From NCBI GenBank assembly GCA_945612775.1, contig CALZAF010000004.1, positions 1 through 57,178 on the forward strand: DNA of 57,178 nucleotides, written 5' to 3'. Each line of letters opens with the position of its first letter. Position 1 is the first letter of the stretch. A program made the translations under genes and the position numbers. The notes beneath the pieces were generated by a model that saw only the letters and a list, made by a program, of their open reading frames with translations, ran no database searches and was not told the origin of the DNA. Of this stretch, positions 1 through 57,178 are shown one piece after another. The stretch is from an uncultured bacterium (GTDB lineage: Bacteria > Bacteroidota > Bacteroidia > Bacteroidales > Muribaculaceae).

Positions 1-124
1 CCAAAACACCATCTATTATGAAGAAAATAATCGAAATTGCTATTTGCGCACTGCCCGAAAGTCGGTCAACGGGTCCAAACTTGGCTATTTTTTTGAGAAA
101 AACTGCCATCAACTGCCGGAATTG

Positions 125-139
125 TGCAAAATTTTTGCA
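125..139. promoter_or_regulatory. candidate palindromic operator upstream of clpS
   Basis: A perfect 7-bp dyad, TGCAAAA-T-TTTTGCA, lies just upstream of the proposed -33 element of the clpS promoter. The position suits a regulator or activator site, but no matching regulator is known to me. Such an AT-rich dyad could arise by chance. Confidence 0.35.
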
Positions 140-145
140 TTAGCA

Positions 146-177
146 TTTCGGACTATGTATAAAAGTATGTATTTTTG
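146..177 (+). promoter_or_regulatory. probable Bacteroidetes-type promoter of clpS-clpA-aat
   Basis: TATTTTTG at 170-177 matches the Bacteroidetes -7 pattern TAnnTTTG, and TTTC at 146-149 is one base off the -33 TTTG at a spacing of 20. Transcription would start near 184, giving a leader of about 20 nt before the ATG at 205. The pattern is established for Bacteroides; use here is inferred. Confidence 0.5.
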
Positions 178-204
178 CAGAACTATGGATTTTCATAAAC
201 GGAC

Positions 205-507
205 ATGGCAAAACAGCAAGGAGCAATAAAGGAACGGTCGGAAATCGTATACAAGACGCCCGATATGTATCGCGTGCGCATGCACAACGACGATTTCACC
301 ACAATGGACTTCGTGGTTATGGTGCTCTGCCTGGTGTTTTTCAAGAGCGAGGACGATGCCGTAGAGCTTATGCTTACCATTCACTGCAGCGGTTCGGCAG
401 TAGTGGGCATCTATCCGCTCGACATTGCCCAGTCGAAGGCAAAAAAAGCCAAGCGGCTGGCACTGGAAAATGGATTTCCATTACGAATAACGATTGAAAA
501 GGATTAA
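205..507 (+). CDS. clpS: ClpS, N-degron adaptor of ClpAP
   Basis: ClpS binds proteins with a destabilising N-terminal residue (Leu, Phe, Trp, Tyr) and hands them to the ClpA unfoldase in the cytoplasm. The 100-residue product has the usual ClpS length and layout: a poorly conserved N-terminal tail, the pocket signature MHNDDFTTMDFVVMVL at about residues 26-41, then HCSGSAVVGIYPLDIAQSKA in the second half. The ATG at 205 sits about 20 nt after the predicted transcription start. clpA begins 25 bp downstream on the same strand, which supports the adaptor assignment. Nothing looks truncated. Confidence 0.93.
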   Translation: MAKQQGAIKERSEIVYKTPDMYRVRMHNDDFTTMDFVVMVLCLVFFKSEDDAVELMLTIHCSGSAVVGIYPLDIAQSKAKKAKRLALENGFPLRITIEKD

Positions 508-532
508 CTAATAAGGAAAAAGATAGTAGATT

Positions 533-2977
533 ATGGAACACAAGATTAAAACAACTTCAGAACTCAGCCGCTCAATTAATAGCGCCATCATTTGCGCAAC
601 ACTTCGTCGCAACGAATTTCTTATGCCTGAGCATTTGCTATATGGCATTTCTAACACTTATTCGTTCTCAGAAGCAATGCAGTTAGAAGGTTTTGACGTA
701 GAAATGCTTCGAAACTCTCTCATCAAATTCTTTGATCAGGTGGAGAAAGTGCCCGATGAGGTCACCTTCGATTTAGAGGTTTCTGCATTCTACGACATGT
801 TGCGTGACGAAGTTTACAGGAATGCTCTTGCTTCCGAGGCTACCGAAATCGACATCCCGCATGTGGTGAACGCCTTGCTGCATCACGATGAGATTATTGC
901 CACACAGATGCTCCGCGAAGCCATCAACAGCAATAACGCAATCGACGACGCCAGATTCTTATCGACTCTATGCAACGTATGCGCTAAAGAACGAGCGCTT
1001 CTCTTAAGTCAGGATGAATGTCACGTAGACTTCTTTGACGAGGACAAGGCTTTCGATCGATACCGAGATATCGCCGAAATCTCTGCCCACGATGATGACG
1101 AAGACGTAACTGATGATGATGAAGACGACTTCTCCTATGACAACGACGAGGAGTATGAGCCAAACGGTCATGCTAATAGCCTCCGTTCGATACTTGATAA
1201 TTCCGACACGGAAGAAAACGCTTGGCTCAACTACGTGAAGCGCATAGAGTTCGACCGCGCGAAGCACAATCCGCTCATCGGGCGCGAAAACGAGCTTGCA
1301 CGCACCATCCAGGTGCTTTGCCGCAAGGAAAAGAACAATCCGCTGCATGTGGGCGACCCAGGCGTGGGCAAGACTGCCGTTATCTATGGCCTTGCCGAGC
1401 GCATCAGCCAAGGCAAAGTGCCCAACCGCTTGAAGAATGCTAAAATCTTCCAGCTCAACCTTTCCGACCTGGTGGTGGGCACTCAATATCGCGGCGATTT
1501 TGAGAAGCGCGTGAAGGTGATTATGGATGGCATCAGCAAGGAAGGTCAGTGCATAGTGTATATCGACGAGATTCACAACATAGTTGGCACCGGCGCCACC
1601 GACAATAGCCACATCGATGTTGCCAATATGCTCAAGCCGTATATCGAGGGCAACAATGTGCAATTCATAGGCTCTACCACCTTTGCCGACTTCAAGCGCA
1701 GCCTTGCCAACTCGCGCGGCATTATGCGCCATTTTCAGCAAATCGACATCCTCGAACCGTCGATAGATGAGGCTGTGACCATAGTTAACGGACTGAAGGA
1801 TAAATATGAGGCATTTCACGGCGTGAAATACTCAAAGAGCGTTATCGAATATGCCGTAAGGGCAAGCGCACGCTACATCAACAATCGCGCCCTACCCGAC
1901 AAGGCTATCGACCTCATCGACGAGGCTGGCGCATATCTCGAAATTCACCCCGACGGAAAGATGATAGTAACCCGCGAACACATAGCACAAATATTGGCTA
2001 AGGTGTGCAAGGTGGAGCATCTTGCCGAGGAAAATGCCGAAGACGAGCAACTCGACACCCTCTACTCGCGCATCAACGCCAAGATTTACGGTCAAGACGA
2101 GGCACTAAAGAGTGTGGTGGAAGCGGTGCAGATGTCGCGCGCCGGCTTGCTCGACGACAATAAGCCTGTGGCAAGTCTGCTCTTCGTGGGTCCTACGGGC
2201 GTGGGCAAGACCGAGGTGGCTCGCGTGTTGGCACAAGAGATGGGCATGAACTTGGTGCGCTTCGACATGAGCGAATATGCCGAGAAGCACACCGTGGCTA
2301 AGCTCATAGGTTCGCCTGCCGGCTATGTGGGTTATGAAGACGGCGGTTTGCTCACCGACGCCATTCGCCGCACACCCAACTGCGTGTTGCTGCTCGACGA
2401 AATCGAAAAGGCTCACCCCGACATCTACAACATACTCTTGCAGGTGATGGACTACGCTTCGCTCACCGACAACCGCGGCAATAAGGCTGATTTCCGCCAT
2501 GTGATACTCATCATGACGAGCAACGCCGGCGCACAACACTCTGGCCGCGCCAATGTGGGATTTACCGGCACAGTTCGCCGCGGCGATGCCATGGTGAAGG
2601 CTGTGAAGTCAACTTTCAAGCCCGAATTTATCAACCGTCTCAGCAGCGTGGTGGTGTTTAACGACCTATCACGACAGATGGCAACCCAGATTCTCGAAAA
2701 GCGCATCGGCGAACTCTCTGATAAGCTGCAATCGCACAAGATAGAGCTTAGCATCAGCGATAATTGCCGCGAATGGCTGCTCAACAAGGGCTTCACACCC
2801 GAATATGGAGCTCGCGAACTCGACCGCGTAATCAGTCAGAACCTAAAGACCAAGCTCATGCGCGAGATTTTGTTCGGTTCGCTGAAGAAGGGCGGAAATG
2901 CCGTTTTCGATATTGTCAACGACGAATTGGTAATTTCCGTCACTGAGCGTACTAACGCCCCAAAAGTAAAAGCATAG
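533..2977 (+). CDS. clpA: ClpA, AAA+ unfoldase of the ClpAP protease
   Basis: A double AAA+ ATPase that unfolds substrates and threads them into ClpP. The 814 residues contain an N-domain (about 1-150), a strongly acidic linker (about 186-209), D1 with Walker A GDPGVGKT and Walker [10 protein letters not shown], and D2 with Walker A GPTGVGKT and Walker [14 protein letters not shown] followed by a sensor TSNAG. Val675-Gly676-Phe677 falls where E. coli ClpA has its IGL ClpP-docking loop, so a ClpP partner is expected, although clpP is not in this window. The protein is somewhat longer than E. coli ClpA (758), partly because of the acidic linker. It lies between clpS and aat, with only 3 bp before aat. 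Confidence 0.95.
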
Positions 2978-2980
2978 GTT

Positions 2981-3625
2981 ATGGTAATTCTTCTCGACGA
3001 CGATATATGGTTTCCGTCGCCTTATGGCGGCGACCCCGATGGCTTGATAGCCTATGGCGGCGACCTTAAAATCGACCGCCTGCTGCTGGCTTACAGCAAC
3101 GGCATATTCCCATGGTTTTCGTTTCGCGACAGCGACATAATGTGGTGGTGTCCACTCGACCGATTTGTGATTTTCCCCAACAAGATTCACATCTCGCACT
3201 CTATGCGCACGCTCATCAATAAGGGCACCTACAGCATCACACTCAACACCGACTTCAAGGGCGTTATAGAGAACTGCAGCCGGGCAAACAATCGCTACGA
3301 CCAGCCTGGCGCTTGGCTTGGCAAGAAAATGATTGAAGCCTATACCGAACTCTACAATCAGGGCTTTGCAGCCAGCGTGGAGGTGCGCGAGGGCGACGAA
3401 CTTGTGGGCGGTCTCTACGGCGTGAACATAGGCAAATGCTTCATCGGCGAGAGCATGTTTTCGCTCCGACCGAATGCTTCGAAATTAGCGCTAATCTATC
3501 TTGCACAGGTATTGGAGCAAAACGGCGGTTTGCTTATCGACTGCCAGTTAGAGACAGCGCATCTGCGCTCAATGGGTGGTGAACACATCACCTACGAGGA
3601 ATATATGAAGTATTTGAATGCATAG
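2981..3625 (+). CDS. aat: leucyl/phenylalanyl-tRNA--protein transferase
   Basis: Aat transfers Leu or Phe from aminoacyl-tRNA to proteins starting with Lys or Arg, converting secondary into primary N-degrons for ClpS-ClpA. The 214-residue product shows the family pattern: FPSP near the N-terminus, GLIAYGGDL, then YSNGIFPWFS and WWCPLDRFVI, and a GNAT-like C-terminal half with ELVGGLYGVNIGKCFIGESM and IDCQLETAHLRSMG. The ATG follows the clpA stop by 3 bp, so translation is probably coupled. With clpS and clpA this gives tagging, recognition and unfolding in one operon. Confidence 0.95.
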   Translation: MVILLDDDIWFPSPYGGDPDGLIAYGGDLKIDRLLLAYSNGIFPWFSFRDSDIMWWCPLDRFVIFPNKIHISHSMRTLINKGTYSITLNTDFKGVIENCSRANNRYDQPGAWLGKKMIEAYTELYNQGFAASVEVREGDELVGGLYGVNIGKCFIGESMFSLRPNASKLALIYLAQVLEQNGGLLIDCQLETAHLRSMGGEHITYEEYMKYLNA

Positions 3626-3670
3626 CGCCGAGGCAAATTTGCACATTCTATCGAGGCTTCTACACAATAA

Positions 3671-3716
3671 AATGGGTGCACCGAATCACCGCCACTGCGG
3701 CTTCGATGCACCCATT
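3671..3716. terminator. bidirectional terminator hairpin between aat and the TPR gene
   Basis: Perfect 10-bp arms AATGGGTGCA (3671-3680) and TGCACCCATT (3707-3716), with a further CGAA/TTCG pairing inside, lie between two convergent genes. Downstream T-richness is weak on both strands (slightly better on minus). Its position makes a shared 3' end likely. Confidence 0.6.
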
Positions 3717-3769
3717 CTCATAGTGTTTGCGGCTAAAGGCTCTCCCCTGCCGCAATATTGCAGTTGCAA

Positions 3770-5404
3770 CTATTTCTTTGCTGCATTTTCAGTGCTGTCG
3801 GTTAGGCGTTTAGCCACAAACATCTGAGCATATTGCTTCAAGAGGGCATCCATCTTTTCGCCCTTGAGCGATGCCACAGTCACCACTGGATGATCGGCGG
3901 TAGTAAGGTTGTGATAGTTGCCGTAGCCATTGGCGAGTGCACTCGAGAGATAGCTATATGCCTTATCGTTATTGCCGCAAGCAGCGCATACGGCAGCAGC
4001 CACATAGTAAGCCTCGCCGCCAGGCAGAATGCCGTCGTCCACAATCTTGGCTGCCCAGGCTATGGCTTCCTCATCTCTACCGAGTTCGTGCAAGGCAAAT
4101 CCACGAAGCGAGGTAATGTCGTCGTTAAGCATCAGCACAAGAGCATAATCGCGCTTTGCCAAGTCGTCCTTATTCAATCGGTTGCGATAGAGCCATGCAC
4201 GAAGCATAAGAGCCTCAGCCAGCTCCGAGTTGTTGAGAATAGCCACATTGAGCGACGAAAGAGCCTCATCATTCTTATTTTCGGCAATATAGTTGAGGGC
4301 TTGTTCCACAAGGGCTTCCTGATTGTCGGCATTTAGAGCAATAGCGAAACGGATAGTGCGCTCAGCATCCTCATTTAGGGTCATGGCGCGCTGAATCTTA
4401 CTGCGAGTCACATAATAGTCGGCTATGCTGTCGTCGGCACGGATTGCCACGCCTATAGTAGTGAGAGCATCGTTGTAGCGTCCGAGGGCATATTGCGCCT
4501 TTGCTTGGTCGTTATAGATGCCGTGATACTCAAATAGTCTGTTGGTGTTGATGAGATTGAGGTAATATTCAGCATCGGCAAAGTGATTGTGGCTCATAGC
4601 TATCTGAGCAGCAAGGTAATAGAACATGCCATTGCGTGGAGCCTTGCTGATAGAGTTGTTGAGGGCTGCAATCACAGCATCATACTGCACATCGCTCATT
4701 GCCGAGAGGGCTTCGATGGCATCCTGATTGTTAGTGCCCACACTCAAAGCCGAGATAAGGTCTTGTGCGGCAGGCTCATACTGTTCCATCATAATAAGCA
4801 CTTCAGCACGATTGATATACACCATAGGTTCTGCCGAGTAGAGTTTCACAGCTTGGTCAACGTATTCGGCAGCCTTACCAAAGTTTTGGCGCTTTACCTC
4901 TATTCTACCGAGTCCGGCAAGAGCCTCATAGTTGTTAGGCTGAATGCGCAGAATGCGTTGGAAGCACTGTTCAGCATCGTCGTAGCGAAGCAGTTCGTAA
5001 TTCGTCTCTGCCAAGAGTCCCAAGCAGTTGATGCGCGTTGGGTCGATGCGATTTGCCTCATAAAGGTCGGCAAGGCGCTTCTCTTGGTCGCCGCGAGCAT
5101 CGTAAATCTTAGCACGAAGCATAAATTCCTCATAACGGGTATCTGCATCCTTTTCAGGGGTCAACTTTATGGCGCGGTTGATGTCGTCGAGAGCGCGCAG
5201 ATAGTCGCCATTAAGGAAATACTGATTGGCACGACCGTTAAGGGTGAAATAATCGTCAGGATTCTTGTCGAGCTCCTCATTATACACCTTTAGCACTGCT
5301 TCGTTGATTTGCTGCTTGATCGAAGCGTTGTTCTGGGCATTTGCACCTGCCGCGCACGCCATAGCCACACTTGCTGCAAGCATCATTTTCAAAACTTTTT
5401 TCAT
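3770..5404 (-). CDS. secreted tetratricopeptide-repeat protein
   Basis: The 544-residue product begins with a clear signal peptide (MKKVLKMMLAASVAMACAAG, cleavage after about ANA), so it is predicted to be periplasmic. The rest is a chain of TPR-like helical pairs; good examples are DYFTLNGRANQYFLNGDYL, NNYEALAGLGRIEVKRQNF and SIADYYVTRSKIQRAMTLN. TPR solenoids bind other proteins; no enzymatic motif is visible and the partner is unknown. It starts 22 bp after kdsA and is the last gene before the hairpin at 3671-3716, so it is probably the end of the operon that begins near 11.6 kb. Confidence 0.8.
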   Translation of the reverse strand: MKKVLKMMLAASVAMACAAGANAQNNASIKQQINEAVLKVYNEELDKNPDDYFTLNGRANQYFLNGDYLRALDDINRAIKLTPEKDADTRYEEFMLRAKIYDARGDQEKRLADLYEANRIDPTRINCLGLLAETNYELLRYDDAEQCFQRILRIQPNNYEALAGLGRIEVKRQNFGKAAEYVDQAVKLYSAEPMVYINRAEVLIMMEQYEPAAQDLISALSVGTNNQDAIEALSAMSDVQYDAVIAALNNSISKAPRNGMFYYLAAQIAMSHNHFADAEYYLNLINTNRLFEYHGIYNDQAKAQYALGRYNDALTTIGVAIRADDSIADYYVTRSKIQRAMTLNEDAERTIRFAIALNADNQEALVEQALNYIAENKNDEALSSLNVAILNNSELAEALMLRAWLYRNRLNKDDLAKRDYALVLMLNDDITSLRGFALHELGRDEEAIAWAAKIVDDGILPGGEAYYVAAAVCAACGNNDKAYSYLSSALANGYGNYHNLTTADHPVVTVASLKGEKMDALLKQYAQMFVAKRLTDSTENAAKK

Positions 5405-5426
5405 AGTTCCTGAAATATTGGGGTAT

Positions 5427-6248
5427 TTATTGATTAATCTTGTTAATAGTCATTCTTATCTCGGTGAGGCGGGTAAGCAAGCCCTCTATCTTGTCGAGAG
5501 GCAGCATGTTAGCACCATCCGACTTGGCTACCGATGGATTTTGATGCGTCTCGATAAACAAGCCATCGGCTCCAATGGCTATCGCGGCGCGGCACATTGG
5601 TTCGATGAGGTGAGGCAGACCGCCTGTCACGCCCTTCGACTGATTGGGCTGCTGAAGCGAGTGTGTGGCATCTAATATCACTGGGCAATGGTTCTCCTTC
5701 ATGATAGGAATGCCTCTGAAGTCCACCATCAGGTCTTGATAGCCAAATGTGGTGCCTCGCTCGGTGATTGCCACATCGTCGTTACCCGCATCGCGCACCT
5801 TCTGCACTGCAAAAGCCATCGCCTCGGGCGACAAGAACTGGCCTTTCTTTATGTTTACCATCTTGCCGGTCTTGGCGGCAGCCACCAAGAGGTCGGTTTG
5901 GCGGCAAAGGAATGCCGGAATTTGCAGCACATCCACATATTCAGCTGCCATCGCTGCCTCCTCGGGCAAATGGATGTCGGTCACCACAGGTATATCGAAT
6001 GTGGTGCGCACCTTGCGCAATATCTCGAGCGCCTTGATGTCGCCAATGCCCGTAAACGAGTCGATTCGCGAACGGTTGGCCTTGCGATAACTGCCTTTGA
6101 ACACGTATGGTATGCCCAAACGCTTGGTTATCTCACTTATATGTCCGGCTATGTCGATTGCCATCTGCTCCCCTTCGATTACGCATGGACCTGCCAACAG
6201 GAAGAAGTTTCCGCAAGCCGACGACATCAGTTCTTTTGTCATCATCAT
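5427..6248 (-). CDS. kdsA: 3-deoxy-D-manno-octulosonate 8-phosphate synthase
   Basis: KdsA condenses phosphoenolpyruvate with arabinose-5-phosphate to make KDO-8-phosphate for the lipopolysaccharide inner core. The 273 residues cover the full TIM barrel, with LLAGPCVIE near the N-terminus, FKGSYRKANRS, DIHLPEEAA, KKGQFLSPEAM, ERGTTFGYQDLMVDFR, DATHSLQQP and GLFIETHQNP. Cys22 in AGPC sits where metal-dependent (class II) enzymes such as that of Aquifex have their metal cysteine and where E. coli has Asn; the other expected ligands (His in DATHS, Glu in IETH, Asp in SDGAN) are present. I therefore predict a metal-dependent enzyme. It lies 41 bp downstream of rsmE. Confidence 0.95.
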   Translation of the reverse strand: MMMTKELMSSACGNFFLLAGPCVIEGEQMAIDIAGHISEITKRLGIPYVFKGSYRKANRSRIDSFTGIGDIKALEILRKVRTTFDIPVVTDIHLPEEAAMAAEYVDVLQIPAFLCRQTDLLVAAAKTGKMVNIKKGQFLSPEAMAFAVQKVRDAGNDDVAITERGTTFGYQDLMVDFRGIPIMKENHCPVILDATHSLQQPNQSKGVTGGLPHLIEPMCRAAIAIGADGLFIETHQNPSVAKSDGANMLPLDKIEGLLTRLTEIRMTINKINQ

Positions 6249-6289
6249 TCTACTTTCTTTTCAGTTATAATAGGGTTATTAATCATTTA

Positions 6290-7012
6290 TCACTCGCCCT
6301 TCGGTGCCGAACATTGCTTAATGGTGTGGCACATAGCACACGCCATCACTGCCGCCGTCTCGGTGCGGAGTCGGCTATCGCCGAGCGATATCGGCTCAAA
6401 ACCTGCCGCAAGGGCTTTCTCTATCTCTTCGGGGCTGAAATCGCCCTCGGGACCTATCATTATCAGCGCATCGCGATTGCAGCAATATTCCTGCGCAAAA
6501 TTGCGTCGTGGAATGCTCTTATCGCAATAGGCGATATATTTTTTGCCATCGAAAGGAGCTGCTATCACATCGGTTATCGGAGTCATCTCATCGAGCTGCG
6601 GTAAGGTGCTCTTCAGCGACTGTTTCATAGCTGATACGAGAATCTTCTCCAGGCGCTCGGTCTTGAGCTCCTTGCGCTCGCTGTAGCGGCACCGTAGCGG
6701 TATGATGCGGTCGATGCCCATCTCGGTGCATTTCTCCACCATCCACTCCATGCGGTCGAGGTTTTTGGTGGGTGCTATGGCTATCACTATGCGGCTGCCC
6801 CAGTGCGGCTCGCTGTGCTGCGTGGATACTATCTCCACCGCGCAACGCTTGTGGTGCGCCAGTGTGATGCGACATTCGTGGCAATTACCTTTGCCATCTA
6901 CCACCTCTATGGTGTCGCCTTCCTTCAAGCGCAGCACTCGCACGCAGTGACCGCTCTCCACCTCGGGCAGAGTGAGCGTATCTTCGATGTCGGGGGCATA
7001 AAACCGATGCAT
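6290..7012 (-). CDS. rsmE: 16S rRNA (uracil1498-N3)-methyltransferase
   Basis: RsmE methylates N3 of U1498 in 16S rRNA. The 240-residue product has the N-terminal PUA-like domain (MHRFYAPDIEDTLTLPE with HCVRVLRLKEGDTI) and the C-terminal SPOUT knot with IGPEGDFSPEEIEKALAAGF and ISLGDSRLRTETAAV, the S-adenosylmethionine site. Length and motif order are normal. It lies 31 bp after the MFS gene and 41 bp before kdsA, in a run of closely spaced genes of mixed function. Confidence 0.93.
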   Translation of the reverse strand: MHRFYAPDIEDTLTLPEVESGHCVRVLRLKEGDTIEVVDGKGNCHECRITLAHHKRCAVEIVSTQHSEPHWGSRIVIAIAPTKNLDRMEWMVEKCTEMGIDRIIPLRCRYSERKELKTERLEKILVSAMKQSLKSTLPQLDEMTPITDVIAAPFDGKKYIAYCDKSIPRRNFAQEYCCNRDALIMIGPEGDFSPEEIEKALAAGFEPISLGDSRLRTETAAVMACAMCHTIKQCSAPKGE

Positions 7013-7043
7013 ATTTTTTATCTCCTATACTATTAATTATCAA

Positions 7044-8354
7044 TTACTTTGCCTCAACAGGCTTCTTCGACTTAAACAGCAGCATAAATGCCACAGCCAC
7101 CACCAAGGCAAATGCGGCAAAGATAAACCAAGCGGTCTGCCACTCGCCTACCAAGTAGCCTGCCTCGTTCCAATGGCAATAATGGTTGATGATTTCGCCG
7201 GCTATGAGCGTGCCTATGGTTGCGCCCAGACCGTTGGTCATAAGCATAAACAAGCCTTGTGCCGATGCTCTTACCTTCGGGTCACATTCTTGATCCACAA
7301 ACAGGCCGCCCGATACATTGAAGAAGTCGAATGCCACGCCATAAACGATGCACGACAAGATGAACAAAATCACGCCGGGGAAGGCAGGATTGCCGAGTCC
7401 GAAGAATCCGAAGCGGCCCACCCATGCAAACATGGCAATGAGCATAACCACCTTGATGCCGTAACGCTTCAAGAAGAATGGAATGAGCAGAATACACAGT
7501 GCTTCAGCCACTTGCGAGAGCGAAATGAGCAGCGTAGCATTGTTGGCGGCAAACGAATCGGCATATTCGGCTACGCCCTTGAAGCTGGTGATGAAGGGTG
7601 TGGCATAACCATTAGTTACCTGCAGCGACATACCCAGCAAGCAAGAGAATATGAAGAACATAGCCATACGGCGATTCTTAAACAACTTAAAGGCATCTAA
7701 GCCAAGCGTTTCGCTTATCGAGTGCGATTCCTTAGCCACCAACTTGCACTGTGGCAGGAACATGCAGTAGATAAACAGCAACACGCCCAAAGCGCCCGAG
7801 ACGCCAAATTGCATATATGTATATTGGAATTTATTCACATTTTCAGCCAGAGTGAATCCGAATGATCCTCCATCGAGCACAGCACAGTTAACAAACCACA
7901 TAGTGGCTATGAAGCCCACAGTGCCAAACACGCGGATTGGCGGGAAGTCCTTCACTGTGTCGAGGCCGTTGTCCTTGAGGATGGTGAACGCTGTGGTGTT
8001 AGAGAGAGCCAAAGTAGGCATATAGAACGCCACGCTGAGGGTGTAAAGTGCTATGAAAGCCACCTTATCGGGCTGAGCTACGCTCATACCCATGTAGCAG
8101 AGGCCTATCATTGCAGCGCCAGCCACCAAGTGGCAGATTCCAAGCAAGCGCTGAGGCTGAACGAAGCGGTCAGCAACGATGCCCATGATAGTAGGCATAA
8201 AAATCGACACAATACCCTGAATGGCATAGAACCAAGCAATCTCTGCTCCCATTCCTGCTTTACCAAGGTAATTACCCATACAGGTTAAATACGCTCCCCA
8301 AACGGCAAATTCGAGGAAATTCATCACGATGAGTTGTAATTTTATATTCTTCAT
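7044..8354 (-). CDS. MFS transporter, nucleoside:H+ symporter (NHS) family-like
   Basis: An inner-membrane permease of 436 residues with about 12 hydrophobic segments. The start MKNIKLQLIVMNFLEFAVWG, the loop MGIVADRFVQPQRLL and the C-terminal half with FDFFNVSGGLFVDQE resemble the LacY/NupG-like NHS transporters that Bacteroidetes genomes annotate as nucleoside permeases. Substrate cannot be settled by eye; nucleosides are the family-based guess and sugars are possible. It sits between the nuclease-family gene and rsmE with gaps near 30 bp. Confidence 0.75.
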   Translation of the reverse strand: MKNIKLQLIVMNFLEFAVWGAYLTCMGNYLGKAGMGAEIAWFYAIQGIVSIFMPTIMGIVADRFVQPQRLLGICHLVAGAAMIGLCYMGMSVAQPDKVAFIALYTLSVAFYMPTLALSNTTAFTILKDNGLDTVKDFPPIRVFGTVGFIATMWFVNCAVLDGGSFGFTLAENVNKFQYTYMQFGVSGALGVLLFIYCMFLPQCKLVAKESHSISETLGLDAFKLFKNRRMAMFFIFSCLLGMSLQVTNGYATPFITSFKGVAEYADSFAANNATLLISLSQVAEALCILLIPFFLKRYGIKVVMLIAMFAWVGRFGFFGLGNPAFPGVILFILSCIVYGVAFDFFNVSGGLFVDQECDPKVRASAQGLFMLMTNGLGATIGTLIAGEIINHYCHWNEAGYLVGEWQTAWFIFAAFALVVAVAFMLLFKSKKPVEAK

Positions 8355-8387
8355 CTCTTTCGGTAGTTTTTACGATATATTCTTTTG

Positions 8388-8963
8388 TTATTTCTGTTGT
8401 TTCTGCTGTATTACCTTCTGAATCTCGGCTGCACGCTCATATTCTTCTCGCTCAACGCATTTCTTGAGCATTCGCTGCAATTCCTCCACTGCATAACGGT
8501 CGAGGCTCAGCTCGTGCCGCTCGGGTTCGTCGCCGCTCACTGCGCCCTTTTCGCTGCTCTTAAATCCGGCTGTGGTGAGTATCTCGCGAGTAGTATAGAT
8601 GGGCGCATGGGTGCGCAGCGCCATCGCCACGGCGTCGCTTGTGCGCGAGTCGATGGTCACTTGGCGGCCGTCGCAAGTCATGAGCATCTCGGCTGAGAAC
8701 ACACCCTCGTGAAATCGATAGATAAACACCTCGTCGAGCGTTATGCCAAAGGCTTTATTGATATTTGCCATAAGGTCGTGGGCAAGCGGGCGTGGAGGCA
8801 CTATGTTCTCCAAGCAGATGGCTATTGCCTGCGCTTCGGCTGAGCCCACTATCACCGGGATGCGGTAATACCCGTCGTCCTCGGCAAGCAGCAACGCGTA
8901 GGCGCCGCTATGCACCTGGCTATAGGTAATGCCCAGCACGTTCAACCTTACTCTTTCGTTCAT
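8388..8963 (-). CDS. bifunctional nuclease family protein (DUF151) with C-terminal UVR domain
   Basis: I place the start at the ATG at 8963 (MNERVRLNVLGITYSQ), because the 23 residues upstream of it overlap the end of mnmA and are not family-like. The product is 191 residues. Residues up to about 130 fit the bifunctional nuclease (DNase/RNase) domain, with LLAEDDGYYRIPVIVGSAEA, AIAICLE and IDSRTSDAVAMALR. The C-terminus (AVEELQRMLKKCVEREEYER onward) is a UVR motif as in UvrB/UvrC. This two-part architecture is common in Bacteroidetes. A nuclease activity is known for Thermotoga and plant members; its role here is inferred only. Confidence 0.85.
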   Translation of the reverse strand: MNERVRLNVLGITYSQVHSGAYALLLAEDDGYYRIPVIVGSAEAQAIAICLENIVPPRPLAHDLMANINKAFGITLDEVFIYRFHEGVFSAEMLMTCDGRQVTIDSRTSDAVAMALRTHAPIYTTREILTTAGFKSSEKGAVSGDEPERHELSLDRYAVEELQRMLKKCVEREEYERAAEIQKVIQQKQQK

Positions 8964-8989
8964 ATCAATCTCTCCTAAGTTATATTGGG

Positions 8990-10066
8990 TTAATCGATTT
9001 TCTGACCAGTTATCACTCCGCTGCCGTAGCACAAATGCCCTGTGGCATCATATATCACGGCAAACTGTCCAGGCGCTATGCCTTGCACGTCGCGCTCCGA
9101 TTCTATCACATATTCTCGGTCGCCCAAGTGTGTGAAACGCGCCTTGATAAAGTCGGGGGTGTGGCGATTCTTGAACATAATCTCTACCGGACCCTCAACG
9201 CCTTCCCAAGGATTGCCCGAGATGAAGTGCATCTCGTCGAGATGCAATATGCGGCCATATTGCTTCTCGGTGTCGTAGCCGTTGCTCACATATATCACGT
9301 TGTCCTTGGGATTCTTCTTCACCACATACCACGGGCCGCCGCTCAAGCCTAAGCCTTTGCGCTGACCTATGGTGTGGAACCAGAATCCTTTGTGCTCGCC
9401 TATCTTCTTGCCGGTTTCAAGTTCTATAATATTGCCCTTGCGCTCGCCAAGGTGACGGCGTATGAAGTCGTTATAATTGATTTTTCCCAAGAAGCAGATG
9501 CCTTGGCTGTCCTTGCGATATGCATTGGGCAGACCAGCCTCAATAGCCACGCGGCGCACTTCGGCCTTTGGCATACTTCCCAATGGGAACATAAGGTGCT
9601 CGAGTTGTTGGTATGATATCTGTGCCAAGAAGTCGGTTTGGTCCTTTACGGGGTCAACTGCTGTGGCAAGGTATTTCTTGCCATCAACAAAGTCGGTCGA
9701 GGCATAGTGTCCGGTGGCTGTCATATCAAATTCGTGCCCCCAACGCTGCTCGAAGTAGCCGAACTTTATCATCTTGTTGCACATCATATCGGGGTTTGGA
9801 GTAAGCCCGGCACGAACGGTGCGCAAGGCATATTCCATAACATTGTCCCAGTATTCTTGATGAAGCGACACCACCTCGAGAGGCAAGCCATATTTGTGTG
9901 CTATGAGCTGGCACATCTCTATGTCCTCCTCTGCCGAGCAGTCGCCCTCACCGTTATCCATACCTATGCGTATGTAGAAGAGTTGCAAGTCGTGGCCTTC
10001 TTCCTTGAGCTTATGCACCACCACTGCACTATCCACTCCGCCAGATATCAGTACTGCTATTCTCAT
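8990..10066 (-). CDS. mnmA: tRNA-specific 2-thiouridylase MnmA
   Basis: MnmA adds sulfur to C2 of U34 in tRNA-Lys, -Glu and -Gln. The 358-residue protein opens with the PP-loop [11 protein letters not shown] that adenylates the uridine. The catalytic cysteines are recognisable in [15 protein letters not shown] and DSQGICFLG, and the [19 protein letters not shown] segment marks the central domain. The region around [17 protein letters not shown] differs from the E. coli consensus but is familiar from Bacteroidetes MnmA proteins. It lies 58 bp after the DoxX gene and 26 bp before the nuclease-family gene. Confidence 0.92.
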
Positions 10067-10124
10067 CTAAATTATTATTCTCCTTCTTTCGTTTTCTAAA
10101 TGTTATAATTGTGAGCCACAGCGA

Positions 10125-10622
10125 TTAAGCTTCTTCGAGGGTCTTTTCTTCCTCGGTCGAAGTGCTGTCGTAGCTCACTATGTAACGAGCCAAGATGTAG
10201 TCGAGCGATATCTTCCCCGGACCTGCTATGCCGAAGAATACCAATATGCCGCATAATAGCATAGGCAGCATCATAGGCTGCATACCAAACACCTCGCCGG
10301 TTACCGAAGCATAGCCGTTCATCACCAAAGCCACTGCGCTCGCCATAATGATGATGAGCGGAATAATGGCTACGCGGGTCAACAGCCCAAGGATGATGAG
10401 TGTGGAGCATATCAATTCCACTACTATTATCACGCTCACCGTGGTGCCGCCATCCATGCCCCAAAGCCCCGAAAAGCGGCTTAGAGTATCGAAATTGGCT
10501 ATCTGATTGACGCCTAATTGCAGCAAAATCACGCCTATAAACAGGCGCAGAAACAATCGCGACAAATTGCTGTAAGTGTGCGTAGAGAGATACACAAATA
10601 CGCTTTTTGCAATCTTCATCAT
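10125..10622 (-). CDS. DoxX family membrane protein
   Basis: A 165-residue protein with about four transmembrane segments: FLRLFIGVILLQLGVNQI, VSVIIVVELICSTLIILGLL, AIIPLIIIMASAVALV and MMLPMLLCGILVFFGI. The opening LFLRLFIG and the second-helix glutamate fit the DoxX/SURF4-like family. Function in Bacteroidetes is poorly defined; some DoxX proteins act in oxidative stress or quinol oxidation. It follows the thioredoxin-fold gene by 75 bp. The C-terminus is acidic and Glu-rich. Start could be either of two consecutive Met codons. Confidence 0.75.
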   Translation of the reverse strand: MMKIAKSVFVYLSTHTYSNLSRLFLRLFIGVILLQLGVNQIANFDTLSRFSGLWGMDGGTTVSVIIVVELICSTLIILGLLTRVAIIPLIIIMASAVALVMNGYASVTGEVFGMQPMMLPMLLCGILVFFGIAGPGKISLDYILARYIVSYDSTSTEEEKTLEEA

Positions 10623-10697
10623 AACTCTATTACTTAGAATCTAATTTAATTTCTTAATCCGTAATTTTTAGTCGTCACCGTGATGGTGCGTAGGTCA

Positions 10698-11606
10698 TCA
10701 GTTGCCGAATGTGGCTTTTATCGACTCGATGTCCACATTCTTATTGATGATGTTCTTATCCTTGTCGAGGATAATGAAGCTTGGAGTGTAGCGCACGTCG
10801 TAGTCACCATCTACCGACAGTTCTGGGCATGCACCCACGAGCCAATTCTGGGCATAGCCGCTGGCATTGGCTGCCCACTCCTTGCTATACTTTTCGGGCG
10901 ATATGCACAGCAGCTTCACCTTGCCTCCTTCGAGAATCGTATTGATGGCTACATCGGTGCTCAGACGCACGCGTTGGAACGACTGGTCGGCATTGCCATC
11001 GAGCGTGATAAACACCATCAGCATATCGGCCTCGATGTCGCCAAACGCTACTTTCTTGCCTTCGGCATCGGTATAAGTCACACCAGCAAGCGATCCGCCC
11101 AGCTGGGTGCGATTGATGCGCTCCATCTGCTTGGCATAGTGCTTGCGCACCTCTTGCTTGAGTGCCTTGTTGCTGGTCACCGCCTTCAGAAACTCGGTGT
11201 AGATGTCGTCGCTCCAATATTCTGCACCCACATGATAGAGTCCCATCTCGGCAAGCATGGCTATCTTTTCAAAGTTGGCTTTGTTCGACTGCGCCTTAAA
11301 CAGGAAATCTCGCACCGACGAGATTGCCACTGTGCGGTGACAGTAACGAAGAAATCCGAGATAATCGCGGAATGCGCCATCGAATGCCGCAAGGTCGGCA
11401 TCGGATATGGGTTTCGACAAATCGTAGTTGTCCCAAAACTTATTTACTATGTAATTCACGCGATTTTCAAAACTTTGTATGGTGTCAGGAGCCACCGGAT
11501 AGGCAAATAGTGTCTTTGGGGCTTCAACGGTGTTTGCCTCCTGTGCGCTGGCACTTCCGCCAGGCATCCAGGCAAGGATAATTGCTAATAATAGTAATTT
11601 CTTCAT
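10698..11606 (-). CDS. secreted DUF5106-like protein with thioredoxin fold lacking CXXC
   Basis: A 302-residue exported protein with signal peptide (MKKLLLLAIILAWMPGG to SASA). The N-terminal helical part (about 35-165) resembles DUF5106. The C-terminal half reads as a TlpA/AhpC thioredoxin fold: the strand MLMVFITLDG, a later strand VKLLCISPE, then VRYTPSFIILDKDKNI, where TPSF holds the cis-proline. Where a thiol protein would have CXXC after the first strand there is GNADQSFQRV, so classic disulfide chemistry is not expected. It is the first gene of the minus-strand run ending at 3770. Family name moderately sure; biochemical role unknown. Confidence 0.7.
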   Translation of the reverse strand: MKKLLLLAIILAWMPGGSASAQEANTVEAPKTLFAYPVAPDTIQSFENRVNYIVNKFWDNYDLSKPISDADLAAFDGAFRDYLGFLRYCHRTVAISSVRDFLFKAQSNKANFEKIAMLAEMGLYHVGAEYWSDDIYTEFLKAVTSNKALKQEVRKHYAKQMERINRTQLGGSLAGVTYTDAEGKKVAFGDIEADMLMVFITLDGNADQSFQRVRLSTDVAINTILEGGKVKLLCISPEKYSKEWAANASGYAQNWLVGACPELSVDGDYDVRYTPSFIILDKDKNIINKNVDIESIKATFGN

Positions 11607-11666
11607 TATCGATTTTCTGTTTGTTTACAATTTAACAAGTAAAATTACTGCATAATATCCACTGCA

Positions 11667-11701
11667 CAAAATTATAGCTCAAAAATCGGCATTTATTCAA
11701 T
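11667..11701 (-). promoter_or_regulatory. possible promoter of the DUF5106-to-TPR operon
   Basis: On the minus strand TAATTTTG (11674-11667) matches TAnnTTTG, with ATTG (11701-11698) 23 bp upstream as a weak -33. Predicted leader is about 55 nt. The spacing is longer than ideal. Confidence 0.35.
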
Positions 11702-11748
11702 TTTTTTCACAAAAATGAGGCTTTTACTGTCCAATTTCTACGCCGAAA

Positions 11749-11784
11749 GCGCCGCCTTCACCGCCTTTGCGATGAAGGTGACGC
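11749..11784 (-). terminator. probable terminator after murQ
   Basis: On the minus strand a 12-position stem (arms 11784-11773 and 11760-11749, one mismatch and one G-U pair) forms 40 bp after the murQ stop, followed by only a short UUU. This is the likely 3' end of the MurNAc cluster, but the U-tract is weak. Confidence 0.45.
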
Positions 11785-11824
11785 TTCGTCGTTATTCAAT
11801 TGGGGTTATCCCCTATCTTGATAG

Positions 11825-12649
11825 TTACTCTCCGTTCTGTCCGCGGTATGCATCCACAGCGGCTTTCACCTGACCGTGCAGCAAGAGCAGGCGTTTTGCC
11901 TCATCGTAAGGCAAACCGAGCTCTTCCACCACCATGCGAGTGCCGCGGTCCACGAGTTTTGCGTTCGATAGCTGCATGTTCACCATCTTGTTGCCTTTCA
12001 CGCGACCCATCTGTATCATCACCGAGGTAGTGATCATGTTGCAGATGAGCTTTTGACCTGTGCCGCTCTTCATGCGCGAACTGCCCGTAACATATTCAGG
12101 ACCCACCACCATCACTATGCCTATCTCAGCCACTTCGGTGATTGGGGCGTCGGGATTGCTGCAGATGCCTGCTGTGAGACATCCAAATTGGCGAGCCGCC
12201 TTGAGTGCGCCAAGCACATAGGGTGTAGTGCCCGAGGCTGCAATGCCTATCACGGTGTCGTTGGGCGTGATGTTAAATGCTTCGAGGTCCTTCCAGCCCT
12301 GTTCGGTGTCGTCTTCGGCATTTTCCACCGGGTTGCGCAGCGCTGTGTCGCCACCGGCTATGATACCTATCACCCACGATGGGTCCATACCGAATGTTGG
12401 AGGAATCTCCGATGCGTCGAGCACGCCGAGACGGCCCGAGGTGCCAGCGCCCATATAGAAGATTCTACCGCCGCGCTTCATTCGTTCCACTATGCCATCC
12501 ACCAGTTTCTCGATTTGTGGAATAGCTGCACCCACCGCATCAGCCACCTTGTGGTCCTCACGATTGATGTCGGTGAGGATTTCAAGGGTCGATTTTTTCT
12601 CAAGGTCGTTATAGAGCGAAGATTGTTCGCTGATTTTCACAAATGCCAT
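11825..12649 (-). CDS. murQ: N-acetylmuramic acid 6-phosphate etherase
   Basis: MurQ cleaves the D-lactyl ether of MurNAc-6-phosphate, giving GlcNAc-6-phosphate and D-lactate, in the cytoplasm. The 274-residue protein has the family's SIS-domain signature: LTDINREDHKVADAV, then FYMGAGTSGRLGVLDASEIP, GIAASGTTPYVLGAL, and TGSSRMKSGTGQKLICNMIT. Length is slightly short of the usual 295-300, but all core motifs are present. It lies 73 bp after the MurK-like kinase, which would supply its substrate, and is the last gene of the cluster. Confidence 0.95.
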   Translation of the reverse strand: MAFVKISEQSSLYNDLEKKSTLEILTDINREDHKVADAVGAAIPQIEKLVDGIVERMKRGGRIFYMGAGTSGRLGVLDASEIPPTFGMDPSWVIGIIAGGDTALRNPVENAEDDTEQGWKDLEAFNITPNDTVIGIAASGTTPYVLGALKAARQFGCLTAGICSNPDAPITEVAEIGIVMVVGPEYVTGSSRMKSGTGQKLICNMITTSVMIQMGRVKGNKMVNMQLSNAKLVDRGTRMVVEELGLPYDEAKRLLLLHGQVKAAVDAYRGQNGE

Positions 12650-12722
12650 TTTCTTTAAATCTGTAAAAAAAGTAATAAGTATTCTAATCTAATGATTCTT
12701 TTGCCGTTCTTTATGCTGCTAC

Positions 12723-13565
12723 TTATTTTGAGTGATACTTCACAAGGCCTTGCATAGGGCTCTTGATGATAGTGCCAATCTTGATATACAATGCCGAAGC
12801 AGCTTCTTCAAGCACGTTGCGGTAGTGTAGCGCTACCGAACCCACGAAGTTAACCGGCAATTCCTTATAGTTGGCATAATTCTCCACGTTGCGCACGAAG
12901 AATGCCTTGAATTCGTTAAGCACCAAGCGATGGATAGCTGGTTCCTCGATATTCTTGCTCAAGAATGGCGACAACGATGCCAAGAAGCGGTTGCCACCCG
13001 GTTCGCGATACACCTTCTGAATGATGGCGCCGCGGTCGAGGTTGTAGGTCTTATAGAATTCTTCTTCGAGGTGTGCTGGCAACTGGCGCTTGAGCACATC
13101 GCCCACGAGGCGCTTGCCCAATACGGCACCACTACCCTCATCACCGAGGATATATCCCAATGGCGACACATTATCTACTATCTTCTCGCCATCGTAATAG
13201 CACGAGTTAGATCCAGTGCCGAGAATGCAAGCAATGCCCGGCTTGTCGCCGCACAGGGCGCGTGCTGCTGCAAGTAGGTCGGTATTGATTTCCACTTTGC
13301 CTGCCTTCGGCATATTACGGCGTATAGCTCGCTCCACTGCGCCATTAATTTCGGCATTGATGCAGCCTGCACCATAATAATAAACCTCTGTAACATCGTC
13401 GGCCGAGATGTGTGGCATTAGCTCTTTGGCTATTATCTCTGCCATCTGGTCTTCACTAAGCAACAATGCGTTCATTCCCTGAGTGAACACTTGCGCCACT
13501 CTTTCACTTCCGTTTAGCAGCACCCAGTCGGTCTTGGTACTGCCACAATCTGCAATTAAAATCAT
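12723..13565 (-). CDS. murK: BadF/BcrA-type sugar kinase, probable MurNAc kinase MurK
   Basis: A 280-residue ASKHA-fold kinase. MILIADCGSTKTDW at the N-terminus is the phosphate-1 motif, CILGTGSNSC and ILGDEGSGAVLG are the second phosphate and adenosine regions, and FVGSVA the last. I chose the ATG at 13565 because it opens directly on the DCGSTKT motif and overlaps the MurT stop as ATGA; a longer reading adds 57 unrelated residues lying inside murT. Family members phosphorylate GlcNAc, glucosamine or MurNAc. Position between a MurT-like permease and MurQ, as in Tannerella forsythia murTKQ, points to MurNAc 6-phosphorylation. A diverged paralogue lies at 30695-31543. Confidence 0.8.
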   Translation of the reverse strand: MILIADCGSTKTDWVLLNGSERVAQVFTQGMNALLLSEDQMAEIIAKELMPHISADDVTEVYYYGAGCINAEINGAVERAIRRNMPKAGKVEINTDLLAAARALCGDKPGIACILGTGSNSCYYDGEKIVDNVSPLGYILGDEGSGAVLGKRLVGDVLKRQLPAHLEEEFYKTYNLDRGAIIQKVYREPGGNRFLASLSPFLSKNIEEPAIHRLVLNEFKAFFVRNVENYANYKELPVNFVGSVALHYRNVLEEAASALYIKIGTIIKSPMQGLVKYHSK

Positions 13566-14782
13566 ATCTTTATATAAATTTTCTTTTTGTATAATACATA
13601 TCCGATGCACCATACGATGCAAACTGTGGTTATGGCATACAGCAACGATGCCATATCCACCCAACTCTCTCCTACAAGCCCCATCCACAAGTTTTTGTAG
13701 ATAAGGTTGTGAATCGAAACACTCTCTCCGAACCATGGCAACTTGATGGTACCAAACAAGGTGCTCACCACACTGCCCATAAGATACATAAACAGCGGAT
13801 TGACGCCGAACGATTCGAAGAACTTACACCAGCGATGATACCCCTTGATGTCGATTACCCATATCAAGATGCCGAGCAGTGATGCCGCCATGCCGCAGGT
13901 CATCAGCGTATAGGTGGGCGACCATAGGTTCTTATTCAGTGGCATTGCGTAGCTTAGCAGCCATGCCACCATCATCATTATCACACCTGCCAAGAGCAAA
14001 TTACGTACACGCTCATAATTGTCCTTAACGGTGCTTATCATTTTACCAAACAGTAGTCCTATCAGCACATGGGCTATAGCTGGGATGGTGCTGCAGAGGC
14101 CTTCGGGGTCGAATGCCGGACGAAGCACTTCTTGCAAGCCATATCCTTGCGTAAGCGTAAGGTCTTGCGCTACCACCGACCAGTTGCCTGCATGATACAT
14201 GTGCTGGGGTGTGAGTATCGCATTATCAATGCGATAGATTATATTGTCGAGCGACACTTCATAGCCGTGACCCAATAGCAGTATCAGCGAATACACCACA
14301 AGCAGCGCTGCCGCTATCCATGGTATGCGCCTTATGCTCACTGTGCTGGCTATGATGGCTGTGGCGAAGTAGCAGATACCCAAGCGCTGAAGCACGCCGA
14401 GTATGCGCAGGCTCTCGAGGTTGTTGACGGCTTCGGCTATGCTGCCGCCTCCCGACAGGGTGTAGCAGAAGTGGCTAAACCACTGTATAGCCCATCCTAT
14501 CAAGAACAGCACTATAGAGCGTCGCAATATCTTGATAAACGATTTAGTGGTGAGGCGGAAATCAAATTTCTTGAGCGAAAAATATGTTGCCGCACCCATA
14601 ATGAACATGAAAAATGGGAACACGAGGTCGGTTGGAGTCAATCCATCCCACTCTGCATGGCGAAGCGGTGCATAGATGTGCCCCCACGAACCTGGGTTGT
14701 TCACCAATATCATACCGGCTATAGTGATGCCGCGTATGATGTCGAGCGATAGTAGTCGGCTGCTTTTTACGGTTTCTCCCAT
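13562..14782 (-). CDS. murT: DUF5009/COG4299 polytopic membrane protein, probable MurNAc transporter MurT
   Basis: A 406-residue inner-membrane protein with about ten hydrophobic segments. SRLLSLDIIRGITIAGMILV and VFPFFMFIMGAATYFSLKK match the COG4299 family related to heparan-alpha-glucosaminide acetyltransferase. The T. forsythia MurNAc transporter, as I recall, belongs to this family and sits in murTKQ, so transport of MurNAc is the best inference; an acetyltransferase role remains possible. I start at the ATG at 14782, 13 bp after the dehydrogenase stop; the next upstream ATG overlaps that gene by about 30 nt. The stop overlaps the murK start by 4 nt. Confidence 0.72.
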   Translation of the reverse strand: MGETVKSSRLLSLDIIRGITIAGMILVNNPGSWGHIYAPLRHAEWDGLTPTDLVFPFFMFIMGAATYFSLKKFDFRLTTKSFIKILRRSIVLFLIGWAIQWFSHFCYTLSGGGSIAEAVNNLESLRILGVLQRLGICYFATAIIASTVSIRRIPWIAAALLVVYSLILLLGHGYEVSLDNIIYRIDNAILTPQHMYHAGNWSVVAQDLTLTQGYGLQEVLRPAFDPEGLCSTIPAIAHVLIGLLFGKMISTVKDNYERVRNLLLAGVIMMMVAWLLSYAMPLNKNLWSPTYTLMTCGMAASLLGILIWVIDIKGYHRWCKFFESFGVNPLFMYLMGSVVSTLFGTIKLPWFGESVSIHNLIYKNLWMGLVGESWVDMASLLYAITTVCIVWCIGYVLYKKKIYIKI

Positions 14783-14795
14783 AATTTTTGTCGAT

Positions 14796-17588
14796 TTATT
14801 TTTTTTTAGGTGTTGTACATTCATCAATCAAATACACAAGCGACTGATAAGGTATGCCGGAATTGGTGGTAAGACCTATCTCGCAAGTGCGACTATTAGA
14901 GAATCCGCGCTTTATGCCGCCGCGCTCTATCTGCGGACGCAGTTTGCGAAGCCCGTATTCATTGAGTTCTGGCGTAAAGAAGCCCTTATCGCCGGCAAAA
15001 CCGCAGCATCCCACTTCCTCAGGCACAAGCACTTGGCTCGAGCAGCGCTCGGCGAGTGCCAAAAGTTTGCCTGCTATGCCCATACGGCGGGTAGAGCATG
15101 TGAGGTGTATGGCTATTGGTTCATCGGTACGCTTAAAGTCGAGGCTATCTGCCACATAATCATGGATAAACTCCATCAATTCGAGCGGATGCACGCGCTT
15201 CATGTTCTCACGCATGCGGTGCAAACATGGACTTTGGTCGCACACCACTGGATATTTGCCGCCTTCCGACGCCTTGAGCAGCGCTTCTTCGAGCTGAAGG
15301 GTCTTTTTGTCGGCTATATCCATCATTCCCTTGCTTTCCCATATAGTGCCGCAGCACAGATTATGCATATTTTCGGGGAAAATCACTTCCCAACCCGATT
15401 TTTGCAAGAATGCCACTACCACATCCACCAAATCGGCTTTTTTGCCGCCTGCTTTGCTGTAGCCCATGGTCTGATTCAAGCAACTTGGGAAATAAACCAC
15501 CTTTTTGTCGCTCGGACTAACATAAATGTCGCGGCTATAGTGTGCCGTAGGCAGCGATGGAGTCCACAATGGCACACCCACCTTGTGCAGAGCATTGCCC
15601 ACCGAGCGCACCACCTTGTCGCCAAGTATGCTCTGTGCCACTCCGGCTGCTGTGAGCACTGGTTTGAGCGCTGCAAAGGTTGCTCCCAGATTGTCAGCCA
15701 CAAATTCGCCCACCTTGTAGCCCAATCCGCCCTTCGGCAAGGCTTCGGCGCGCAAATCGTGTATCATTTCGCCCACATTTATCTTCATAGGGCACGATGT
15801 GCTGCACATGCCATCGCCGGCGCAGGTCTCGTTGCCGTAATATTTAAATTGCTCTTCTAGTCGGCTCAGGCGCTGTGGGTCTTCGCCGGTGGCGCGTAGG
15901 CGCGACATCTCGCGCTGCACCACTATGCGCTGACGCGACGAGAGGGTGAAACCGCAACTCATGCAGTTCACTTCGCAGAATCCGCACTCTATGCACTTAT
16001 TCACATGGTCGTTGGTCAATGGCAGCGGTTTGAAGCCCTTGATGTAGCATTCGGGGTCGTCGTTGAAGATTACGCCCGGATTTAATATTCCGTCAGGGTC
16101 GAACAATGCCTTCACTTCACACATCAGCTGATAAGCTTTCTCGCCCCACTCGTGCTTCACAAATGGCGCCATATTGCGGCCAGTGCCGTGTTCTGCCTTG
16201 AGCGAACCGTCGTATTTATCCACCACCAGACGCTCTATCTCGAGCATCAGATTCTGATATTTCTTCACATCGGCATCGGTTTCAAACGATTGTGCGATGA
16301 TGAAGTGGTAATTTCCTTCGAGAGCATGCCCGTAGATGCAAGAATCGTCGTAACCGTGCTTGAGGAGCATCGCCTCAAGGTCTTGGGTGGCTTGGGTGAG
16401 GTCTTCGATATGGAATGCTATGTCCTCGATGATAACCGTAGTGCCGAGTTTGCGTGTTCCGCCCACCGATGGGAATATACCCGATCGGATAGCCCAATAC
16501 TTGGAGTATTCGGCAGGATTGTCGGTAAAGTTGGCTGGCACATATAGGTTGAATGGCGCTATGAGTGCCTTTATCTTCTCGATGTTGGCTTCGAGTTCTT
16601 CCTTGGTGTCGGCTTTTGTCTCGGTAAGCACCGCGGTGAGGCCTTCGCCTGTGGGGTCATCTACCGAAGAGAGCGATTTTTTGTCGAGAATCTCGGCGCT
16701 GAACACCGGTCCGGGCTTCATAGCCACCACAGCGTCGCAGGCCTCCTTCATGGTCGAGAAGTAGAGCATGGCGCTTGCCGAGTGCTTGTATAGGTGGCCT
16801 GTCTTCATGGTGAACTCGCTACCGAATGCCAATGTACCCTCCGAACCCACCAAAAGGTGAGCAATTATCTCAAATGGGTCGGTGTACATCACAAATGGGT
16901 AGATGTTGAGCCCGGTAACATTTTTTATCGAGTATTTGCGGCGAATGCGGTTGGCGAGTTCATCGTCTGCCATCACGCGGTCGCGTAGTTCTTCGATTTT
17001 CTTCAGAAAGTCAGGATGCGTCTTGGCAAATTCTTCGCGGCTGGCTGGGTCGCCAGTGTCGAGTATTGTGCCGTCGGCGAGTACGAGGCGGGCGCTTATC
17101 AACTCTCGGTCGCTATTGGCGTGCGTACCGCAGTTCATACCCGAGGCATTGTTCATCACTATGCCTCCCACCATTGCCGACTTCTTCGAGGCTGGGTCGG
17201 GGCTGAAAATCTTGCCGTATGGCGCCAAAATCTCATTCACGCGCTGACCCACAATGCCAGGTTGAAGCTTGATGCTTGAGCCATCGGCTGCCACCTCATA
17301 TTTTTCCCAATTCTTGCCTGCCACTATCAATATCGAGTCGGAGATGGCTTGACCCGACAGACTCGTACCTGCTGCGCGGAAGGTTACCGGAAGCTGCAGG
17401 TCGCTTGCATCGCGAAGCAGGTGCGACACCTCATCTTCGCTCGTGGAGCGAACCACTATCTGTGGCAAGCGGCGGTAGAACCCAGCATCTGTTCCCCATG
17501 CCAAGCAGTGCAAATCGTCGGTATATAGCCGCTCGGCTGGTATGTAGGTTGCTACCCTATCATAGTATTGTTTGTATTTAGCATCCAT
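14796..17588 (-). CDS. FAD-binding and Fe-S D-2-hydroxyacid dehydrogenase, probable D-lactate dehydrogenase
   Basis: A 930-residue fusion. The N-terminal half is a GlcD/VAO-type FAD domain (FRAAGTSLSGQAISDS; GGIVMNNASGMNCGTH; HALEGNYHFI; AEHGTGRNMAPFVKHEWG). Next come two cysteine clusters for 4Fe-4S centres, CIECGFCEVNC and CAGDGMCSTSCP, then a GlpC-like region with two CCG motifs (NLCCGTIWESKG and VGCCGFAGDKGF). The architecture resembles E. coli YdiJ and quinone-linked D-lactate dehydrogenases. D-lactate and D-2-hydroxyglutarate are both plausible substrates by family. Its place 13 bp before murT, in an operon ending in MurQ, which makes D-lactate, favours D-lactate oxidation with electrons passed to menaquinone. 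Confidence 0.82.
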   Translation of the reverse strand: MDAKYKQYYDRVATYIPAERLYTDDLHCLAWGTDAGFYRRLPQIVVRSTSEDEVSHLLRDASDLQLPVTFRAAGTSLSGQAISDSILIVAGKNWEKYEVAADGSSIKLQPGIVGQRVNEILAPYGKIFSPDPASKKSAMVGGIVMNNASGMNCGTHANSDRELISARLVLADGTILDTGDPASREEFAKTHPDFLKKIEELRDRVMADDELANRIRRKYSIKNVTGLNIYPFVMYTDPFEIIAHLLVGSEGTLAFGSEFTMKTGHLYKHSASAMLYFSTMKEACDAVVAMKPGPVFSAEILDKKSLSSVDDPTGEGLTAVLTETKADTKEELEANIEKIKALIAPFNLYVPANFTDNPAEYSKYWAIRSGIFPSVGGTRKLGTTVIIEDIAFHIEDLTQATQDLEAMLLKHGYDDSCIYGHALEGNYHFIIAQSFETDADVKKYQNLMLEIERLVVDKYDGSLKAEHGTGRNMAPFVKHEWGEKAYQLMCEVKALFDPDGILNPGVIFNDDPECYIKGFKPLPLTNDHVNKCIECGFCEVNCMSCGFTLSSRQRIVVQREMSRLRATGEDPQRLSRLEEQFKYYGNETCAGDGMCSTSCPMKINVGEMIHDLRAEALPKGGLGYKVGEFVADNLGATFAALKPVLTAAGVAQSILGDKVVRSVGNALHKVGVPLWTPSLPTAHYSRDIYVSPSDKKVVYFPSCLNQTMGYSKAGGKKADLVDVVVAFLQKSGWEVIFPENMHNLCCGTIWESKGMMDIADKKTLQLEEALLKASEGGKYPVVCDQSPCLHRMRENMKRVHPLELMEFIHDYVADSLDFKRTDEPIAIHLTCSTRRMGIAGKLLALAERCSSQVLVPEEVGCCGFAGDKGFFTPELNEYGLRKLRPQIERGGIKRGFSNSRTCEIGLTTNSGIPYQSLVYLIDECTTPKKK

Positions 17589-17619
17589 ATCTAAAAAATA
17601 AGCTTAAAGTTGGGATTCT

Positions 17620-17667
17620 TCGGCACATCGAGGCGGCGAAGCGCTCACCGCCTCAGCGATGTGCCGA
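17620..17667. other. strong stem-loop between namZ and the dehydrogenase gene
   Basis: Arms TCGGCACATCG (17620-17630) and CGATGTGCCGA (17657-17667) pair perfectly over 11 bp. AGGCGG/CCGCCT continues the stem after a 3-nt bulge, leaving an 11-nt loop. No U-tract follows on the minus strand, so it looks like an RNA processing or stability element, or a weak attenuator, rather than an intrinsic terminator. Confidence 0.6.
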
Positions 17668-17674
17668 TATATCG

Positions 17675-18904
17675 TTATCGGTATAGGTAATATCGGCTCG
17701 AGGCAAGGCGGAATGCGTCGGCATCCTTGTTCCAATAGTCGATAATATCTGCTACCTTATAGTTCTTCGACATCATCTTGCGTATCTTATCGGTACCGCA
17801 AACCTTGTCGAACATATTAAACCGTGCCTTAAATGCCTCGTCGAATGCCAAGTGGTCGGGGTACATGTCGGCAAGCACTTCGATTGCGTAGAATTGTATC
17901 AAAGTCAGGTCGCAATCTACTGCGTCGGTGATATACACTTGCACGCCTTGCACATTCTTGCCCTGACAAGCGCTATAGAATGGCTTAACATATATCGGGC
18001 GGAATATCACGCCTTTCAAGCCGAGTGCATTCATACGCTTGGTGAACGCCTGTGCATCAATCCATTCTTGACAGAAAAGTTGGAATGGAAGGGTGTAGCC
18101 GATGCCTATGTGCAAATATGGTGTCTCGCCAATGATGCCGGTAGCAGCGTAGTAGTAAGAGTGCGCTGCCTGTGGCACGTGAGGCGATGGCAATATCCAT
18201 GGCATGCCGGTTTGCTCGAATGTCATATATCTATGCCAGCCTTCCATTGGCACCACTGTCAGGTCGCACTTCACGCCTTTGGTAAGCAGACCCTCATTAT
18301 TGAGATACAGCGCAAGTTCGCCTGGAGTGAGTCCATAGAGGTAAGGTATAGGATATTTGCTCACAAATGAGAAGAATCCTTCTTCCACCAAGCATCCTTC
18401 CACCTTGTTGCCGCCAAGCGGATTGGGGCGGTCGAGCACCATAAACTGCTTGCCATTTTCGGCACAGGCTTCCATGCACACACCCATCGAACTGATAAAT
18501 GTGTATGATCGGCAACCGTTATCCTGGATGTCGTAGATTAGCACATCTATATCGTCGAGCATCTCCTTGGTGGGCTTATGGCTCTTGCCGTAGAGCGAAT
18601 ACACCTTCACACCAGTAGCTGGATCTACGCTGTTATCTACCTTGTCGCCGGCATGCACATCGCCGCGAACACCGTGTTCGGGTGCAAATAATGCCACAAG
18701 CTGCACGCCCTCGGCTTCAGCCAAGATATCGACGGTAGATTTAAGTTTGTTGTCAACGCCTGTAGGATTGGTAAGCAATCCCACACGCTTGCCTTTGAGT
18801 TGGGCAAAACCGCCGTCGCGAAGCACTTCGATGCCTGGCTTTACCGTAGCGCTCATCGCCATAGTTACTACCGCCAAGGCAAGTGTCAAAATATATTTCT
18901 TCAT
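17675..18904 (-). CDS. namZ: DUF1343 (GH171) exo-beta-N-acetylmuramidase, NamZ-like
   Basis: A 409-residue exported protein: MKKYILTLALAVVTMAMSA is a signal peptide, and I start at the ATG at 18904 because longer readings run through ampG. Family landmarks are GKRVGLLTNPTGVD, LFAPEHGVRGDVHAGDKV, VYSLYGKSHKPTKEML, VLIYDIQDNGCRSYTFISSM, VLDRPNPLGG and ILPSPHVPQAAHSYYYAATG. Characterised members (YbbC/NamZ of Bacillus subtilis and Tannerella) remove terminal MurNAc from peptide-free glycan. The MurT-MurK-MurQ genes downstream would use the released sugar. It starts 32 bp after ampG; the hairpin at 17620-17667 follows it. Confidence 0.85.
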   Translation of the reverse strand: MKKYILTLALAVVTMAMSATVKPGIEVLRDGGFAQLKGKRVGLLTNPTGVDNKLKSTVDILAEAEGVQLVALFAPEHGVRGDVHAGDKVDNSVDPATGVKVYSLYGKSHKPTKEMLDDIDVLIYDIQDNGCRSYTFISSMGVCMEACAENGKQFMVLDRPNPLGGNKVEGCLVEEGFFSFVSKYPIPYLYGLTPGELALYLNNEGLLTKGVKCDLTVVPMEGWHRYMTFEQTGMPWILPSPHVPQAAHSYYYAATGIIGETPYLHIGIGYTLPFQLFCQEWIDAQAFTKRMNALGLKGVIFRPIYVKPFYSACQGKNVQGVQVYITDAVDCDLTLIQFYAIEVLADMYPDHLAFDEAFKARFNMFDKVCGTDKIRKMMSKNYKVADIIDYWNKDADAFRLASSRYYLYR

Positions 18905-18936
18905 ATTATATCGCTTTTTGCTTATATCTGTTCTAA

Positions 18937-20259
18937 TTATTTCTTTCCGTATTCTGGATCTATCTTGCGATCCACAAGGTAGGTAACCACCAGCGTTGCT
19001 ACGCAGCATGCCATTACCATCCAGAAGAAGTTGACGTAACCTATGGCTTCCTGAATGTAGCCGGCGCCAAAGCCTGGCAACATCATACTCAATGCCATAA
19101 ATGCTGTGCAGATGGCATAGTGCGATGTCTTGAACTCGCCTTCCGAGAAATACATCATATAGAGCATATAGGCTGTGAAACCAAAACCGTAACCAAATTG
19201 CTCGATGCACAATGCTGTGGTGATTACCACAAGGTTGGTTGGCTGAAATGCAGCCAGATACACAAATGTAAGGCATGGCAGTGTCATACCTGCTGCCATC
19301 CACCATAGCGACTTCTTAAGACCGAGCTTCGAGGCAAACACGCCACCTATAATACCGCCTGCAAGAAGTGCCACAACGCCTATTGTGCCATATACTATTC
19401 CCACTGTCTCAGTCGATAAGCCGAGGCCGCCTTCTGAGGTGGGATGTACGAGGAATGGCATACATAGCTTGATGAGGAAGCCTTCGGGCAAGCGATAAAG
19501 CAGCATAAATGCTATTGCGAGCAAGCAACCGGGCTTAGTGATAAACGAAGCAAACGATTTGAGAAACTCGGTGACGCCTGCTGTTGCCGAAGCGCCTTCG
19601 CTAATGCGTGGTTTGTCATCGGCTGAATGTGGTAACACGAAGACGTGGTAAAGGGTTATTAAGCAAAATACAACTGCACTCACGCCAAGCGTAATTTGCC
19701 ATGATAGAGGTATGTTCTCGGGATTATTGTTCTCGATAAGACCAGCTATTGCCACCAATACGCCTTGTCCGAACACCGATGCTATGCGGTAGAATGTGCT
19801 TCGCACACCTATAAACGCTGCTTGGCTGCTTGGACTGTGGGCAAGCATATAATAGCCGTCGGCTGCAATGTCGTGCGTTGCCGAAGCAAATGCGGCAATG
19901 ATAAACAGTATGAGCGTGAGTGTGAACATACTGATAGGTGTTGCCCCCGATGTGATGGTTGCCACATCAGGTTTTGGCAATGTGAGTGTCAGGAGCACCA
20001 TCAGGGCTGTCATAAGCACCTGCATGGTCACTATCCACCAGCGTTTAGTCTTTACCACATCCACGATAGGTCCCCACAAGCCCTTCAAGAACCATGGGAA
20101 GTAGAGAAGTGTGGTGAAGAATGCCATGTCGCCGTTGGGCACGCCCATCTTGGTGAACATCATCACCGATATGTTATTTACCACGAAATAAGGTACACCT
20201 TCGGCAAAATATAGCGTAGGTACCCACCACCAGGGATTTTTCTGTTCTGTGTTACTCAT
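18937..20259 (-). CDS. ampG: AmpG-like MFS permease for muropeptides or anhydro-sugars
   Basis: A 440-residue, about 12-helix inner-membrane transporter. The opening WWWVPTLYFAEGVPYFVVNN and MGVPNGDMAFFTTLLYFPWF, with GLWGPIVD and FASATHDIAADGYY, match AmpG-type carriers, which import GlcNAc-anhydroMurNAc and its peptides by proton symport. The start at 20259 overlaps the spoIID stop by 8 nt. Neighbouring genes are all of peptidoglycan type, strengthening the call, though the exact cargo in this species is not known. Confidence 0.8.
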   Translation of the reverse strand: MSNTEQKNPWWWVPTLYFAEGVPYFVVNNISVMMFTKMGVPNGDMAFFTTLLYFPWFLKGLWGPIVDVVKTKRWWIVTMQVLMTALMVLLTLTLPKPDVATITSGATPISMFTLTLILFIIAAFASATHDIAADGYYMLAHSPSSQAAFIGVRSTFYRIASVFGQGVLVAIAGLIENNNPENIPLSWQITLGVSAVVFCLITLYHVFVLPHSADDKPRISEGASATAGVTEFLKSFASFITKPGCLLAIAFMLLYRLPEGFLIKLCMPFLVHPTSEGGLGLSTETVGIVYGTIGVVALLAGGIIGGVFASKLGLKKSLWWMAAGMTLPCLTFVYLAAFQPTNLVVITTALCIEQFGYGFGFTAYMLYMMYFSEGEFKTSHYAICTAFMALSMMLPGFGAGYIQEAIGYVNFFWMVMACCVATLVVTYLVDRKIDPEYGKK

Positions 20260-21580
20260 GATTATAAAGTGTTGTTATTTGTGCATTGATAAAATAATGT
20301 AACAATATGTCCTTGTAGTTATAGCCTTGCTCGCCCATCACGGCTGCGCCTATCTGGCACAAACCCACGCCGTGGCCCCAGCCTGCGCCCTTGAGCACAA
20401 ACTTCTGCGGGAATCCGTCGGCATCGATATCGTGACGCTCTACGATAAACGCCGAGCTATATAGGTGCGATGGCGATAATGTGCGGCGTATGTCGAGTTC
20501 CTTGCCTATGATGCGGCTATATTTGTCGCCCACAATCTTGAGCTTGTAGAGACGACCGCTGGTGCCGCGTGCCACTGGCTGAAGGTCCTTTATCTTGCCA
20601 TAATCCACGCCCGAGCGCTCGCGAATGAGCTTGCTTATCTCATCTTGGGTATATTCCACGCGCCAGCGATAGAAGTCGTGAGTCTCTTGGTCGTAGTTGT
20701 TGAGCACTTGCGATAGTATGTGTGCATCGGTGGTGTTACAGAATGCCTTTGGCTTGGTGAGAATCCATTCTTCGGCATTGGCTTCCTTGGTAAGGTCAGG
20801 GAAATTGTCCTCGTCCTTATCGTCGCGCTTTGCCACCAAATAGGGATAATGCTTAGGTTCCCAACAATTCTCAAATTCTTCATACACGCCGCCACAGCAT
20901 TTCGAGAATCGAGCATCGCAGAGTTCGCCGTCGTAGGTCAATACCTTGCCGAAAGTTGCCTCAATGGCTTGGCGCACGGCTTCAGTTGATGCGCGGGTAA
21001 TTCCTTGATAGCGTTGACAGTGGTCGTCGGCGCATACGTCGAAGTTCACATGGTCCTCGCGGTCCCACCAGCGTATAACTTCGCCTTCGCTCTCCTCGAT
21101 AGCGCTATATGTCTCGTTGCTGTCGTCGATTTTCTTGCGTTTTTCGATTTGCGACAACAGCCAGCTGCGCGATATCACTGCATGAGCCTTGAGCAGCTCG
21201 AGCGATGCAGTGGCGCTCATCTCCGATGAGATTACGCTCAGCAGATAGTCCTCCACCGAGAGTATGTTCACGGCTGTGAGTTTGCCATTTTCCACTATAA
21301 GTTTCAGCGAACCGCTAAACACTTGGTTCTCCTTGCGCTCCCAGTGGAAATTCACGCCTATGGTTACGCCTATGAGCGTAAACGAGCCCGAGGCTGCATC
21401 GCATGGCTCGAACAGCACCTCATCGTGCTCCTCGCCATTCCACAGCACCTTGCCCTGCTTACATTCGGCACTCTGAGCACCGCTATACACTGCTCCACCA
21501 GCGCGATAGTCGCCGTTGAGCACAAATTCCAGTAGTGGTTCGCTCATTATTCCCACTTTCACTTGAGGAATATTACCCAT
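20252..21580 (-). CDS. SpoIID/LytB domain protein without visible export signal
   Basis: A 442-residue protein with a central SpoIID domain. VISSEMSATASLELLKAHAV carries Glu120 at the place of the catalytic Glu of SpoIID, a lytic transglycosylase acting on peptide-free glycan, and GWGHGVGLCQIGAAVMG near the C-terminus is the second family signature. The N-terminus (MGNIPQVKVGIMSEP) has no signal peptide or membrane segment, and no upstream in-frame start supplies one, which is odd for a wall enzyme. It may act in the cytoplasm on imported glycans or be exported by another route. It follows the DUF4922 gene by 11 bp and overlaps ampG by 8 nt. Confidence 0.82.
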   Translation of the reverse strand: MGNIPQVKVGIMSEPLLEFVLNGDYRAGGAVYSGAQSAECKQGKVLWNGEEHDEVLFEPCDAASGSFTLIGVTIGVNFHWERKENQVFSGSLKLIVENGKLTAVNILSVEDYLLSVISSEMSATASLELLKAHAVISRSWLLSQIEKRKKIDDSNETYSAIEESEGEVIRWWDREDHVNFDVCADDHCQRYQGITRASTEAVRQAIEATFGKVLTYDGELCDARFSKCCGGVYEEFENCWEPKHYPYLVAKRDDKDEDNFPDLTKEANAEEWILTKPKAFCNTTDAHILSQVLNNYDQETHDFYRWRVEYTQDEISKLIRERSGVDYGKIKDLQPVARGTSGRLYKLKIVGDKYSRIIGKELDIRRTLSPSHLYSSAFIVERHDIDADGFPQKFVLKGAGWGHGVGLCQIGAAVMGEQGYNYKDILLHYFINAQITTLYNHE

Positions 21581-21591
21581 ATATGTAGATT

Positions 21592-22536
21592 TTAAGATTT
21601 ATTTTCGTTTTCTATAATATCTGCGATTTCGTCGTAGGAGTAGCACACCTCGCCGAAAATCTGCTCTATCTCTCGCACCCCTATCTTATAGAAATCTTTC
21701 TCAAGGGGTATCGCCAACACTCCGCCCATATCCACCGAAGCTGGCGAAATCAGTATGTTGTCATCGCCCTCGGCATCGTAGCACGACGGCCGGTGACGCT
21801 TGCGTGGAAACACGCTTATGGTCCACTCGCGGCAGCTCTTTGAGCACAGCACATTCACCATGGGTTCGCTATCGCCAGCTGGCACTGGCAGCATCTCCAT
21901 CAGGCGGTGAAACATTTCTGCCCCACTCTCTATGCTCATTGCCCTTATCACCACTGCAGCTCGAGCTATGTTAGCTACGCCCATCACAGCATCGCCTTTT
22001 CGCAGCAATATGTCTTCGCCCACCCTGCTAAGGTCGCTCAGCCAGGGCATAAAACCTTTGTTGCCGGCTTGAAAGTGCATGTGGTCGGGAGCCGAGGCCC
22101 CGCAATGCGGTCCGTTGTAGAAGATTTCGTAGTCGCCGAAGGCTTCAGCCATTTCCATCATGTGAGCCATCCGCCCCGCTATGCGCTGGTCGGTGTGGCG
22201 GCTGCACACCACGGTGAAATGCTTGGGAAAGATGGGATAAGGATTCACCAGAACCTTATATTCATCGTCCCAGGCTAACGACTGCTGCTCCACCGGGCGA
22301 TTCTCGTCGCACAAGAAGCATCTGCGTGCCTTGAGCGACGCTGCATCGATTTTTGCAGCACTCGAACGAATGCGGGCGGGGTTGAACTGGACTTTAAAAG
22401 TGGCATCTTCCACCTTAACCGTCTTGATTTTCACGCTATCAAGCGCGGCAAACCCATTCTTCACCATAGGCCATTCAGCCAACTGGCGCTCGAAGAGGTG
22501 TTCCAATTCATCCCCGGTTATCCGCTTCATCTTCAT
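21592..22536 (-). CDS. DUF4922 protein, HIT/GalT-superfamily nucleotidyltransferase or phosphorylase-like
   Basis: The 314-residue protein matches the DUF4922 family as I know it. RRCFLCDENRP holds a CxxC (Cys73, Cys76), LVNPYPIFPKHFTVVCSRH resembles the conserved core of HIT-fold enzymes, and ASAPDHMHFQAG contains an H-x-H-x-Q triad (His152, His154, Gln156) as in galactose-1-phosphate uridylyltransferase. These enzymes form a nucleotidyl-histidine intermediate, so a reaction on a nucleotide-sugar or sugar-1-phosphate is expected. It lies 11 bp before spoIID in the MurNAc cluster. Its substrate is unknown; a role in MurNAc or GlcNAc activation is speculation. Confidence 0.72.
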   Translation of the reverse strand: MKMKRITGDELEHLFERQLAEWPMVKNGFAALDSVKIKTVKVEDATFKVQFNPARIRSSAAKIDAASLKARRCFLCDENRPVEQQSLAWDDEYKVLVNPYPIFPKHFTVVCSRHTDQRIAGRMAHMMEMAEAFGDYEIFYNGPHCGASAPDHMHFQAGNKGFMPWLSDLSRVGEDILLRKGDAVMGVANIARAAVVIRAMSIESGAEMFHRLMEMLPVPAGDSEPMVNVLCSKSCREWTISVFPRKRHRPSCYDAEGDDNILISPASVDMGGVLAIPLEKDFYKIGVREIEQIFGEVCYSYDEIADIIENENKS

Positions 22537-22566
22537 TACATTCTATAGTTATCATCGGTGCTGAGC

Positions 22567-22590
22567 GGTGGATGATGCGTCTCATCCACC
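22567..22590. other. stem-loop between the GT2 and DUF4922 genes
   Basis: A perfect 9-bp stem, GGTGGATGA (22567-22575) and TCATCCACC (22582-22590), with a 6-nt loop. No U-tract follows on the minus strand, so read-through is likely. It is similar in kind to the other intergenic stems in this cluster. Confidence 0.5.
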
Positions 22591-22624
22591 ACCAGCTATT
22601 TCCGAATTCAAAAATGCTTTGATA

Positions 22625-24106
22625 TTACTTCTTTGCCTTGTTCATAGCGATGCGCGCCTTCAACTCCCATGTGCGGATACGATCCTTATAGGTATTGTTG
22701 CGGTTCATCTTTTCTACGTCGAGGGCTGCGTCGCTATTGTCGTCCCAACGGCGGCATAGGTAAACCGACTTATACACGCGACCAATCTGATAGATGCGCG
22801 ACATGTTCAAGCCCAATGCATAGTCTTCGCCATAGTTCACTGCTGGCAACTTCATCGAGCGGAGCACTGGAGTGTAGAATGCACGAGGTGCGCCGAGGCC
22901 GTTGATGCGGAGTGCATTGTTGCGACCATTTTCTGGAGTCCATTCGCGGTGATCTACGAGGCCTGGAGGCAAAATGTTGCGGTTGATGTCGGTGAGTGTG
23001 TAAGAACCCACTACCATAGCGCAATTCTGTTCGTAGAAGGCGTTTACCATAGTGGTAAGGGTGTTTTCGTCTTCATATACGTCGTCGCTGTCGAGCTGAA
23101 CGCAGAATTTACCTGCCTGCTCGTGGTGTGCTGCAAGGTTCCAGCATGCGCCTACGCCTATATCGCCCACTATCATGTGTATCACTTGTGGATTGTTGCC
23201 AAAGCGCTCCTTGATGATTTCAGTAGTGCGGTCAGTTGAGCAGTTATCCACTACTATCACGTTAAACTTGAAGTCGCACTTCTGAGCGAGTGCGCTGTCG
23301 ATGGCGTCGGCAATAGTGCGCTCGCGGGTGCGTACTGGGATAATTACGGTAGCTTCTACTGGGAAATTGTCCTCGCTGAACTCGATGTGCTTAAACTCTG
23401 GTTCCAAGAAGCCGCCTATTTCCTTTAGGTGCTCGGTGCAAGCCTGCTCCATCTCTATCTGACGGCCGCGGTTGCGTGGATCAACGTAGTCGAACATCTT
23501 TTCGCCGCTCTTGCGGGTGTCGAGTTCGATATCGCTATATAGGAATTCATTGATGTGAGTCAATTCGGCAAATTGCGACAGCTTCAAGCGCAAGTCGTAG
23601 AGACCAGCAAACTTATAATCAGCCTTCATGGCAGCTGCTGCCTTCTTATAGCACTCTGAGCAGAATAGAAGCACCGAACCGAAGTCGAAATCGTCGCGCA
23701 AGCTACCGAACTGATAGTCGATAACTGGAGCCTTGGTGCTTGTTGGCAGACCTTCTTCGCTGTAGTGGTCGCCATTGTAGTGGTCGGCATATACCATACC
23801 GCTGAGGGTGTCGCATGCTATCTTCACCATGCGGTCGAGAGCAAATGGGCCGAACTTCAGGTTGTCGTACTTCTGATAATAGAGCACAAAGTCGCTGTCG
23901 GCTTTTTCAGCGATAGCTTTCATGGTCTTGCTCGAGGTCAAGCCATCGATTTTTATCACTTCACAGCCTTCTACGCTGCCTTCTGCCCCTTCGAGCTGAA
24001 GCAAATAGATTTTCTTAACCAAAGCATTTGCCTTTAATTCGGCTACTGTTGCCGACACTTGATTGGCATCGGCAAATGGAATAAAGCAATTAATTGTTTT
24101 AGCCAT
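22625..24106 (-). CDS. family 2 glycosyltransferase with an extra N-terminal domain
   Basis: A 493-residue soluble protein. The C-terminal part from about residue 255 is a GT-A family 2 domain: VEATVIIPVRTRERTIADAI, FNVIVVDNCSTD, VQLDSDDVYEDENTL (DSDD metal site) and INGLGAPRAFY. The first half (INCFIPFADANQVSATV, then VLYYQKYDNLKFGP) looks like a second, degenerate GT2-type fold. No membrane segment is seen, so it is probably cytoplasmic. It precedes the DUF4922 gene by 88 bp containing a stem-loop and may be the first gene of the MurNAc cluster. Acceptor and donor are unknown. Confidence 0.78.
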   Translation of the reverse strand: MAKTINCFIPFADANQVSATVAELKANALVKKIYLLQLEGAEGSVEGCEVIKIDGLTSSKTMKAIAEKADSDFVLYYQKYDNLKFGPFALDRMVKIACDTLSGMVYADHYNGDHYSEEGLPTSTKAPVIDYQFGSLRDDFDFGSVLLFCSECYKKAAAAMKADYKFAGLYDLRLKLSQFAELTHINEFLYSDIELDTRKSGEKMFDYVDPRNRGRQIEMEQACTEHLKEIGGFLEPEFKHIEFSEDNFPVEATVIIPVRTRERTIADAIDSALAQKCDFKFNVIVVDNCSTDRTTEIIKERFGNNPQVIHMIVGDIGVGACWNLAAHHEQAGKFCVQLDSDDVYEDENTLTTMVNAFYEQNCAMVVGSYTLTDINRNILPPGLVDHREWTPENGRNNALRINGLGAPRAFYTPVLRSMKLPAVNYGEDYALGLNMSRIYQIGRVYKSVYLCRRWDDNSDAALDVEKMNRNNTYKDRIRTWELKARIAMNKAKK

Positions 24107-24183
24107 AATAGTTTTTTTTGTAGTGTTATATGTAGTTGTTTTTTAATGTATTCATTGTTTACTTTCGCATTATTTGCACCGAT

Positions 24184-24206
24184 GCATTGCCGCCTTGGGC
24201 TAATGC
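24184..24206. other. small stem-loop between the first amidase-like gene and GT2
   Basis: GCATT (24184-24188) and AATGC (24202-24206) enclose GCC/GGC pairing. It lies directly after the amidase stop on the minus strand and has no U-tract. A weak structure, listed because stems of this sort recur between genes here. Confidence 0.35.
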
Positions 24207-24224
24207 TATGAGGCACAATTATTA

Positions 24225-27221
24225 TCACTTGCCGAAGAATCCAAGCACGCTCTGCATGAGCTGGCTGCGACTCTTCTCACACCCTATGGTTTCGAATGGC
24301 ATACCCATCACCACGGTGCGATAGCCGCCCATATCGGCTGCTATGCCTGCCGGAATGTTGTTTTCGCCATAGCGGAACACGGTTTTTGCCTTGTCGTTGG
24401 CTGGTATCACGCCGTCGGGCGACTCTACGCAATACACTTTCTCATTCAAACTCTGGCAGAACTCATATTCGCTGCCATAGGCAAACTGCTTGAATGGGCT
24501 TGCCACGGTGTAGAACTTGCCTTGCGTTGCTGCACGGCCTACGCGCCAGCTGTAGCCAAGCACTTGGCTGGCAAATTCTTGCTCCGCCTTGCCCGAACTG
24601 ATGCCGTCCCACACGTCGCTTGCCACATAGGCGCCGCTTATCATCACATTGCCGCCTGCGGCTGTATAGGCTGTGAGGGCTTCCATGAGTGGCTTTGTAA
24701 ATAGCTTGTAGCGGTTTGGCATTGCGCCGCTTCCCACCACTATCTCTTTCTGCTTGCCTGCAATAATGTCCACGGCAAAGTAGCCTTCGAGGCTGTGGCA
24801 TTGCTCTACTGCTTTTACACTTGATGACACAAACGAGTAACCTGCCTCAATTATTGCCTTGCCATGAAGATATGGGTAGTCGAATGTATTGCCGGCTATC
24901 ACCTTGTTCTCATAATTTGAGTGGCTGCCGCCAAATCCTGCTGCATCATCGTCGCGCCATGGCAAATTGCGGCGGAACTCAAATTGCGAACCGATGTGCG
25001 AAATATCGTACTTATAAGGCACGCCCGAATCTTTGTCGTTAAGGAATCCGGCATAGCAGCTGTCGCCTTCGCCGAGTGCAAACGAGTCGGGACCTGAAAT
25101 GCGTGTAAAGGCATTTACCACCATCACACAACCCTTAGAACCCGGAGCAATGCCGAGCGAAAGCACTTCGCTGTCGAAGCTGCGGCCGCCTTGGTTCATA
25201 GCCACCACCTTGTAGCTGTGTATCTTGTTATCTTTCACTGTGGTTGCATATTGTGGGTCGGTCACTACTGCCACTTCCACGAATGCACCGCCGTCAACGC
25301 GCTCAAGCACCACATACTTCTCGGCTGCTGCCTTGTCGCACTGTGGGTCGGCGGTTGGCTGCCATGTGAGCAAGAACTTGCCATTACCCTTGTCGGCAAT
25401 CGCAAACGAATTTACCGGCAATGGCTGCACCATATAGTCGCGGCCATCGCGCTTGGCTATAAACTCAAGCATACCCTTATATATGGCGCGGCTCACGGTG
25501 AAACGGAATGTTGGATCTAATCCGTAGCGCATGTCGGCAAAATTCTGGTGCGAAAGGAGTTCGAGCAACATGGTTGGCACTTCGGGAACGCGGGCTTCGT
25601 AGTACGACTTATCCCACATGCCACGACGGCTCCATTTGGGCTCAAAAAGTGCTCTAACGTCGTTGCAGATATTGGTAGAAATAGCATTTGTAAGGTGGCG
25701 TGAGTATCCGCGAGGAGTGCCATCGGCATAGTTGCCGAAATCTTGGCTCATATAGATGCCGAGTGTGCCCACAATGCTGTCGTTAGGTGTAGTTCCGGCG
25801 TCGGTGTGGAAGGCAAATGCCAAATCCACTGGCACATTCAGACCTGCGCGCTCGGGCAGCACTGCCGAACCGCCTGCAAGCCAGTTCACCCACTCGGCGC
25901 GACTGCGGAAGTCGTCATTATAGTCGTTGGCAAGCTGCGACTTGGTATATACCGAGTCGGGAGCGCCTGCCCACTGCAACCAGTAGCGTGCGCCCTCGCA
26001 GTATCGCGGATAACCCGAGGTCATATATGGGTAATCGATGTTCTCATCGTAGGTGTAACTTACCTTTTCATCGGCTTCGGGCTTCTTCACGCGGCGAGCT
26101 ATGTTGCCCATACCGCCGCCCACTTTCACTGCATCGGCTGTCACCACGCCATGGTGCTTCGATTCGTTGCTAAGCACCACCACATCGGGGTTCAAACCCT
26201 TTTTCAACGGGAAATGGCCGAGATATATCCATGTGCCTCCGCCCATACGCTGATTTATCTCGAAATGCTTCTGCCCGTCGAGGTAATTCACGGTGTAGTG
26301 CGCATCGCTCACACTCTCGGGAAGCGACTTATACGACACATATACTGCATATTCACCGTCCTCGGGCATCTCTACACTCCATGTGGCTGCCGACGAACCT
26401 GTGCCCTGTGCCTCCACTTGGCGATATGTTCCCTCGGCGAATGGGTTTTCATAATCTACATAGTAGTCTTTAGCCCATGCAAAACCAGCGCCTTCGCCTT
26501 GCTTCCACGCTTTGTTGCCATTAGTTTCCACATAGCCGGTCTGCGCTTTCGCACCGTCGTTATCCACCAGAATCTCGAAGTTGTGGATGTCGCGGTCGCG
26601 AGGACTCATCACATATGCACCTGCATTCTCGAGCATTGGCATCAAAAATGGCACCACATACGACTGGGTATAAAGGTCCTCAACGGTCTGATTCAGACGG
26701 GCGCGTTGCCATTCCCAGCGGTTGATCTTTGGCTCGAAATACCACCCATGGCTCTGCCACAGTGCTATCACGTTGTTGCAAAGGCCTTTTTCGTAGTTAT
26801 AGTTGGCATCGGCACGGCGCACGAATGTCTCATTGTGGCGAGCATATTTCTTATCGAATCCCTTAACGTAGTTGTCGATATTCTTGCCTGCTATGTCAAT
26901 TTTAACCTGATACTTCTTGTAATTTGCGCCAAGCAATGTGCGGAAGCTGCCTTTCAATGCTTCTACATCGGCTGCAGTGAACGGCACGTCGCCATAGGTG
27001 TCGTTAAGCGACACGCTCACCACCTTTTTCTTGCGGTTTACGTCAATCTTCTTCACAGCCACTGGTCCGATACCCATATTGGCTGGCACGGTGGTTGCCA
27101 ACATCTTTGTTGCCTTCTCCACAGTGGCTTTGCCAAGCGCTTCGGCCTGCATTTCTGCCGGATTTAGCACCATGCCCGACACAAGGGCCGCACCTATGAT
27201 AGCTATTATTGTCTTTTTCAT
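24225..27221 (-). CDS. secreted amidase_3-like protein with golvesin-type insertion (paralogue 1)
   Basis: A 998-residue exported protein (signal peptide about 1-26). Residues about 150-211 and 443-590 together read as a split N-acetylmuramoyl-L-alanine amidase: ALWQSHGWYF (His158), QTVEDLYTQ (Glu181), SPRDRD, DLAFAFHTDAG (His472) and MLLELLSHQN (Glu554) correspond to the zinc ligands and catalytic Glu of amidase_3. Between the halves lies a golvesin/xanthan-lyase-type beta domain (about 250-370, with YVSYKSLPESVSDAHYTV). A fibronectin-III-like domain (about 600-692) and a Rossmann-like C-terminal domain follow. Databases often call such proteins xanthan lyase. I infer removal of stem peptides from murein, which fits the downstream cluster. 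Confidence 0.7.
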   Translation of the reverse strand: MKKTIIAIIGAALVSGMVLNPAEMQAEALGKATVEKATKMLATTVPANMGIGPVAVKKIDVNRKKKVVSVSLNDTYGDVPFTAADVEALKGSFRTLLGANYKKYQVKIDIAGKNIDNYVKGFDKKYARHNETFVRRADANYNYEKGLCNNVIALWQSHGWYFEPKINRWEWQRARLNQTVEDLYTQSYVVPFLMPMLENAGAYVMSPRDRDIHNFEILVDNDGAKAQTGYVETNGNKAWKQGEGAGFAWAKDYYVDYENPFAEGTYRQVEAQGTGSSAATWSVEMPEDGEYAVYVSYKSLPESVSDAHYTVNYLDGQKHFEINQRMGGGTWIYLGHFPLKKGLNPDVVVLSNESKHHGVVTADAVKVGGGMGNIARRVKKPEADEKVSYTYDENIDYPYMTSGYPRYCEGARYWLQWAGAPDSVYTKSQLANDYNDDFRSRAEWVNWLAGGSAVLPERAGLNVPVDLAFAFHTDAGTTPNDSIVGTLGIYMSQDFGNYADGTPRGYSRHLTNAISTNICNDVRALFEPKWSRRGMWDKSYYEARVPEVPTMLLELLSHQNFADMRYGLDPTFRFTVSRAIYKGMLEFIAKRDGRDYMVQPLPVNSFAIADKGNGKFLLTWQPTADPQCDKAAAEKYVVLERVDGGAFVEVAVVTDPQYATTVKDNKIHSYKVVAMNQGGRSFDSEVLSLGIAPGSKGCVMVVNAFTRISGPDSFALGEGDSCYAGFLNDKDSGVPYKYDISHIGSQFEFRRNLPWRDDDAAGFGGSHSNYENKVIAGNTFDYPYLHGKAIIEAGYSFVSSSVKAVEQCHSLEGYFAVDIIAGKQKEIVVGSGAMPNRYKLFTKPLMEALTAYTAAGGNVMISGAYVASDVWDGISSGKAEQEFASQVLGYSWRVGRAATQGKFYTVASPFKQFAYGSEYEFCQSLNEKVYCVESPDGVIPANDKAKTVFRYGENNIPAGIAADMGGYRTVVMGMPFETIGCEKSRSQLMQSVLGFFGK

Positions 27222-27293
27222 AATTACTAATCCGATTTAATCTCCTAATTTTTAGCGGTTTATGTCAAAATATCAAAATCATGTACTTTATTG

Positions 27294-27322
27294 CAAAAAT
27301 AATATAAAAATTCCGTTACAAA
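27294..27322 (-). promoter_or_regulatory. probable promoter of amidase-like paralogue 1
   Basis: On the minus strand TATTTTTG (27301-27294) matches TAnnTTTG, with TTTG (27322-27319) 17 bp upstream. It lies between the terminator at 27400-27440 and the gene start, leaving a leader of about 65 nt. Confidence 0.5.
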
Positions 27323-27399
27323 ACACAAAAATCCATCTAAATTTCCTTGATTAAGGAATATTTAATATTTGTAAACATATTTTTTATTTTTTGCATCAA

Positions 27400-27440
27400 A
27401 ATAATGTCCGCCCTCCGAATTGCTGAAGGCGGACATTATT
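27400..27440 (-). terminator. terminator after amidase-like paralogue 2
   Basis: A perfect 13-bp stem, AATAATGTCCGCC (27400-27412) and GGCGGACATTATT (27428-27440), forms 7 bp after the stop at 27448. On the minus strand the descending arm ends in ATT followed by TTGAT, giving a short U-tract. It separates the two paralogues into different transcription units. Confidence 0.7.
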
Positions 27441-27447
27441 ACATTAT

Positions 27448-30400
27448 CTATTTATCGGTCAAATAAATAAGTATTCTCTTCATGAGGTCGGCTCGTTGTG
27501 GAGCGCTATCTATTACCTCGAAGGGGAAACCCATTACCACGCTGCGATATGTGCCTAAATCGGCAGCTACAGCAGCCGACATATTGTTGTCGGAATACTT
27601 GATTATTGTGGTTCCGTTTTTGCCGCTTGGCAGTATGCCGTCGGGCGACTCTACGCTATAGACATCGGCGTTGGGAATGGTGGCAAATTGCCCTTCAATG
27701 CCGCGCTTCATCGTTGGCAGGGCTGTCTCGGTGGTGTAGAAGCGGCCTGAGGCTTCGGCTTGGCTCATGCGCCAGCGGTAGCCGAGCACTTCGCGGGCAA
27801 ACTTCATCTCTGCATCGCTGCGCTGGGTCTTATCCCAGATGTCGCTCGCCACATACGACCCGCTCAGGAGCACATTGCCGCCACTTGCAGTGTAATTGCT
27901 TATGGCATTAATCACATCCGTGGTGAATATCTTATATCGGTTGGGCACTGCGCCGCGCCCTATCTGCACTTCGCGCTGTTTGCCAAATATGAAATCTGCC
28001 ACCACATAGCCTTCGAGTGGCAGTCCGCCGACTACCGACTGCATGCTGGCGCTCACAAAACTATAACCTGCAGCCATAATTGCCTCGCCATGAGTGGCGG
28101 CGTAGTCGAAAGTATTGCCTGCCAAGACTTGCGTTTCGTAGGTTGCGTCGCATGCCCCAAATCCGCTCGAATCGTCGTGGTGCCATGGTTCGCTACGGCG
28201 GAACTCAAATTGCGGTCCCACATACGAGATGTCGCTCACATAGGGCACTCCTGAGTCTTTCTTATCGGTAAATCCGGCAAGCTGGTCGGATCCGCGATTG
28301 GTCTCGAACCAACTTGGTGCCGAAATTCGCGTGAATCCGTTCACCACCATCACCATGCCTTGGCTTTGAGGAGCTACTCCCACGGCAAGCACCTCCGATG
28401 GGAAACTGCGGCCGCCATCGTTCAGAGCTATAATGCGATAACTGCGTAGCTCGCCCTCGGGCACGCTCACCTCGTGGCTTGGGTTTTCCACCACTGCCAC
28501 CTGCCGGAATGCGCCGTCGGCCGCTCTTTCTTCCACAATATAGCGTTTTGCAGGTGCTCCGCCAAGGGTCAAAGTGTCCTCGGTAGGTTTCCACTCGAGG
28601 CGGAATCTACCGGCAGAGGTTGGCGTAATGGCAAAGGAATTTACCGGCAGCGGCTGAACTTCGTAGCTGCGCCCGTCGCGCTTGGATATAAACTCAAGTA
28701 TGCCTTTATAGATGGCGCGGCTCACAGTGAATCGGAAGGCTGGGTCGAGGCCGTACTTCATATCGGCAAAATTATGGTGCGACAGCAGTTCGAGAAGCAT
28801 GGTCGGCACTTCGGGCACTCGAGCTTCGTAGTACGACTTATCCCACATGCCGCGACGAGTCCAATCGGGCTCGTAAGCTGCTCGCACATCGTGCACTATG
28901 TTGGTCACAACGGCATCGGTGAGCAGTCGCGAATAGATGCGTGGCGTGCCATTGGCATAGTTGCCGAAATCCCGGGTCATATATATGCCGAGTGTGCCAA
29001 TAATGCCGTCGTCGGGCGTGGTGCCAGCATCGCTATGGAAGGCAAACGCCATATCCACAGGAATATTCAATCCTTGTCGCTCGGGCAGAACATCCGAACC
29101 GCCTGCTATCCAGTTCACCCACTCTGCACGGCTGCGAAAATCATCATTATAATCGTTGGTGAGATGCGATAGGCTATACACTGAGTCGGGCGCACCTGCC
29201 CATTGCAACCAGTAGCGCGAACCTTCGGTAAATCGTGGGTAGCGACTTGGTTGATACTGGTAGTCGATGCTCTCATCGTAGGTGTAGCCCACCTTTTCAT
29301 CGGCTTGGGGCTTCTCCACTCGGCGCGCCACGTTGCCCATGCCGCCGCCTATCTTCACAGCGTCGGCTGTCACCACGCCATCGTGCTGCGAGTGGTTGCT
29401 GAGCACCACCACATCGGGGTTTTCGCCCTTGCGAAGGGGGAACTCACCGAGATAAATCCATGTACCGCCGCCCATGCGCTGATTCACGCGAATTTCGCAT
29501 GCGCCAGCAAGGCTATTTACCACATATTTGGCATCGGAAACGCTCTGCGGCAACGATTTATACGAAACATATATGGCATAGCTGCCTGCGCTGGGCATAT
29601 CGGCGCTCCATCGAGCCGTAGATGCGTGTTTGGCATGCTTAGTGGTACGCACCTGGCGATATGTGCCCTCATTGAATGGATTTTCATAACCCACATATTG
29701 CTCACGTCGATAAGCAAAACCCGCATCAGCGCCTGCGCCCCATGACTTTCGTCCACTCGTTTCGGCATAAGCAGATTGCGCCAAAGCGCCGTCGTTGTCA
29801 ACTATCACTTCGGTGCTGTGCACATCGCGTTCGCGCGGACTCATCACGTATGCGCCTGCATTCTCGAGCATAGGCATCAAGAATGGCACCACATACGACT
29901 GTGTATAGAGGTCCTCAACGGTCTGCCACACGCGTGCTCTCTGCCACTCCCAGCGGTCGATCTTTGGCTCAAAATACCAGCCATGGCTCTGCCATAGAGC
30001 TATAATCTTGCCATCGAGTCCTCGAGCATAGTGGCGATTGGCATCGGCATATCTCACAAATCTACTCTCGCCTCGGGCATAGCGAGTGTCGTAAGTCGGC
30101 ATATAATCAGCCACGTCGCGGCCTTCGATGGTGATATGCACATCGTACTGGGCGAATTGCGCACCTGCCGCCTGCCGCATCTTTTTCTTCAGCACTTCGA
30201 TGGATTCGGGCGTGAATGGCACATCGGCATAAGCCGCATTGCAGTCCACCACCATAGAGTTTGTACTGGGATTAGCCGTAACGGAGTTAACCCCGACTTT
30301 GCCGATTTTCATCCCTTGGGGCACTGTCTGCCTCAAAATCTCGGCGGCATTGTCGATAAGGCATGCATCAATCGACTGCTGCGCCTTCGCAGCCTCGCCG

Positions 30401-30453
30401 AAGCCGCTTACGGCAACTATTAGCGCCGCAGCAAGATAGTTAACGATTTTCAT
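27448..30453 (-). CDS. secreted amidase_3-like protein with golvesin-type insertion (paralogue 2)
   Basis: A 1001-residue protein with signal peptide (MKIVNYLAAALIVAVSGFGE to AKA), collinear with its neighbour at 24225-27221. The amidase residues are kept: His157 in ALWQSHGWYF, Glu180 in QTVEDLYTQ, His473 in AFAFHSDAG and Glu555 in MLLELLSHH. The inserted golvesin-type domain, the fibronectin-III-like domain (after VQPLPVNSFAI) and the Rossmann-like C-terminus are also present. The first 130 residues and the C-terminal domain are the least alike. A tandem duplication is likely, followed by divergence. It has its own promoter and terminator, so it may be expressed separately. Confidence 0.7.
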   Translation of the reverse strand: MKIVNYLAAALIVAVSGFGEAAKAQQSIDACLIDNAAEILRQTVPQGMKIGKVGVNSVTANPSTNSMVVDCNAAYADVPFTPESIEVLKKKMRQAAGAQFAQYDVHITIEGRDVADYMPTYDTRYARGESRFVRYADANRHYARGLDGKIIALWQSHGWYFEPKIDRWEWQRARVWQTVEDLYTQSYVVPFLMPMLENAGAYVMSPRERDVHSTEVIVDNDGALAQSAYAETSGRKSWGAGADAGFAYRREQYVGYENPFNEGTYRQVRTTKHAKHASTARWSADMPSAGSYAIYVSYKSLPQSVSDAKYVVNSLAGACEIRVNQRMGGGTWIYLGEFPLRKGENPDVVVLSNHSQHDGVVTADAVKIGGGMGNVARRVEKPQADEKVGYTYDESIDYQYQPSRYPRFTEGSRYWLQWAGAPDSVYSLSHLTNDYNDDFRSRAEWVNWIAGGSDVLPERQGLNIPVDMAFAFHSDAGTTPDDGIIGTLGIYMTRDFGNYANGTPRIYSRLLTDAVVTNIVHDVRAAYEPDWTRRGMWDKSYYEARVPEVPTMLLELLSHHNFADMKYGLDPAFRFTVSRAIYKGILEFISKRDGRSYEVQPLPVNSFAITPTSAGRFRLEWKPTEDTLTLGGAPAKRYIVEERAADGAFRQVAVVENPSHEVSVPEGELRSYRIIALNDGGRSFPSEVLAVGVAPQSQGMVMVVNGFTRISAPSWFETNRGSDQLAGFTDKKDSGVPYVSDISYVGPQFEFRRSEPWHHDDSSGFGACDATYETQVLAGNTFDYAATHGEAIMAAGYSFVSASMQSVVGGLPLEGYVVADFIFGKQREVQIGRGAVPNRYKIFTTDVINAISNYTASGGNVLLSGSYVASDIWDKTQRSDAEMKFAREVLGYRWRMSQAEASGRFYTTETALPTMKRGIEGQFATIPNADVYSVESPDGILPSGKNGTTIIKYSDNNMSAAVAADLGTYRSVVMGFPFEVIDSAPQRADLMKRILIYLTDK

Positions 30454-30539
30454 TCTCTTTTATTCGGTTTAGTTTGTAGCTCTATCTCCACATCGGCGCG
30501 CTCATTCTTCACGATGACGATGCGCGATGCGATTTGATA

Positions 30540-30572
30540 CAAAAATAGCACAAAAAATCTACAAAACACAAA
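30540..30572 (-). promoter_or_regulatory. probable promoter of amidase-like paralogue 2
   Basis: On the minus strand TATTTTTG (30547-30540) matches TAnnTTTG, with TTTG (30572-30569) 21 bp upstream. The -33 element touches the terminator stem of the upstream kinase gene. Predicted leader is about 80 nt. Confidence 0.5.
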
Positions 30573-30614
30573 AAAAGCTTGTCAAAGCATATTATTTTTT
30601 TTGACAAGCTTTTT
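30572..30614 (-). terminator. intrinsic terminator after the second BadF-type kinase
   Basis: A 15-bp perfect stem, AAAAAGCTTGTCAAA (30572-30586) and TTTGACAAGCTTTTT (30600-30614), with a 13-nt loop. On the minus strand the stem ends in a long T-tract. This is the clearest intrinsic terminator of the window. Confidence 0.8.
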
Positions 30615-30694
30615 CGATATTATTTTGCCGGCAGCATGCGCGCCACTGATTTAGAGCAGATGGCTCTGCCGCAGGTTGGGTGTTGCCTTAATTC

Positions 30695-31543
30695 TTATCC
30701 CACTTCCTCTAATTCGCCATGGAAATTCACGATGCCTGGCATAGAGCGCTGAATGATTTTCTTAATCTCAACATCGAAACTATCGGCTACCTCGCACAGC
30801 AATTCGCTGAATGTGCATGCCACCGAGCCTACAAAGCAAACTGGATACTTCTGGCAATCATATTGCATCAGGTTGCGGCGGAAGAAGTTCTTAAATTCGT
30901 TGCGAATTATGTTGCGTACATATTCATCGTCGAGGTGCTCACCAAGGAAGAATGAATAGGTGCTGAGTGTGCGATTGGCGTTAGGATTGTTATATACCTC
31001 GTCCATCACGATGTTAGGTGTGATTTCGAACTTCTCAAAAAACAAGTCGCTCAGACCTTTAGGAGCAAGATCTTTGAGGCAATCGCTCACAAAGATGCGG
31101 CCAAGCGCAGCGCCACTGCCCTCGTCGCCGAGAATAAAACCGAGCGAACGCACATTCTTCACTATGTCGTGACCGTCGTAGAGGCATGTGTTAGAACCCG
31201 TGCCAAGGATGCAAGCCACTCCTGGTTCGTTTACCAAGAGACCGCGCGCTGCCCCAAGCAAGTCACTCTCTACAGTGGTGGGGGTCTTAAATTGCGCTAC
31301 CAACGACGACTCAATCATCTTCTTCTTCTCTTCGCTCGTGCATCCTGCTCCATAAAAATGAATGTGATCCCAGCGGCGTTTGAAGAAATCCTTAGGCAAG
31401 TCCAATCTTATGCAGTGACTTATCTCTCTACGCGTCATAAAGAAAGGATTAAGTCCATCAGTTATAGCATGTGCTTTTATTTCACTTCCGTCAACCAAGC
31501 ACCATTCGGTCTTTGTTGTACTGCTTTCTGCTATAATTCTCAT
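30695..31543 (-). CDS. BadF/BcrA-type sugar kinase, paralogue of MurK
   Basis: A 282-residue ASKHA kinase with the same motif order as the gene at 12723-13565: CILGTGSNTC, ILGDEGSGAALG and CFVGSVACTF. The first phosphate motif reads ESSTTKTEW instead of DCGSTKTDW, so the metal-linked Asp is a Glu here. That could alter or weaken catalysis, or reflect another substrate such as GlcNAc or glucosamine. It forms its own unit, with a promoter at 31594-31624 and a strong terminator at 30572-30614, next to the peptidoglycan genes. N-acetylhexosamine kinase is the safe call. Confidence 0.75.
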   Translation of the reverse strand: MRIIAESSTTKTEWCLVDGSEIKAHAITDGLNPFFMTRREISHCIRLDLPKDFFKRRWDHIHFYGAGCTSEEKKKMIESSLVAQFKTPTTVESDLLGAARGLLVNEPGVACILGTGSNTCLYDGHDIVKNVRSLGFILGDEGSGAALGRIFVSDCLKDLAPKGLSDLFFEKFEITPNIVMDEVYNNPNANRTLSTYSFFLGEHLDDEYVRNIIRNEFKNFFRRNLMQYDCQKYPVCFVGSVACTFSELLCEVADSFDVEIKKIIQRSMPGIVNFHGELEEVG

Positions 31544-31593
31544 TGAAAATTAAGATTATTTTATATTTGTTTTCACTTTGTAGTAAATTTCTA

Positions 31594-31624
31594 CAAAAGT
31601 AATCATTCCTATCTATTTATCAAT
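31594..31624 (-). promoter_or_regulatory. probable promoter of the second BadF-type kinase
   Basis: On the minus strand TACTTTTG (31601-31594) matches TAnnTTTG with ATTG (31624-31621) 19 bp upstream. The start would give a leader of roughly 45 nt. Confidence 0.5.
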
Positions 31625-32104
31625 GCTTTAACTCAATGTTTTTATTCCAAATTTTATATATATTATGATTTATTCACTCTCATTAACTACATTTTTGCCG
31701 ACATAGTGCCATCTGCTCGCATTTTTCAATGTTAATTTATGTTTTCATATCCCAATTTGTGTTTTATCGATTCTGCGCTACAATATATTCAAAGCGGTTT
31801 TGGCAATTCTTTTCATCGCCTTTCTTGTTAAATTTACAATAAGAAAAATGAAAGAATAAGCAGAAAAAATTCATTCTACTCGTTCTTCCATTTTAACACT
31901 ATTTATACATCTAAAGTTCTGTTACATAGAACTTAGCGCCCAACCCGCTCTTCGTGTAGCATTTACATTAAGCACACTCGCGAACATGGACACATTACAT
32001 GTGATTTTTTCAAAACTTCAGTGTAATTTTTGGCTAAAAACATAGCAAATTTTAGTCATTTTGAGCATTTTTCGACCTATTTGCCATTTTGACCATTATT
32101 TGCT
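31625..32104. other. AT-rich intergenic stretch with no gene seen
   Basis: Upstream of the kinase promoter and downstream of the TlpA-like gene, about 480 bp of AT-rich sequence holds no convincing reading frame, tRNA or strong hairpin in either strand. It may carry control sites or a small RNA, but nothing I can support. Confidence 0.5.
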
Positions 32105-32674
32105 TCAATTCACGTGTTCATCGATAAACTTCACAAAGTTTTGAAACTCCGCTGGGTCGAATAGGCGGGTAAGATATATCACCTTGCCCTTCTCATCGAT
32201 AAGCACATTGCGGGTAACGCCTGCCTCGGCAAGGGCGTATTTCGTGAAGATTTCGGCATTTGGGTCGAGAACCACTGGATAGGTGATGCCTATGGTTTCC
32301 ACCATGTGGGTCGCTTTCTCAATAGGCTCGTCGCGGTCGACCGCAAGGAGCACAAAGTTTGGGTTATCCTTGTGCTGCTGCCATATCTCTTTCTCGATAT
32401 GCGGCATCTCTTCGCGGCATACGCGGCACCAACTGGCAGTGAACTGCAACATCACCACCTTGCCCCTAAAATCTGAGAGCTTCACAGTTTCGCCTGTTAT
32501 GGTCTTGGCTGTGAAGTCGGGGGCTTCATCTCCTATCTTCACCAAAAAACCATGCTCATCGGCTTGCTGAGCGGTTGCTTCACTCTCATTCTGGGTCTCG
32601 GTCTGCGTCTTCGTGCCACACGAAGCAAGCACCGTCATCGATGCTACAAGCAGAAACATCTTAATCGCTTTCAT
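32105..32674 (-). CDS. TlpA-type thiol-disulfide lipoprotein
   Basis: A 189-residue lipoprotein: MKAIKMFLLVASMTVLASC with lipobox LASC (lipidated Cys19), a polar linker, then a thioredoxin fold from about residue 45. GDEAPDFTAKTITGETVKLS and FTASWCRVCREEMPHIEKEI give the CXXC (WCRVC). The strand normally preceded by a cis-proline reads AGVTRNVLIDEKG, so the usual proline is replaced. That residue governs substrate contact in thioredoxins, so activity may be tuned rather than lost. It is monocistronic, behind the nuo terminator. Confidence 0.85.
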   Translation of the reverse strand: MKAIKMFLLVASMTVLASCGTKTQTETQNESEATAQQADEHGFLVKIGDEAPDFTAKTITGETVKLSDFRGKVVMLQFTASWCRVCREEMPHIEKEIWQQHKDNPNFVLLAVDRDEPIEKATHMVETIGITYPVVLDPNAEIFTKYALAEAGVTRNVLIDEKGKVIYLTRLFDPAEFQNFVKFIDEHVN

Positions 32675-32717
32675 GATTTTTCAAAAAGGTTTAAATCATT
32701 TGTAGTTTTACTTTTAT

Positions 32718-32746
32718 CAAAATTACAAAAAATATTTATATACAAA
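32718..32746 (-). promoter_or_regulatory. possible promoter of the TlpA-type gene
   Basis: On the minus strand TAATTTTG (32725-32718) matches TAnnTTTG with TTTG (32746-32743) 17 bp upstream. Predicted leader is about 35-40 nt. Confidence 0.45.
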
Positions 32747-32884
32747 TAGTCCAACCCCAAAAAAGATTGCATTTATTAGAATTTTAGCCCTAAAAGTGTA
32801 GAGTTAACACCTTAACCTTGCTGTTATAATCCTAATTTCAGATCATTTCACCAAGTGATAACTCTATCGCGGGGGAAAAAGCGA

Positions 32885-32922
32885 AAGAAGCTGCACCATA
32901 TTGCTATACGGTACAGCTTCTT
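32885..32922 (-). terminator. terminator of the nuo-atp operon
   Basis: Arms 32885-32897 and 32910-32922 form a 13-bp stem; the single imperfect position is a C-A mismatch on plus but a G-U pair in the minus-strand RNA. The minus strand continues with a T-run (CGCTTTTTCCC). It lies 44 bp after the nuoN stop. Confidence 0.7.
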
Positions 32923-32966
32923 TTCCGATTATAGTATGCAGTCGCTAATGCGACTTTAGCTCATCA

Positions 32967-34430
32967 TTAGTGAATGAACATGAACATTGCGCTTGAGTTG
33001 CTTGCTGCTTCAGCCAAGTAGGTGTAGATGCAGCTTGCCAAACCTATCAAGATAATGCCAAGTGTGGTGATAATCAAAGCCACCTTCTCGCTGCAAGCCA
33101 CCTTGAAAGTAGGTATCACGCACTCGTCTTGCTTGATAAACATTGCCTTTACTACGAGCAAATAGTAATAGAGCGAAATGATAGTGTTGATCAAAGCGAT
33201 GAGCACCAATACGTAGATTGCCACGCTGCCTGTGTGGCAAGCGCCTACGAAGATGAAGAACTTGCTGAAGAAGCCTGCAAATGGAGGAATACCTGCCAAT
33301 GAGAACATTGCAAGCATCATCGAGAATGCAAGCCATGGGTTGGTCTTGAAGAGGCCGTTGTAGTCGTCCATATTCACCTTGCCTGTCTTGTTCTCGATGG
33401 CTGCAATCACGCCGAATGCTGCCAAGTTAGAGAATACATAGACGAGCACATAGAACATAAGCGATGCCAAGCCAACTTCGCTACCTGCTATCACACCGAG
33501 CATGATGTAACCAGCCTGCGAGATCGACGAGAACGCCAAGAAGCGCTTCAAGTCGCGCTGACGGATAGCGAACAAGTTACCAACGGTGATGGTGAGAACT
33601 ATCACTGCATAGAGCATCCATTCCCAAGCTGCGCTGTAAGCCGAGCCGAACACTTGTGCCAAGATTACGAGGAAGGCAAACGCTGCTGCGCCCTTCGAGA
33701 TAACCGAGAGGTAAGAGGTTACGGCTGTAGGTGCGCCCTGATAAACGTCGGCTGTCCACAAGTGGAATGGAACAAGCGACAACTTGAAACCTACGCCCGA
33801 GATTACGAATACAAGGGCTACGATGAGAAGTGCCGATTGACCGCCCATGATGTTAACGGCGATATCGTTGAAGTAGAGCGAACCTGCCAAAGCATATACA
33901 AACGACAGACCGAGCATAAAGATTGCCGATGAGAATACGGCAGTGAACATATACTTAGCTGCTGCTTCGTGGCTCTCATAGTGCTTCTTATCGAAGGCTA
34001 CGAGGGCTGCAAGTGGCAATGATGCTGTTTCGAGGCCAATCACGAACAAGAGGAAGTGACGAGCCGAAATCATGATGTACATACCAAGCAAGGTGGCAAG
34101 CAAGAGTTCATAGAACTCGCCGCGGCGTACTGCCACAAACTCCGAGTTTGCCCACTTAGTGGCTTGGATAAGCACGATTAGCATACCTGCGTTCAAAATG
34201 AGCTTCATGGCATAGGTGGCTGAGGTCTGCTCATACATTCCTGAGAACGATGTGCCATTGCCTGCCATGAACACATTTGCTATTGTAAACAATGCGAATA
34301 CCACACATGTGAATATCGACAACGACGATTGTGCCTTCTTAGGCAAAAAAGTGTCGAAAAGAAACACAAGTAGGAACACCAATAACAATCCAAGTTCCTG
34401 TGGCATCATTAAAAATTGAGAATAATCCAT
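32967..34430 (-). CDS. nuoN: NADH-quinone oxidoreductase subunit N
   Basis: One of three antiporter-like proton-pumping subunits in the membrane arm of complex I. The 487-residue protein has about 14 hydrophobic segments and the family core KLSLVPFHLWTADVYQGAPT, then FLAFSSISQAGYIMLGVIAG and SLAGIPPFAGFFSKFFIF. Length is normal. It is the last gene of the operon, 38 bp after nuoM, and is followed by the terminator at 32885-32922. Confidence 0.94.
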   Translation of the reverse strand: MDYSQFLMMPQELGLLLVFLLVFLFDTFLPKKAQSSLSIFTCVVFALFTIANVFMAGNGTSFSGMYEQTSATYAMKLILNAGMLIVLIQATKWANSEFVAVRRGEFYELLLATLLGMYIMISARHFLLFVIGLETASLPLAALVAFDKKHYESHEAAAKYMFTAVFSSAIFMLGLSFVYALAGSLYFNDIAVNIMGGQSALLIVALVFVISGVGFKLSLVPFHLWTADVYQGAPTAVTSYLSVISKGAAAFAFLVILAQVFGSAYSAAWEWMLYAVIVLTITVGNLFAIRQRDLKRFLAFSSISQAGYIMLGVIAGSEVGLASLMFYVLVYVFSNLAAFGVIAAIENKTGKVNMDDYNGLFKTNPWLAFSMMLAMFSLAGIPPFAGFFSKFFIFVGACHTGSVAIYVLVLIALINTIISLYYYLLVVKAMFIKQDECVIPTFKVACSEKVALIITTLGIILIGLASCIYTYLAEAASNSSAMFMFIH

Positions 34431-34468
34431 CTTTTAATATTTCTGTCTTTAATTCAACACTTAATTTA

Positions 34469-36007
34469 TTACATCCATGGCAATGGTTGTCCGATAGTTG
34501 CCAAGATTCCGTCGTAGATACCACCTGGTGTGAAGGTATCCTTGATAATCGATTCGAAGAAATTTGGGAAGCAACCGATAGCGGCTACTGCTGCTATCAA
34601 CACGATGGTTGCAAAACGTTCGTGCCATACGGCGTCGGTCAATTCCAAGTGATGTGGGTCTTGAACCTTGCCATAGAGCAACTTGCCCACTACTCGCAAG
34701 ATATAAACTGCGGTCACTACAATCGAGCTGCATGCCACGATGGTGAATACGCGGTGGAATGTGTCGCTATTCTGGAACGAACCGATGAAGATGGTCATTT
34801 CTGATACGAAACCACTCAAACCTGGCAAACCGAGCGACGCCATACCGGCAATCACGTAGCAAACGCCGAGGTAAGGCATGATTTGCATCAAACCGCCCAT
34901 CTTGCGGATGTCGCGAGTGTGTGTGCGGCCGTAGATCATACCGATAAGGGCGAAGAACAAGGCTGTCATCAAACCGTGCGACAACATCTGCATGATAGCA
35001 CCTGTCATGGCTGTGGTGTTATACATCAAGATGGCAAACAACACAAGGCCGCAGTGGCTAACCGATGAATAAGCGTTGATATACTTCAAGTCGCTCTGTA
35101 CGCATGCGCTGAATGCACCATACACTACCGAAACGCCGGTCAATATCAAGAATATCCAGCCCAATTCGTGTGCAGCAAATGGCATAAGGTAGATGGCAAT
35201 GCGGAAGCAGCCATAACCACCAAGCTTCATAAGCACACCTGCGTGAAGCATCGACACTGCTGTTGGCGCCGAAGCGTGACCGTCAGGCGACCATGTGTGG
35301 AATGGGAACATTGCACCAAGCACGCCGAAGCCTACGAATACGGCTGGGAACAGCCACATCTGCCAGCTGTGTGGAATGGCATTGTTCTGTGCTATTTCCA
35401 CGATGTTCATTGTCAATTCGTTGACGTTGGCCGAAGAGTGGAAGTAGATTCCAATCAAGCCGAGCATCAAGAATGCCGAACCGCCCATGAGCATCAAGGT
35501 TAGCTTCATAGCCGAATAGTTCTTGTTACCACTACCCCACACGCCTATCAGCAAGTACATTGGGATCAATGCCACTTCGTAGAACATGAACATGGTGAAC
35601 AAGTCGATAGAGATGAAGAAACCAAACACACCGGTCGACAATAGGAAGAACCACAAGAAATATTGCTTAGGTAGTGGGTCGATTTTCCATGATGCAAACA
35701 CGCCGGCAAACACGATGAATGCCGAGAGCACTATCATCACCACCGAGATACCATCCACGCCAAGTGCCAAATGGATGTTGAATGGTGCATACCATACCCA
35801 ACTTCCTGTGAGAACCATTTCGTCGGTAACGCCTGCAGCACGTATCTGCAAGAACTCTATCACCAGATAAGCAGCCAATACCATCAATGCGGTAGCGCCT
35901 GTCACCACAACGGTTCGTATAGCCTTCATGCTCTTGCTGAAGGCCAAACCTCCCAATACAAGGAGAGGAACTATTACAAAATAAATTAATATATTAGACC
36001 AAATCAT
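34469..36007 (-). CDS. nuoM: NADH-quinone oxidoreductase subunit M
   Basis: An antiporter-like complex I subunit of 512 residues. Landmarks are FYEVALIPMYLLIGVWG (with the conserved Glu), AMFPFHTWSPDGHASAPTAV, MLHAGVLMKLGGYG, INAYSSVSHCGLVLFAI and SLGLPGLSGFVSEMTIF. It lies between nuoL (18 bp gap) and nuoN (38 bp). No truncation or fusion is seen. Confidence 0.95.
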   Translation of the reverse strand: MIWSNILIYFVIVPLLVLGGLAFSKSMKAIRTVVVTGATALMVLAAYLVIEFLQIRAAGVTDEMVLTGSWVWYAPFNIHLALGVDGISVVMIVLSAFIVFAGVFASWKIDPLPKQYFLWFFLLSTGVFGFFISIDLFTMFMFYEVALIPMYLLIGVWGSGNKNYSAMKLTLMLMGGSAFLMLGLIGIYFHSSANVNELTMNIVEIAQNNAIPHSWQMWLFPAVFVGFGVLGAMFPFHTWSPDGHASAPTAVSMLHAGVLMKLGGYGCFRIAIYLMPFAAHELGWIFLILTGVSVVYGAFSACVQSDLKYINAYSSVSHCGLVLFAILMYNTTAMTGAIMQMLSHGLMTALFFALIGMIYGRTHTRDIRKMGGLMQIMPYLGVCYVIAGMASLGLPGLSGFVSEMTIFIGSFQNSDTFHRVFTIVACSSIVVTAVYILRVVGKLLYGKVQDPHHLELTDAVWHERFATIVLIAAVAAIGCFPNFFESIIKDTFTPGGIYDGILATIGQPLPWM

Positions 36008-36025
36008 AATTCTTTACCGTTGCTT

Positions 36026-37993
36026 TTAGATTAGACATAGCATTGATACCACTGCGATTGCCAATGCACCAACCAAGTAAATCCATACATACGACTGGAT
36101 GCTGCCCGACTGGAACTTGCGGATGGCATACGATGCGGCATTGGTAATATTTGCAAACATATTCATTGTGCCGTCGATGATAGCGCGGTCGAACCATGCT
36201 ATTGGGCGACAAATTGTTTGGAATATGATGTTGTGCGTAATAAACATGTAGAGCTCGTCCATATAGAAGCGCTTGTTGGCTGCTGTCCATAGGCCGCGGG
36301 CTGCATTTGCCATCTTAGCTGGCTTGTCGTTCTTCTTGAAGTAAAGCACGGTAGCCAAGCCGATGCCTATAAGGGCTATCACGGTGCTCGAGATTATCAC
36401 TGTCCAATCGTGACCTGCATGCAGCGGCTCGTGATTGTAGGTAATATAATCTGAGAATGGCAAGAAACCTATCACACATGTAGCCACCGAAAGAATAATC
36501 AATGGCAATGTCATCACCATAGGAGCTTCCTTAGGTGCATGATGTCCGTGAGCTTCGTAGTCGGGCTTGTCCCACCAGAATACCAAGTAGTAGAGGCGGA
36601 ACATATAGAATGCTGTCATACCAGCCACCATCGACATCCACAAACCCCAAAGGGTGTTGTTGGCATAAGCTGCCACAAGGATTTCGTCCTTAGAGAAGAA
36701 TCCCGCAAATGGGAAGATACCTGAGATAGCAAGACAGCCCACCAAGCAGGCAATGCTTGCTATTGGCATATACTTGTGCAAACCGCCCATCTTGCCGCTC
36801 TCGTTAGAGTGCACGCGATAGATAACTGCACCTGCCACCAAGAACAAACATGCCTTGAACATGGCGTGAGTGAACAAGTGGAACATTGATGCCATGTAAC
36901 CCACACCCTCGTGATACTCTGGACGAGCCACACCGAGTGAAGTAATCATGAATGCTATCTGCGAGATGGTAGAGAATGCCAAGATACGCTTGATATCGGT
37001 CTGTGCACATGCTATGGCTGCTGCGTAGAATGCAGTGAACGCACCCACCACGGTGATTACGATGAGCGAACCCTCAGCAATCAAGTAGAGTGGGAACAGA
37101 CGAGCCACCAAATATACACCTGCCACAACCATGGTAGCAGCGTGAATAAGTGCCGACACTGGTGTAGGACCTTCCATTGCATCGGGCAACCAGATGTGCA
37201 ATGGGAACATTGCACTCTTACCGGCACCACCTATAAAGATGCAAGTCATAGCCCAGCAGAGCACCGAGCAACCCAAGAACGAGGTGCCTTGCATTGTGCT
37301 GATAGCCGACGAAGAACCGTTGATGAGCGTATCGAAGTCGAATGTCTGAGTATAATACGACAAGATGAGAATACCAATCAAGAAGCCGAGGTCGGCAAAA
37401 CGAGTGGTGATAAACGCCTTCTTCGACGCATGTATTGCGGCTGGGTCGGTGTAGTAGAATCCAATCAAGAGATACGACGACACACCCACAAGTTCCCAGA
37501 AGATATACATCTGGAAGATGTTGGTGGCGAGCACCAAGCCGAGCATCGAGAATGTGAAGAGGCTCAAGAACGCAAAATAGCGTTGGAAACCGTGCTTCAC
37601 ACCACCTTCAGCCTCGTGGCCGTACTTGATAAGGTGAGCATCGTCCATATAGCCATTACTATAGAGGTGAACCAAGAATGAGATGGTGGTCACCACGATA
37701 AGCATCATGGCCGAAATAGGGTCGAGATAGATACCAAGGTTGATAGAGAAGCCTTCGGCAATCTGCGAGAAGTCGATCCAAACGGTGTCGAGCACCTTGA
37801 TAGGCTCAAGACTGCCGCTGGCAAAATAAGTGAGGGCGGCGGTGTAGCCTATTACAAGGCAAGCGCCGAGTCCGATAGTTCCGAGAGTACCGGCAACCTT
37901 CTTACTCAATTTTGTAGTCATCAATCCCAAGAATAAGAACATTACTATCGGGATGATTAAAATAGCTATTAAATATGAATACTGTCCTGCCAT
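36026..37993 (-). CDS. nuoL: NADH-quinone oxidoreductase subunit L
   Basis: The largest antiporter-like subunit of complex I, 655 residues. DPISAMMLIVVTTISFLVHLYS is the NuoL-type N-terminal signature; FWELVGVSSYLLIGFYYT, KSAMFPLHIWLPDAMEGPTP, SALIHAATMVVAGVYLVARL and AFSTISQIAFMITSLGV follow. The C-terminal extension includes the long lateral helix region and a final membrane helix expected for NuoL. It starts 5 bp after nuoK. Confidence 0.95.
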   Translation of the reverse strand: MAGQYSYLIAILIIPIVMFLFLGLMTTKLSKKVAGTLGTIGLGACLVIGYTAALTYFASGSLEPIKVLDTVWIDFSQIAEGFSINLGIYLDPISAMMLIVVTTISFLVHLYSNGYMDDAHLIKYGHEAEGGVKHGFQRYFAFLSLFTFSMLGLVLATNIFQMYIFWELVGVSSYLLIGFYYTDPAAIHASKKAFITTRFADLGFLIGILILSYYTQTFDFDTLINGSSSAISTMQGTSFLGCSVLCWAMTCIFIGGAGKSAMFPLHIWLPDAMEGPTPVSALIHAATMVVAGVYLVARLFPLYLIAEGSLIVITVVGAFTAFYAAAIACAQTDIKRILAFSTISQIAFMITSLGVARPEYHEGVGYMASMFHLFTHAMFKACLFLVAGAVIYRVHSNESGKMGGLHKYMPIASIACLVGCLAISGIFPFAGFFSKDEILVAAYANNTLWGLWMSMVAGMTAFYMFRLYYLVFWWDKPDYEAHGHHAPKEAPMVMTLPLIILSVATCVIGFLPFSDYITYNHEPLHAGHDWTVIISSTVIALIGIGLATVLYFKKNDKPAKMANAARGLWTAANKRFYMDELYMFITHNIIFQTICRPIAWFDRAIIDGTMNMFANITNAASYAIRKFQSGSIQSYVWIYLVGALAIAVVSMLCLI

Positions 37994-37998
37994 ACTCC

Positions 37999-38310
37999 TT
38001 AAAATTTCATTTTAGTGATTTCCTTGATGTCAACGTTCTTCACCTTGCGGTAAACATTGATAACGATAGCAAGAGCCAAGGCTGTTTCGGCAGCGGCTAT
38101 GGCTATGGCGAACAATGAGAAGAACATGCCTTCCATCTGACCAGGGAACAAGTAACTATTAAACACGGCAAAGTTGATGTCCACCGAGTTGAGCATCAGC
38201 TCGAGCGAAATCAAGATTGCAATCATATTCTTGCGGGTGATAAACCCATATACACCGCAGCCAAACATCACAAGGCTGGGGATGAGATACATTAGCAACG
38301 ATAGTTCCAT
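37999..38310 (-). CDS. nuoK: NADH-quinone oxidoreductase subunit K
   Basis: A 103-residue, three-helix membrane subunit. It keeps the two buried glutamates of the proton path in AILISLELMLNSVDINF and IAIAAAETALALAIVINVYR. Length is standard. Gaps are 9 bp from nuoJ and 5 bp to nuoL. Confidence 0.94.
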   Translation of the reverse strand: MELSLLMYLIPSLVMFGCGVYGFITRKNMIAILISLELMLNSVDINFAVFNSYLFPGQMEGMFFSLFAIAIAAAETALALAIVINVYRKVKNVDIKEITKMKF

Positions 38311-38319
38311 ACGCTTCTA

Positions 38320-38832
38320 TTATCTTTTACGGGCTATCACAATGCCACCGATTATACATGCCAACAATAACACACTCACTGCTTCGAACGGCAACAGATA
38401 GCCAAACTTATCGGTGCTGAGCAATGCCTGACCTATCTTCTCGATAGTGACGTCGCTCGAGCCCAAAGTGGCGCTCACCACGTCGCACTGCTTGATAAGT
38501 GCATATCCACACACTAATACTCCGGCTATTGCCGCACTCAAGCCCAGCCAGCGCTTCTCCGAAGTCAATGGCTGCGACTTTGCATCTGGACGGTGTGTAA
38601 GCAAAATTGCAAACACAAATAGCACCAAGATACCGCCCGCATACACAGCTATCTGCACCGCACCCAAGAACTCGTATCCCACTTGGAAATAGATTCCCGC
38701 TGTGGCGAGCAGTACGAAGAGCAGATATGTGGCCGAACGCAATATCTTGCTTGTGGTCACCGTCAGTACAGAAAATACGATAATCGCCAACGCGATCACC
38801 ACATACATAATGATATTTCCTACTGAATCCAT
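38320..38832 (-). CDS. nuoJ: NADH-quinone oxidoreductase subunit J
   Basis: A 170-residue, five-helix complex I membrane subunit, with SATYLLFVLLATAGIYFQVG, FLGAVQIAVYAGGILVLFVF (containing the NuoJ/ND6 pi-bulge helix) and AILLTHRPD. It lies 22 bp after nuoI. Normal length. Confidence 0.92.
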   Translation of the reverse strand: MDSVGNIIMYVVIALAIIVFSVLTVTTSKILRSATYLLFVLLATAGIYFQVGYEFLGAVQIAVYAGGILVLFVFAILLTHRPDAKSQPLTSEKRWLGLSAAIAGVLVCGYALIKQCDVVSATLGSSDVTIEKIGQALLSTDKFGYLLPFEAVSVLLLACIIGGIVIARKR

Positions 38833-38854
38833 ATTATATTATTATTTCTATTTT

Positions 38855-39559
38855 TTACGCTTTTGGGGCCTTTTTTGCCTTGATTACGGCTTGCATGGCC
38901 TGGAATTTGCTCATTTCGGGCTTTTCCGACACCATCTTTTCGATGGCGTCAATATCTTCCTTCGCCAATTTCACCTTCATCACCTTGCCATTGGGTGCCT
39001 CGACTTCCATTTCTACCTTGTCGTCGGCTGCTGCGGCTGGTGCATCGGCTTTGGCTGCTTCTGCCTTTGGTGCGGCTGGCTTAGCTACCGGTGCTGGTGC
39101 TGGAGCTTCCTTCTCTGGAAGGTAGTTCAATTGCTGTACCAGCTTCTCGCGAGTGTAAACCGACTGTTCAAACTCGTTGGTAAACTTTATCGCCTTGGTA
39201 GGGCAGTTTGTTACACATAGCATACAGAAGGTGCAGCTGCCAAGATCGTACATATACTTGTCGAGCTTCTTCTTTTTCTTACCGTCGGCGGTGTCCACCA
39301 TCTTGGTTTTCACCTCGATAGTGCCGTTTGGGCAGCTCATCTGACAAATGCCGCATGCTATACACTTGTGTATGCCCTCGTCATTATAGTCGAATGCAAG
39401 AGTTGCTCTAAATCTGTCGGCAATCTTTAGTGTTGCCCTGTTTTCTGGATACTGCTCAGTAACCTTTGGGGTCACCAATTCTTTTCCAGTCACCTCAAGA
39501 CCCTTAACAAGGCTCACAATTGCCTTAAAAAGAGAAGAGAAATACTCCTTAATTGTCAT
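38855..39559 (-). CDS. nuoI: complex I 2x[4Fe-4S] subunit I with an Ala/Pro/Lys-rich C-terminal extension
   Basis: NuoI carries the N6a and N6b clusters that pass electrons toward quinone. The cysteines are CIACGICQMSCP (Cys66, 69, 72, 76) and CTFCMLCVTNCP (Cys109, 112, 115, 119). The 234-residue protein is longer than many NuoI (about 160-180). From about residue 150 it continues in an Ala/Pro/Lys-rich linker and ends in a small predicted helical piece (EDIDAIEKMVSEKPEMSKF). What that tail binds is unknown; with no NuoEFG genes it might help dock the electron donor. It follows atpG by 122 bp and restarts the nuo series after the atp genes. Confidence 0.92.
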   Translation of the reverse strand: MTIKEYFSSLFKAIVSLVKGLEVTGKELVTPKVTEQYPENRATLKIADRFRATLAFDYNDEGIHKCIACGICQMSCPNGTIEVKTKMVDTADGKKKKKLDKYMYDLGSCTFCMLCVTNCPTKAIKFTNEFEQSVYTREKLVQQLNYLPEKEAPAPAPVAKPAAPKAEAAKADAPAAAADDKVEMEVEAPNGKVMKVKLAKEDIDAIEKMVSEKPEMSKFQAMQAVIKAKKAPKA

Positions 39560-39636
39560 CGATTAATAAAATCTTAATAATGTTGTTCTACACTTATACA
39601 AATAATTGTTTTGTCTCTCTACATCACGCTCGGCCT

Positions 39637-39667
39637 GCTTGTGCCCGCCATCAGAGGCGGGCACAGC
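39637..39667. other. GC-rich stem-loop between atpG and nuoI
   Basis: GTGCCCGCC (39641-39649) and GGCGGGCAC (39656-39664) pair perfectly around a 6-nt loop, extended by T-A and, past a bulge, GC/GC. It starts about 18 bp after the atpG stop. No U-tract follows on the minus strand, so it may set different mRNA levels or a processing point between the atp and distal nuo parts rather than end transcription. Confidence 0.6.
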
Positions 39668-39681
39668 GCCGATTTCGTGAT

Positions 39682-40569
39682 TTATTTTTCCACCTGTCCG
39701 CCCAATATGTCGAGCAACTCGGTGGTTATACCCTGCTGTCGTAGCTTGTTGTACTCCAACTGTAGGCTTTCGAGCAGCTTGCTTGCGTTGTCGCTCGCAC
39801 TCTGCATTGCCATCACACGCGCTGCATTCTCACTCGCCACGTTCTCGGTAAACACCTCCTGCATGGTCGACATGATGTGTAGCGGCAATATGCTGTTGAA
39901 TATGGCGTTAGGACTCGGCTCAAACAGGCACGACGAATTGGCCGCGCTGCCGCCTTCGCCCTCGCTGCATAGCGCTTCGTAGCTCACTGGCAGCAGTTGC
40001 TCATGGCTGAGCATCTGCTTGCTCACCGACTTGAAGTGCATATACACAAGATCCACCTTGTCGATAGCGCCCGACAGGAACGCAGTCTTGAGATCCTCCA
40101 CAAACTCGCCTATCTCGGCATTGCTGCTGCGAGGATGCACACCCACGCTCTTTACCACGGTGCGTCCCGATGCTATCTTGCGCACTGCTCGCGCCATCTT
40201 CTTGCCCACAGGATATATATCGATGTCCACATTCTCACCATATGCTTGCTTGTAGCTTGCCAATATGTCGAGCAGCTGCTTGAAGATGTTGATGTTGTAG
40301 GCGCCGCACAGACCGTCGTCTGAACCCAGCACCACCACGCCAACTCGCTTCACATCGCGCTCCACTATCAGTGGTGATGTGAACTCGCACTCGGTAGCAA
40401 GCAAATGGCTTATTACCGACTGCACAAGGCGGCGATAAGGCAAGAGTTTCTTCAATCCCAGCTCTGCCTTATGCATCTTGGCGGACGAAATCATCTTCAT
40501 GGCACCCGTTATCTTTCCTGTAGATGCCACCGATCCGATTCTTCCCTTTAATTCACGTAATGTTGACAT
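39682..40569 (-). CDS. atpG: F1 ATP synthase gamma subunit
   Basis: The rotating central stalk of F1. The 295-residue protein has the paired terminal coiled-coil helices, MSTLRELKGRIGSVASTGKI with ITGAMKMISSAKM at the N-terminus and a C-terminal helix with ASENAARVMAMQSASDNA, plus GSDDGLCGAYNINIF in the middle. Normal length. It ends the atp gene block; a strong stem-loop and nuoI follow. Confidence 0.95.
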   Translation of the reverse strand: MSTLRELKGRIGSVASTGKITGAMKMISSAKMHKAELGLKKLLPYRRLVQSVISHLLATECEFTSPLIVERDVKRVGVVVLGSDDGLCGAYNINIFKQLLDILASYKQAYGENVDIDIYPVGKKMARAVRKIASGRTVVKSVGVHPRSSNAEIGEFVEDLKTAFLSGAIDKVDLVYMHFKSVSKQMLSHEQLLPVSYEALCSEGEGGSAANSSCLFEPSPNAIFNSILPLHIMSTMQEVFTENVASENAARVMAMQSASDNASKLLESLQLEYNKLRQQGITTELLDILGGQVEK

Positions 40570-40609
40570 ATCGCTTGTTTTATCTTATTCTGTGTATGCC
40601 TTGGTGGCA

Positions 40610-42181
40610 TTAATATTTGCTTGCTATCTCGTTTGCCACGGCTTTGAGCTTCTCGGTCACGTCGTCGTTGATGACGCCTGCCTTGAGCACGTCGAGCACG
40701 TCGGCTTGATGCTTGGCATGCAAGAGCTGCAAGAACAATTTCTCAAATTCTGCCACCTTGTCGAGCGGTACGCGCTCCAACAGACCGTTTACACCGCAGA
40801 ACACCACTGCCACCTGCTCTTCTACGAGCATTGGCGAGTATTGTGCCTGAATGAGCAGACGCTCGTTCTTGCGGCCGCGGTCGATGGTGCGTGCCGTTAC
40901 TGGGTCGATGTCGCCACCAAACTTGGTGAACGATTCCAATTCGCGGAACTGTGCTTGCGCTATCTTGAGCGTACCAGCCACCTTCTTCATCGACTTAATC
41001 TGTGCATTACCACCCACACGCGACACCGAGATACCCACGTTGATTGCAGGACGAACGCCCTGATTGAACAATCCCGACTCCAAGAAAATCTGACCGTCGG
41101 TAATCGAAATCACGTTGGTAGGGATATAAGCCGAAACGTCGCCGGCTTGTGTCTCGATGATAGGAAGGGCTGTGAGCGATCCGCCACCCTTCACCATTGG
41201 GCGCAGCACCTCTGGAAGGTCGTTCATCGATTCTGCCACCTTCTGGTTGTCGATAATCTTAGCGGCTCTCTCAAGCAAGCGAGAGTGCAAGTAGAAGATA
41301 TCGCCAGGATATGCCTCACGACCCGAAGGACGCTTCAAGATAAGTGACAACTCGCGATAAGCCACGGCTTGCTTCGAAAGGTCGTCGTAGACGATGAGAG
41401 CATCGCGGCCCGAATCGCGGAAATATTCACCTATGGCAACACCGGCAAATGGTGCATAGTAGCGCATGGCAGCACTGTCGGCTGCTGTGGCTGCCACCAC
41501 CACGGTGTAAGGCATAGCGCCGTTAACGGTCAATTGGTTAACAATCGACGCCACGGTAGATGCCTTCTGTCCGATGGCTACATATATACAATATACTGGC
41601 TTACCTTCTTCGTAGTTAGCCTTCTGATTGATGATGGTATCGATGGCGATGGCTGTCTTACCTATCTGGCGGTCGCCGATGATAAGCTCGCGCTGTCCAC
41701 GGCCTATTGGCACCATCGAGTCGATGGCCTTGATACCGGTCTGAAGTGGCTGCTTCACTGGCTGGCGGAAGATAACGCCCGGAGCCTTGCGCTCCAATGG
41801 AAGGCGTATCAAATTGCCGTCGATGGGACCCTTACCGTCGATAGGATTGCCCAGCACGTTGATTACGCGGCCAAGCAAGCCTTCGCCCACGGGGATTGAG
41901 GCAATCTGCCCTGTGCGGCGCACCTTCATGTTCTCGTTGATCGAGTTTACCTCGTCGAGAAGGATAACGCCCACATTGCTCTCCTCAAGGTTCATGGCCA
42001 CACCCGTCACGCCGTTCTCAAATTCCACAAGCTCATTAGCCTGCACATTTTCGAGGCCATAGACGTGTGCCACACCGTCGCCCACTTCGAGCACCGTGCC
42101 CACTTCCTCAAACGACACCTTAGAGTTTACGTCGTTGAGTTCTTGTTTTAAAATATCTGATATTTCACTTGGGTTTATCAT
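40610..42181 (-). CDS. atpA: F1 ATP synthase alpha subunit
   Basis: The non-catalytic nucleotide-binding subunit of F1, 523 residues. Walker A reads [15 protein letters not shown], with Ile at the place usually held by Thr in GDRQTGKT. The Arg-finger region [20 protein letters not shown] and the signature [14 protein letters not shown] are present. It lies 9 bp after atpH and 40 bp before atpG. The Ile is a minor and probably tolerated change. Confidence 0.96.
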
Positions 42182-42190
42182 CTCACTATT

Positions 42191-42730
42191 TTAGCTTAGG
42201 AGTTTTAAACGCAATTTTTTCAATTCATTCTTAACCGAAGCATCGAGAATAACCGAGTCAACCTTTACCACGAACCCGCCAATCAAGTCGGGGTCGATGC
42301 TGGTAGAGATTTCCAGACTGCGGCCATCAAGATATTTCTCGACTGTTGCAGTTATTTCCTTAATCTGTTTTTCAGGCAATTCGCAAGCTGTCACAATCTC
42401 CACCTGCGATATGCCGCAAGCCTCGCGATATAGCTTCACGTAGGCAAGCGCCATGGCATGCATCATGGTGATGCGACTGTGCTTATCGACCAGGAATATG
42501 AACTTATCGAGAGAACCGTCCTTTTGAGCTCCGGAAACCTTAAGAAGAAGTCGTTCCTTGTCGTCGATAGCGATGAAAGGGTTGTCGATGGTGGCTTTCA
42601 GGCCCTCGACGCTCGCAAAGCATTGCGCCATGCTCTTCATCTGGCCATACACCTCGGCTGCCTCTCCCACCTCACAAGCGTGCTTGTAAAGTGCCTTGGC
42701 ATATCGATTAGGAATCAATCCGTCGTTCAT
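42191..42730 (-). CDS. atpH: ATP synthase delta subunit (OSCP)
   Basis: Joins the peripheral stalk to the top of F1. The 179-residue protein fits OSCP/delta: N-terminal helical bundle (PNRYAKALYKHACEVGEA), middle NPFIAIDDKERLLLKV, and a C-terminal domain ending DPDLIGGFVVKVDSVILDAS. Gaps are 25 bp from atpF and 9 bp to atpA. Confidence 0.92.
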   Translation of the reverse strand: MNDGLIPNRYAKALYKHACEVGEAAEVYGQMKSMAQCFASVEGLKATIDNPFIAIDDKERLLLKVSGAQKDGSLDKFIFLVDKHSRITMMHAMALAYVKLYREACGISQVEIVTACELPEKQIKEITATVEKYLDGRSLEISTSIDPDLIGGFVVKVDSVILDASVKNELKKLRLKLLS

Positions 42731-42755
42731 ATCTTAACTGTTTTATTAGTTGTGA

Positions 42756-43253
42756 TTAGTTCTTGTTCTCTACTTCATTCAATAGCTTGTCCACCAGTTT
42801 GGTTTGTGCGCTTTCGCTGGCAAGGTTTTCTCTCACCACCTTCTCGGCAATGCCGAGCGCAAATGCGCTAACCTCTTGGCGTAGCTGCTTCTCCGACGCC
42901 TTGCGAGCTTGCTCGATGGCGAGGTTGGCAGCATCCATCACCTTCTTTGCCTCCACTGTTGCGGCGGCCTTTGCCTCCTCGATGATTTGAGTCTTCATCT
43001 TGTCGGCTTCGCGAAGTATTTCGGCTTGTTGTTTTCGGGCCTCTGCTATGTAACTTGCTGCTTCACTTTTTGCATTGTCAAGCTGTTCCTTAGCATTTTG
43101 TGCATAGACCACGCCCTTATCTATCATGTCGGCTCTCTCTTCGAGCATCTTGATGATAACGGGCCACGCGAACTTTGCCAATATCAAGAATAATAGGGCA
43201 AAGGTCACGAACATCCAAAACACCAAACCTAATTCAGGTGTGAAGAGCTCCAT
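42756..43253 (-). CDS. atpF: F0 ATP synthase b subunit
   Basis: Peripheral-stalk subunit: one membrane helix (LVFWMFVTFALLFLILAKFA), then a long Ala/Glu/Lys-rich coiled coil. The 165-residue length is normal. KFAWPVIIKMLEERADMIDKG is the family junction motif. It starts 15 bp after atpE. Confidence 0.94.
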   Translation of the reverse strand: MELFTPELGLVFWMFVTFALLFLILAKFAWPVIIKMLEERADMIDKGVVYAQNAKEQLDNAKSEAASYIAEARKQQAEILREADKMKTQIIEEAKAAATVEAKKVMDAANLAIEQARKASEKQLRQEVSAFALGIAEKVVRENLASESAQTKLVDKLLNEVENKN

Positions 43254-43268
43254 AGTCCAAATAATCTA

Positions 43269-43523
43269 TTATAAGAAGTATGCAAGAATACAAACGATTA
43301 CAGCGAACAAAGCAACACCTTCGATAAGAGCGGCGATAACGATCATGTTACTACGAATGTCGCCTGCTGCTTCTGGTTGGCGTGCGATTGCTTCCATAGC
43401 CGATGCACCAATTTTACCAATACCAATACCTGCACCGATTGCTGCGATTGCTGCACCAATACATGCTGCTGCCTTTGCAAGGGCTGCGTTTGCAGCTGCT
43501 TGCGCTAAAATTAATCCTAACAT
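43269..43523 (-). CDS. atpE: F0 ATP synthase c subunit (proteolipid)
   Basis: An 84-residue hairpin of two membrane helices forming the rotor ring. The loop ARQPEAAGDI and the ion-carrying Glu68 in IAALIEGVALF are clear. Where Na+-type rings have Gln in helix 1 and Ser/Thr after the Glu, this protein has Ile (GIGIGKIG) and Gly, so I predict proton coupling. It is preceded by an unusually AT-rich gap of 105 bp, the longest within the atp block. Confidence 0.95.
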   Translation of the reverse strand: MLGLILAQAAANAALAKAAACIGAAIAAIGAGIGIGKIGASAMEAIARQPEAAGDIRSNMIVIAALIEGVALFAVIVCILAYFL

Positions 43524-43628
43524 AGTAATTATAATTTTTTAGTTATTTATTTAATTTATTTTTTCTCGTAAAAAATTTTATTTTGACTTGCTGTCAATAC
43601 TTTTTTCTTGTTTTTGTTTGTTTGGGTT
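43524..43628 (-). promoter_or_regulatory. AT-rich leader upstream of atpE
   Basis: The 105-bp gap between atpB and atpE is far more AT-rich than its neighbours and on the minus strand includes a short TTGAC-N5-GTCAA stem. Such low-structure leaders are known upstream of E. coli atpE, where they raise c-subunit translation to match ring stoichiometry. A similar role here is inferred. Confidence 0.4.
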
Positions 43629-44699
43629 TTATGCTTCTGCCTCATCGTGTCCCTCGTGAGGGTCGCACACTGCCATCGAGATGAACAGAGTAGAGAGCAT
43701 GGTGAACACAAATGCCTGGATGAAGCTCACAAGCGTGTCGAGCAGGAGCATAAAGAGTGAGAACAGCACCGAGAACACGGTAATACCGCCGGTGACTGCA
43801 GGTCCGAACTTTGCAAATATAAATATTAGCAACGTCAGCACGATTACTATCATGTGACCACCCATCATGTTGGCAAACAGACGGACGCACAATGCGGCTG
43901 GCTTGGTAAACACGCCAAACACCTCGATGGCTTGCATAATAGGAAGCGGGCACTTGAGCCACACTGGCACATCGGGCCAGAATATTTCCTTCCAATAGTG
44001 CTTATTGCCGCGCAAGTTGGTGATAAAGAATGTGCAGAGGGCAAGCACCAGAGTCACTGCCACATTGCCGGTAAGGTTGGCTCCTCCAGGGAAGATTACC
44101 ACCAAGCCCAGCAAGTTCATCACAAAGATGAAGAAAAATGCAGTGAGCAGATAAGGCGCATAGGTCTTAGCCTTGCTGCCCAGAGTGGGACGAATCACAC
44201 TCATATACATAAACTCTACCAAGAACTCAAACGAGGCAGTCCATCGGCGTGGAGCCTTCATATTGTGCTTCTTATACCATCGTGTAACGCTAAAACCTAT
44301 CAAAAGCACCACCAGAGCAGCTATCCACAGGGCAGCCACGTCCTTGGTAATCGAGAGGTCGAGCGGACGATATTGCACGCCATCTTGCTCGCCCACCACC
44401 TTGCCGCTATATTCGCCGCCATGAGCTATGTAGAAGCCATCGTAGCTTGCTCCGTCGTTCAAGCGGTTAGAGCTGAAGATGTGCCAGCTGCCTTGGCAGT
44501 CGCGCACTATCACCGGCAATGGGATGCGTTGACTATGAGAGAAAGGCACTTCCCACCCGTAAGCATCGCCCAAGTGATGGAAGATGATTTCTTTCGGGTT
44601 GAAGTCTTCACCCTCGCCTTCGGTCACGGCAGCCTGCGCCGGCATCGCCAGGAGCAACGCCGCCAGTGCCATAACTAATGTGAGCATTACTTTCTTCAT
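43629..44699 (-). CDS. atpB: F0 ATP synthase a subunit with an exported N-terminal domain
   Basis: The stator channel of F0. I start at the ATG at 44699 (MKKVMLTLVMALAALLLAMP), 10 bp after the atpC stop; it gives a signal-peptide-like N-terminus, whereas the longer reading overlaps atpC. The product is 356 residues: export signal, an extra domain of about 100 residues (FHHLGDAYGWEVPFSHSQRI onward) probably outside the membrane, then the conserved helices. The essential Arg is in ALCVRLFANMMGGHM. The extra domain is familiar from Bacteroidetes AtpB proteins; its function is not known to me. Confidence 0.92.
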   Translation of the reverse strand: MKKVMLTLVMALAALLLAMPAQAAVTEGEGEDFNPKEIIFHHLGDAYGWEVPFSHSQRIPLPVIVRDCQGSWHIFSSNRLNDGASYDGFYIAHGGEYSGKVVGEQDGVQYRPLDLSITKDVAALWIAALVVLLIGFSVTRWYKKHNMKAPRRWTASFEFLVEFMYMSVIRPTLGSKAKTYAPYLLTAFFFIFVMNLLGLVVIFPGGANLTGNVAVTLVLALCTFFITNLRGNKHYWKEIFWPDVPVWLKCPLPIMQAIEVFGVFTKPAALCVRLFANMMGGHMIVIVLTLLIFIFAKFGPAVTGGITVFSVLFSLFMLLLDTLVSFIQAFVFTMLSTLFISMAVCDPHEGHDEAEA

Positions 44700-44709
44700 A
44701 ATCCTATTA

Positions 44710-44946
44710 TCAATAAATGCAAACCGACACCACATTATTGTTAATATCGGCGACACCACCGCGAATTTCGCGCTTTGAGCGGGTGCCGTCAGTATTTTCA
44801 TAAGTAACAATGCCAGCAGTGAGCGATGCTATAAGGGCTGCGTGGTTGTTGAGCACCTCAAAGAGGCCCATTTCGCCTGGTAGCTGCACCAAGTTTACCT
44901 CGCCCTCAAATTCTATCTGCTCTGCCGATATTATTTTTAGTGTCAT
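44710..44946 (-). CDS. atpC: F1 ATP synthase epsilon subunit, short form
   Basis: Epsilon links gamma to the c-ring. The 78-residue product covers only the N-terminal beta-sandwich (MTLKIISAEQIEFEGEVNLV, LPGEMGLFEVLNNHAALIAS, GGVADINNNVVSV). The C-terminal helical domain found in the 130-140-residue bacterial forms is absent, so inhibition by extended epsilon helices is not expected. Short epsilon is usual in Bacteroidetes, so this is not a broken gene. It lies 41 bp after atpD. Confidence 0.92.
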   Translation of the reverse strand: MTLKIISAEQIEFEGEVNLVQLPGEMGLFEVLNNHAALIASLTAGIVTYENTDGTRSKREIRGGVADINNNVVSVCIY

Positions 44947-44987
44947 AGTTTAGTTTGTTTTGTTAATTTCTGATTTTTCGCCTCGCG

Positions 44988-46499
<1,512 letters not shown>

Positions 46500-46519
46500 T
46501 TAAAAGTATTTTTTATCTG

Positions 46520-47596
46520 TTAAAAGTGGAATCCGAGTGTTACGCACAATGCCATAATCACCAAGTTCACCAAGCCGAATGGCATCAAATACTTCCACTC
46601 AAGGGCAAGCATCTGGTCGATACGCACACGTGGATAGGTCCAGCGGATCCAGATGAGCAAGAACGACACGAAGAATGCCTTGCCAAGGAACCATACCACC
46701 GATGGAATGTAGTCCATAACGGCGTTGAAGCCTTCCCATCCTGGCACGTGAAGTGGCATCCAGCCGCCCAAGAACATGAGCGATGCGATACCCGACACGA
46801 TGAAGAGGTTGAGGTATTCTGCCAAGTAGAAGAATCCGAAGTGGATACCCGAATACTCGGTGTGGTAACCTGCTGTAAGCTCGTGCTCAGCTTCTGGCAT
46901 ATCGAATGGGCCACGATTGGTTTCGGCATTGGCAGCAATCAGGTAGATGATGAATGCCACCACTGCAGGCAAGTGACCGCGGAAGATGAGCCATCCGTCG
47001 GCTTGTGCCTCTACGATGCCGGTTACCGACAGTGTGCCGGTCATGAGCACCATAGTCATGATAGAAATGCCTATTGAGAGTTCGTAACTTACCATTTGTG
47101 CGCCACTACGCATTGCACCGATGAGTGCATACTTGTTGTTGCTCGACCATCCTGCAAGCAAGATACCCACCACGCCTATCGACGATGCTGCAATCATGAA
47201 AAATACGCCGATATTGAAGTCGATAATCTGCAAGCCATTGCCCCAAGGCAAGTTGGCAAACACGAGCATCGAAGCTATAATCACCAAGTAAGGTGCGAGA
47301 GCAAACAAGAATTTATCGGTGTTCTTAAGTGCGATAAGCTCCTTGATGAGAATCTTAAACACGTCGGCAAACACCTGAATCAAGCCCCAAGGACCCACAC
47401 GCATAGGGCCAAGACGGCACTGAATCCATCCACACAACTTACGTTCATAGAAGATGTAGAACATAGCGAGCACCGAATAAAGCAATAGCAGTGCCACCAT
47501 CACCAACACGCCTTCCACGCAAGTTGCAAGCCATCCCGGCATTACGCTATTCAAGAGGGCATCTATCCAATTTGTTACTATACCAAAGTCAAACAT
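46520..47596 (-). CDS. nuoH: NADH-quinone oxidoreductase subunit H
   Basis: The membrane subunit that forms the quinone chamber together with NuoB and NuoD. The 358-residue protein has about eight helices, with [55 protein letters not shown] and a C-terminal [20 protein letters not shown]. Length is normal. It lies 31 bp after nuoCD; the next gene is atpD rather than nuoI. Confidence 0.95.
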
Positions 47597-47627
47597 ATTG
47601 TATATCGTATTTTTTCTTTAGTTAATA

Positions 47628-49250
47628 TTAGCGGTCAATATCAGGAATTACATAGTCGAGGGCTGCACCGATTGTAATCAAGTCGGCAATCATGTGGCCC
47701 TTGCAGCAGTTGTCCATCACACCCACAAGGTTGAAGCATGGGCTCTGGAAGTGCATACGGAATGGCTTCTTGTCGCCATCGCTCTCGATATACACGCCGA
47801 ACACACCGCGGCTGGCTTCCACTTCCTGATACCAGCGGCCTGCTGGCAGCTTGATAATCTTTGGAACCTTGGCGCAGATTTCGCCTTCTGGTATGTTGTC
47901 CACCAATTGTTCGAGAATCTTCAGACTTTCTTCAATTTCGTCGAGACGGTTGAGATAACGGTCGTAGCAATCGCCGTTTTCACGCACTATTTCGTTGAAT
48001 TTGAGTTCGTTGTAGATTGAGTATGGCTTATGCTTGCGAGCATCGCATGCAAAGCCCGATGCACGGCCCGATGGACCAGTTACGGCATAGCTGATAGCGT
48101 CGGCCTTCGAGAGTTCGCCCACGCCTATCATACGGTTGCGAGCAATCACGTTGCCGGTATATAGTTTGTGATATTCCTTGAGTGCCTTGCGCATCTTAGG
48201 GATAAATGCCTTAACGTCCTTCTGGAAATCTTCGTGCAGATCGGCTACCACGCCACCTATCACGTTGTAGTGGAGCGACATGCGGGCACCGCAAGTCTTT
48301 TCGAATATGTCGAGCACGTCTTCGCGTTCGCGGAAGCCATAGAAAAATGCTGTGGTAGCACCCATATCCATGGTAAGACAGCCATACGACAGCAAGTGCG
48401 AGCTGATACGCATCAATTCGTCCATCATCACGCGAATCACTTGCGCGCGGCGAGGAACTTCTATGCCAAGAGCCTTCTCAACGCACATACAAGCGCAGTG
48501 GCGGTTCTGGTGAGCGCTCATGTAGTCCATACGGTCGGTGAAGAAGAGAGTCTGAGGATAAGTTAATCCTTCGCAGAGCTTTTCGATACCGCGATGTATG
48601 TAGCCCGACATCACATCCACCTTCTTGATAATTTCACCGTTGATGGCTGTGCGCAAGCGCATTACGCCGTGGGTAGATGGGTGTTGAGGACCGAAGTTCA
48701 CCACATAATCGTCGTCGCCAAACACCTTCTTGTCAACGCGTGTAATGTTGCCGTTCTCGTCTTCCTCGAGGGAGTAGGTGTCGTCTTCGTTTACCTCGGC
48801 AGTGAGGCGAATAGGGTTCTTTTCAGGGTCGGCGTCGTAGTCCTTGCGAAGAGGGTAACCCACCCAGTCGTTGCGCAAGAAGAAGCGGCGCATATCGGGG
48901 TGATTGATAAATTCTATACCCAAGAAGTCATATACTTCGCGTTCTTGGAAGTTAGCCACGCCCCAGATGTCGCTAACTGTGTGAATCATAGGCTTTTCGC
49001 GGTCGCTAACAGCCACTTTCACAGCCAACATCTCCCAAGTGGCGGTAGATGTCAGATAATACACAGCGCCGAGCGAGTCCTTCCAGTCCATACCCACCAC
49101 CGAGGTGAGCATGTCGTATCCGAGCTCATTTTTCAACGCCTTTGCGAGTGCGTGCCACTCTTTTTCGGCTACGGTTACGGTTAGCTTGTCGCCTTCTTCG
49201 AATGTGGCCGATGGGCAAAGAGCACTGATTTTTTCTTGTATATTTACCAT
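47628..49250 (-). CDS. nuoC: fused NADH-quinone oxidoreductase subunit C/D
   Basis: A 540-residue fusion of NuoC (about 1-180; GVANFQEREVYDFLGIEF and DWVGYPLRKDY) and NuoD (about 185-540; FGPQHPSTHGVMRL, SGYIHRGIEKLCEG, DYMSAHQNRHCACMCVEKAL). NuoD lines the quinone pocket; NuoC is the 30-kDa peripheral subunit. Such NuoCD fusions are known in several bacterial groups. It lies 65 bp after nuoB and 31 bp before nuoH. Confidence 0.95.
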   Translation of the reverse strand: MVNIQEKISALCPSATFEEGDKLTVTVAEKEWHALAKALKNELGYDMLTSVVGMDWKDSLGAVYYLTSTATWEMLAVKVAVSDREKPMIHTVSDIWGVANFQEREVYDFLGIEFINHPDMRRFFLRNDWVGYPLRKDYDADPEKNPIRLTAEVNEDDTYSLEEDENGNITRVDKKVFGDDDYVVNFGPQHPSTHGVMRLRTAINGEIIKKVDVMSGYIHRGIEKLCEGLTYPQTLFFTDRMDYMSAHQNRHCACMCVEKALGIEVPRRAQVIRVMMDELMRISSHLLSYGCLTMDMGATTAFFYGFREREDVLDIFEKTCGARMSLHYNVIGGVVADLHEDFQKDVKAFIPKMRKALKEYHKLYTGNVIARNRMIGVGELSKADAISYAVTGPSGRASGFACDARKHKPYSIYNELKFNEIVRENGDCYDRYLNRLDEIEESLKILEQLVDNIPEGEICAKVPKIIKLPAGRWYQEVEASRGVFGVYIESDGDKKPFRMHFQSPCFNLVGVMDNCCKGHMIADLITIGAALDYVIPDIDR

Positions 49251-49315
49251 TATATAAATATGTATATACTTAGTGTTTTTTCCTTATTATTATCTCTCAT
49301 TAGGCGCCAAGCGCA

Positions 49316-49924
49316 TTACATCTGCTTAGCATCTTCGGGGTGTGATGCAAAGAATTCCTTGATTTTCTGCTGACGGTTAGCTCCGCCGAAGAACTTCTGC
49401 ACCTTGATTTTGCGCTGTAATTGCATCAAGCCATAGAACATGGCCTCAGGGCGTGGTGGGCAGCCTGGCATATACACGTCGACAGGCAATATCTTGTCCA
49501 CACCTGGCAATACGCAATAAGAGTTTTTGAACGGACCGCCCGAAACGGCGCATCCACCGCATGCTATCACATACTTTGGCTCGGCAAGCTGCTCATAGAG
49601 GCGGAGCACTGCTGGTGCCATGCGGTGAACGATAGTGCCCTGCACCATGATGTAGTCGGCTTGGCGTGGCGAGTTACGTGCCACCTCAAATCCGAAGCGT
49701 GCCATATCGTAACGCGCTGCTCCCAATGCCATGAATTCGATAGCACAGCAGCTGGTACCGAAACATAGTGGCCAGAGAGAGTTGGCGCGACCCCAGTTAA
49801 TCAATTCGTCTAACTTGCCTACCATCACATTTGTGCCAGAGGCTTTCAATTCTGCTACGAGGCTCTCAATGTATTCGTTATCCTTGAAGTCCTCATACTT
49901 CATGCTCTTAATGTTTACTCCCAT
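49316..49924 (-). CDS. nuoB: NADH-quinone oxidoreductase subunit B
   Basis: Holds the terminal N2 [4Fe-4S] cluster next to quinone. The 202-residue protein shows the tandem-cysteine motif [19 protein letters not shown], then [20 protein letters not shown] and [15 protein letters not shown]. The ATG at 49924 overlaps the nuoA end by 10 nt; an internal ATG at 49903 ([13 protein letters not shown]) is an alternative. The C-terminal tail is a little long. Confidence 0.95.
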
Positions 49925-50289
49925 TTAAGCGCTCCTTTCCGCCATGCGTATGCAAGGCCTAAAACCAATATTACTAAGAAAACTCCGACGCTGAGCAAGC
50001 CTGTAGAACCAATCTTGCTGCAAACTGTTGCCCAAGGGAACAAGAACACTGTTTCAACGTCAAACATCAAGAACAAGATTGCAAACAAATAGTAACCTGC
50101 CTTGAATTGAATCATCGACTCGCCACGGGTGGGCATACCGCACTCGTAGGGGTCTGACTTCATCGAGGTGAACGAACGGGGACCTATCAACTTGGCGATA
50201 AGCAATGCTGCAAACACCAGCAAGACGCCTGTCAATATGGCAACCACCATCATCGTTGTGCTTGATATTCCGAATACTGCTGATTCCAT
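49915..50289 (-). CDS. nuoA: NADH-quinone oxidoreductase subunit A
   Basis: A 124-residue, three-helix membrane subunit and the first gene of the operon. [20 protein letters not shown] holds the conserved ECG loop, followed by [20 protein letters not shown]. It overlaps nuoB by 10 nt. The candidate promoter lies about 300 bp upstream. Confidence 0.93.
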
Positions 50290-50594
50290 AAAAAATTTTA
50301 TATTATTAATTTTTATTTCGTTATCTCGTCAAATAAAATAAAATTGATGAGCATCGCCCGAGCGGCTTGCGCCGTCATTCTTGCCCATCAGTTCTCCGTT
50401 TTAGTTTGTTTAGCTCCGCCCTCATGAATCGTCATAATACGGCAAATGCTTGTAAACGCCTTTTGGCATTCACAACGCTCCATGATTTCAGTTATTGCTC
50501 TTAACTTCATAAAAATGGCTTTACTACACTGATGAGCAACTACTTACAATAGCCTCAGCCTCATCAGCGACAATTATGCATAATTTTTTCACCA

Positions 50595-50629
50595 CAAAGA
50601 TACAAAAATCTTTTTGCTTAACAATCAAA
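50595..50629 (-). promoter_or_regulatory. candidate promoter of the nuo-atp operon
   Basis: On the minus strand TATCTTTG (50602-50595) matches TAnnTTTG. TTTG (50629-50626) lies 23 bp upstream and ATTG (50625-50622) 19 bp upstream. The leader to nuoA would be about 300 nt, which is long; a promoter nearer the gene may have been missed. Confidence 0.4.
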
Positions 50630-50701
50630 ATCTACTTTTTTAATTAATTAAAAGTTATCAACAACATGAGAGCCTATTTCAGTGATTTCGTGCCGTTTAT
50701 T

Positions 50702-50714
50702 CAGCATATTGCTG
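50702..50714. promoter_or_regulatory. short dyad CAGCA-TAT-TGCTG in the nuo/TonB divergent region
   Basis: A 5-bp dyad directly abutting the first copy of the 22-bp-spaced repeat. Possibly a regulator half-site pair; short enough to be chance. Confidence 0.3.
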
Positions 50715-50754
50715 GCATTTTGCAAGCAATCGCTCGGCATTTTGCAAGCAATCG
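50714..50754. repeat. two 19-bp direct repeats, 22-bp period, each with an inner dyad
   Basis: The 19-bp unit GGCATTTTGCAAGCAATCG occurs exactly at 50714-50732 and 50736-50754. Each copy contains the dyad TTGC-AA-GCAA. A period of 22 bp puts both on roughly the same face of the helix, as expected for cooperative regulator sites. They lie between the divergent nuoA and TonB-receptor genes. Confidence 0.6.
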
Positions 50755-50793
50755 GCCTTCATTTTATAACACTATTGGCGCGCCTTGCACCAC

Positions 50794-50822
50794 ATCACTA
50801 AAATATCACAACAAATAGTGAT
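50794..50822. promoter_or_regulatory. candidate operator overlapping the TonB-receptor promoter
   Basis: ATCACTA (50794-50800) and TAGTGAT (50816-50822) form a perfect 7-bp inverted repeat with a 15-bp spacer. The right half touches the proposed -33 element, so a bound protein would block transcription. Regulator unknown. Confidence 0.45.
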
Positions 50823-50852
50823 TGCATCGCTTGATTTTTGTCAATAACTTTG
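50821..50852 (+). promoter_or_regulatory. candidate promoter immediately upstream of the TonB-receptor ATG
   Basis: TAACTTTG (50845-50852) matches TAnnTTTG with ATTG (50821-50824) 20 bp upstream. Transcription would begin at or just after the ATG at 50858, implying a leaderless message unless another promoter is used. Confidence 0.4.
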
Positions 50853-50857
50853 CCACC

Positions 50858-53113
50858 ATGAGAGACAATGCACTAATCAAAGCTATTTTCGCCGCCGCAG
50901 TGGCTCTGGGCGGATGTTCGGCTGCTTTTGCCGACAATGTTAATGCCGCCGATGTCGATACTGTGATGTCGCTCGACGAGATTTCAATCACCGCCATCAA
51001 GCAGGGAAGCGACATCAAGCACCAGTCGGTGTCGGCTGTTGTTATCGACCGCCGCGAGGCTGAGCAGAAGCACCTGTTTTCGGCTAAATCGGCAAGCGAA
51101 ATTGCCCCAAACATTCACATCCCCGACTACGGATCGCGCATAACATCCACCATCTATGTGCGCGGCCTGGGATCGCGCATCGACCAGCCCGCCGTGGGTC
51201 TGAATGTGGACAATGTGCCCATCCTCAATAAGAATAATTTCGACTTCGACCTTGCCGACGTGAGCCGCATCGAGATGATTAACGGCCCGCAGAGTTCTCT
51301 CTTCGGCCGCAACACCATGGGCGGAGTAATCAATCTCTACACCCTGTCGCCGCTCTCTTATCAAGGCACTCGCCTGATGGCTGAATATGGCTCTGCCAAT
51401 TCGTTCAAGGTTTCGGCTGGACACTACGCCAAGATTAAGCCCTACCTCGGAGTGTCGGCTTCGGCACAATACTACTCTACCGACGGATTCTATACCAACG
51501 AGTTCAACGGCGAAAATTGCGACTGGGAACGCCAGACTGGTGCTCGCCTGAAGGTGCAATATCACCCGGGCAACGAGTGGATGCTCGAGAATGTGGCAGC
51601 CATTTCGGTGGTACGCCAGGGCGGCTATCCCTACCGATACATCGACTCGGGTAGCATAAGCTACAACGATACTTGCTTCTACCGCCGAACCGCCATCAGC
51701 GACGGCCTCACAGTACGGTTTAATCGGGGAAATTTCAGCATTTCGGGCGTTACAAGCCTTCAATACAGCGACGACAATATGACCCTCGACCAAGACTTTT
51801 TGCCGCTCGACTATTTCACTCTCACCCAAGCCAATCGCGAGTTCTCTATTACCGAGGACATCATCGCCCGCGGCTCGGTGGGAAGCCGATATAGCTGGCT
51901 GGGCGGATTCTTCGGGTTCTACCGCCACGCCCACATGGATGCGCCCGTTACCTTCAACGATTACGGCATCGCCAGCCTAATCGAGGAGAAGCGCAACAAT
52001 GCCAACCCCACCTATCCCATCGTGTGGGATACGCGCCAATTTTTGCTTGGCAGCGAATTCACCATGCCCAACTATGGCTTGGCGCTCTATCACCAGTCGG
52101 AGTATCGCCTCGGCGACTTCACTTTCACCTTGGGTCTGCGTGGCGACTGGGAGCATTGCGGACTCCGTTCGCACAGCTTCAGCAACACCGGCTACAGCAT
52201 TATGCACCTACTTCCCGACGGAAAATCCGAACTTTTTCGTCACGACGACATCAATATCGACGACCGCAGCGACCTAAGCAAGTCGTTCTTCCAACTATTG
52301 CCTAAGTTCTCAATCAACTATTCATTGACATCGCTGGGCAAGTCGAGCGTTTATGCCTCGGTGGCAAAAGGTTACAAAGCAGGCGGCTACAACACGCAGA
52401 TGTTCTCCGATGTGCTTCAGCAGCGCATCATGGGCATGATGGGCATAGGCATGAACTACGACGTAGACGAGATAGTGGGCTACAAACCCGAAAAGGCGTG
52501 GACCTACGAAATTGGTGCGCATTTAGAGTCGCGCGATGCCCGAATTTCATCGGATATTTCGCTATTTTACATCAGTTGCACCGACCAGCAGCTCACCGTT
52601 TTCCCCGATGGCACCACCACAGGCCGCATCATGACCAACGCCGGAAAATCGCGCAGCATGGGTGCCGAAGTGAGCCTTCGTGCCGCCATCACCGATGCCT
52701 TCGGAGTGGCTGGAAGCTACGGATTCACCGATGCGCGTTTCGTGGAATACAACAATGGCCAGCAGGACATGAAAGATAAAATCCTGCCATACGCGCCCAA
52801 GAACACCATCTATGGCGAAGCCTACTACACCTTCGCGCTCCGCAACGACTATGTGCGCCGCATCTCGCTCAACGTCAACGTAAAAGCCATCGGCGACATC
52901 TATTGGGACGAGGCAAACCGAAATAAGCAGGACATGTATGCCCTACTCGGCGCTCAAGTGCGCCTTGAAGGCCGCCACTACTCGCTCGACCTTTGGGGCA
53001 AAAACCTCACCGACAGCGATTACAGCACATTCTATTTCGTGTCGATAGGTCACGGATTCCTGCAGCAAGGCCGTCCTCGCCAATTTGGTGCAACGCTTCG
53101 CTGCTACTTTTAA
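50858..53113 (+). CDS. TonB-dependent outer-membrane receptor
   Basis: A 751-residue outer-membrane transporter driven by TonB. I use the ATG at 50858, which gives the signal peptide MRDNALIKAIFAAAVALGG; a TTG at 50822 would only add 12 residues before it. After a TonB-box-like stretch (MSLDEISITA) comes the plug (SEIAPNIHIPDYGSRITSTI, YVRGLGSRIDQPAVGLNVDN, RIEMINGPQSSLFGRNTMGG), then the barrel, ending in a C-terminal Phe (FGATLRCYF) as expected. There is no SusC-type carboxypeptidase-like N-domain. Substrate is unknown; iron, haem or a vitamin are possible. The next gene encodes a lipoprotein. Confidence 0.9.
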   Translation: MRDNALIKAIFAAAVALGGCSAAFADNVNAADVDTVMSLDEISITAIKQGSDIKHQSVSAVVIDRREAEQKHLFSAKSASEIAPNIHIPDYGSRITSTIYVRGLGSRIDQPAVGLNVDNVPILNKNNFDFDLADVSRIEMINGPQSSLFGRNTMGGVINLYTLSPLSYQGTRLMAEYGSANSFKVSAGHYAKIKPYLGVSASAQYYSTDGFYTNEFNGENCDWERQTGARLKVQYHPGNEWMLENVAAISVVRQGGYPYRYIDSGSISYNDTCFYRRTAISDGLTVRFNRGNFSISGVTSLQYSDDNMTLDQDFLPLDYFTLTQANREFSITEDIIARGSVGSRYSWLGGFFGFYRHAHMDAPVTFNDYGIASLIEEKRNNANPTYPIVWDTRQFLLGSEFTMPNYGLALYHQSEYRLGDFTFTLGLRGDWEHCGLRSHSFSNTGYSIMHLLPDGKSELFRHDDINIDDRSDLSKSFFQLLPKFSINYSLTSLGKSSVYASVAKGYKAGGYNTQMFSDVLQQRIMGMMGIGMNYDVDEIVGYKPEKAWTYEIGAHLESRDARISSDISLFYISCTDQQLTVFPDGTTTGRIMTNAGKSRSMGAEVSLRAAITDAFGVAGSYGFTDARFVEYNNGQQDMKDKILPYAPKNTIYGEAYYTFALRNDYVRRISLNVNVKAIGDIYWDEANRNKQDMYALLGAQVRLEGRHYSLDLWGKNLTDSDYSTFYFVSIGHGFLQQGRPRQFGATLRCYF

Positions 53114-53171
53114 CCGAAAAATTTATAACGAAAAAAAATAAAAACAGTAAAAAGCATTTTAAATTACGATT

Positions 53172-54011
53172 ATGATTAAGAAACTACTATCTGCAATGGC
53201 AGTAATCGCATTGGTGCTCAATGTAGCATCTTGCGGACACGACGAACCCGAACAGTATCAAACATTTGGCAACAAAGTAATTGCGCACCAGAATGTTGGA
53301 GGAGAGATGATGACATCGGCAGGCCGCGTATCGGTGAAAATCTACAGCCCAACACCTCACGCCGATCTCACCATACCTATGATGGTAAACGGTGCATGGC
53401 GCCAAGTGATGTTTACCGACCTTACCGTCACTATGAGCAACACCGAGGGTTACATCCTATCGAGCAACAGCGCCGTAGCCTGCGACGAGAGCGGCAAATC
53501 GCTGGGTTTCAACGTATCGAGCCTCTCTGCCAAGATTCAAATCACCAACCCAACATCGGCTGAACACGAAAACATAGTAATTTCGTGCGTAGTAGATAGC
53601 CGACTCTACTTTGCATCGCTCGATAAAATCACACACCACAAGACGAGCACCGTAACATCTTCACCTATGGGATCTTACACCTGCCAAGACGCAATCTACA
53701 CCTTCAACATTGATGCCGACAAAAAGACAGCATCTATCGTTATCAACAACATAAAATTCGCAGAGAAAGCTCCAGTTTTGTCAGAAATCACCATCCCAGC
53801 AGTTACACTCACCGAGACAAACGACGGCTACACCGTGACTGCCGACGAAGTGATTCCTACCAGCGCCGGCGTGCCTATGGAAAACCGAAAAATCACCAAC
53901 CTTGCGCTAAACCTGCGCATTGCTCAAGGCACATTCGACGGAATGTTCAACTGCATGGGCATGACCTGCAACTGCACAGGCGACATCGCGTTCCGAGGTT
54001 CTGAAGAATAA
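53172..54011 (+). CDS. lipoprotein of unknown function, partner of the TonB receptor
   Basis: A 279-residue lipoprotein with signal MIKKLLSAMAVIALVLNVAS and lipidated Cys21. The body is beta-rich with two similar-looking halves; the second (EITIPAVTLTETNDGYTVTA, then ITNLALNLRIAQGTFDGMFN) recalls the calycin-like domains of Bacteroides lipoproteins. A cysteine cluster MGMTCNCTGD lies near the end. It begins 58 bp after the receptor gene and precedes a terminator, so the two probably form one unit in which this protein helps capture ligand. Not a recognised SusD or HmuY. Confidence 0.65.
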   Translation: MIKKLLSAMAVIALVLNVASCGHDEPEQYQTFGNKVIAHQNVGGEMMTSAGRVSVKIYSPTPHADLTIPMMVNGAWRQVMFTDLTVTMSNTEGYILSSNSAVACDESGKSLGFNVSSLSAKIQITNPTSAEHENIVISCVVDSRLYFASLDKITHHKTSTVTSSPMGSYTCQDAIYTFNIDADKKTASIVINNIKFAEKAPVLSEITIPAVTLTETNDGYTVTADEVIPTSAGVPMENRKITNLALNLRIAQGTFDGMFNCMGMTCNCTGDIAFRGSEE

Positions 54012-54041
54012 TAATCAAGCCTCAGATTTTCACACAGGCTC

Positions 54042-54074
54042 AAAGCCGCTGCGCCGACCGCGTGGCGGCTTTTT
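54042..54074 (+). terminator. intrinsic terminator of the receptor-lipoprotein operon
   Basis: AAAGCCGC (54042-54049) pairs with GCGGCTTT (54065-54072), with more GC-rich pairing possible in the loop, followed by a T-run to 54074. It lies about 30 bp after the lipoprotein stop. Confidence 0.75.
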
Positions 54075-54180
54075 CACTACCGCCAAGTGCAAAAATGACT
54101 GAAATTTGCATCCCCAGCGCACGTTTTGCCCTGATTTAGTTTTAATATGTAAAAAGTTTAGACTATCTTAGCAAAAATTT

Positions 54181-54191
54181 TTTTTAAGATT
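54181..54191 (+). repeat. 11-bp element repeated before the sigma and anti-sigma genes (copy 1)
   Basis: TTTTTAAGATT at 54181-54191 ends 20 nt before the sigma-factor ATG; the same 11 bases recur at 54773-54783, 18 nt before the next gene. Similar spacing suggests a shared signal, though AT-rich sequence makes chance possible. Confidence 0.35.
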
Positions 54192-54211
54192 ACAAACTTT
54201 ACCCACATTAC

Positions 54212-54769
54212 ATGGCATCGACCGACACATACAACGAAGAGCAACTCATAGAGCAGCTTCACGACCCGAAGCTGTGCCATGCTGCCTTTGCGAAAATAGT
54301 AGAGAAATATTCGCAAGGCATCTATTGGCAGATTCGCCGTATGGTGTTCAACCACGACGATGCCAACGATATCATGCAAAACGTATTTCTCAAGGCGTGG
54401 AGCAATATCGATAATTTCCGCGGCTCGGCTAAGCTATCTACCTGGCTCTACAAGATAGCCATCAACGAGTCGATAACCTTCATCAACAAAGAGCGAGCTC
54501 GCAACGAAGCATCGACCGACGACGATTCATTCCTGCTCAATAACATCGAAGCCGACCCCTATTTCGACGGCGACGAAGTTCAGAAAAAACTGCAACGAGC
54601 CATCAACAGCCTTCCCGAGAAGCAGCGCCTGGTGTTCAATATGCGCTACTACGACGAGATGAAATATGAGGACATATCCGAGATTCTCGGCACCTCGGTG
54701 GGCGCTCTCAAAGCAAGCTATCATCATGCCCTGAAAAAAATCGAAACTTTTTTTGAGGACTGCGATTAA
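54212..54769 (+). CDS. ECF-type RNA polymerase sigma factor
   Basis: A 185-residue sigma-70 family protein with only regions 2 and 4. Region 2 is AFAKIVEKYSQGIYWQIRRM with DDANDIMQNVFLKAWSNIDN and STWLYKIAINESITFI; region 4 is INSLPEKQRLVFNMRYYDEM, then YEDISEILGTSVGALKASYH, the -35-binding helix-turn-helix. It leads a plus-strand trio with a putative anti-sigma factor 32 bp downstream and a Spy-like protein, pointing to an envelope-stress circuit. Confidence 0.93.
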   Translation: MASTDTYNEEQLIEQLHDPKLCHAAFAKIVEKYSQGIYWQIRRMVFNHDDANDIMQNVFLKAWSNIDNFRGSAKLSTWLYKIAINESITFINKERARNEASTDDDSFLLNNIEADPYFDGDEVQKKLQRAINSLPEKQRLVFNMRYYDEMKYEDISEILGTSVGALKASYHHALKKIETFFEDCD

Positions 54770-54772
54770 ACC

Positions 54773-54783
54773 TTTTTAAGATT
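54773..54783 (+). repeat. 11-bp element repeated before the sigma and anti-sigma genes (copy 2)
   Basis: Second copy of TTTTTAAGATT, starting 3 bp after the sigma-factor stop and ending 18 nt before the ATG of the anti-sigma candidate. Confidence 0.35.
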
Positions 54784-54801
54784 CATTAGTCAAACAAGCG
54801 A

Positions 54802-55209
54802 ATGAAACAAGAATCGGACATATTATCAAAATTGGGCAAAGATGCTGGATTTAAAGTGCCAGAGAATTATTTTGCTGATTTCAACAAGAAATTGATGGAA
54901 TCGCTTCCTGAGCCTAACATCACACCTCAACTCAAGCCCTCGCTCTGGTTGAGAGTGCGTCCATACGTATATATGGCTGCTATGTTTGCCGGCATTTGGT
55001 GCACGATGCGCATATTCAACGACTTGAGTGGCGCAGGCAGTGCCAAGATGCAAGTGCAAGCCATAGTCAACGGCCTCGACGACGAGAAGAATATCGACGA
55101 CCTGATGATATACGGAGGCGTTGACAAATACGACATTCTCACCTACGAGGACAGCGTTGACGCAGAGCAGTCGGGTATCGTAGCTATTGGCTCAGACGAA
55201 AGCAAATAA
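54802..55209 (+). CDS. putative anti-sigma factor, single-pass membrane protein
   Basis: A 135-residue protein with a cytoplasmic N-terminus, one membrane helix (about 52-70, YVYMAAMFAGIWCTMRIF) and an acidic C-terminal domain. The N-terminal GFKVPENYFADFNKKLMESL is a motif I associate with proteins beside ECF sigma genes in Bacteroidetes. Its place between the sigma factor and a periplasmic Spy-like protein suggests that it holds the sigma factor at the membrane. No zinc-binding anti-sigma motif is visible, so the call rests on topology and context. Confidence 0.6.
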   Translation: MKQESDILSKLGKDAGFKVPENYFADFNKKLMESLPEPNITPQLKPSLWLRVRPYVYMAAMFAGIWCTMRIFNDLSGAGSAKMQVQAIVNGLDDEKNIDDLMIYGGVDKYDILTYEDSVDAEQSGIVAIGSDESK

Positions 55210-55253
55210 ATAATCCTCAAAAAAATTTCACTCTAATTTAGCGAACACTCACG

Positions 55254-55721
55254 ATGAAAGCATCACACCTCATAATTGCCCTCGCCGCTATTGCCATGGC
55301 GCTACCCACCGCAGCCCAGCAGAAGCGAGCATCCTCGCGCCCCAGCCAAACTGAATGGATGAAGGGAGTGAGAGAATACAAATACGATATGCTCATTCAG
55401 GAAGTTGAACTCACCAAGGACCAGCAGACACAGTTCCTGCCGCTCTATCAGAAGATGGAGGAGGAAATTATGAAGGCCAATAAGGAAGTTCGCGACCTCG
55501 AAGCTAAGATAACCAACTCGAAGGGCGAAGTTAGCGACCTCGAATACGGGCTTGCCGCCGAAGCTATGGCAAACGCCTCGGCTGTTGCCGCTAAAATCGA
55601 AGCCGACTACTTCAAACAATTTGCCCAGATTCTTTCGAAACGACAGCTCTTCCTGCTCAAACGCGCCGAAATGCGTTTCACCAAGAGCATTATTTCGAAA
55701 TCTTCGCGTAAAAAACAATAA
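55254..55721 (+). CDS. Spy/CpxP-like periplasmic protein
   Basis: A 155-residue exported helical protein: signal MKASHLIIALAAIAMALPTA, then a nearly all-helical body with the LTxxQ-type motif VELTKDQQTQFLPLYQKMEE at about residues 50-70 and a basic tail. Spy and CpxP are periplasmic chaperone/stress sensors with the same LTxxQ helices. It follows the anti-sigma candidate by 44 bp and may be its periplasmic ligand or a regulated output. Family fit is by pattern only. Confidence 0.7.
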   Translation: MKASHLIIALAAIAMALPTAAQQKRASSRPSQTEWMKGVREYKYDMLIQEVELTKDQQTQFLPLYQKMEEEIMKANKEVRDLEAKITNSKGEVSDLEYGLAAEAMANASAVAAKIEADYFKQFAQILSKRQLFLLKRAEMRFTKSIISKSSRKKQ

Positions 55722-55831
55722 TTCAAAAACATACCATTTTTCACTACATGTGGAGCTGCAAAGCTCAAAGCTCCAAAACCATACAATAAAACTAACTATT
55801 CAAAAACTCAAAACAAGCTAAAAAAAGCCCC

Positions 55832-55914
55832 AACTACCCCATAATAATCCTAACGAAAGACTTCAGTTTCATTACTTGACAACGCGAACTTTGTGAAGGT
55901 ATTATGGGGTAGTT
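55832..55914. repeat. 83-bp inverted-repeat structure between the Spy-like and A2M-like genes
   Basis: Perfect 15-bp arms AACTACCCCATAATA (55832-55846) and TATTATGGGGTAGTT (55900-55914) enclose 53 nt that contain a further CTTCA/TGAAG pairing. The right arm is followed by AATTTTTAC on plus, so it could be a terminator, but the long loop also suits a small mobile repeat or structured RNA. Confidence 0.6.
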
Positions 55915-55997
55915 AATTTTTACACATCACGAGCAGCATTCCGAGAGTATTAATAAGCACATTGTCACGATATTAACAAGCATAACATACTATAATT

Positions 55998-57178
55998 ATG
56001 AACTTCAAAAACATTCTTACGGGACTATTGGCAACAATTCTTGCATTTGCCAGCTCCCCAATCTATGCCGACGTCAAACCCGACTTTAAATACCCCAACG
56101 ACGTGAAAAAAATAGCATTATCCGACATCCAGAAGGCAAGCAGCAATGGCGACAAGCAGCTGCTGCTCGACGCCGTAATCCGTTATTCGCTCGCCGAAAG
56201 CAAGATTTCGACAGAAAACGCACCTCAAGTGCTAAGCACCATCGAGAAGTATCGCAAAGCCGAGACAGCTCCCGACTTTGCCGCACTCTACGCCTTGCTC
56301 GAGGCGAAAGTATATCTTGCTTATAGCCGAGAAAACTATCCGCCCAGAGAACAGAAGCATGAGACCCTGCCCGACGACATCTCCGAGTGGAATTACGGCG
56401 ATTTCACCGATAAAATTTCGCAACTTGTAGCCCTGGCTTTGAAGGATAAGGAAGCCCTTCGAAGTGCTCCGCTATCGCGATTTGGCAAGGTATTAAACTA
56501 TAAAGAGAAATATCTGAAGTTCTACCCTACGCTTCTCGATTTCTGCTACTTGACAGGCATACGATTGCTTGATGACATCTCATCGCCTCTCACACAAGCC
56601 GACTTAGACGAATGGCTCTCGTTCCACACCGGCGAGATTGCACCCACGGTTTATATTAAGAACATGTATTACTTCGCCTTCACTTTCGGCAAAGATAATG
56701 GCGATGCCGGCATTATGCTTTATCGTCAATATGCCCAATTTGAAGAAAGCGGGCTCCTGCTAAAAAATGTTGTGCCTGAGGTAAACAAGAACTATCCCAT
56801 TTTCCGCGATTATCTCGAGCGTTTTCCCAATTCTGCATTTGCGCCCGACATCAAGAACATAGTTTCGCAACTCGAGAGTAAAAAAGTGGATTGCACATAC
56901 GCTGCATATGCAAATTCAAAGTCAAAAATCAAGCTAAACATTTCATACAGCAACGTCAACGATTGTTCTCTGGAAATTTATCGTCATTCCGACAAAAGCA
57001 AAAAAGCTACCAAGAAACTGGTTAAGACCATTAAGCTAAATTTCGACGGAAAAATACCTTTCCAAGGCGACACCACCATCTACATCGACCCGTTGCCTTA
57101 CGGCATATATTCTATAGCCACCACGTTCAAACATGATTACGCGAAAGGTGATTCTAAACATAGTACAAGCCTAACGTT
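55998..57178 (+). CDS. large secreted protein, probable alpha-2-macroglobulin family (5' part only)
   Basis: An open frame runs from the ATG at 55998 to the window edge, so at least 393 residues are encoded and the 3' end is missing. It starts with a signal peptide (MNFKNILTGLLATILAFASS, cleavage near IYA). The visible part is helical and TPR-like (LLDAVIRYSLAESKIS, FAALYALLEAKVYLAYS, FRDYLERFPNSAFAPDIKNI), then from about residue 305 turns to beta sequence (SKIKLNISYSNVNDCSLEIY). This matches the N-terminus of the very large alpha-2-macroglobulin-like proteins of Bacteroidetes, which are thought to trap proteases. The thioester or bait region would lie beyond the window, so the call stays provisional. 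Confidence 0.6.
   Translation, partial: MNFKNILTGLLATILAFASSPIYADVKPDFKYPNDVKKIALSDIQKASSNGDKQLLLDAVIRYSLAESKISTENAPQVLSTIEKYRKAETAPDFAALYALLEAKVYLAYSRENYPPREQKHETLPDDISEWNYGDFTDKISQLVALALKDKEALRSAPLSRFGKVLNYKEKYLKFYPTLLDFCYLTGIRLLDDISSPLTQADLDEWLSFHTGEIAPTVYIKNMYYFAFTFGKDNGDAGIMLYRQYAQFEESGLLLKNVVPEVNKNYPIFRDYLERFPNSAFAPDIKNIVSQLESKKVDCTYAAYANSKSKIKLNISYSNVNDCSLEIYRHSDKSKKATKKLVKTIKLNFDGKIPFQGDTTIYIDPLPYGIYSIATTFKHDYAKGDSKHSTSLT

Follow-up and report, generated by a model that had tools for sequence, protein, structure and literature searches.

Which reaction could a nucleotidyl-transferase-like enzyme perform among genes for the use of N-acetylmuramic acid (MurNAc)? The question is raised by a DUF4922 gene in the window, by which we mean the whole stretch of 57,178 nucleotides analysed here, from an uncultured Muribaculaceae bacterium. 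An earlier note, made from the letters of the DNA, had placed this gene in the MurNAc operon, assigned it a GalT/HIT-like nucleotidyl-transfer or phosphorolysis chemistry and envisaged a bypass from MurNAc or GlcNAc to nucleotide sugars.

The DUF4922 gene and its operon

The placement in the MurNAc operon is borne out by the surroundings of the gene (Table 1). The genes run in one direction from MurQ (11825) through a second kinase (31543), and Tannerella forsythia has the same order as one transcription unit, a single transcript whose promoter is activated by GppX in a reporter assay (PMC5388701). The T. forsythia ATCC 43037 locus (L146) contains a DUF4922 orthologue at 9001-9891, about 44% identical to the window protein and located between a glycosyltransferase and lytB. 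By gene order, the DUF4922 position corresponds to Tanf_08355, which is labelled "glycosyltransferase" (PMC5388701) and is probably mis-annotated.

Table 1. Features of the operon and of the DUF4922 gene (window coordinates)
Feature	Position	Strand	Basis
MurQ, N-acetylmuramic acid 6-phosphate etherase	11825..12649	-	TIGR00274 above cut-off
MurK-like kinase	12723..13736	-	Profile; T. forsythia synteny
MurT-like (DUF5009/NagX) membrane protein	13562..14827	-	Profiles; T. forsythia MurT in the same place
NamZ-type exo-beta-N-acetylmuramidase with signal peptide	17675..18904	-	Profiles, hydropathy
AmpG-family muropeptide transporter	18937..20259	-	TIGR00901 E 3e-49 (below curated cut-off); operon position
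SpoIID/LytB-domain protein, 442 aa, without signal peptide; E120 and Cys183/His187 kept	20252..21580	-	Profiles, alignment, hydropathy
DUF4922 protein, 314 aa, Apa2/GalT-like nucleotidyl-transferase fold	21592..22536	-	ATG start, Pfam, alignments, predicted fold
R245-K-R-H-R249, conserved C-terminal-domain arginines	21790..21804	-	Two alignments
H152-M-H154-F-Q156, active-site motif; His154 predicted nucleotidylated nucleophile	22069..22083	-	H/H/Q invariant in 39 and 55 rows
H114, putative third ligand of the metal	22195..22197	-	Invariant in both alignments
NPYPI motif, aa 98-102	22231..22245	-	N98 and P99 invariant in both alignments
C73-F-L-C76, GalT-type metal ligands by prediction, together with H114 and H152	22309..22320	-	Invariant in both alignments
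GT2, tandem GT-A glycosyltransferase, 493 aa, adjoining DUF4922	22625..24106	-	Profiles, synteny, model
Golvesin_C protein, putatively an amidase of the periplasm (weakly similar to Amidase_3)	24225..27221	-	Amidase_3 E 0.019, below cut-off

Several neighbors merit comment. The true start of the MurK-like kinase probably lies further downstream than called. An FAD-linked oxidase with an Fe-S half is encoded within the operon (14796-17588) and may oxidise the D-lactate from MurQ. Two similar, tandem Golvesin_C-type proteins of about 1000 residues (24225-27221 and 27448-30453), the first with weak Amidase_3 similarity, are candidate periplasmic amidases; 38 of 42 orthologues have an N-terminal hydrophobic segment by hydropathy, and the counterpart at the T. 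forsythia locus is annotated "xanthan lyase".

The DUF4922 protein matches its Pfam family (PF16269) at residues 14-159 with an E-value of 3.7e-64 (215.5 bits against a gathering score of 23.6) and is the only PF16269 protein found in a search of the window's genome. The open reading frame and its motifs, i.e. HxHxQ at 152/154/156, CxxC at 73/76 and NPYPI at 98-102 with H106 and H114, all lie where the earlier note had put them. We analysed two alignments, one of 39 diverse Bacteroidales orthologues, many less than 40% identical to the window protein, and one of 55 rows from 54 loci. Residues C73, C76, N98, P99, H106, H114, Q117, N141, H152, H154 and Q156 are invariant in both, as is R245, while R249 is invariant in the 39-sequence set and at least 90% conserved in the 55-row set. 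Such invariance across both alignments is far beyond chance and reveals that the enzyme is not degenerate. A triad mutated in most homologues was one of the outcomes that, according to the earlier note, would speak against its reading; all homologues in the alignments keep the triad intact.

Predicted fold and chemistry

The AlphaFold2 model of the window protein, built with 55 sequences, has a pLDDT of 93.3 and a pTM of 0.92. In the Foldseek ranking the top match is Apa2, the Ap4A phosphorylase of yeast (E 1.9e-11); next come a DUF4931 protein, the ADP-glucose phosphorylase of plants and human GalT. With VIA-align, Apa2 superposes on the model with a Z of 23.4 (264 residues aligned, rmsd 3.0, 19% identity), and the other matches reach 11.5 (DUF4931), 10.7 (ADP-glucose phosphorylase) and about 9-10 (GalT). 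The structural comparison with GalT and related phosphorylases suggested in the earlier note thus upholds the superfamily fold, and Apa2 is far nearer than either GalT or ADP-glucose phosphorylase. GDP-galactose phosphorylase is not among the fold matches listed, an absence that excludes nothing; two papers on plant GDP-galactose phosphorylase are the only ones in which our literature search found DUF4922 mentioned.

Apa2 is also the solved structure closest by sequence (E 7.5e-8). The Ap4A_phos_N profile is matched by 37 of 39 DUF4922 orthologues (best 8e-9) and the C-terminal ATP_transf profile by 8 of 39, and both halves of DUF4922 are therefore related to Apa2. The window protein itself scores below the Ap4A_phos_N (PF19327) gathering score (19.5 versus 23.1 bits), and the profile search reported no ATP_transf match for it. 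It likewise fails the GalT profile TIGR01239 (14.4 bits versus a cut-off of 650), has no Pfam GalT match, and its similarity to galT_2 is weak and sub-threshold. Fold comparison and alignment together indicate an Apa1/Apa2-type two-domain fold with an invariant HxHxQ, and the DUF4922 protein is an intact, uncharacterised relative of Ap4A phosphorylase.

The invariant residues C73, C76, H114 and H152 form a predicted metal site with the ligand set of GalT, namely CxxC, a histidine and the first histidine of the catalytic motif. The zinc site of E. coli GalT consists of Cys52, Cys55, His115 and His164, with His166 as the nucleophile; the DUF4922 pattern reproduces these zinc ligands. Neither the CxxC nor H114 has a counterpart in Apa2 in the sequence and structure alignments. 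With the superfamily framework kept and the triad intact, the GalT/HIT-like fold and active site proposed in the earlier note hold. By analogy with the related families, the fold and chemistry class, i.e. passage through a nucleotidyl-His154 intermediate, are very probably as predicted, and nucleotidyl transfer via His154 can be considered well supported.

The proximity to Apa2 raises the alternative that DUF4922 is a bacterial Ap4A/ApnN phosphorylase for nucleotide house-cleaning or alarmone turnover, found in this operon by chance. In fold, no other match comes near Apa2 (Z of 11.5 or less), which is also the nearest solved structure by sequence, and both of its domains are recognisable in DUF4922. 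An activity on Ap4A was among the outcomes that the earlier note had set against its own reading. The invariant CxxC and H114 argue against this assignment, as does the genomic distribution of the family described below.

A trio of co-occurring and fused genes

Among 247 Bacteroidales genomes, DUF4922 is present in 58, GT2 and SpoIID in 59 each, and MurQ in 54. GT2 accompanies DUF4922 in 57 of its 58 carriers, and so does SpoIID (Jaccard 0.95 each), and each of the two partners is found in only 2 of the 189 genomes without DUF4922. The Fisher p-value, 2e-52 for either partner, ignores relatedness and is therefore descriptive only. Genomes in which the three genes are not adjacent also have them together. 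The single unmatched carrier (G171) has a weak and partial DUF4922 match. Conversely, genome G245 (L209 3904-6487) encodes GT2 and SpoIID with intact catalytic residues and no detected DUF4922, which is thus not absolutely required. The overlap with MurQ is loose in comparison (32 of 58 carriers, Jaccard 0.40), and a tight MurQ link as the main association of DUF4922 was rejected on these grounds.

The recurrent gene order in Bacteroidales is GT2, DUF4922, SpoIID, AmpG. Across the flanks of 80 DUF4922 loci we found GT2 in 77, SpoIID in 71, AmpG in 70 and NamZ in 54, counts that are limited by contig ends. The same order is followed by all single-frame fusions, which join GT2 to DUF4922 (L052, L056, L057, L058 and L205), DUF4922 to SpoIID (L051, L054, L059, L060, L130, L153, L164, L165 and L204) or all three proteins (L055). 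Several fusions are common to related genomes and hence not all can be assembly errors, although single cases could be; the independence of the fusion events was judged solely from the family labels of the genomes.

Outside Bacteroidales the GT2-DUF4922 pair is kept, with AmpG, SpoIID or an amidase nearby in some cases (e.g., L221-L224). In some Bacteroidales and in many genomes beyond, AmpG and SpoIID lie elsewhere, which leaves GT2-DUF4922 as the main adjacent pair. A peptidoglycan link therefore rests partly on SpoIID and AmpG. In two loci outside Bacteroidales (L213 6463-8930; L217 155-2624), a GT4-type glycosyltransferase directly follows SpoIID. A divergent GT2 lies directly before MurK and MurQ in the 61% complete genome G011 (L210 338-3539), where DUF4922 and SpoIID were not detected; this is another link of GT2 to MurNAc use. 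We also searched for functional clues around DUF4922 genes outside the cluster, where the flanks (LpxK, an S49 peptidase, a symporter, a methyltransferase) follow no consistent theme; AmiA-like amidases adjoin such genes in L037 and L163.

We conclude that DUF4922 very probably belongs to a functional trio with GT2 and SpoIID. Near-perfect co-occurrence and fusion with a glycosyltransferase and a SpoIID protein ill suit a free-standing house-cleaning enzyme and, together with the residues absent from Apa2, leave the Ap4A phosphorylase assignment unlikely. The fusions place DUF4922 between GT2 and SpoIID, as would be expected of a catalytically dead scaffold or nucleotide sensor for that pair; with every catalytic and metal-ligand position invariant, this explanation is barely credible. 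Our literature search found no paper on SpoIID with DUF4922, or on SpoIID with AmpG, in Bacteroidota.

Predicted location and activities of the partners

Hydropathy analysis finds hydrophobic N-termini above threshold in 4 of 113 SpoIID, 2 of 109 GT2 and none of 143 DUF4922 sequences, compared with 74 of 75 for NamZ. Few members of the three families have a long hydrophobic segment, and none of the families shows a typical membrane span. By prediction the SpoIID partner is neither exported nor anchored: 109 of 113 orthologues have no signal peptide, and it is fused to enzymes that carry no export signals. The trio beside AmpG is thus predicted to be cytosolic.

The SpoIID partner retains its domain (PF08486, E 1e-24), and across an alignment of 29 rows the catalytic E120 as well as C183 and H187 never vary. 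The SpoIID family acts on peptide-free glycan. The GT2 alignment has a mean column identity of 67%, and the GT2 model (pLDDT 89) reveals tandem GT-A domains whose nearest match across both is the E. coli K4 chondroitin polymerase (aa 1-490, Z 25); the rmsd of 21 indicates that the domain arrangement differs.

This likeness to two-headed chondroitin/heparosan synthases, which use two UDP-sugars, gives rise to a further alternative, in which DUF4922 would catalyse a Leloir-type exchange (NDP-sugar A + sugar-1-P B -> NDP-sugar B + sugar-1-P A) that feeds two donor sites of GT2. The invariant GalT-type CxxC/His/His/HxHxQ pattern, the weak galT_2 similarity and the GT2-DUF4922 fusions are all consistent with such an exchange, but the fold matches GalT less well, and we regard this reaction as rather improbable.

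Probable MurNAc auxotrophy and the suggested UDP-MurNAc bypass

No match to MurA or MurB was found in the window's genome (G000), nor in its family mates G593, G596 and G600, of which G593 and G600 are 98-99% complete; relatives have both enzymes. These four genomes all carry DUF4922, and the lack of MurA and MurB matches suggests that the lineage is, like T. forsythia, probably MurNAc-auxotrophic. A need for MurNAc salvage, the operon position and the presence of DUF4922 in all three MurA/MurB-lacking family mates would fit the bypass raised by the earlier note, with DUF4922 yielding UDP-MurNAc from MurNAc or GlcNAc derivatives.

However, contig 80 of the same genome has a gene for an AmgK-like kinase with a fused RapZ-like domain at the C-terminus (L195 29-1501) and, overlapping it, one for a MurU-like uridylyltransferase (L195 1498-2241) whose best solved match is the MurU structure 4y7t (E 1e-27). 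Both proteins are below the NCBIfam curated cut-offs. The pair is a candidate for UDP-MurNAc salvage other than DUF4922 and, judged by sequence similarity, would already convert MurNAc to UDP-MurNAc. Furthermore, DUF4922 is also common in genomes that have MurA and MurB, and MurQ is not detected in 26 of the 58 carriers. With the AmgK/MurU-like pair present, the bypass loses weight as the role of DUF4922; it is unlikely, and indeed strongly disfavored by this evidence.

Proposed role of the trio

Several observations in T. forsythia frame the remaining question. Both GlcNAc-anhMurNAc and GlcNAc-MurNAc are AmpG-dependent in this organism, which has no predicted AnmK orthologue, and the authors regard the cytosolic fate of the AmpG-imported disaccharides as an open question (PMC7670621).

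The trio lies beside AmpG, is predicted to be cytosolic and has a member from a glycan-acting family, and we therefore propose a role in the use of imported peptidoglycan sugars, for which we consider the chances evenly balanced. DUF4922 would be a cytoplasmic nucleotidyl-transfer enzyme of the GalT/Ap4A-phosphorylase branch of the HIT superfamily, in which (I) Cys73, Cys76, His114 and His152 may hold a structural metal, (II) His154 would attack a nucleotide substrate, most probably a nucleotide sugar, at its alpha phosphate to form a nucleotidyl-His intermediate, and (III) inorganic phosphate or a sugar 1-phosphate would resolve this intermediate. Together with the adjacent tandem-GT-A glycosyltransferase and the signal-less SpoIID as cytosolic partners, it would process or rebuild AmpG-imported GlcNAc-MurNAc and GlcNAc-anhydroMurNAc, with DUF4922 interconverting the NDP-sugar of the glycosyltransferase and NDP plus sugar 1-phosphate. 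We lean toward an NDP-sugar rather than Ap4A as the substrate; counting against this choice, the closest solved relative, Apa2, acts on Ap4A and not on NDP-sugars. Taken as a whole, the proposal of DUF4922 as the NDP-sugar-interconverting partner in a cytosolic peptidoglycan-sugar trio is a tentative one.

A more specific version would make the trio a new, nucleotide-dependent route for breaking down or rebuilding the imported disaccharides that bypasses NagZ and AnmK. The (anhydro)MurNAc end would be the target of SpoIID, while the tandem glycosyltransferase would transfer a sugar onto a nucleotide or off one (perhaps running backwards, with NDP accepting the sugar), and DUF4922 would phosphorolyse or reform the NDP-sugar, which amounts to a two-protein disaccharide phosphorylase. 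This version is quite doubtful.

In sum, the association of DUF4922 with GT2 and SpoIID suggests an unknown step of wall-sugar reuse in gut and oral Bacteroidota, and the trio offers three physically coupled candidate enzymes, Bacteroidales-wide, for the disaccharide-processing question in T. forsythia.

Comparison with known systems

We found no described pathway in the literature that combines a signal-less SpoIID fused to an Ap4A-phosphorylase-like enzyme with a tandem glycosyltransferase. The closest known counterpart of the operon is the muropeptide/MurNAc operon Tanf_08345-08385 of T. forsythia, which has the same gene order, although the window has the FAD-linked oxidase gene in addition. 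Apa2 (PDB: 4i5t, 4i5v, 4i5w; PF19327 and PF09830) has in common with DUF4922 the two-domain fold, the HxHxQ motif and a weak but repeated profile similarity over both halves. In contrast, DUF4922 is bacterial, has the extra CxxC and His114, and is part of a module with a glycosyltransferase, SpoIID and AmpG. GalT and plant ADP-glucose phosphorylase (PDB: 1gup, 5in3, 2h39) display the CxxC...H...HxHxQ pattern and the superfamily fold, yet reach a Z of only 9-11, and a GalT profile match was never above threshold. The DUF4931 protein BCE0241 (PDB: 4qvu), second-best by fold, is likewise uncharacterised, but it is a shorter protein, and the match spans just part of DUF4922. Finally, the SpoIID lytic transglycosylases (PDB: 4rwr, 5i1t, 5txu) and the SpoIID partner have the domain, the catalytic Glu and the Cys/His in common; contrary to these known enzymes, the partner has no signal peptide, and the enzymes to which it is fused in some genomes likewise lack export signals.
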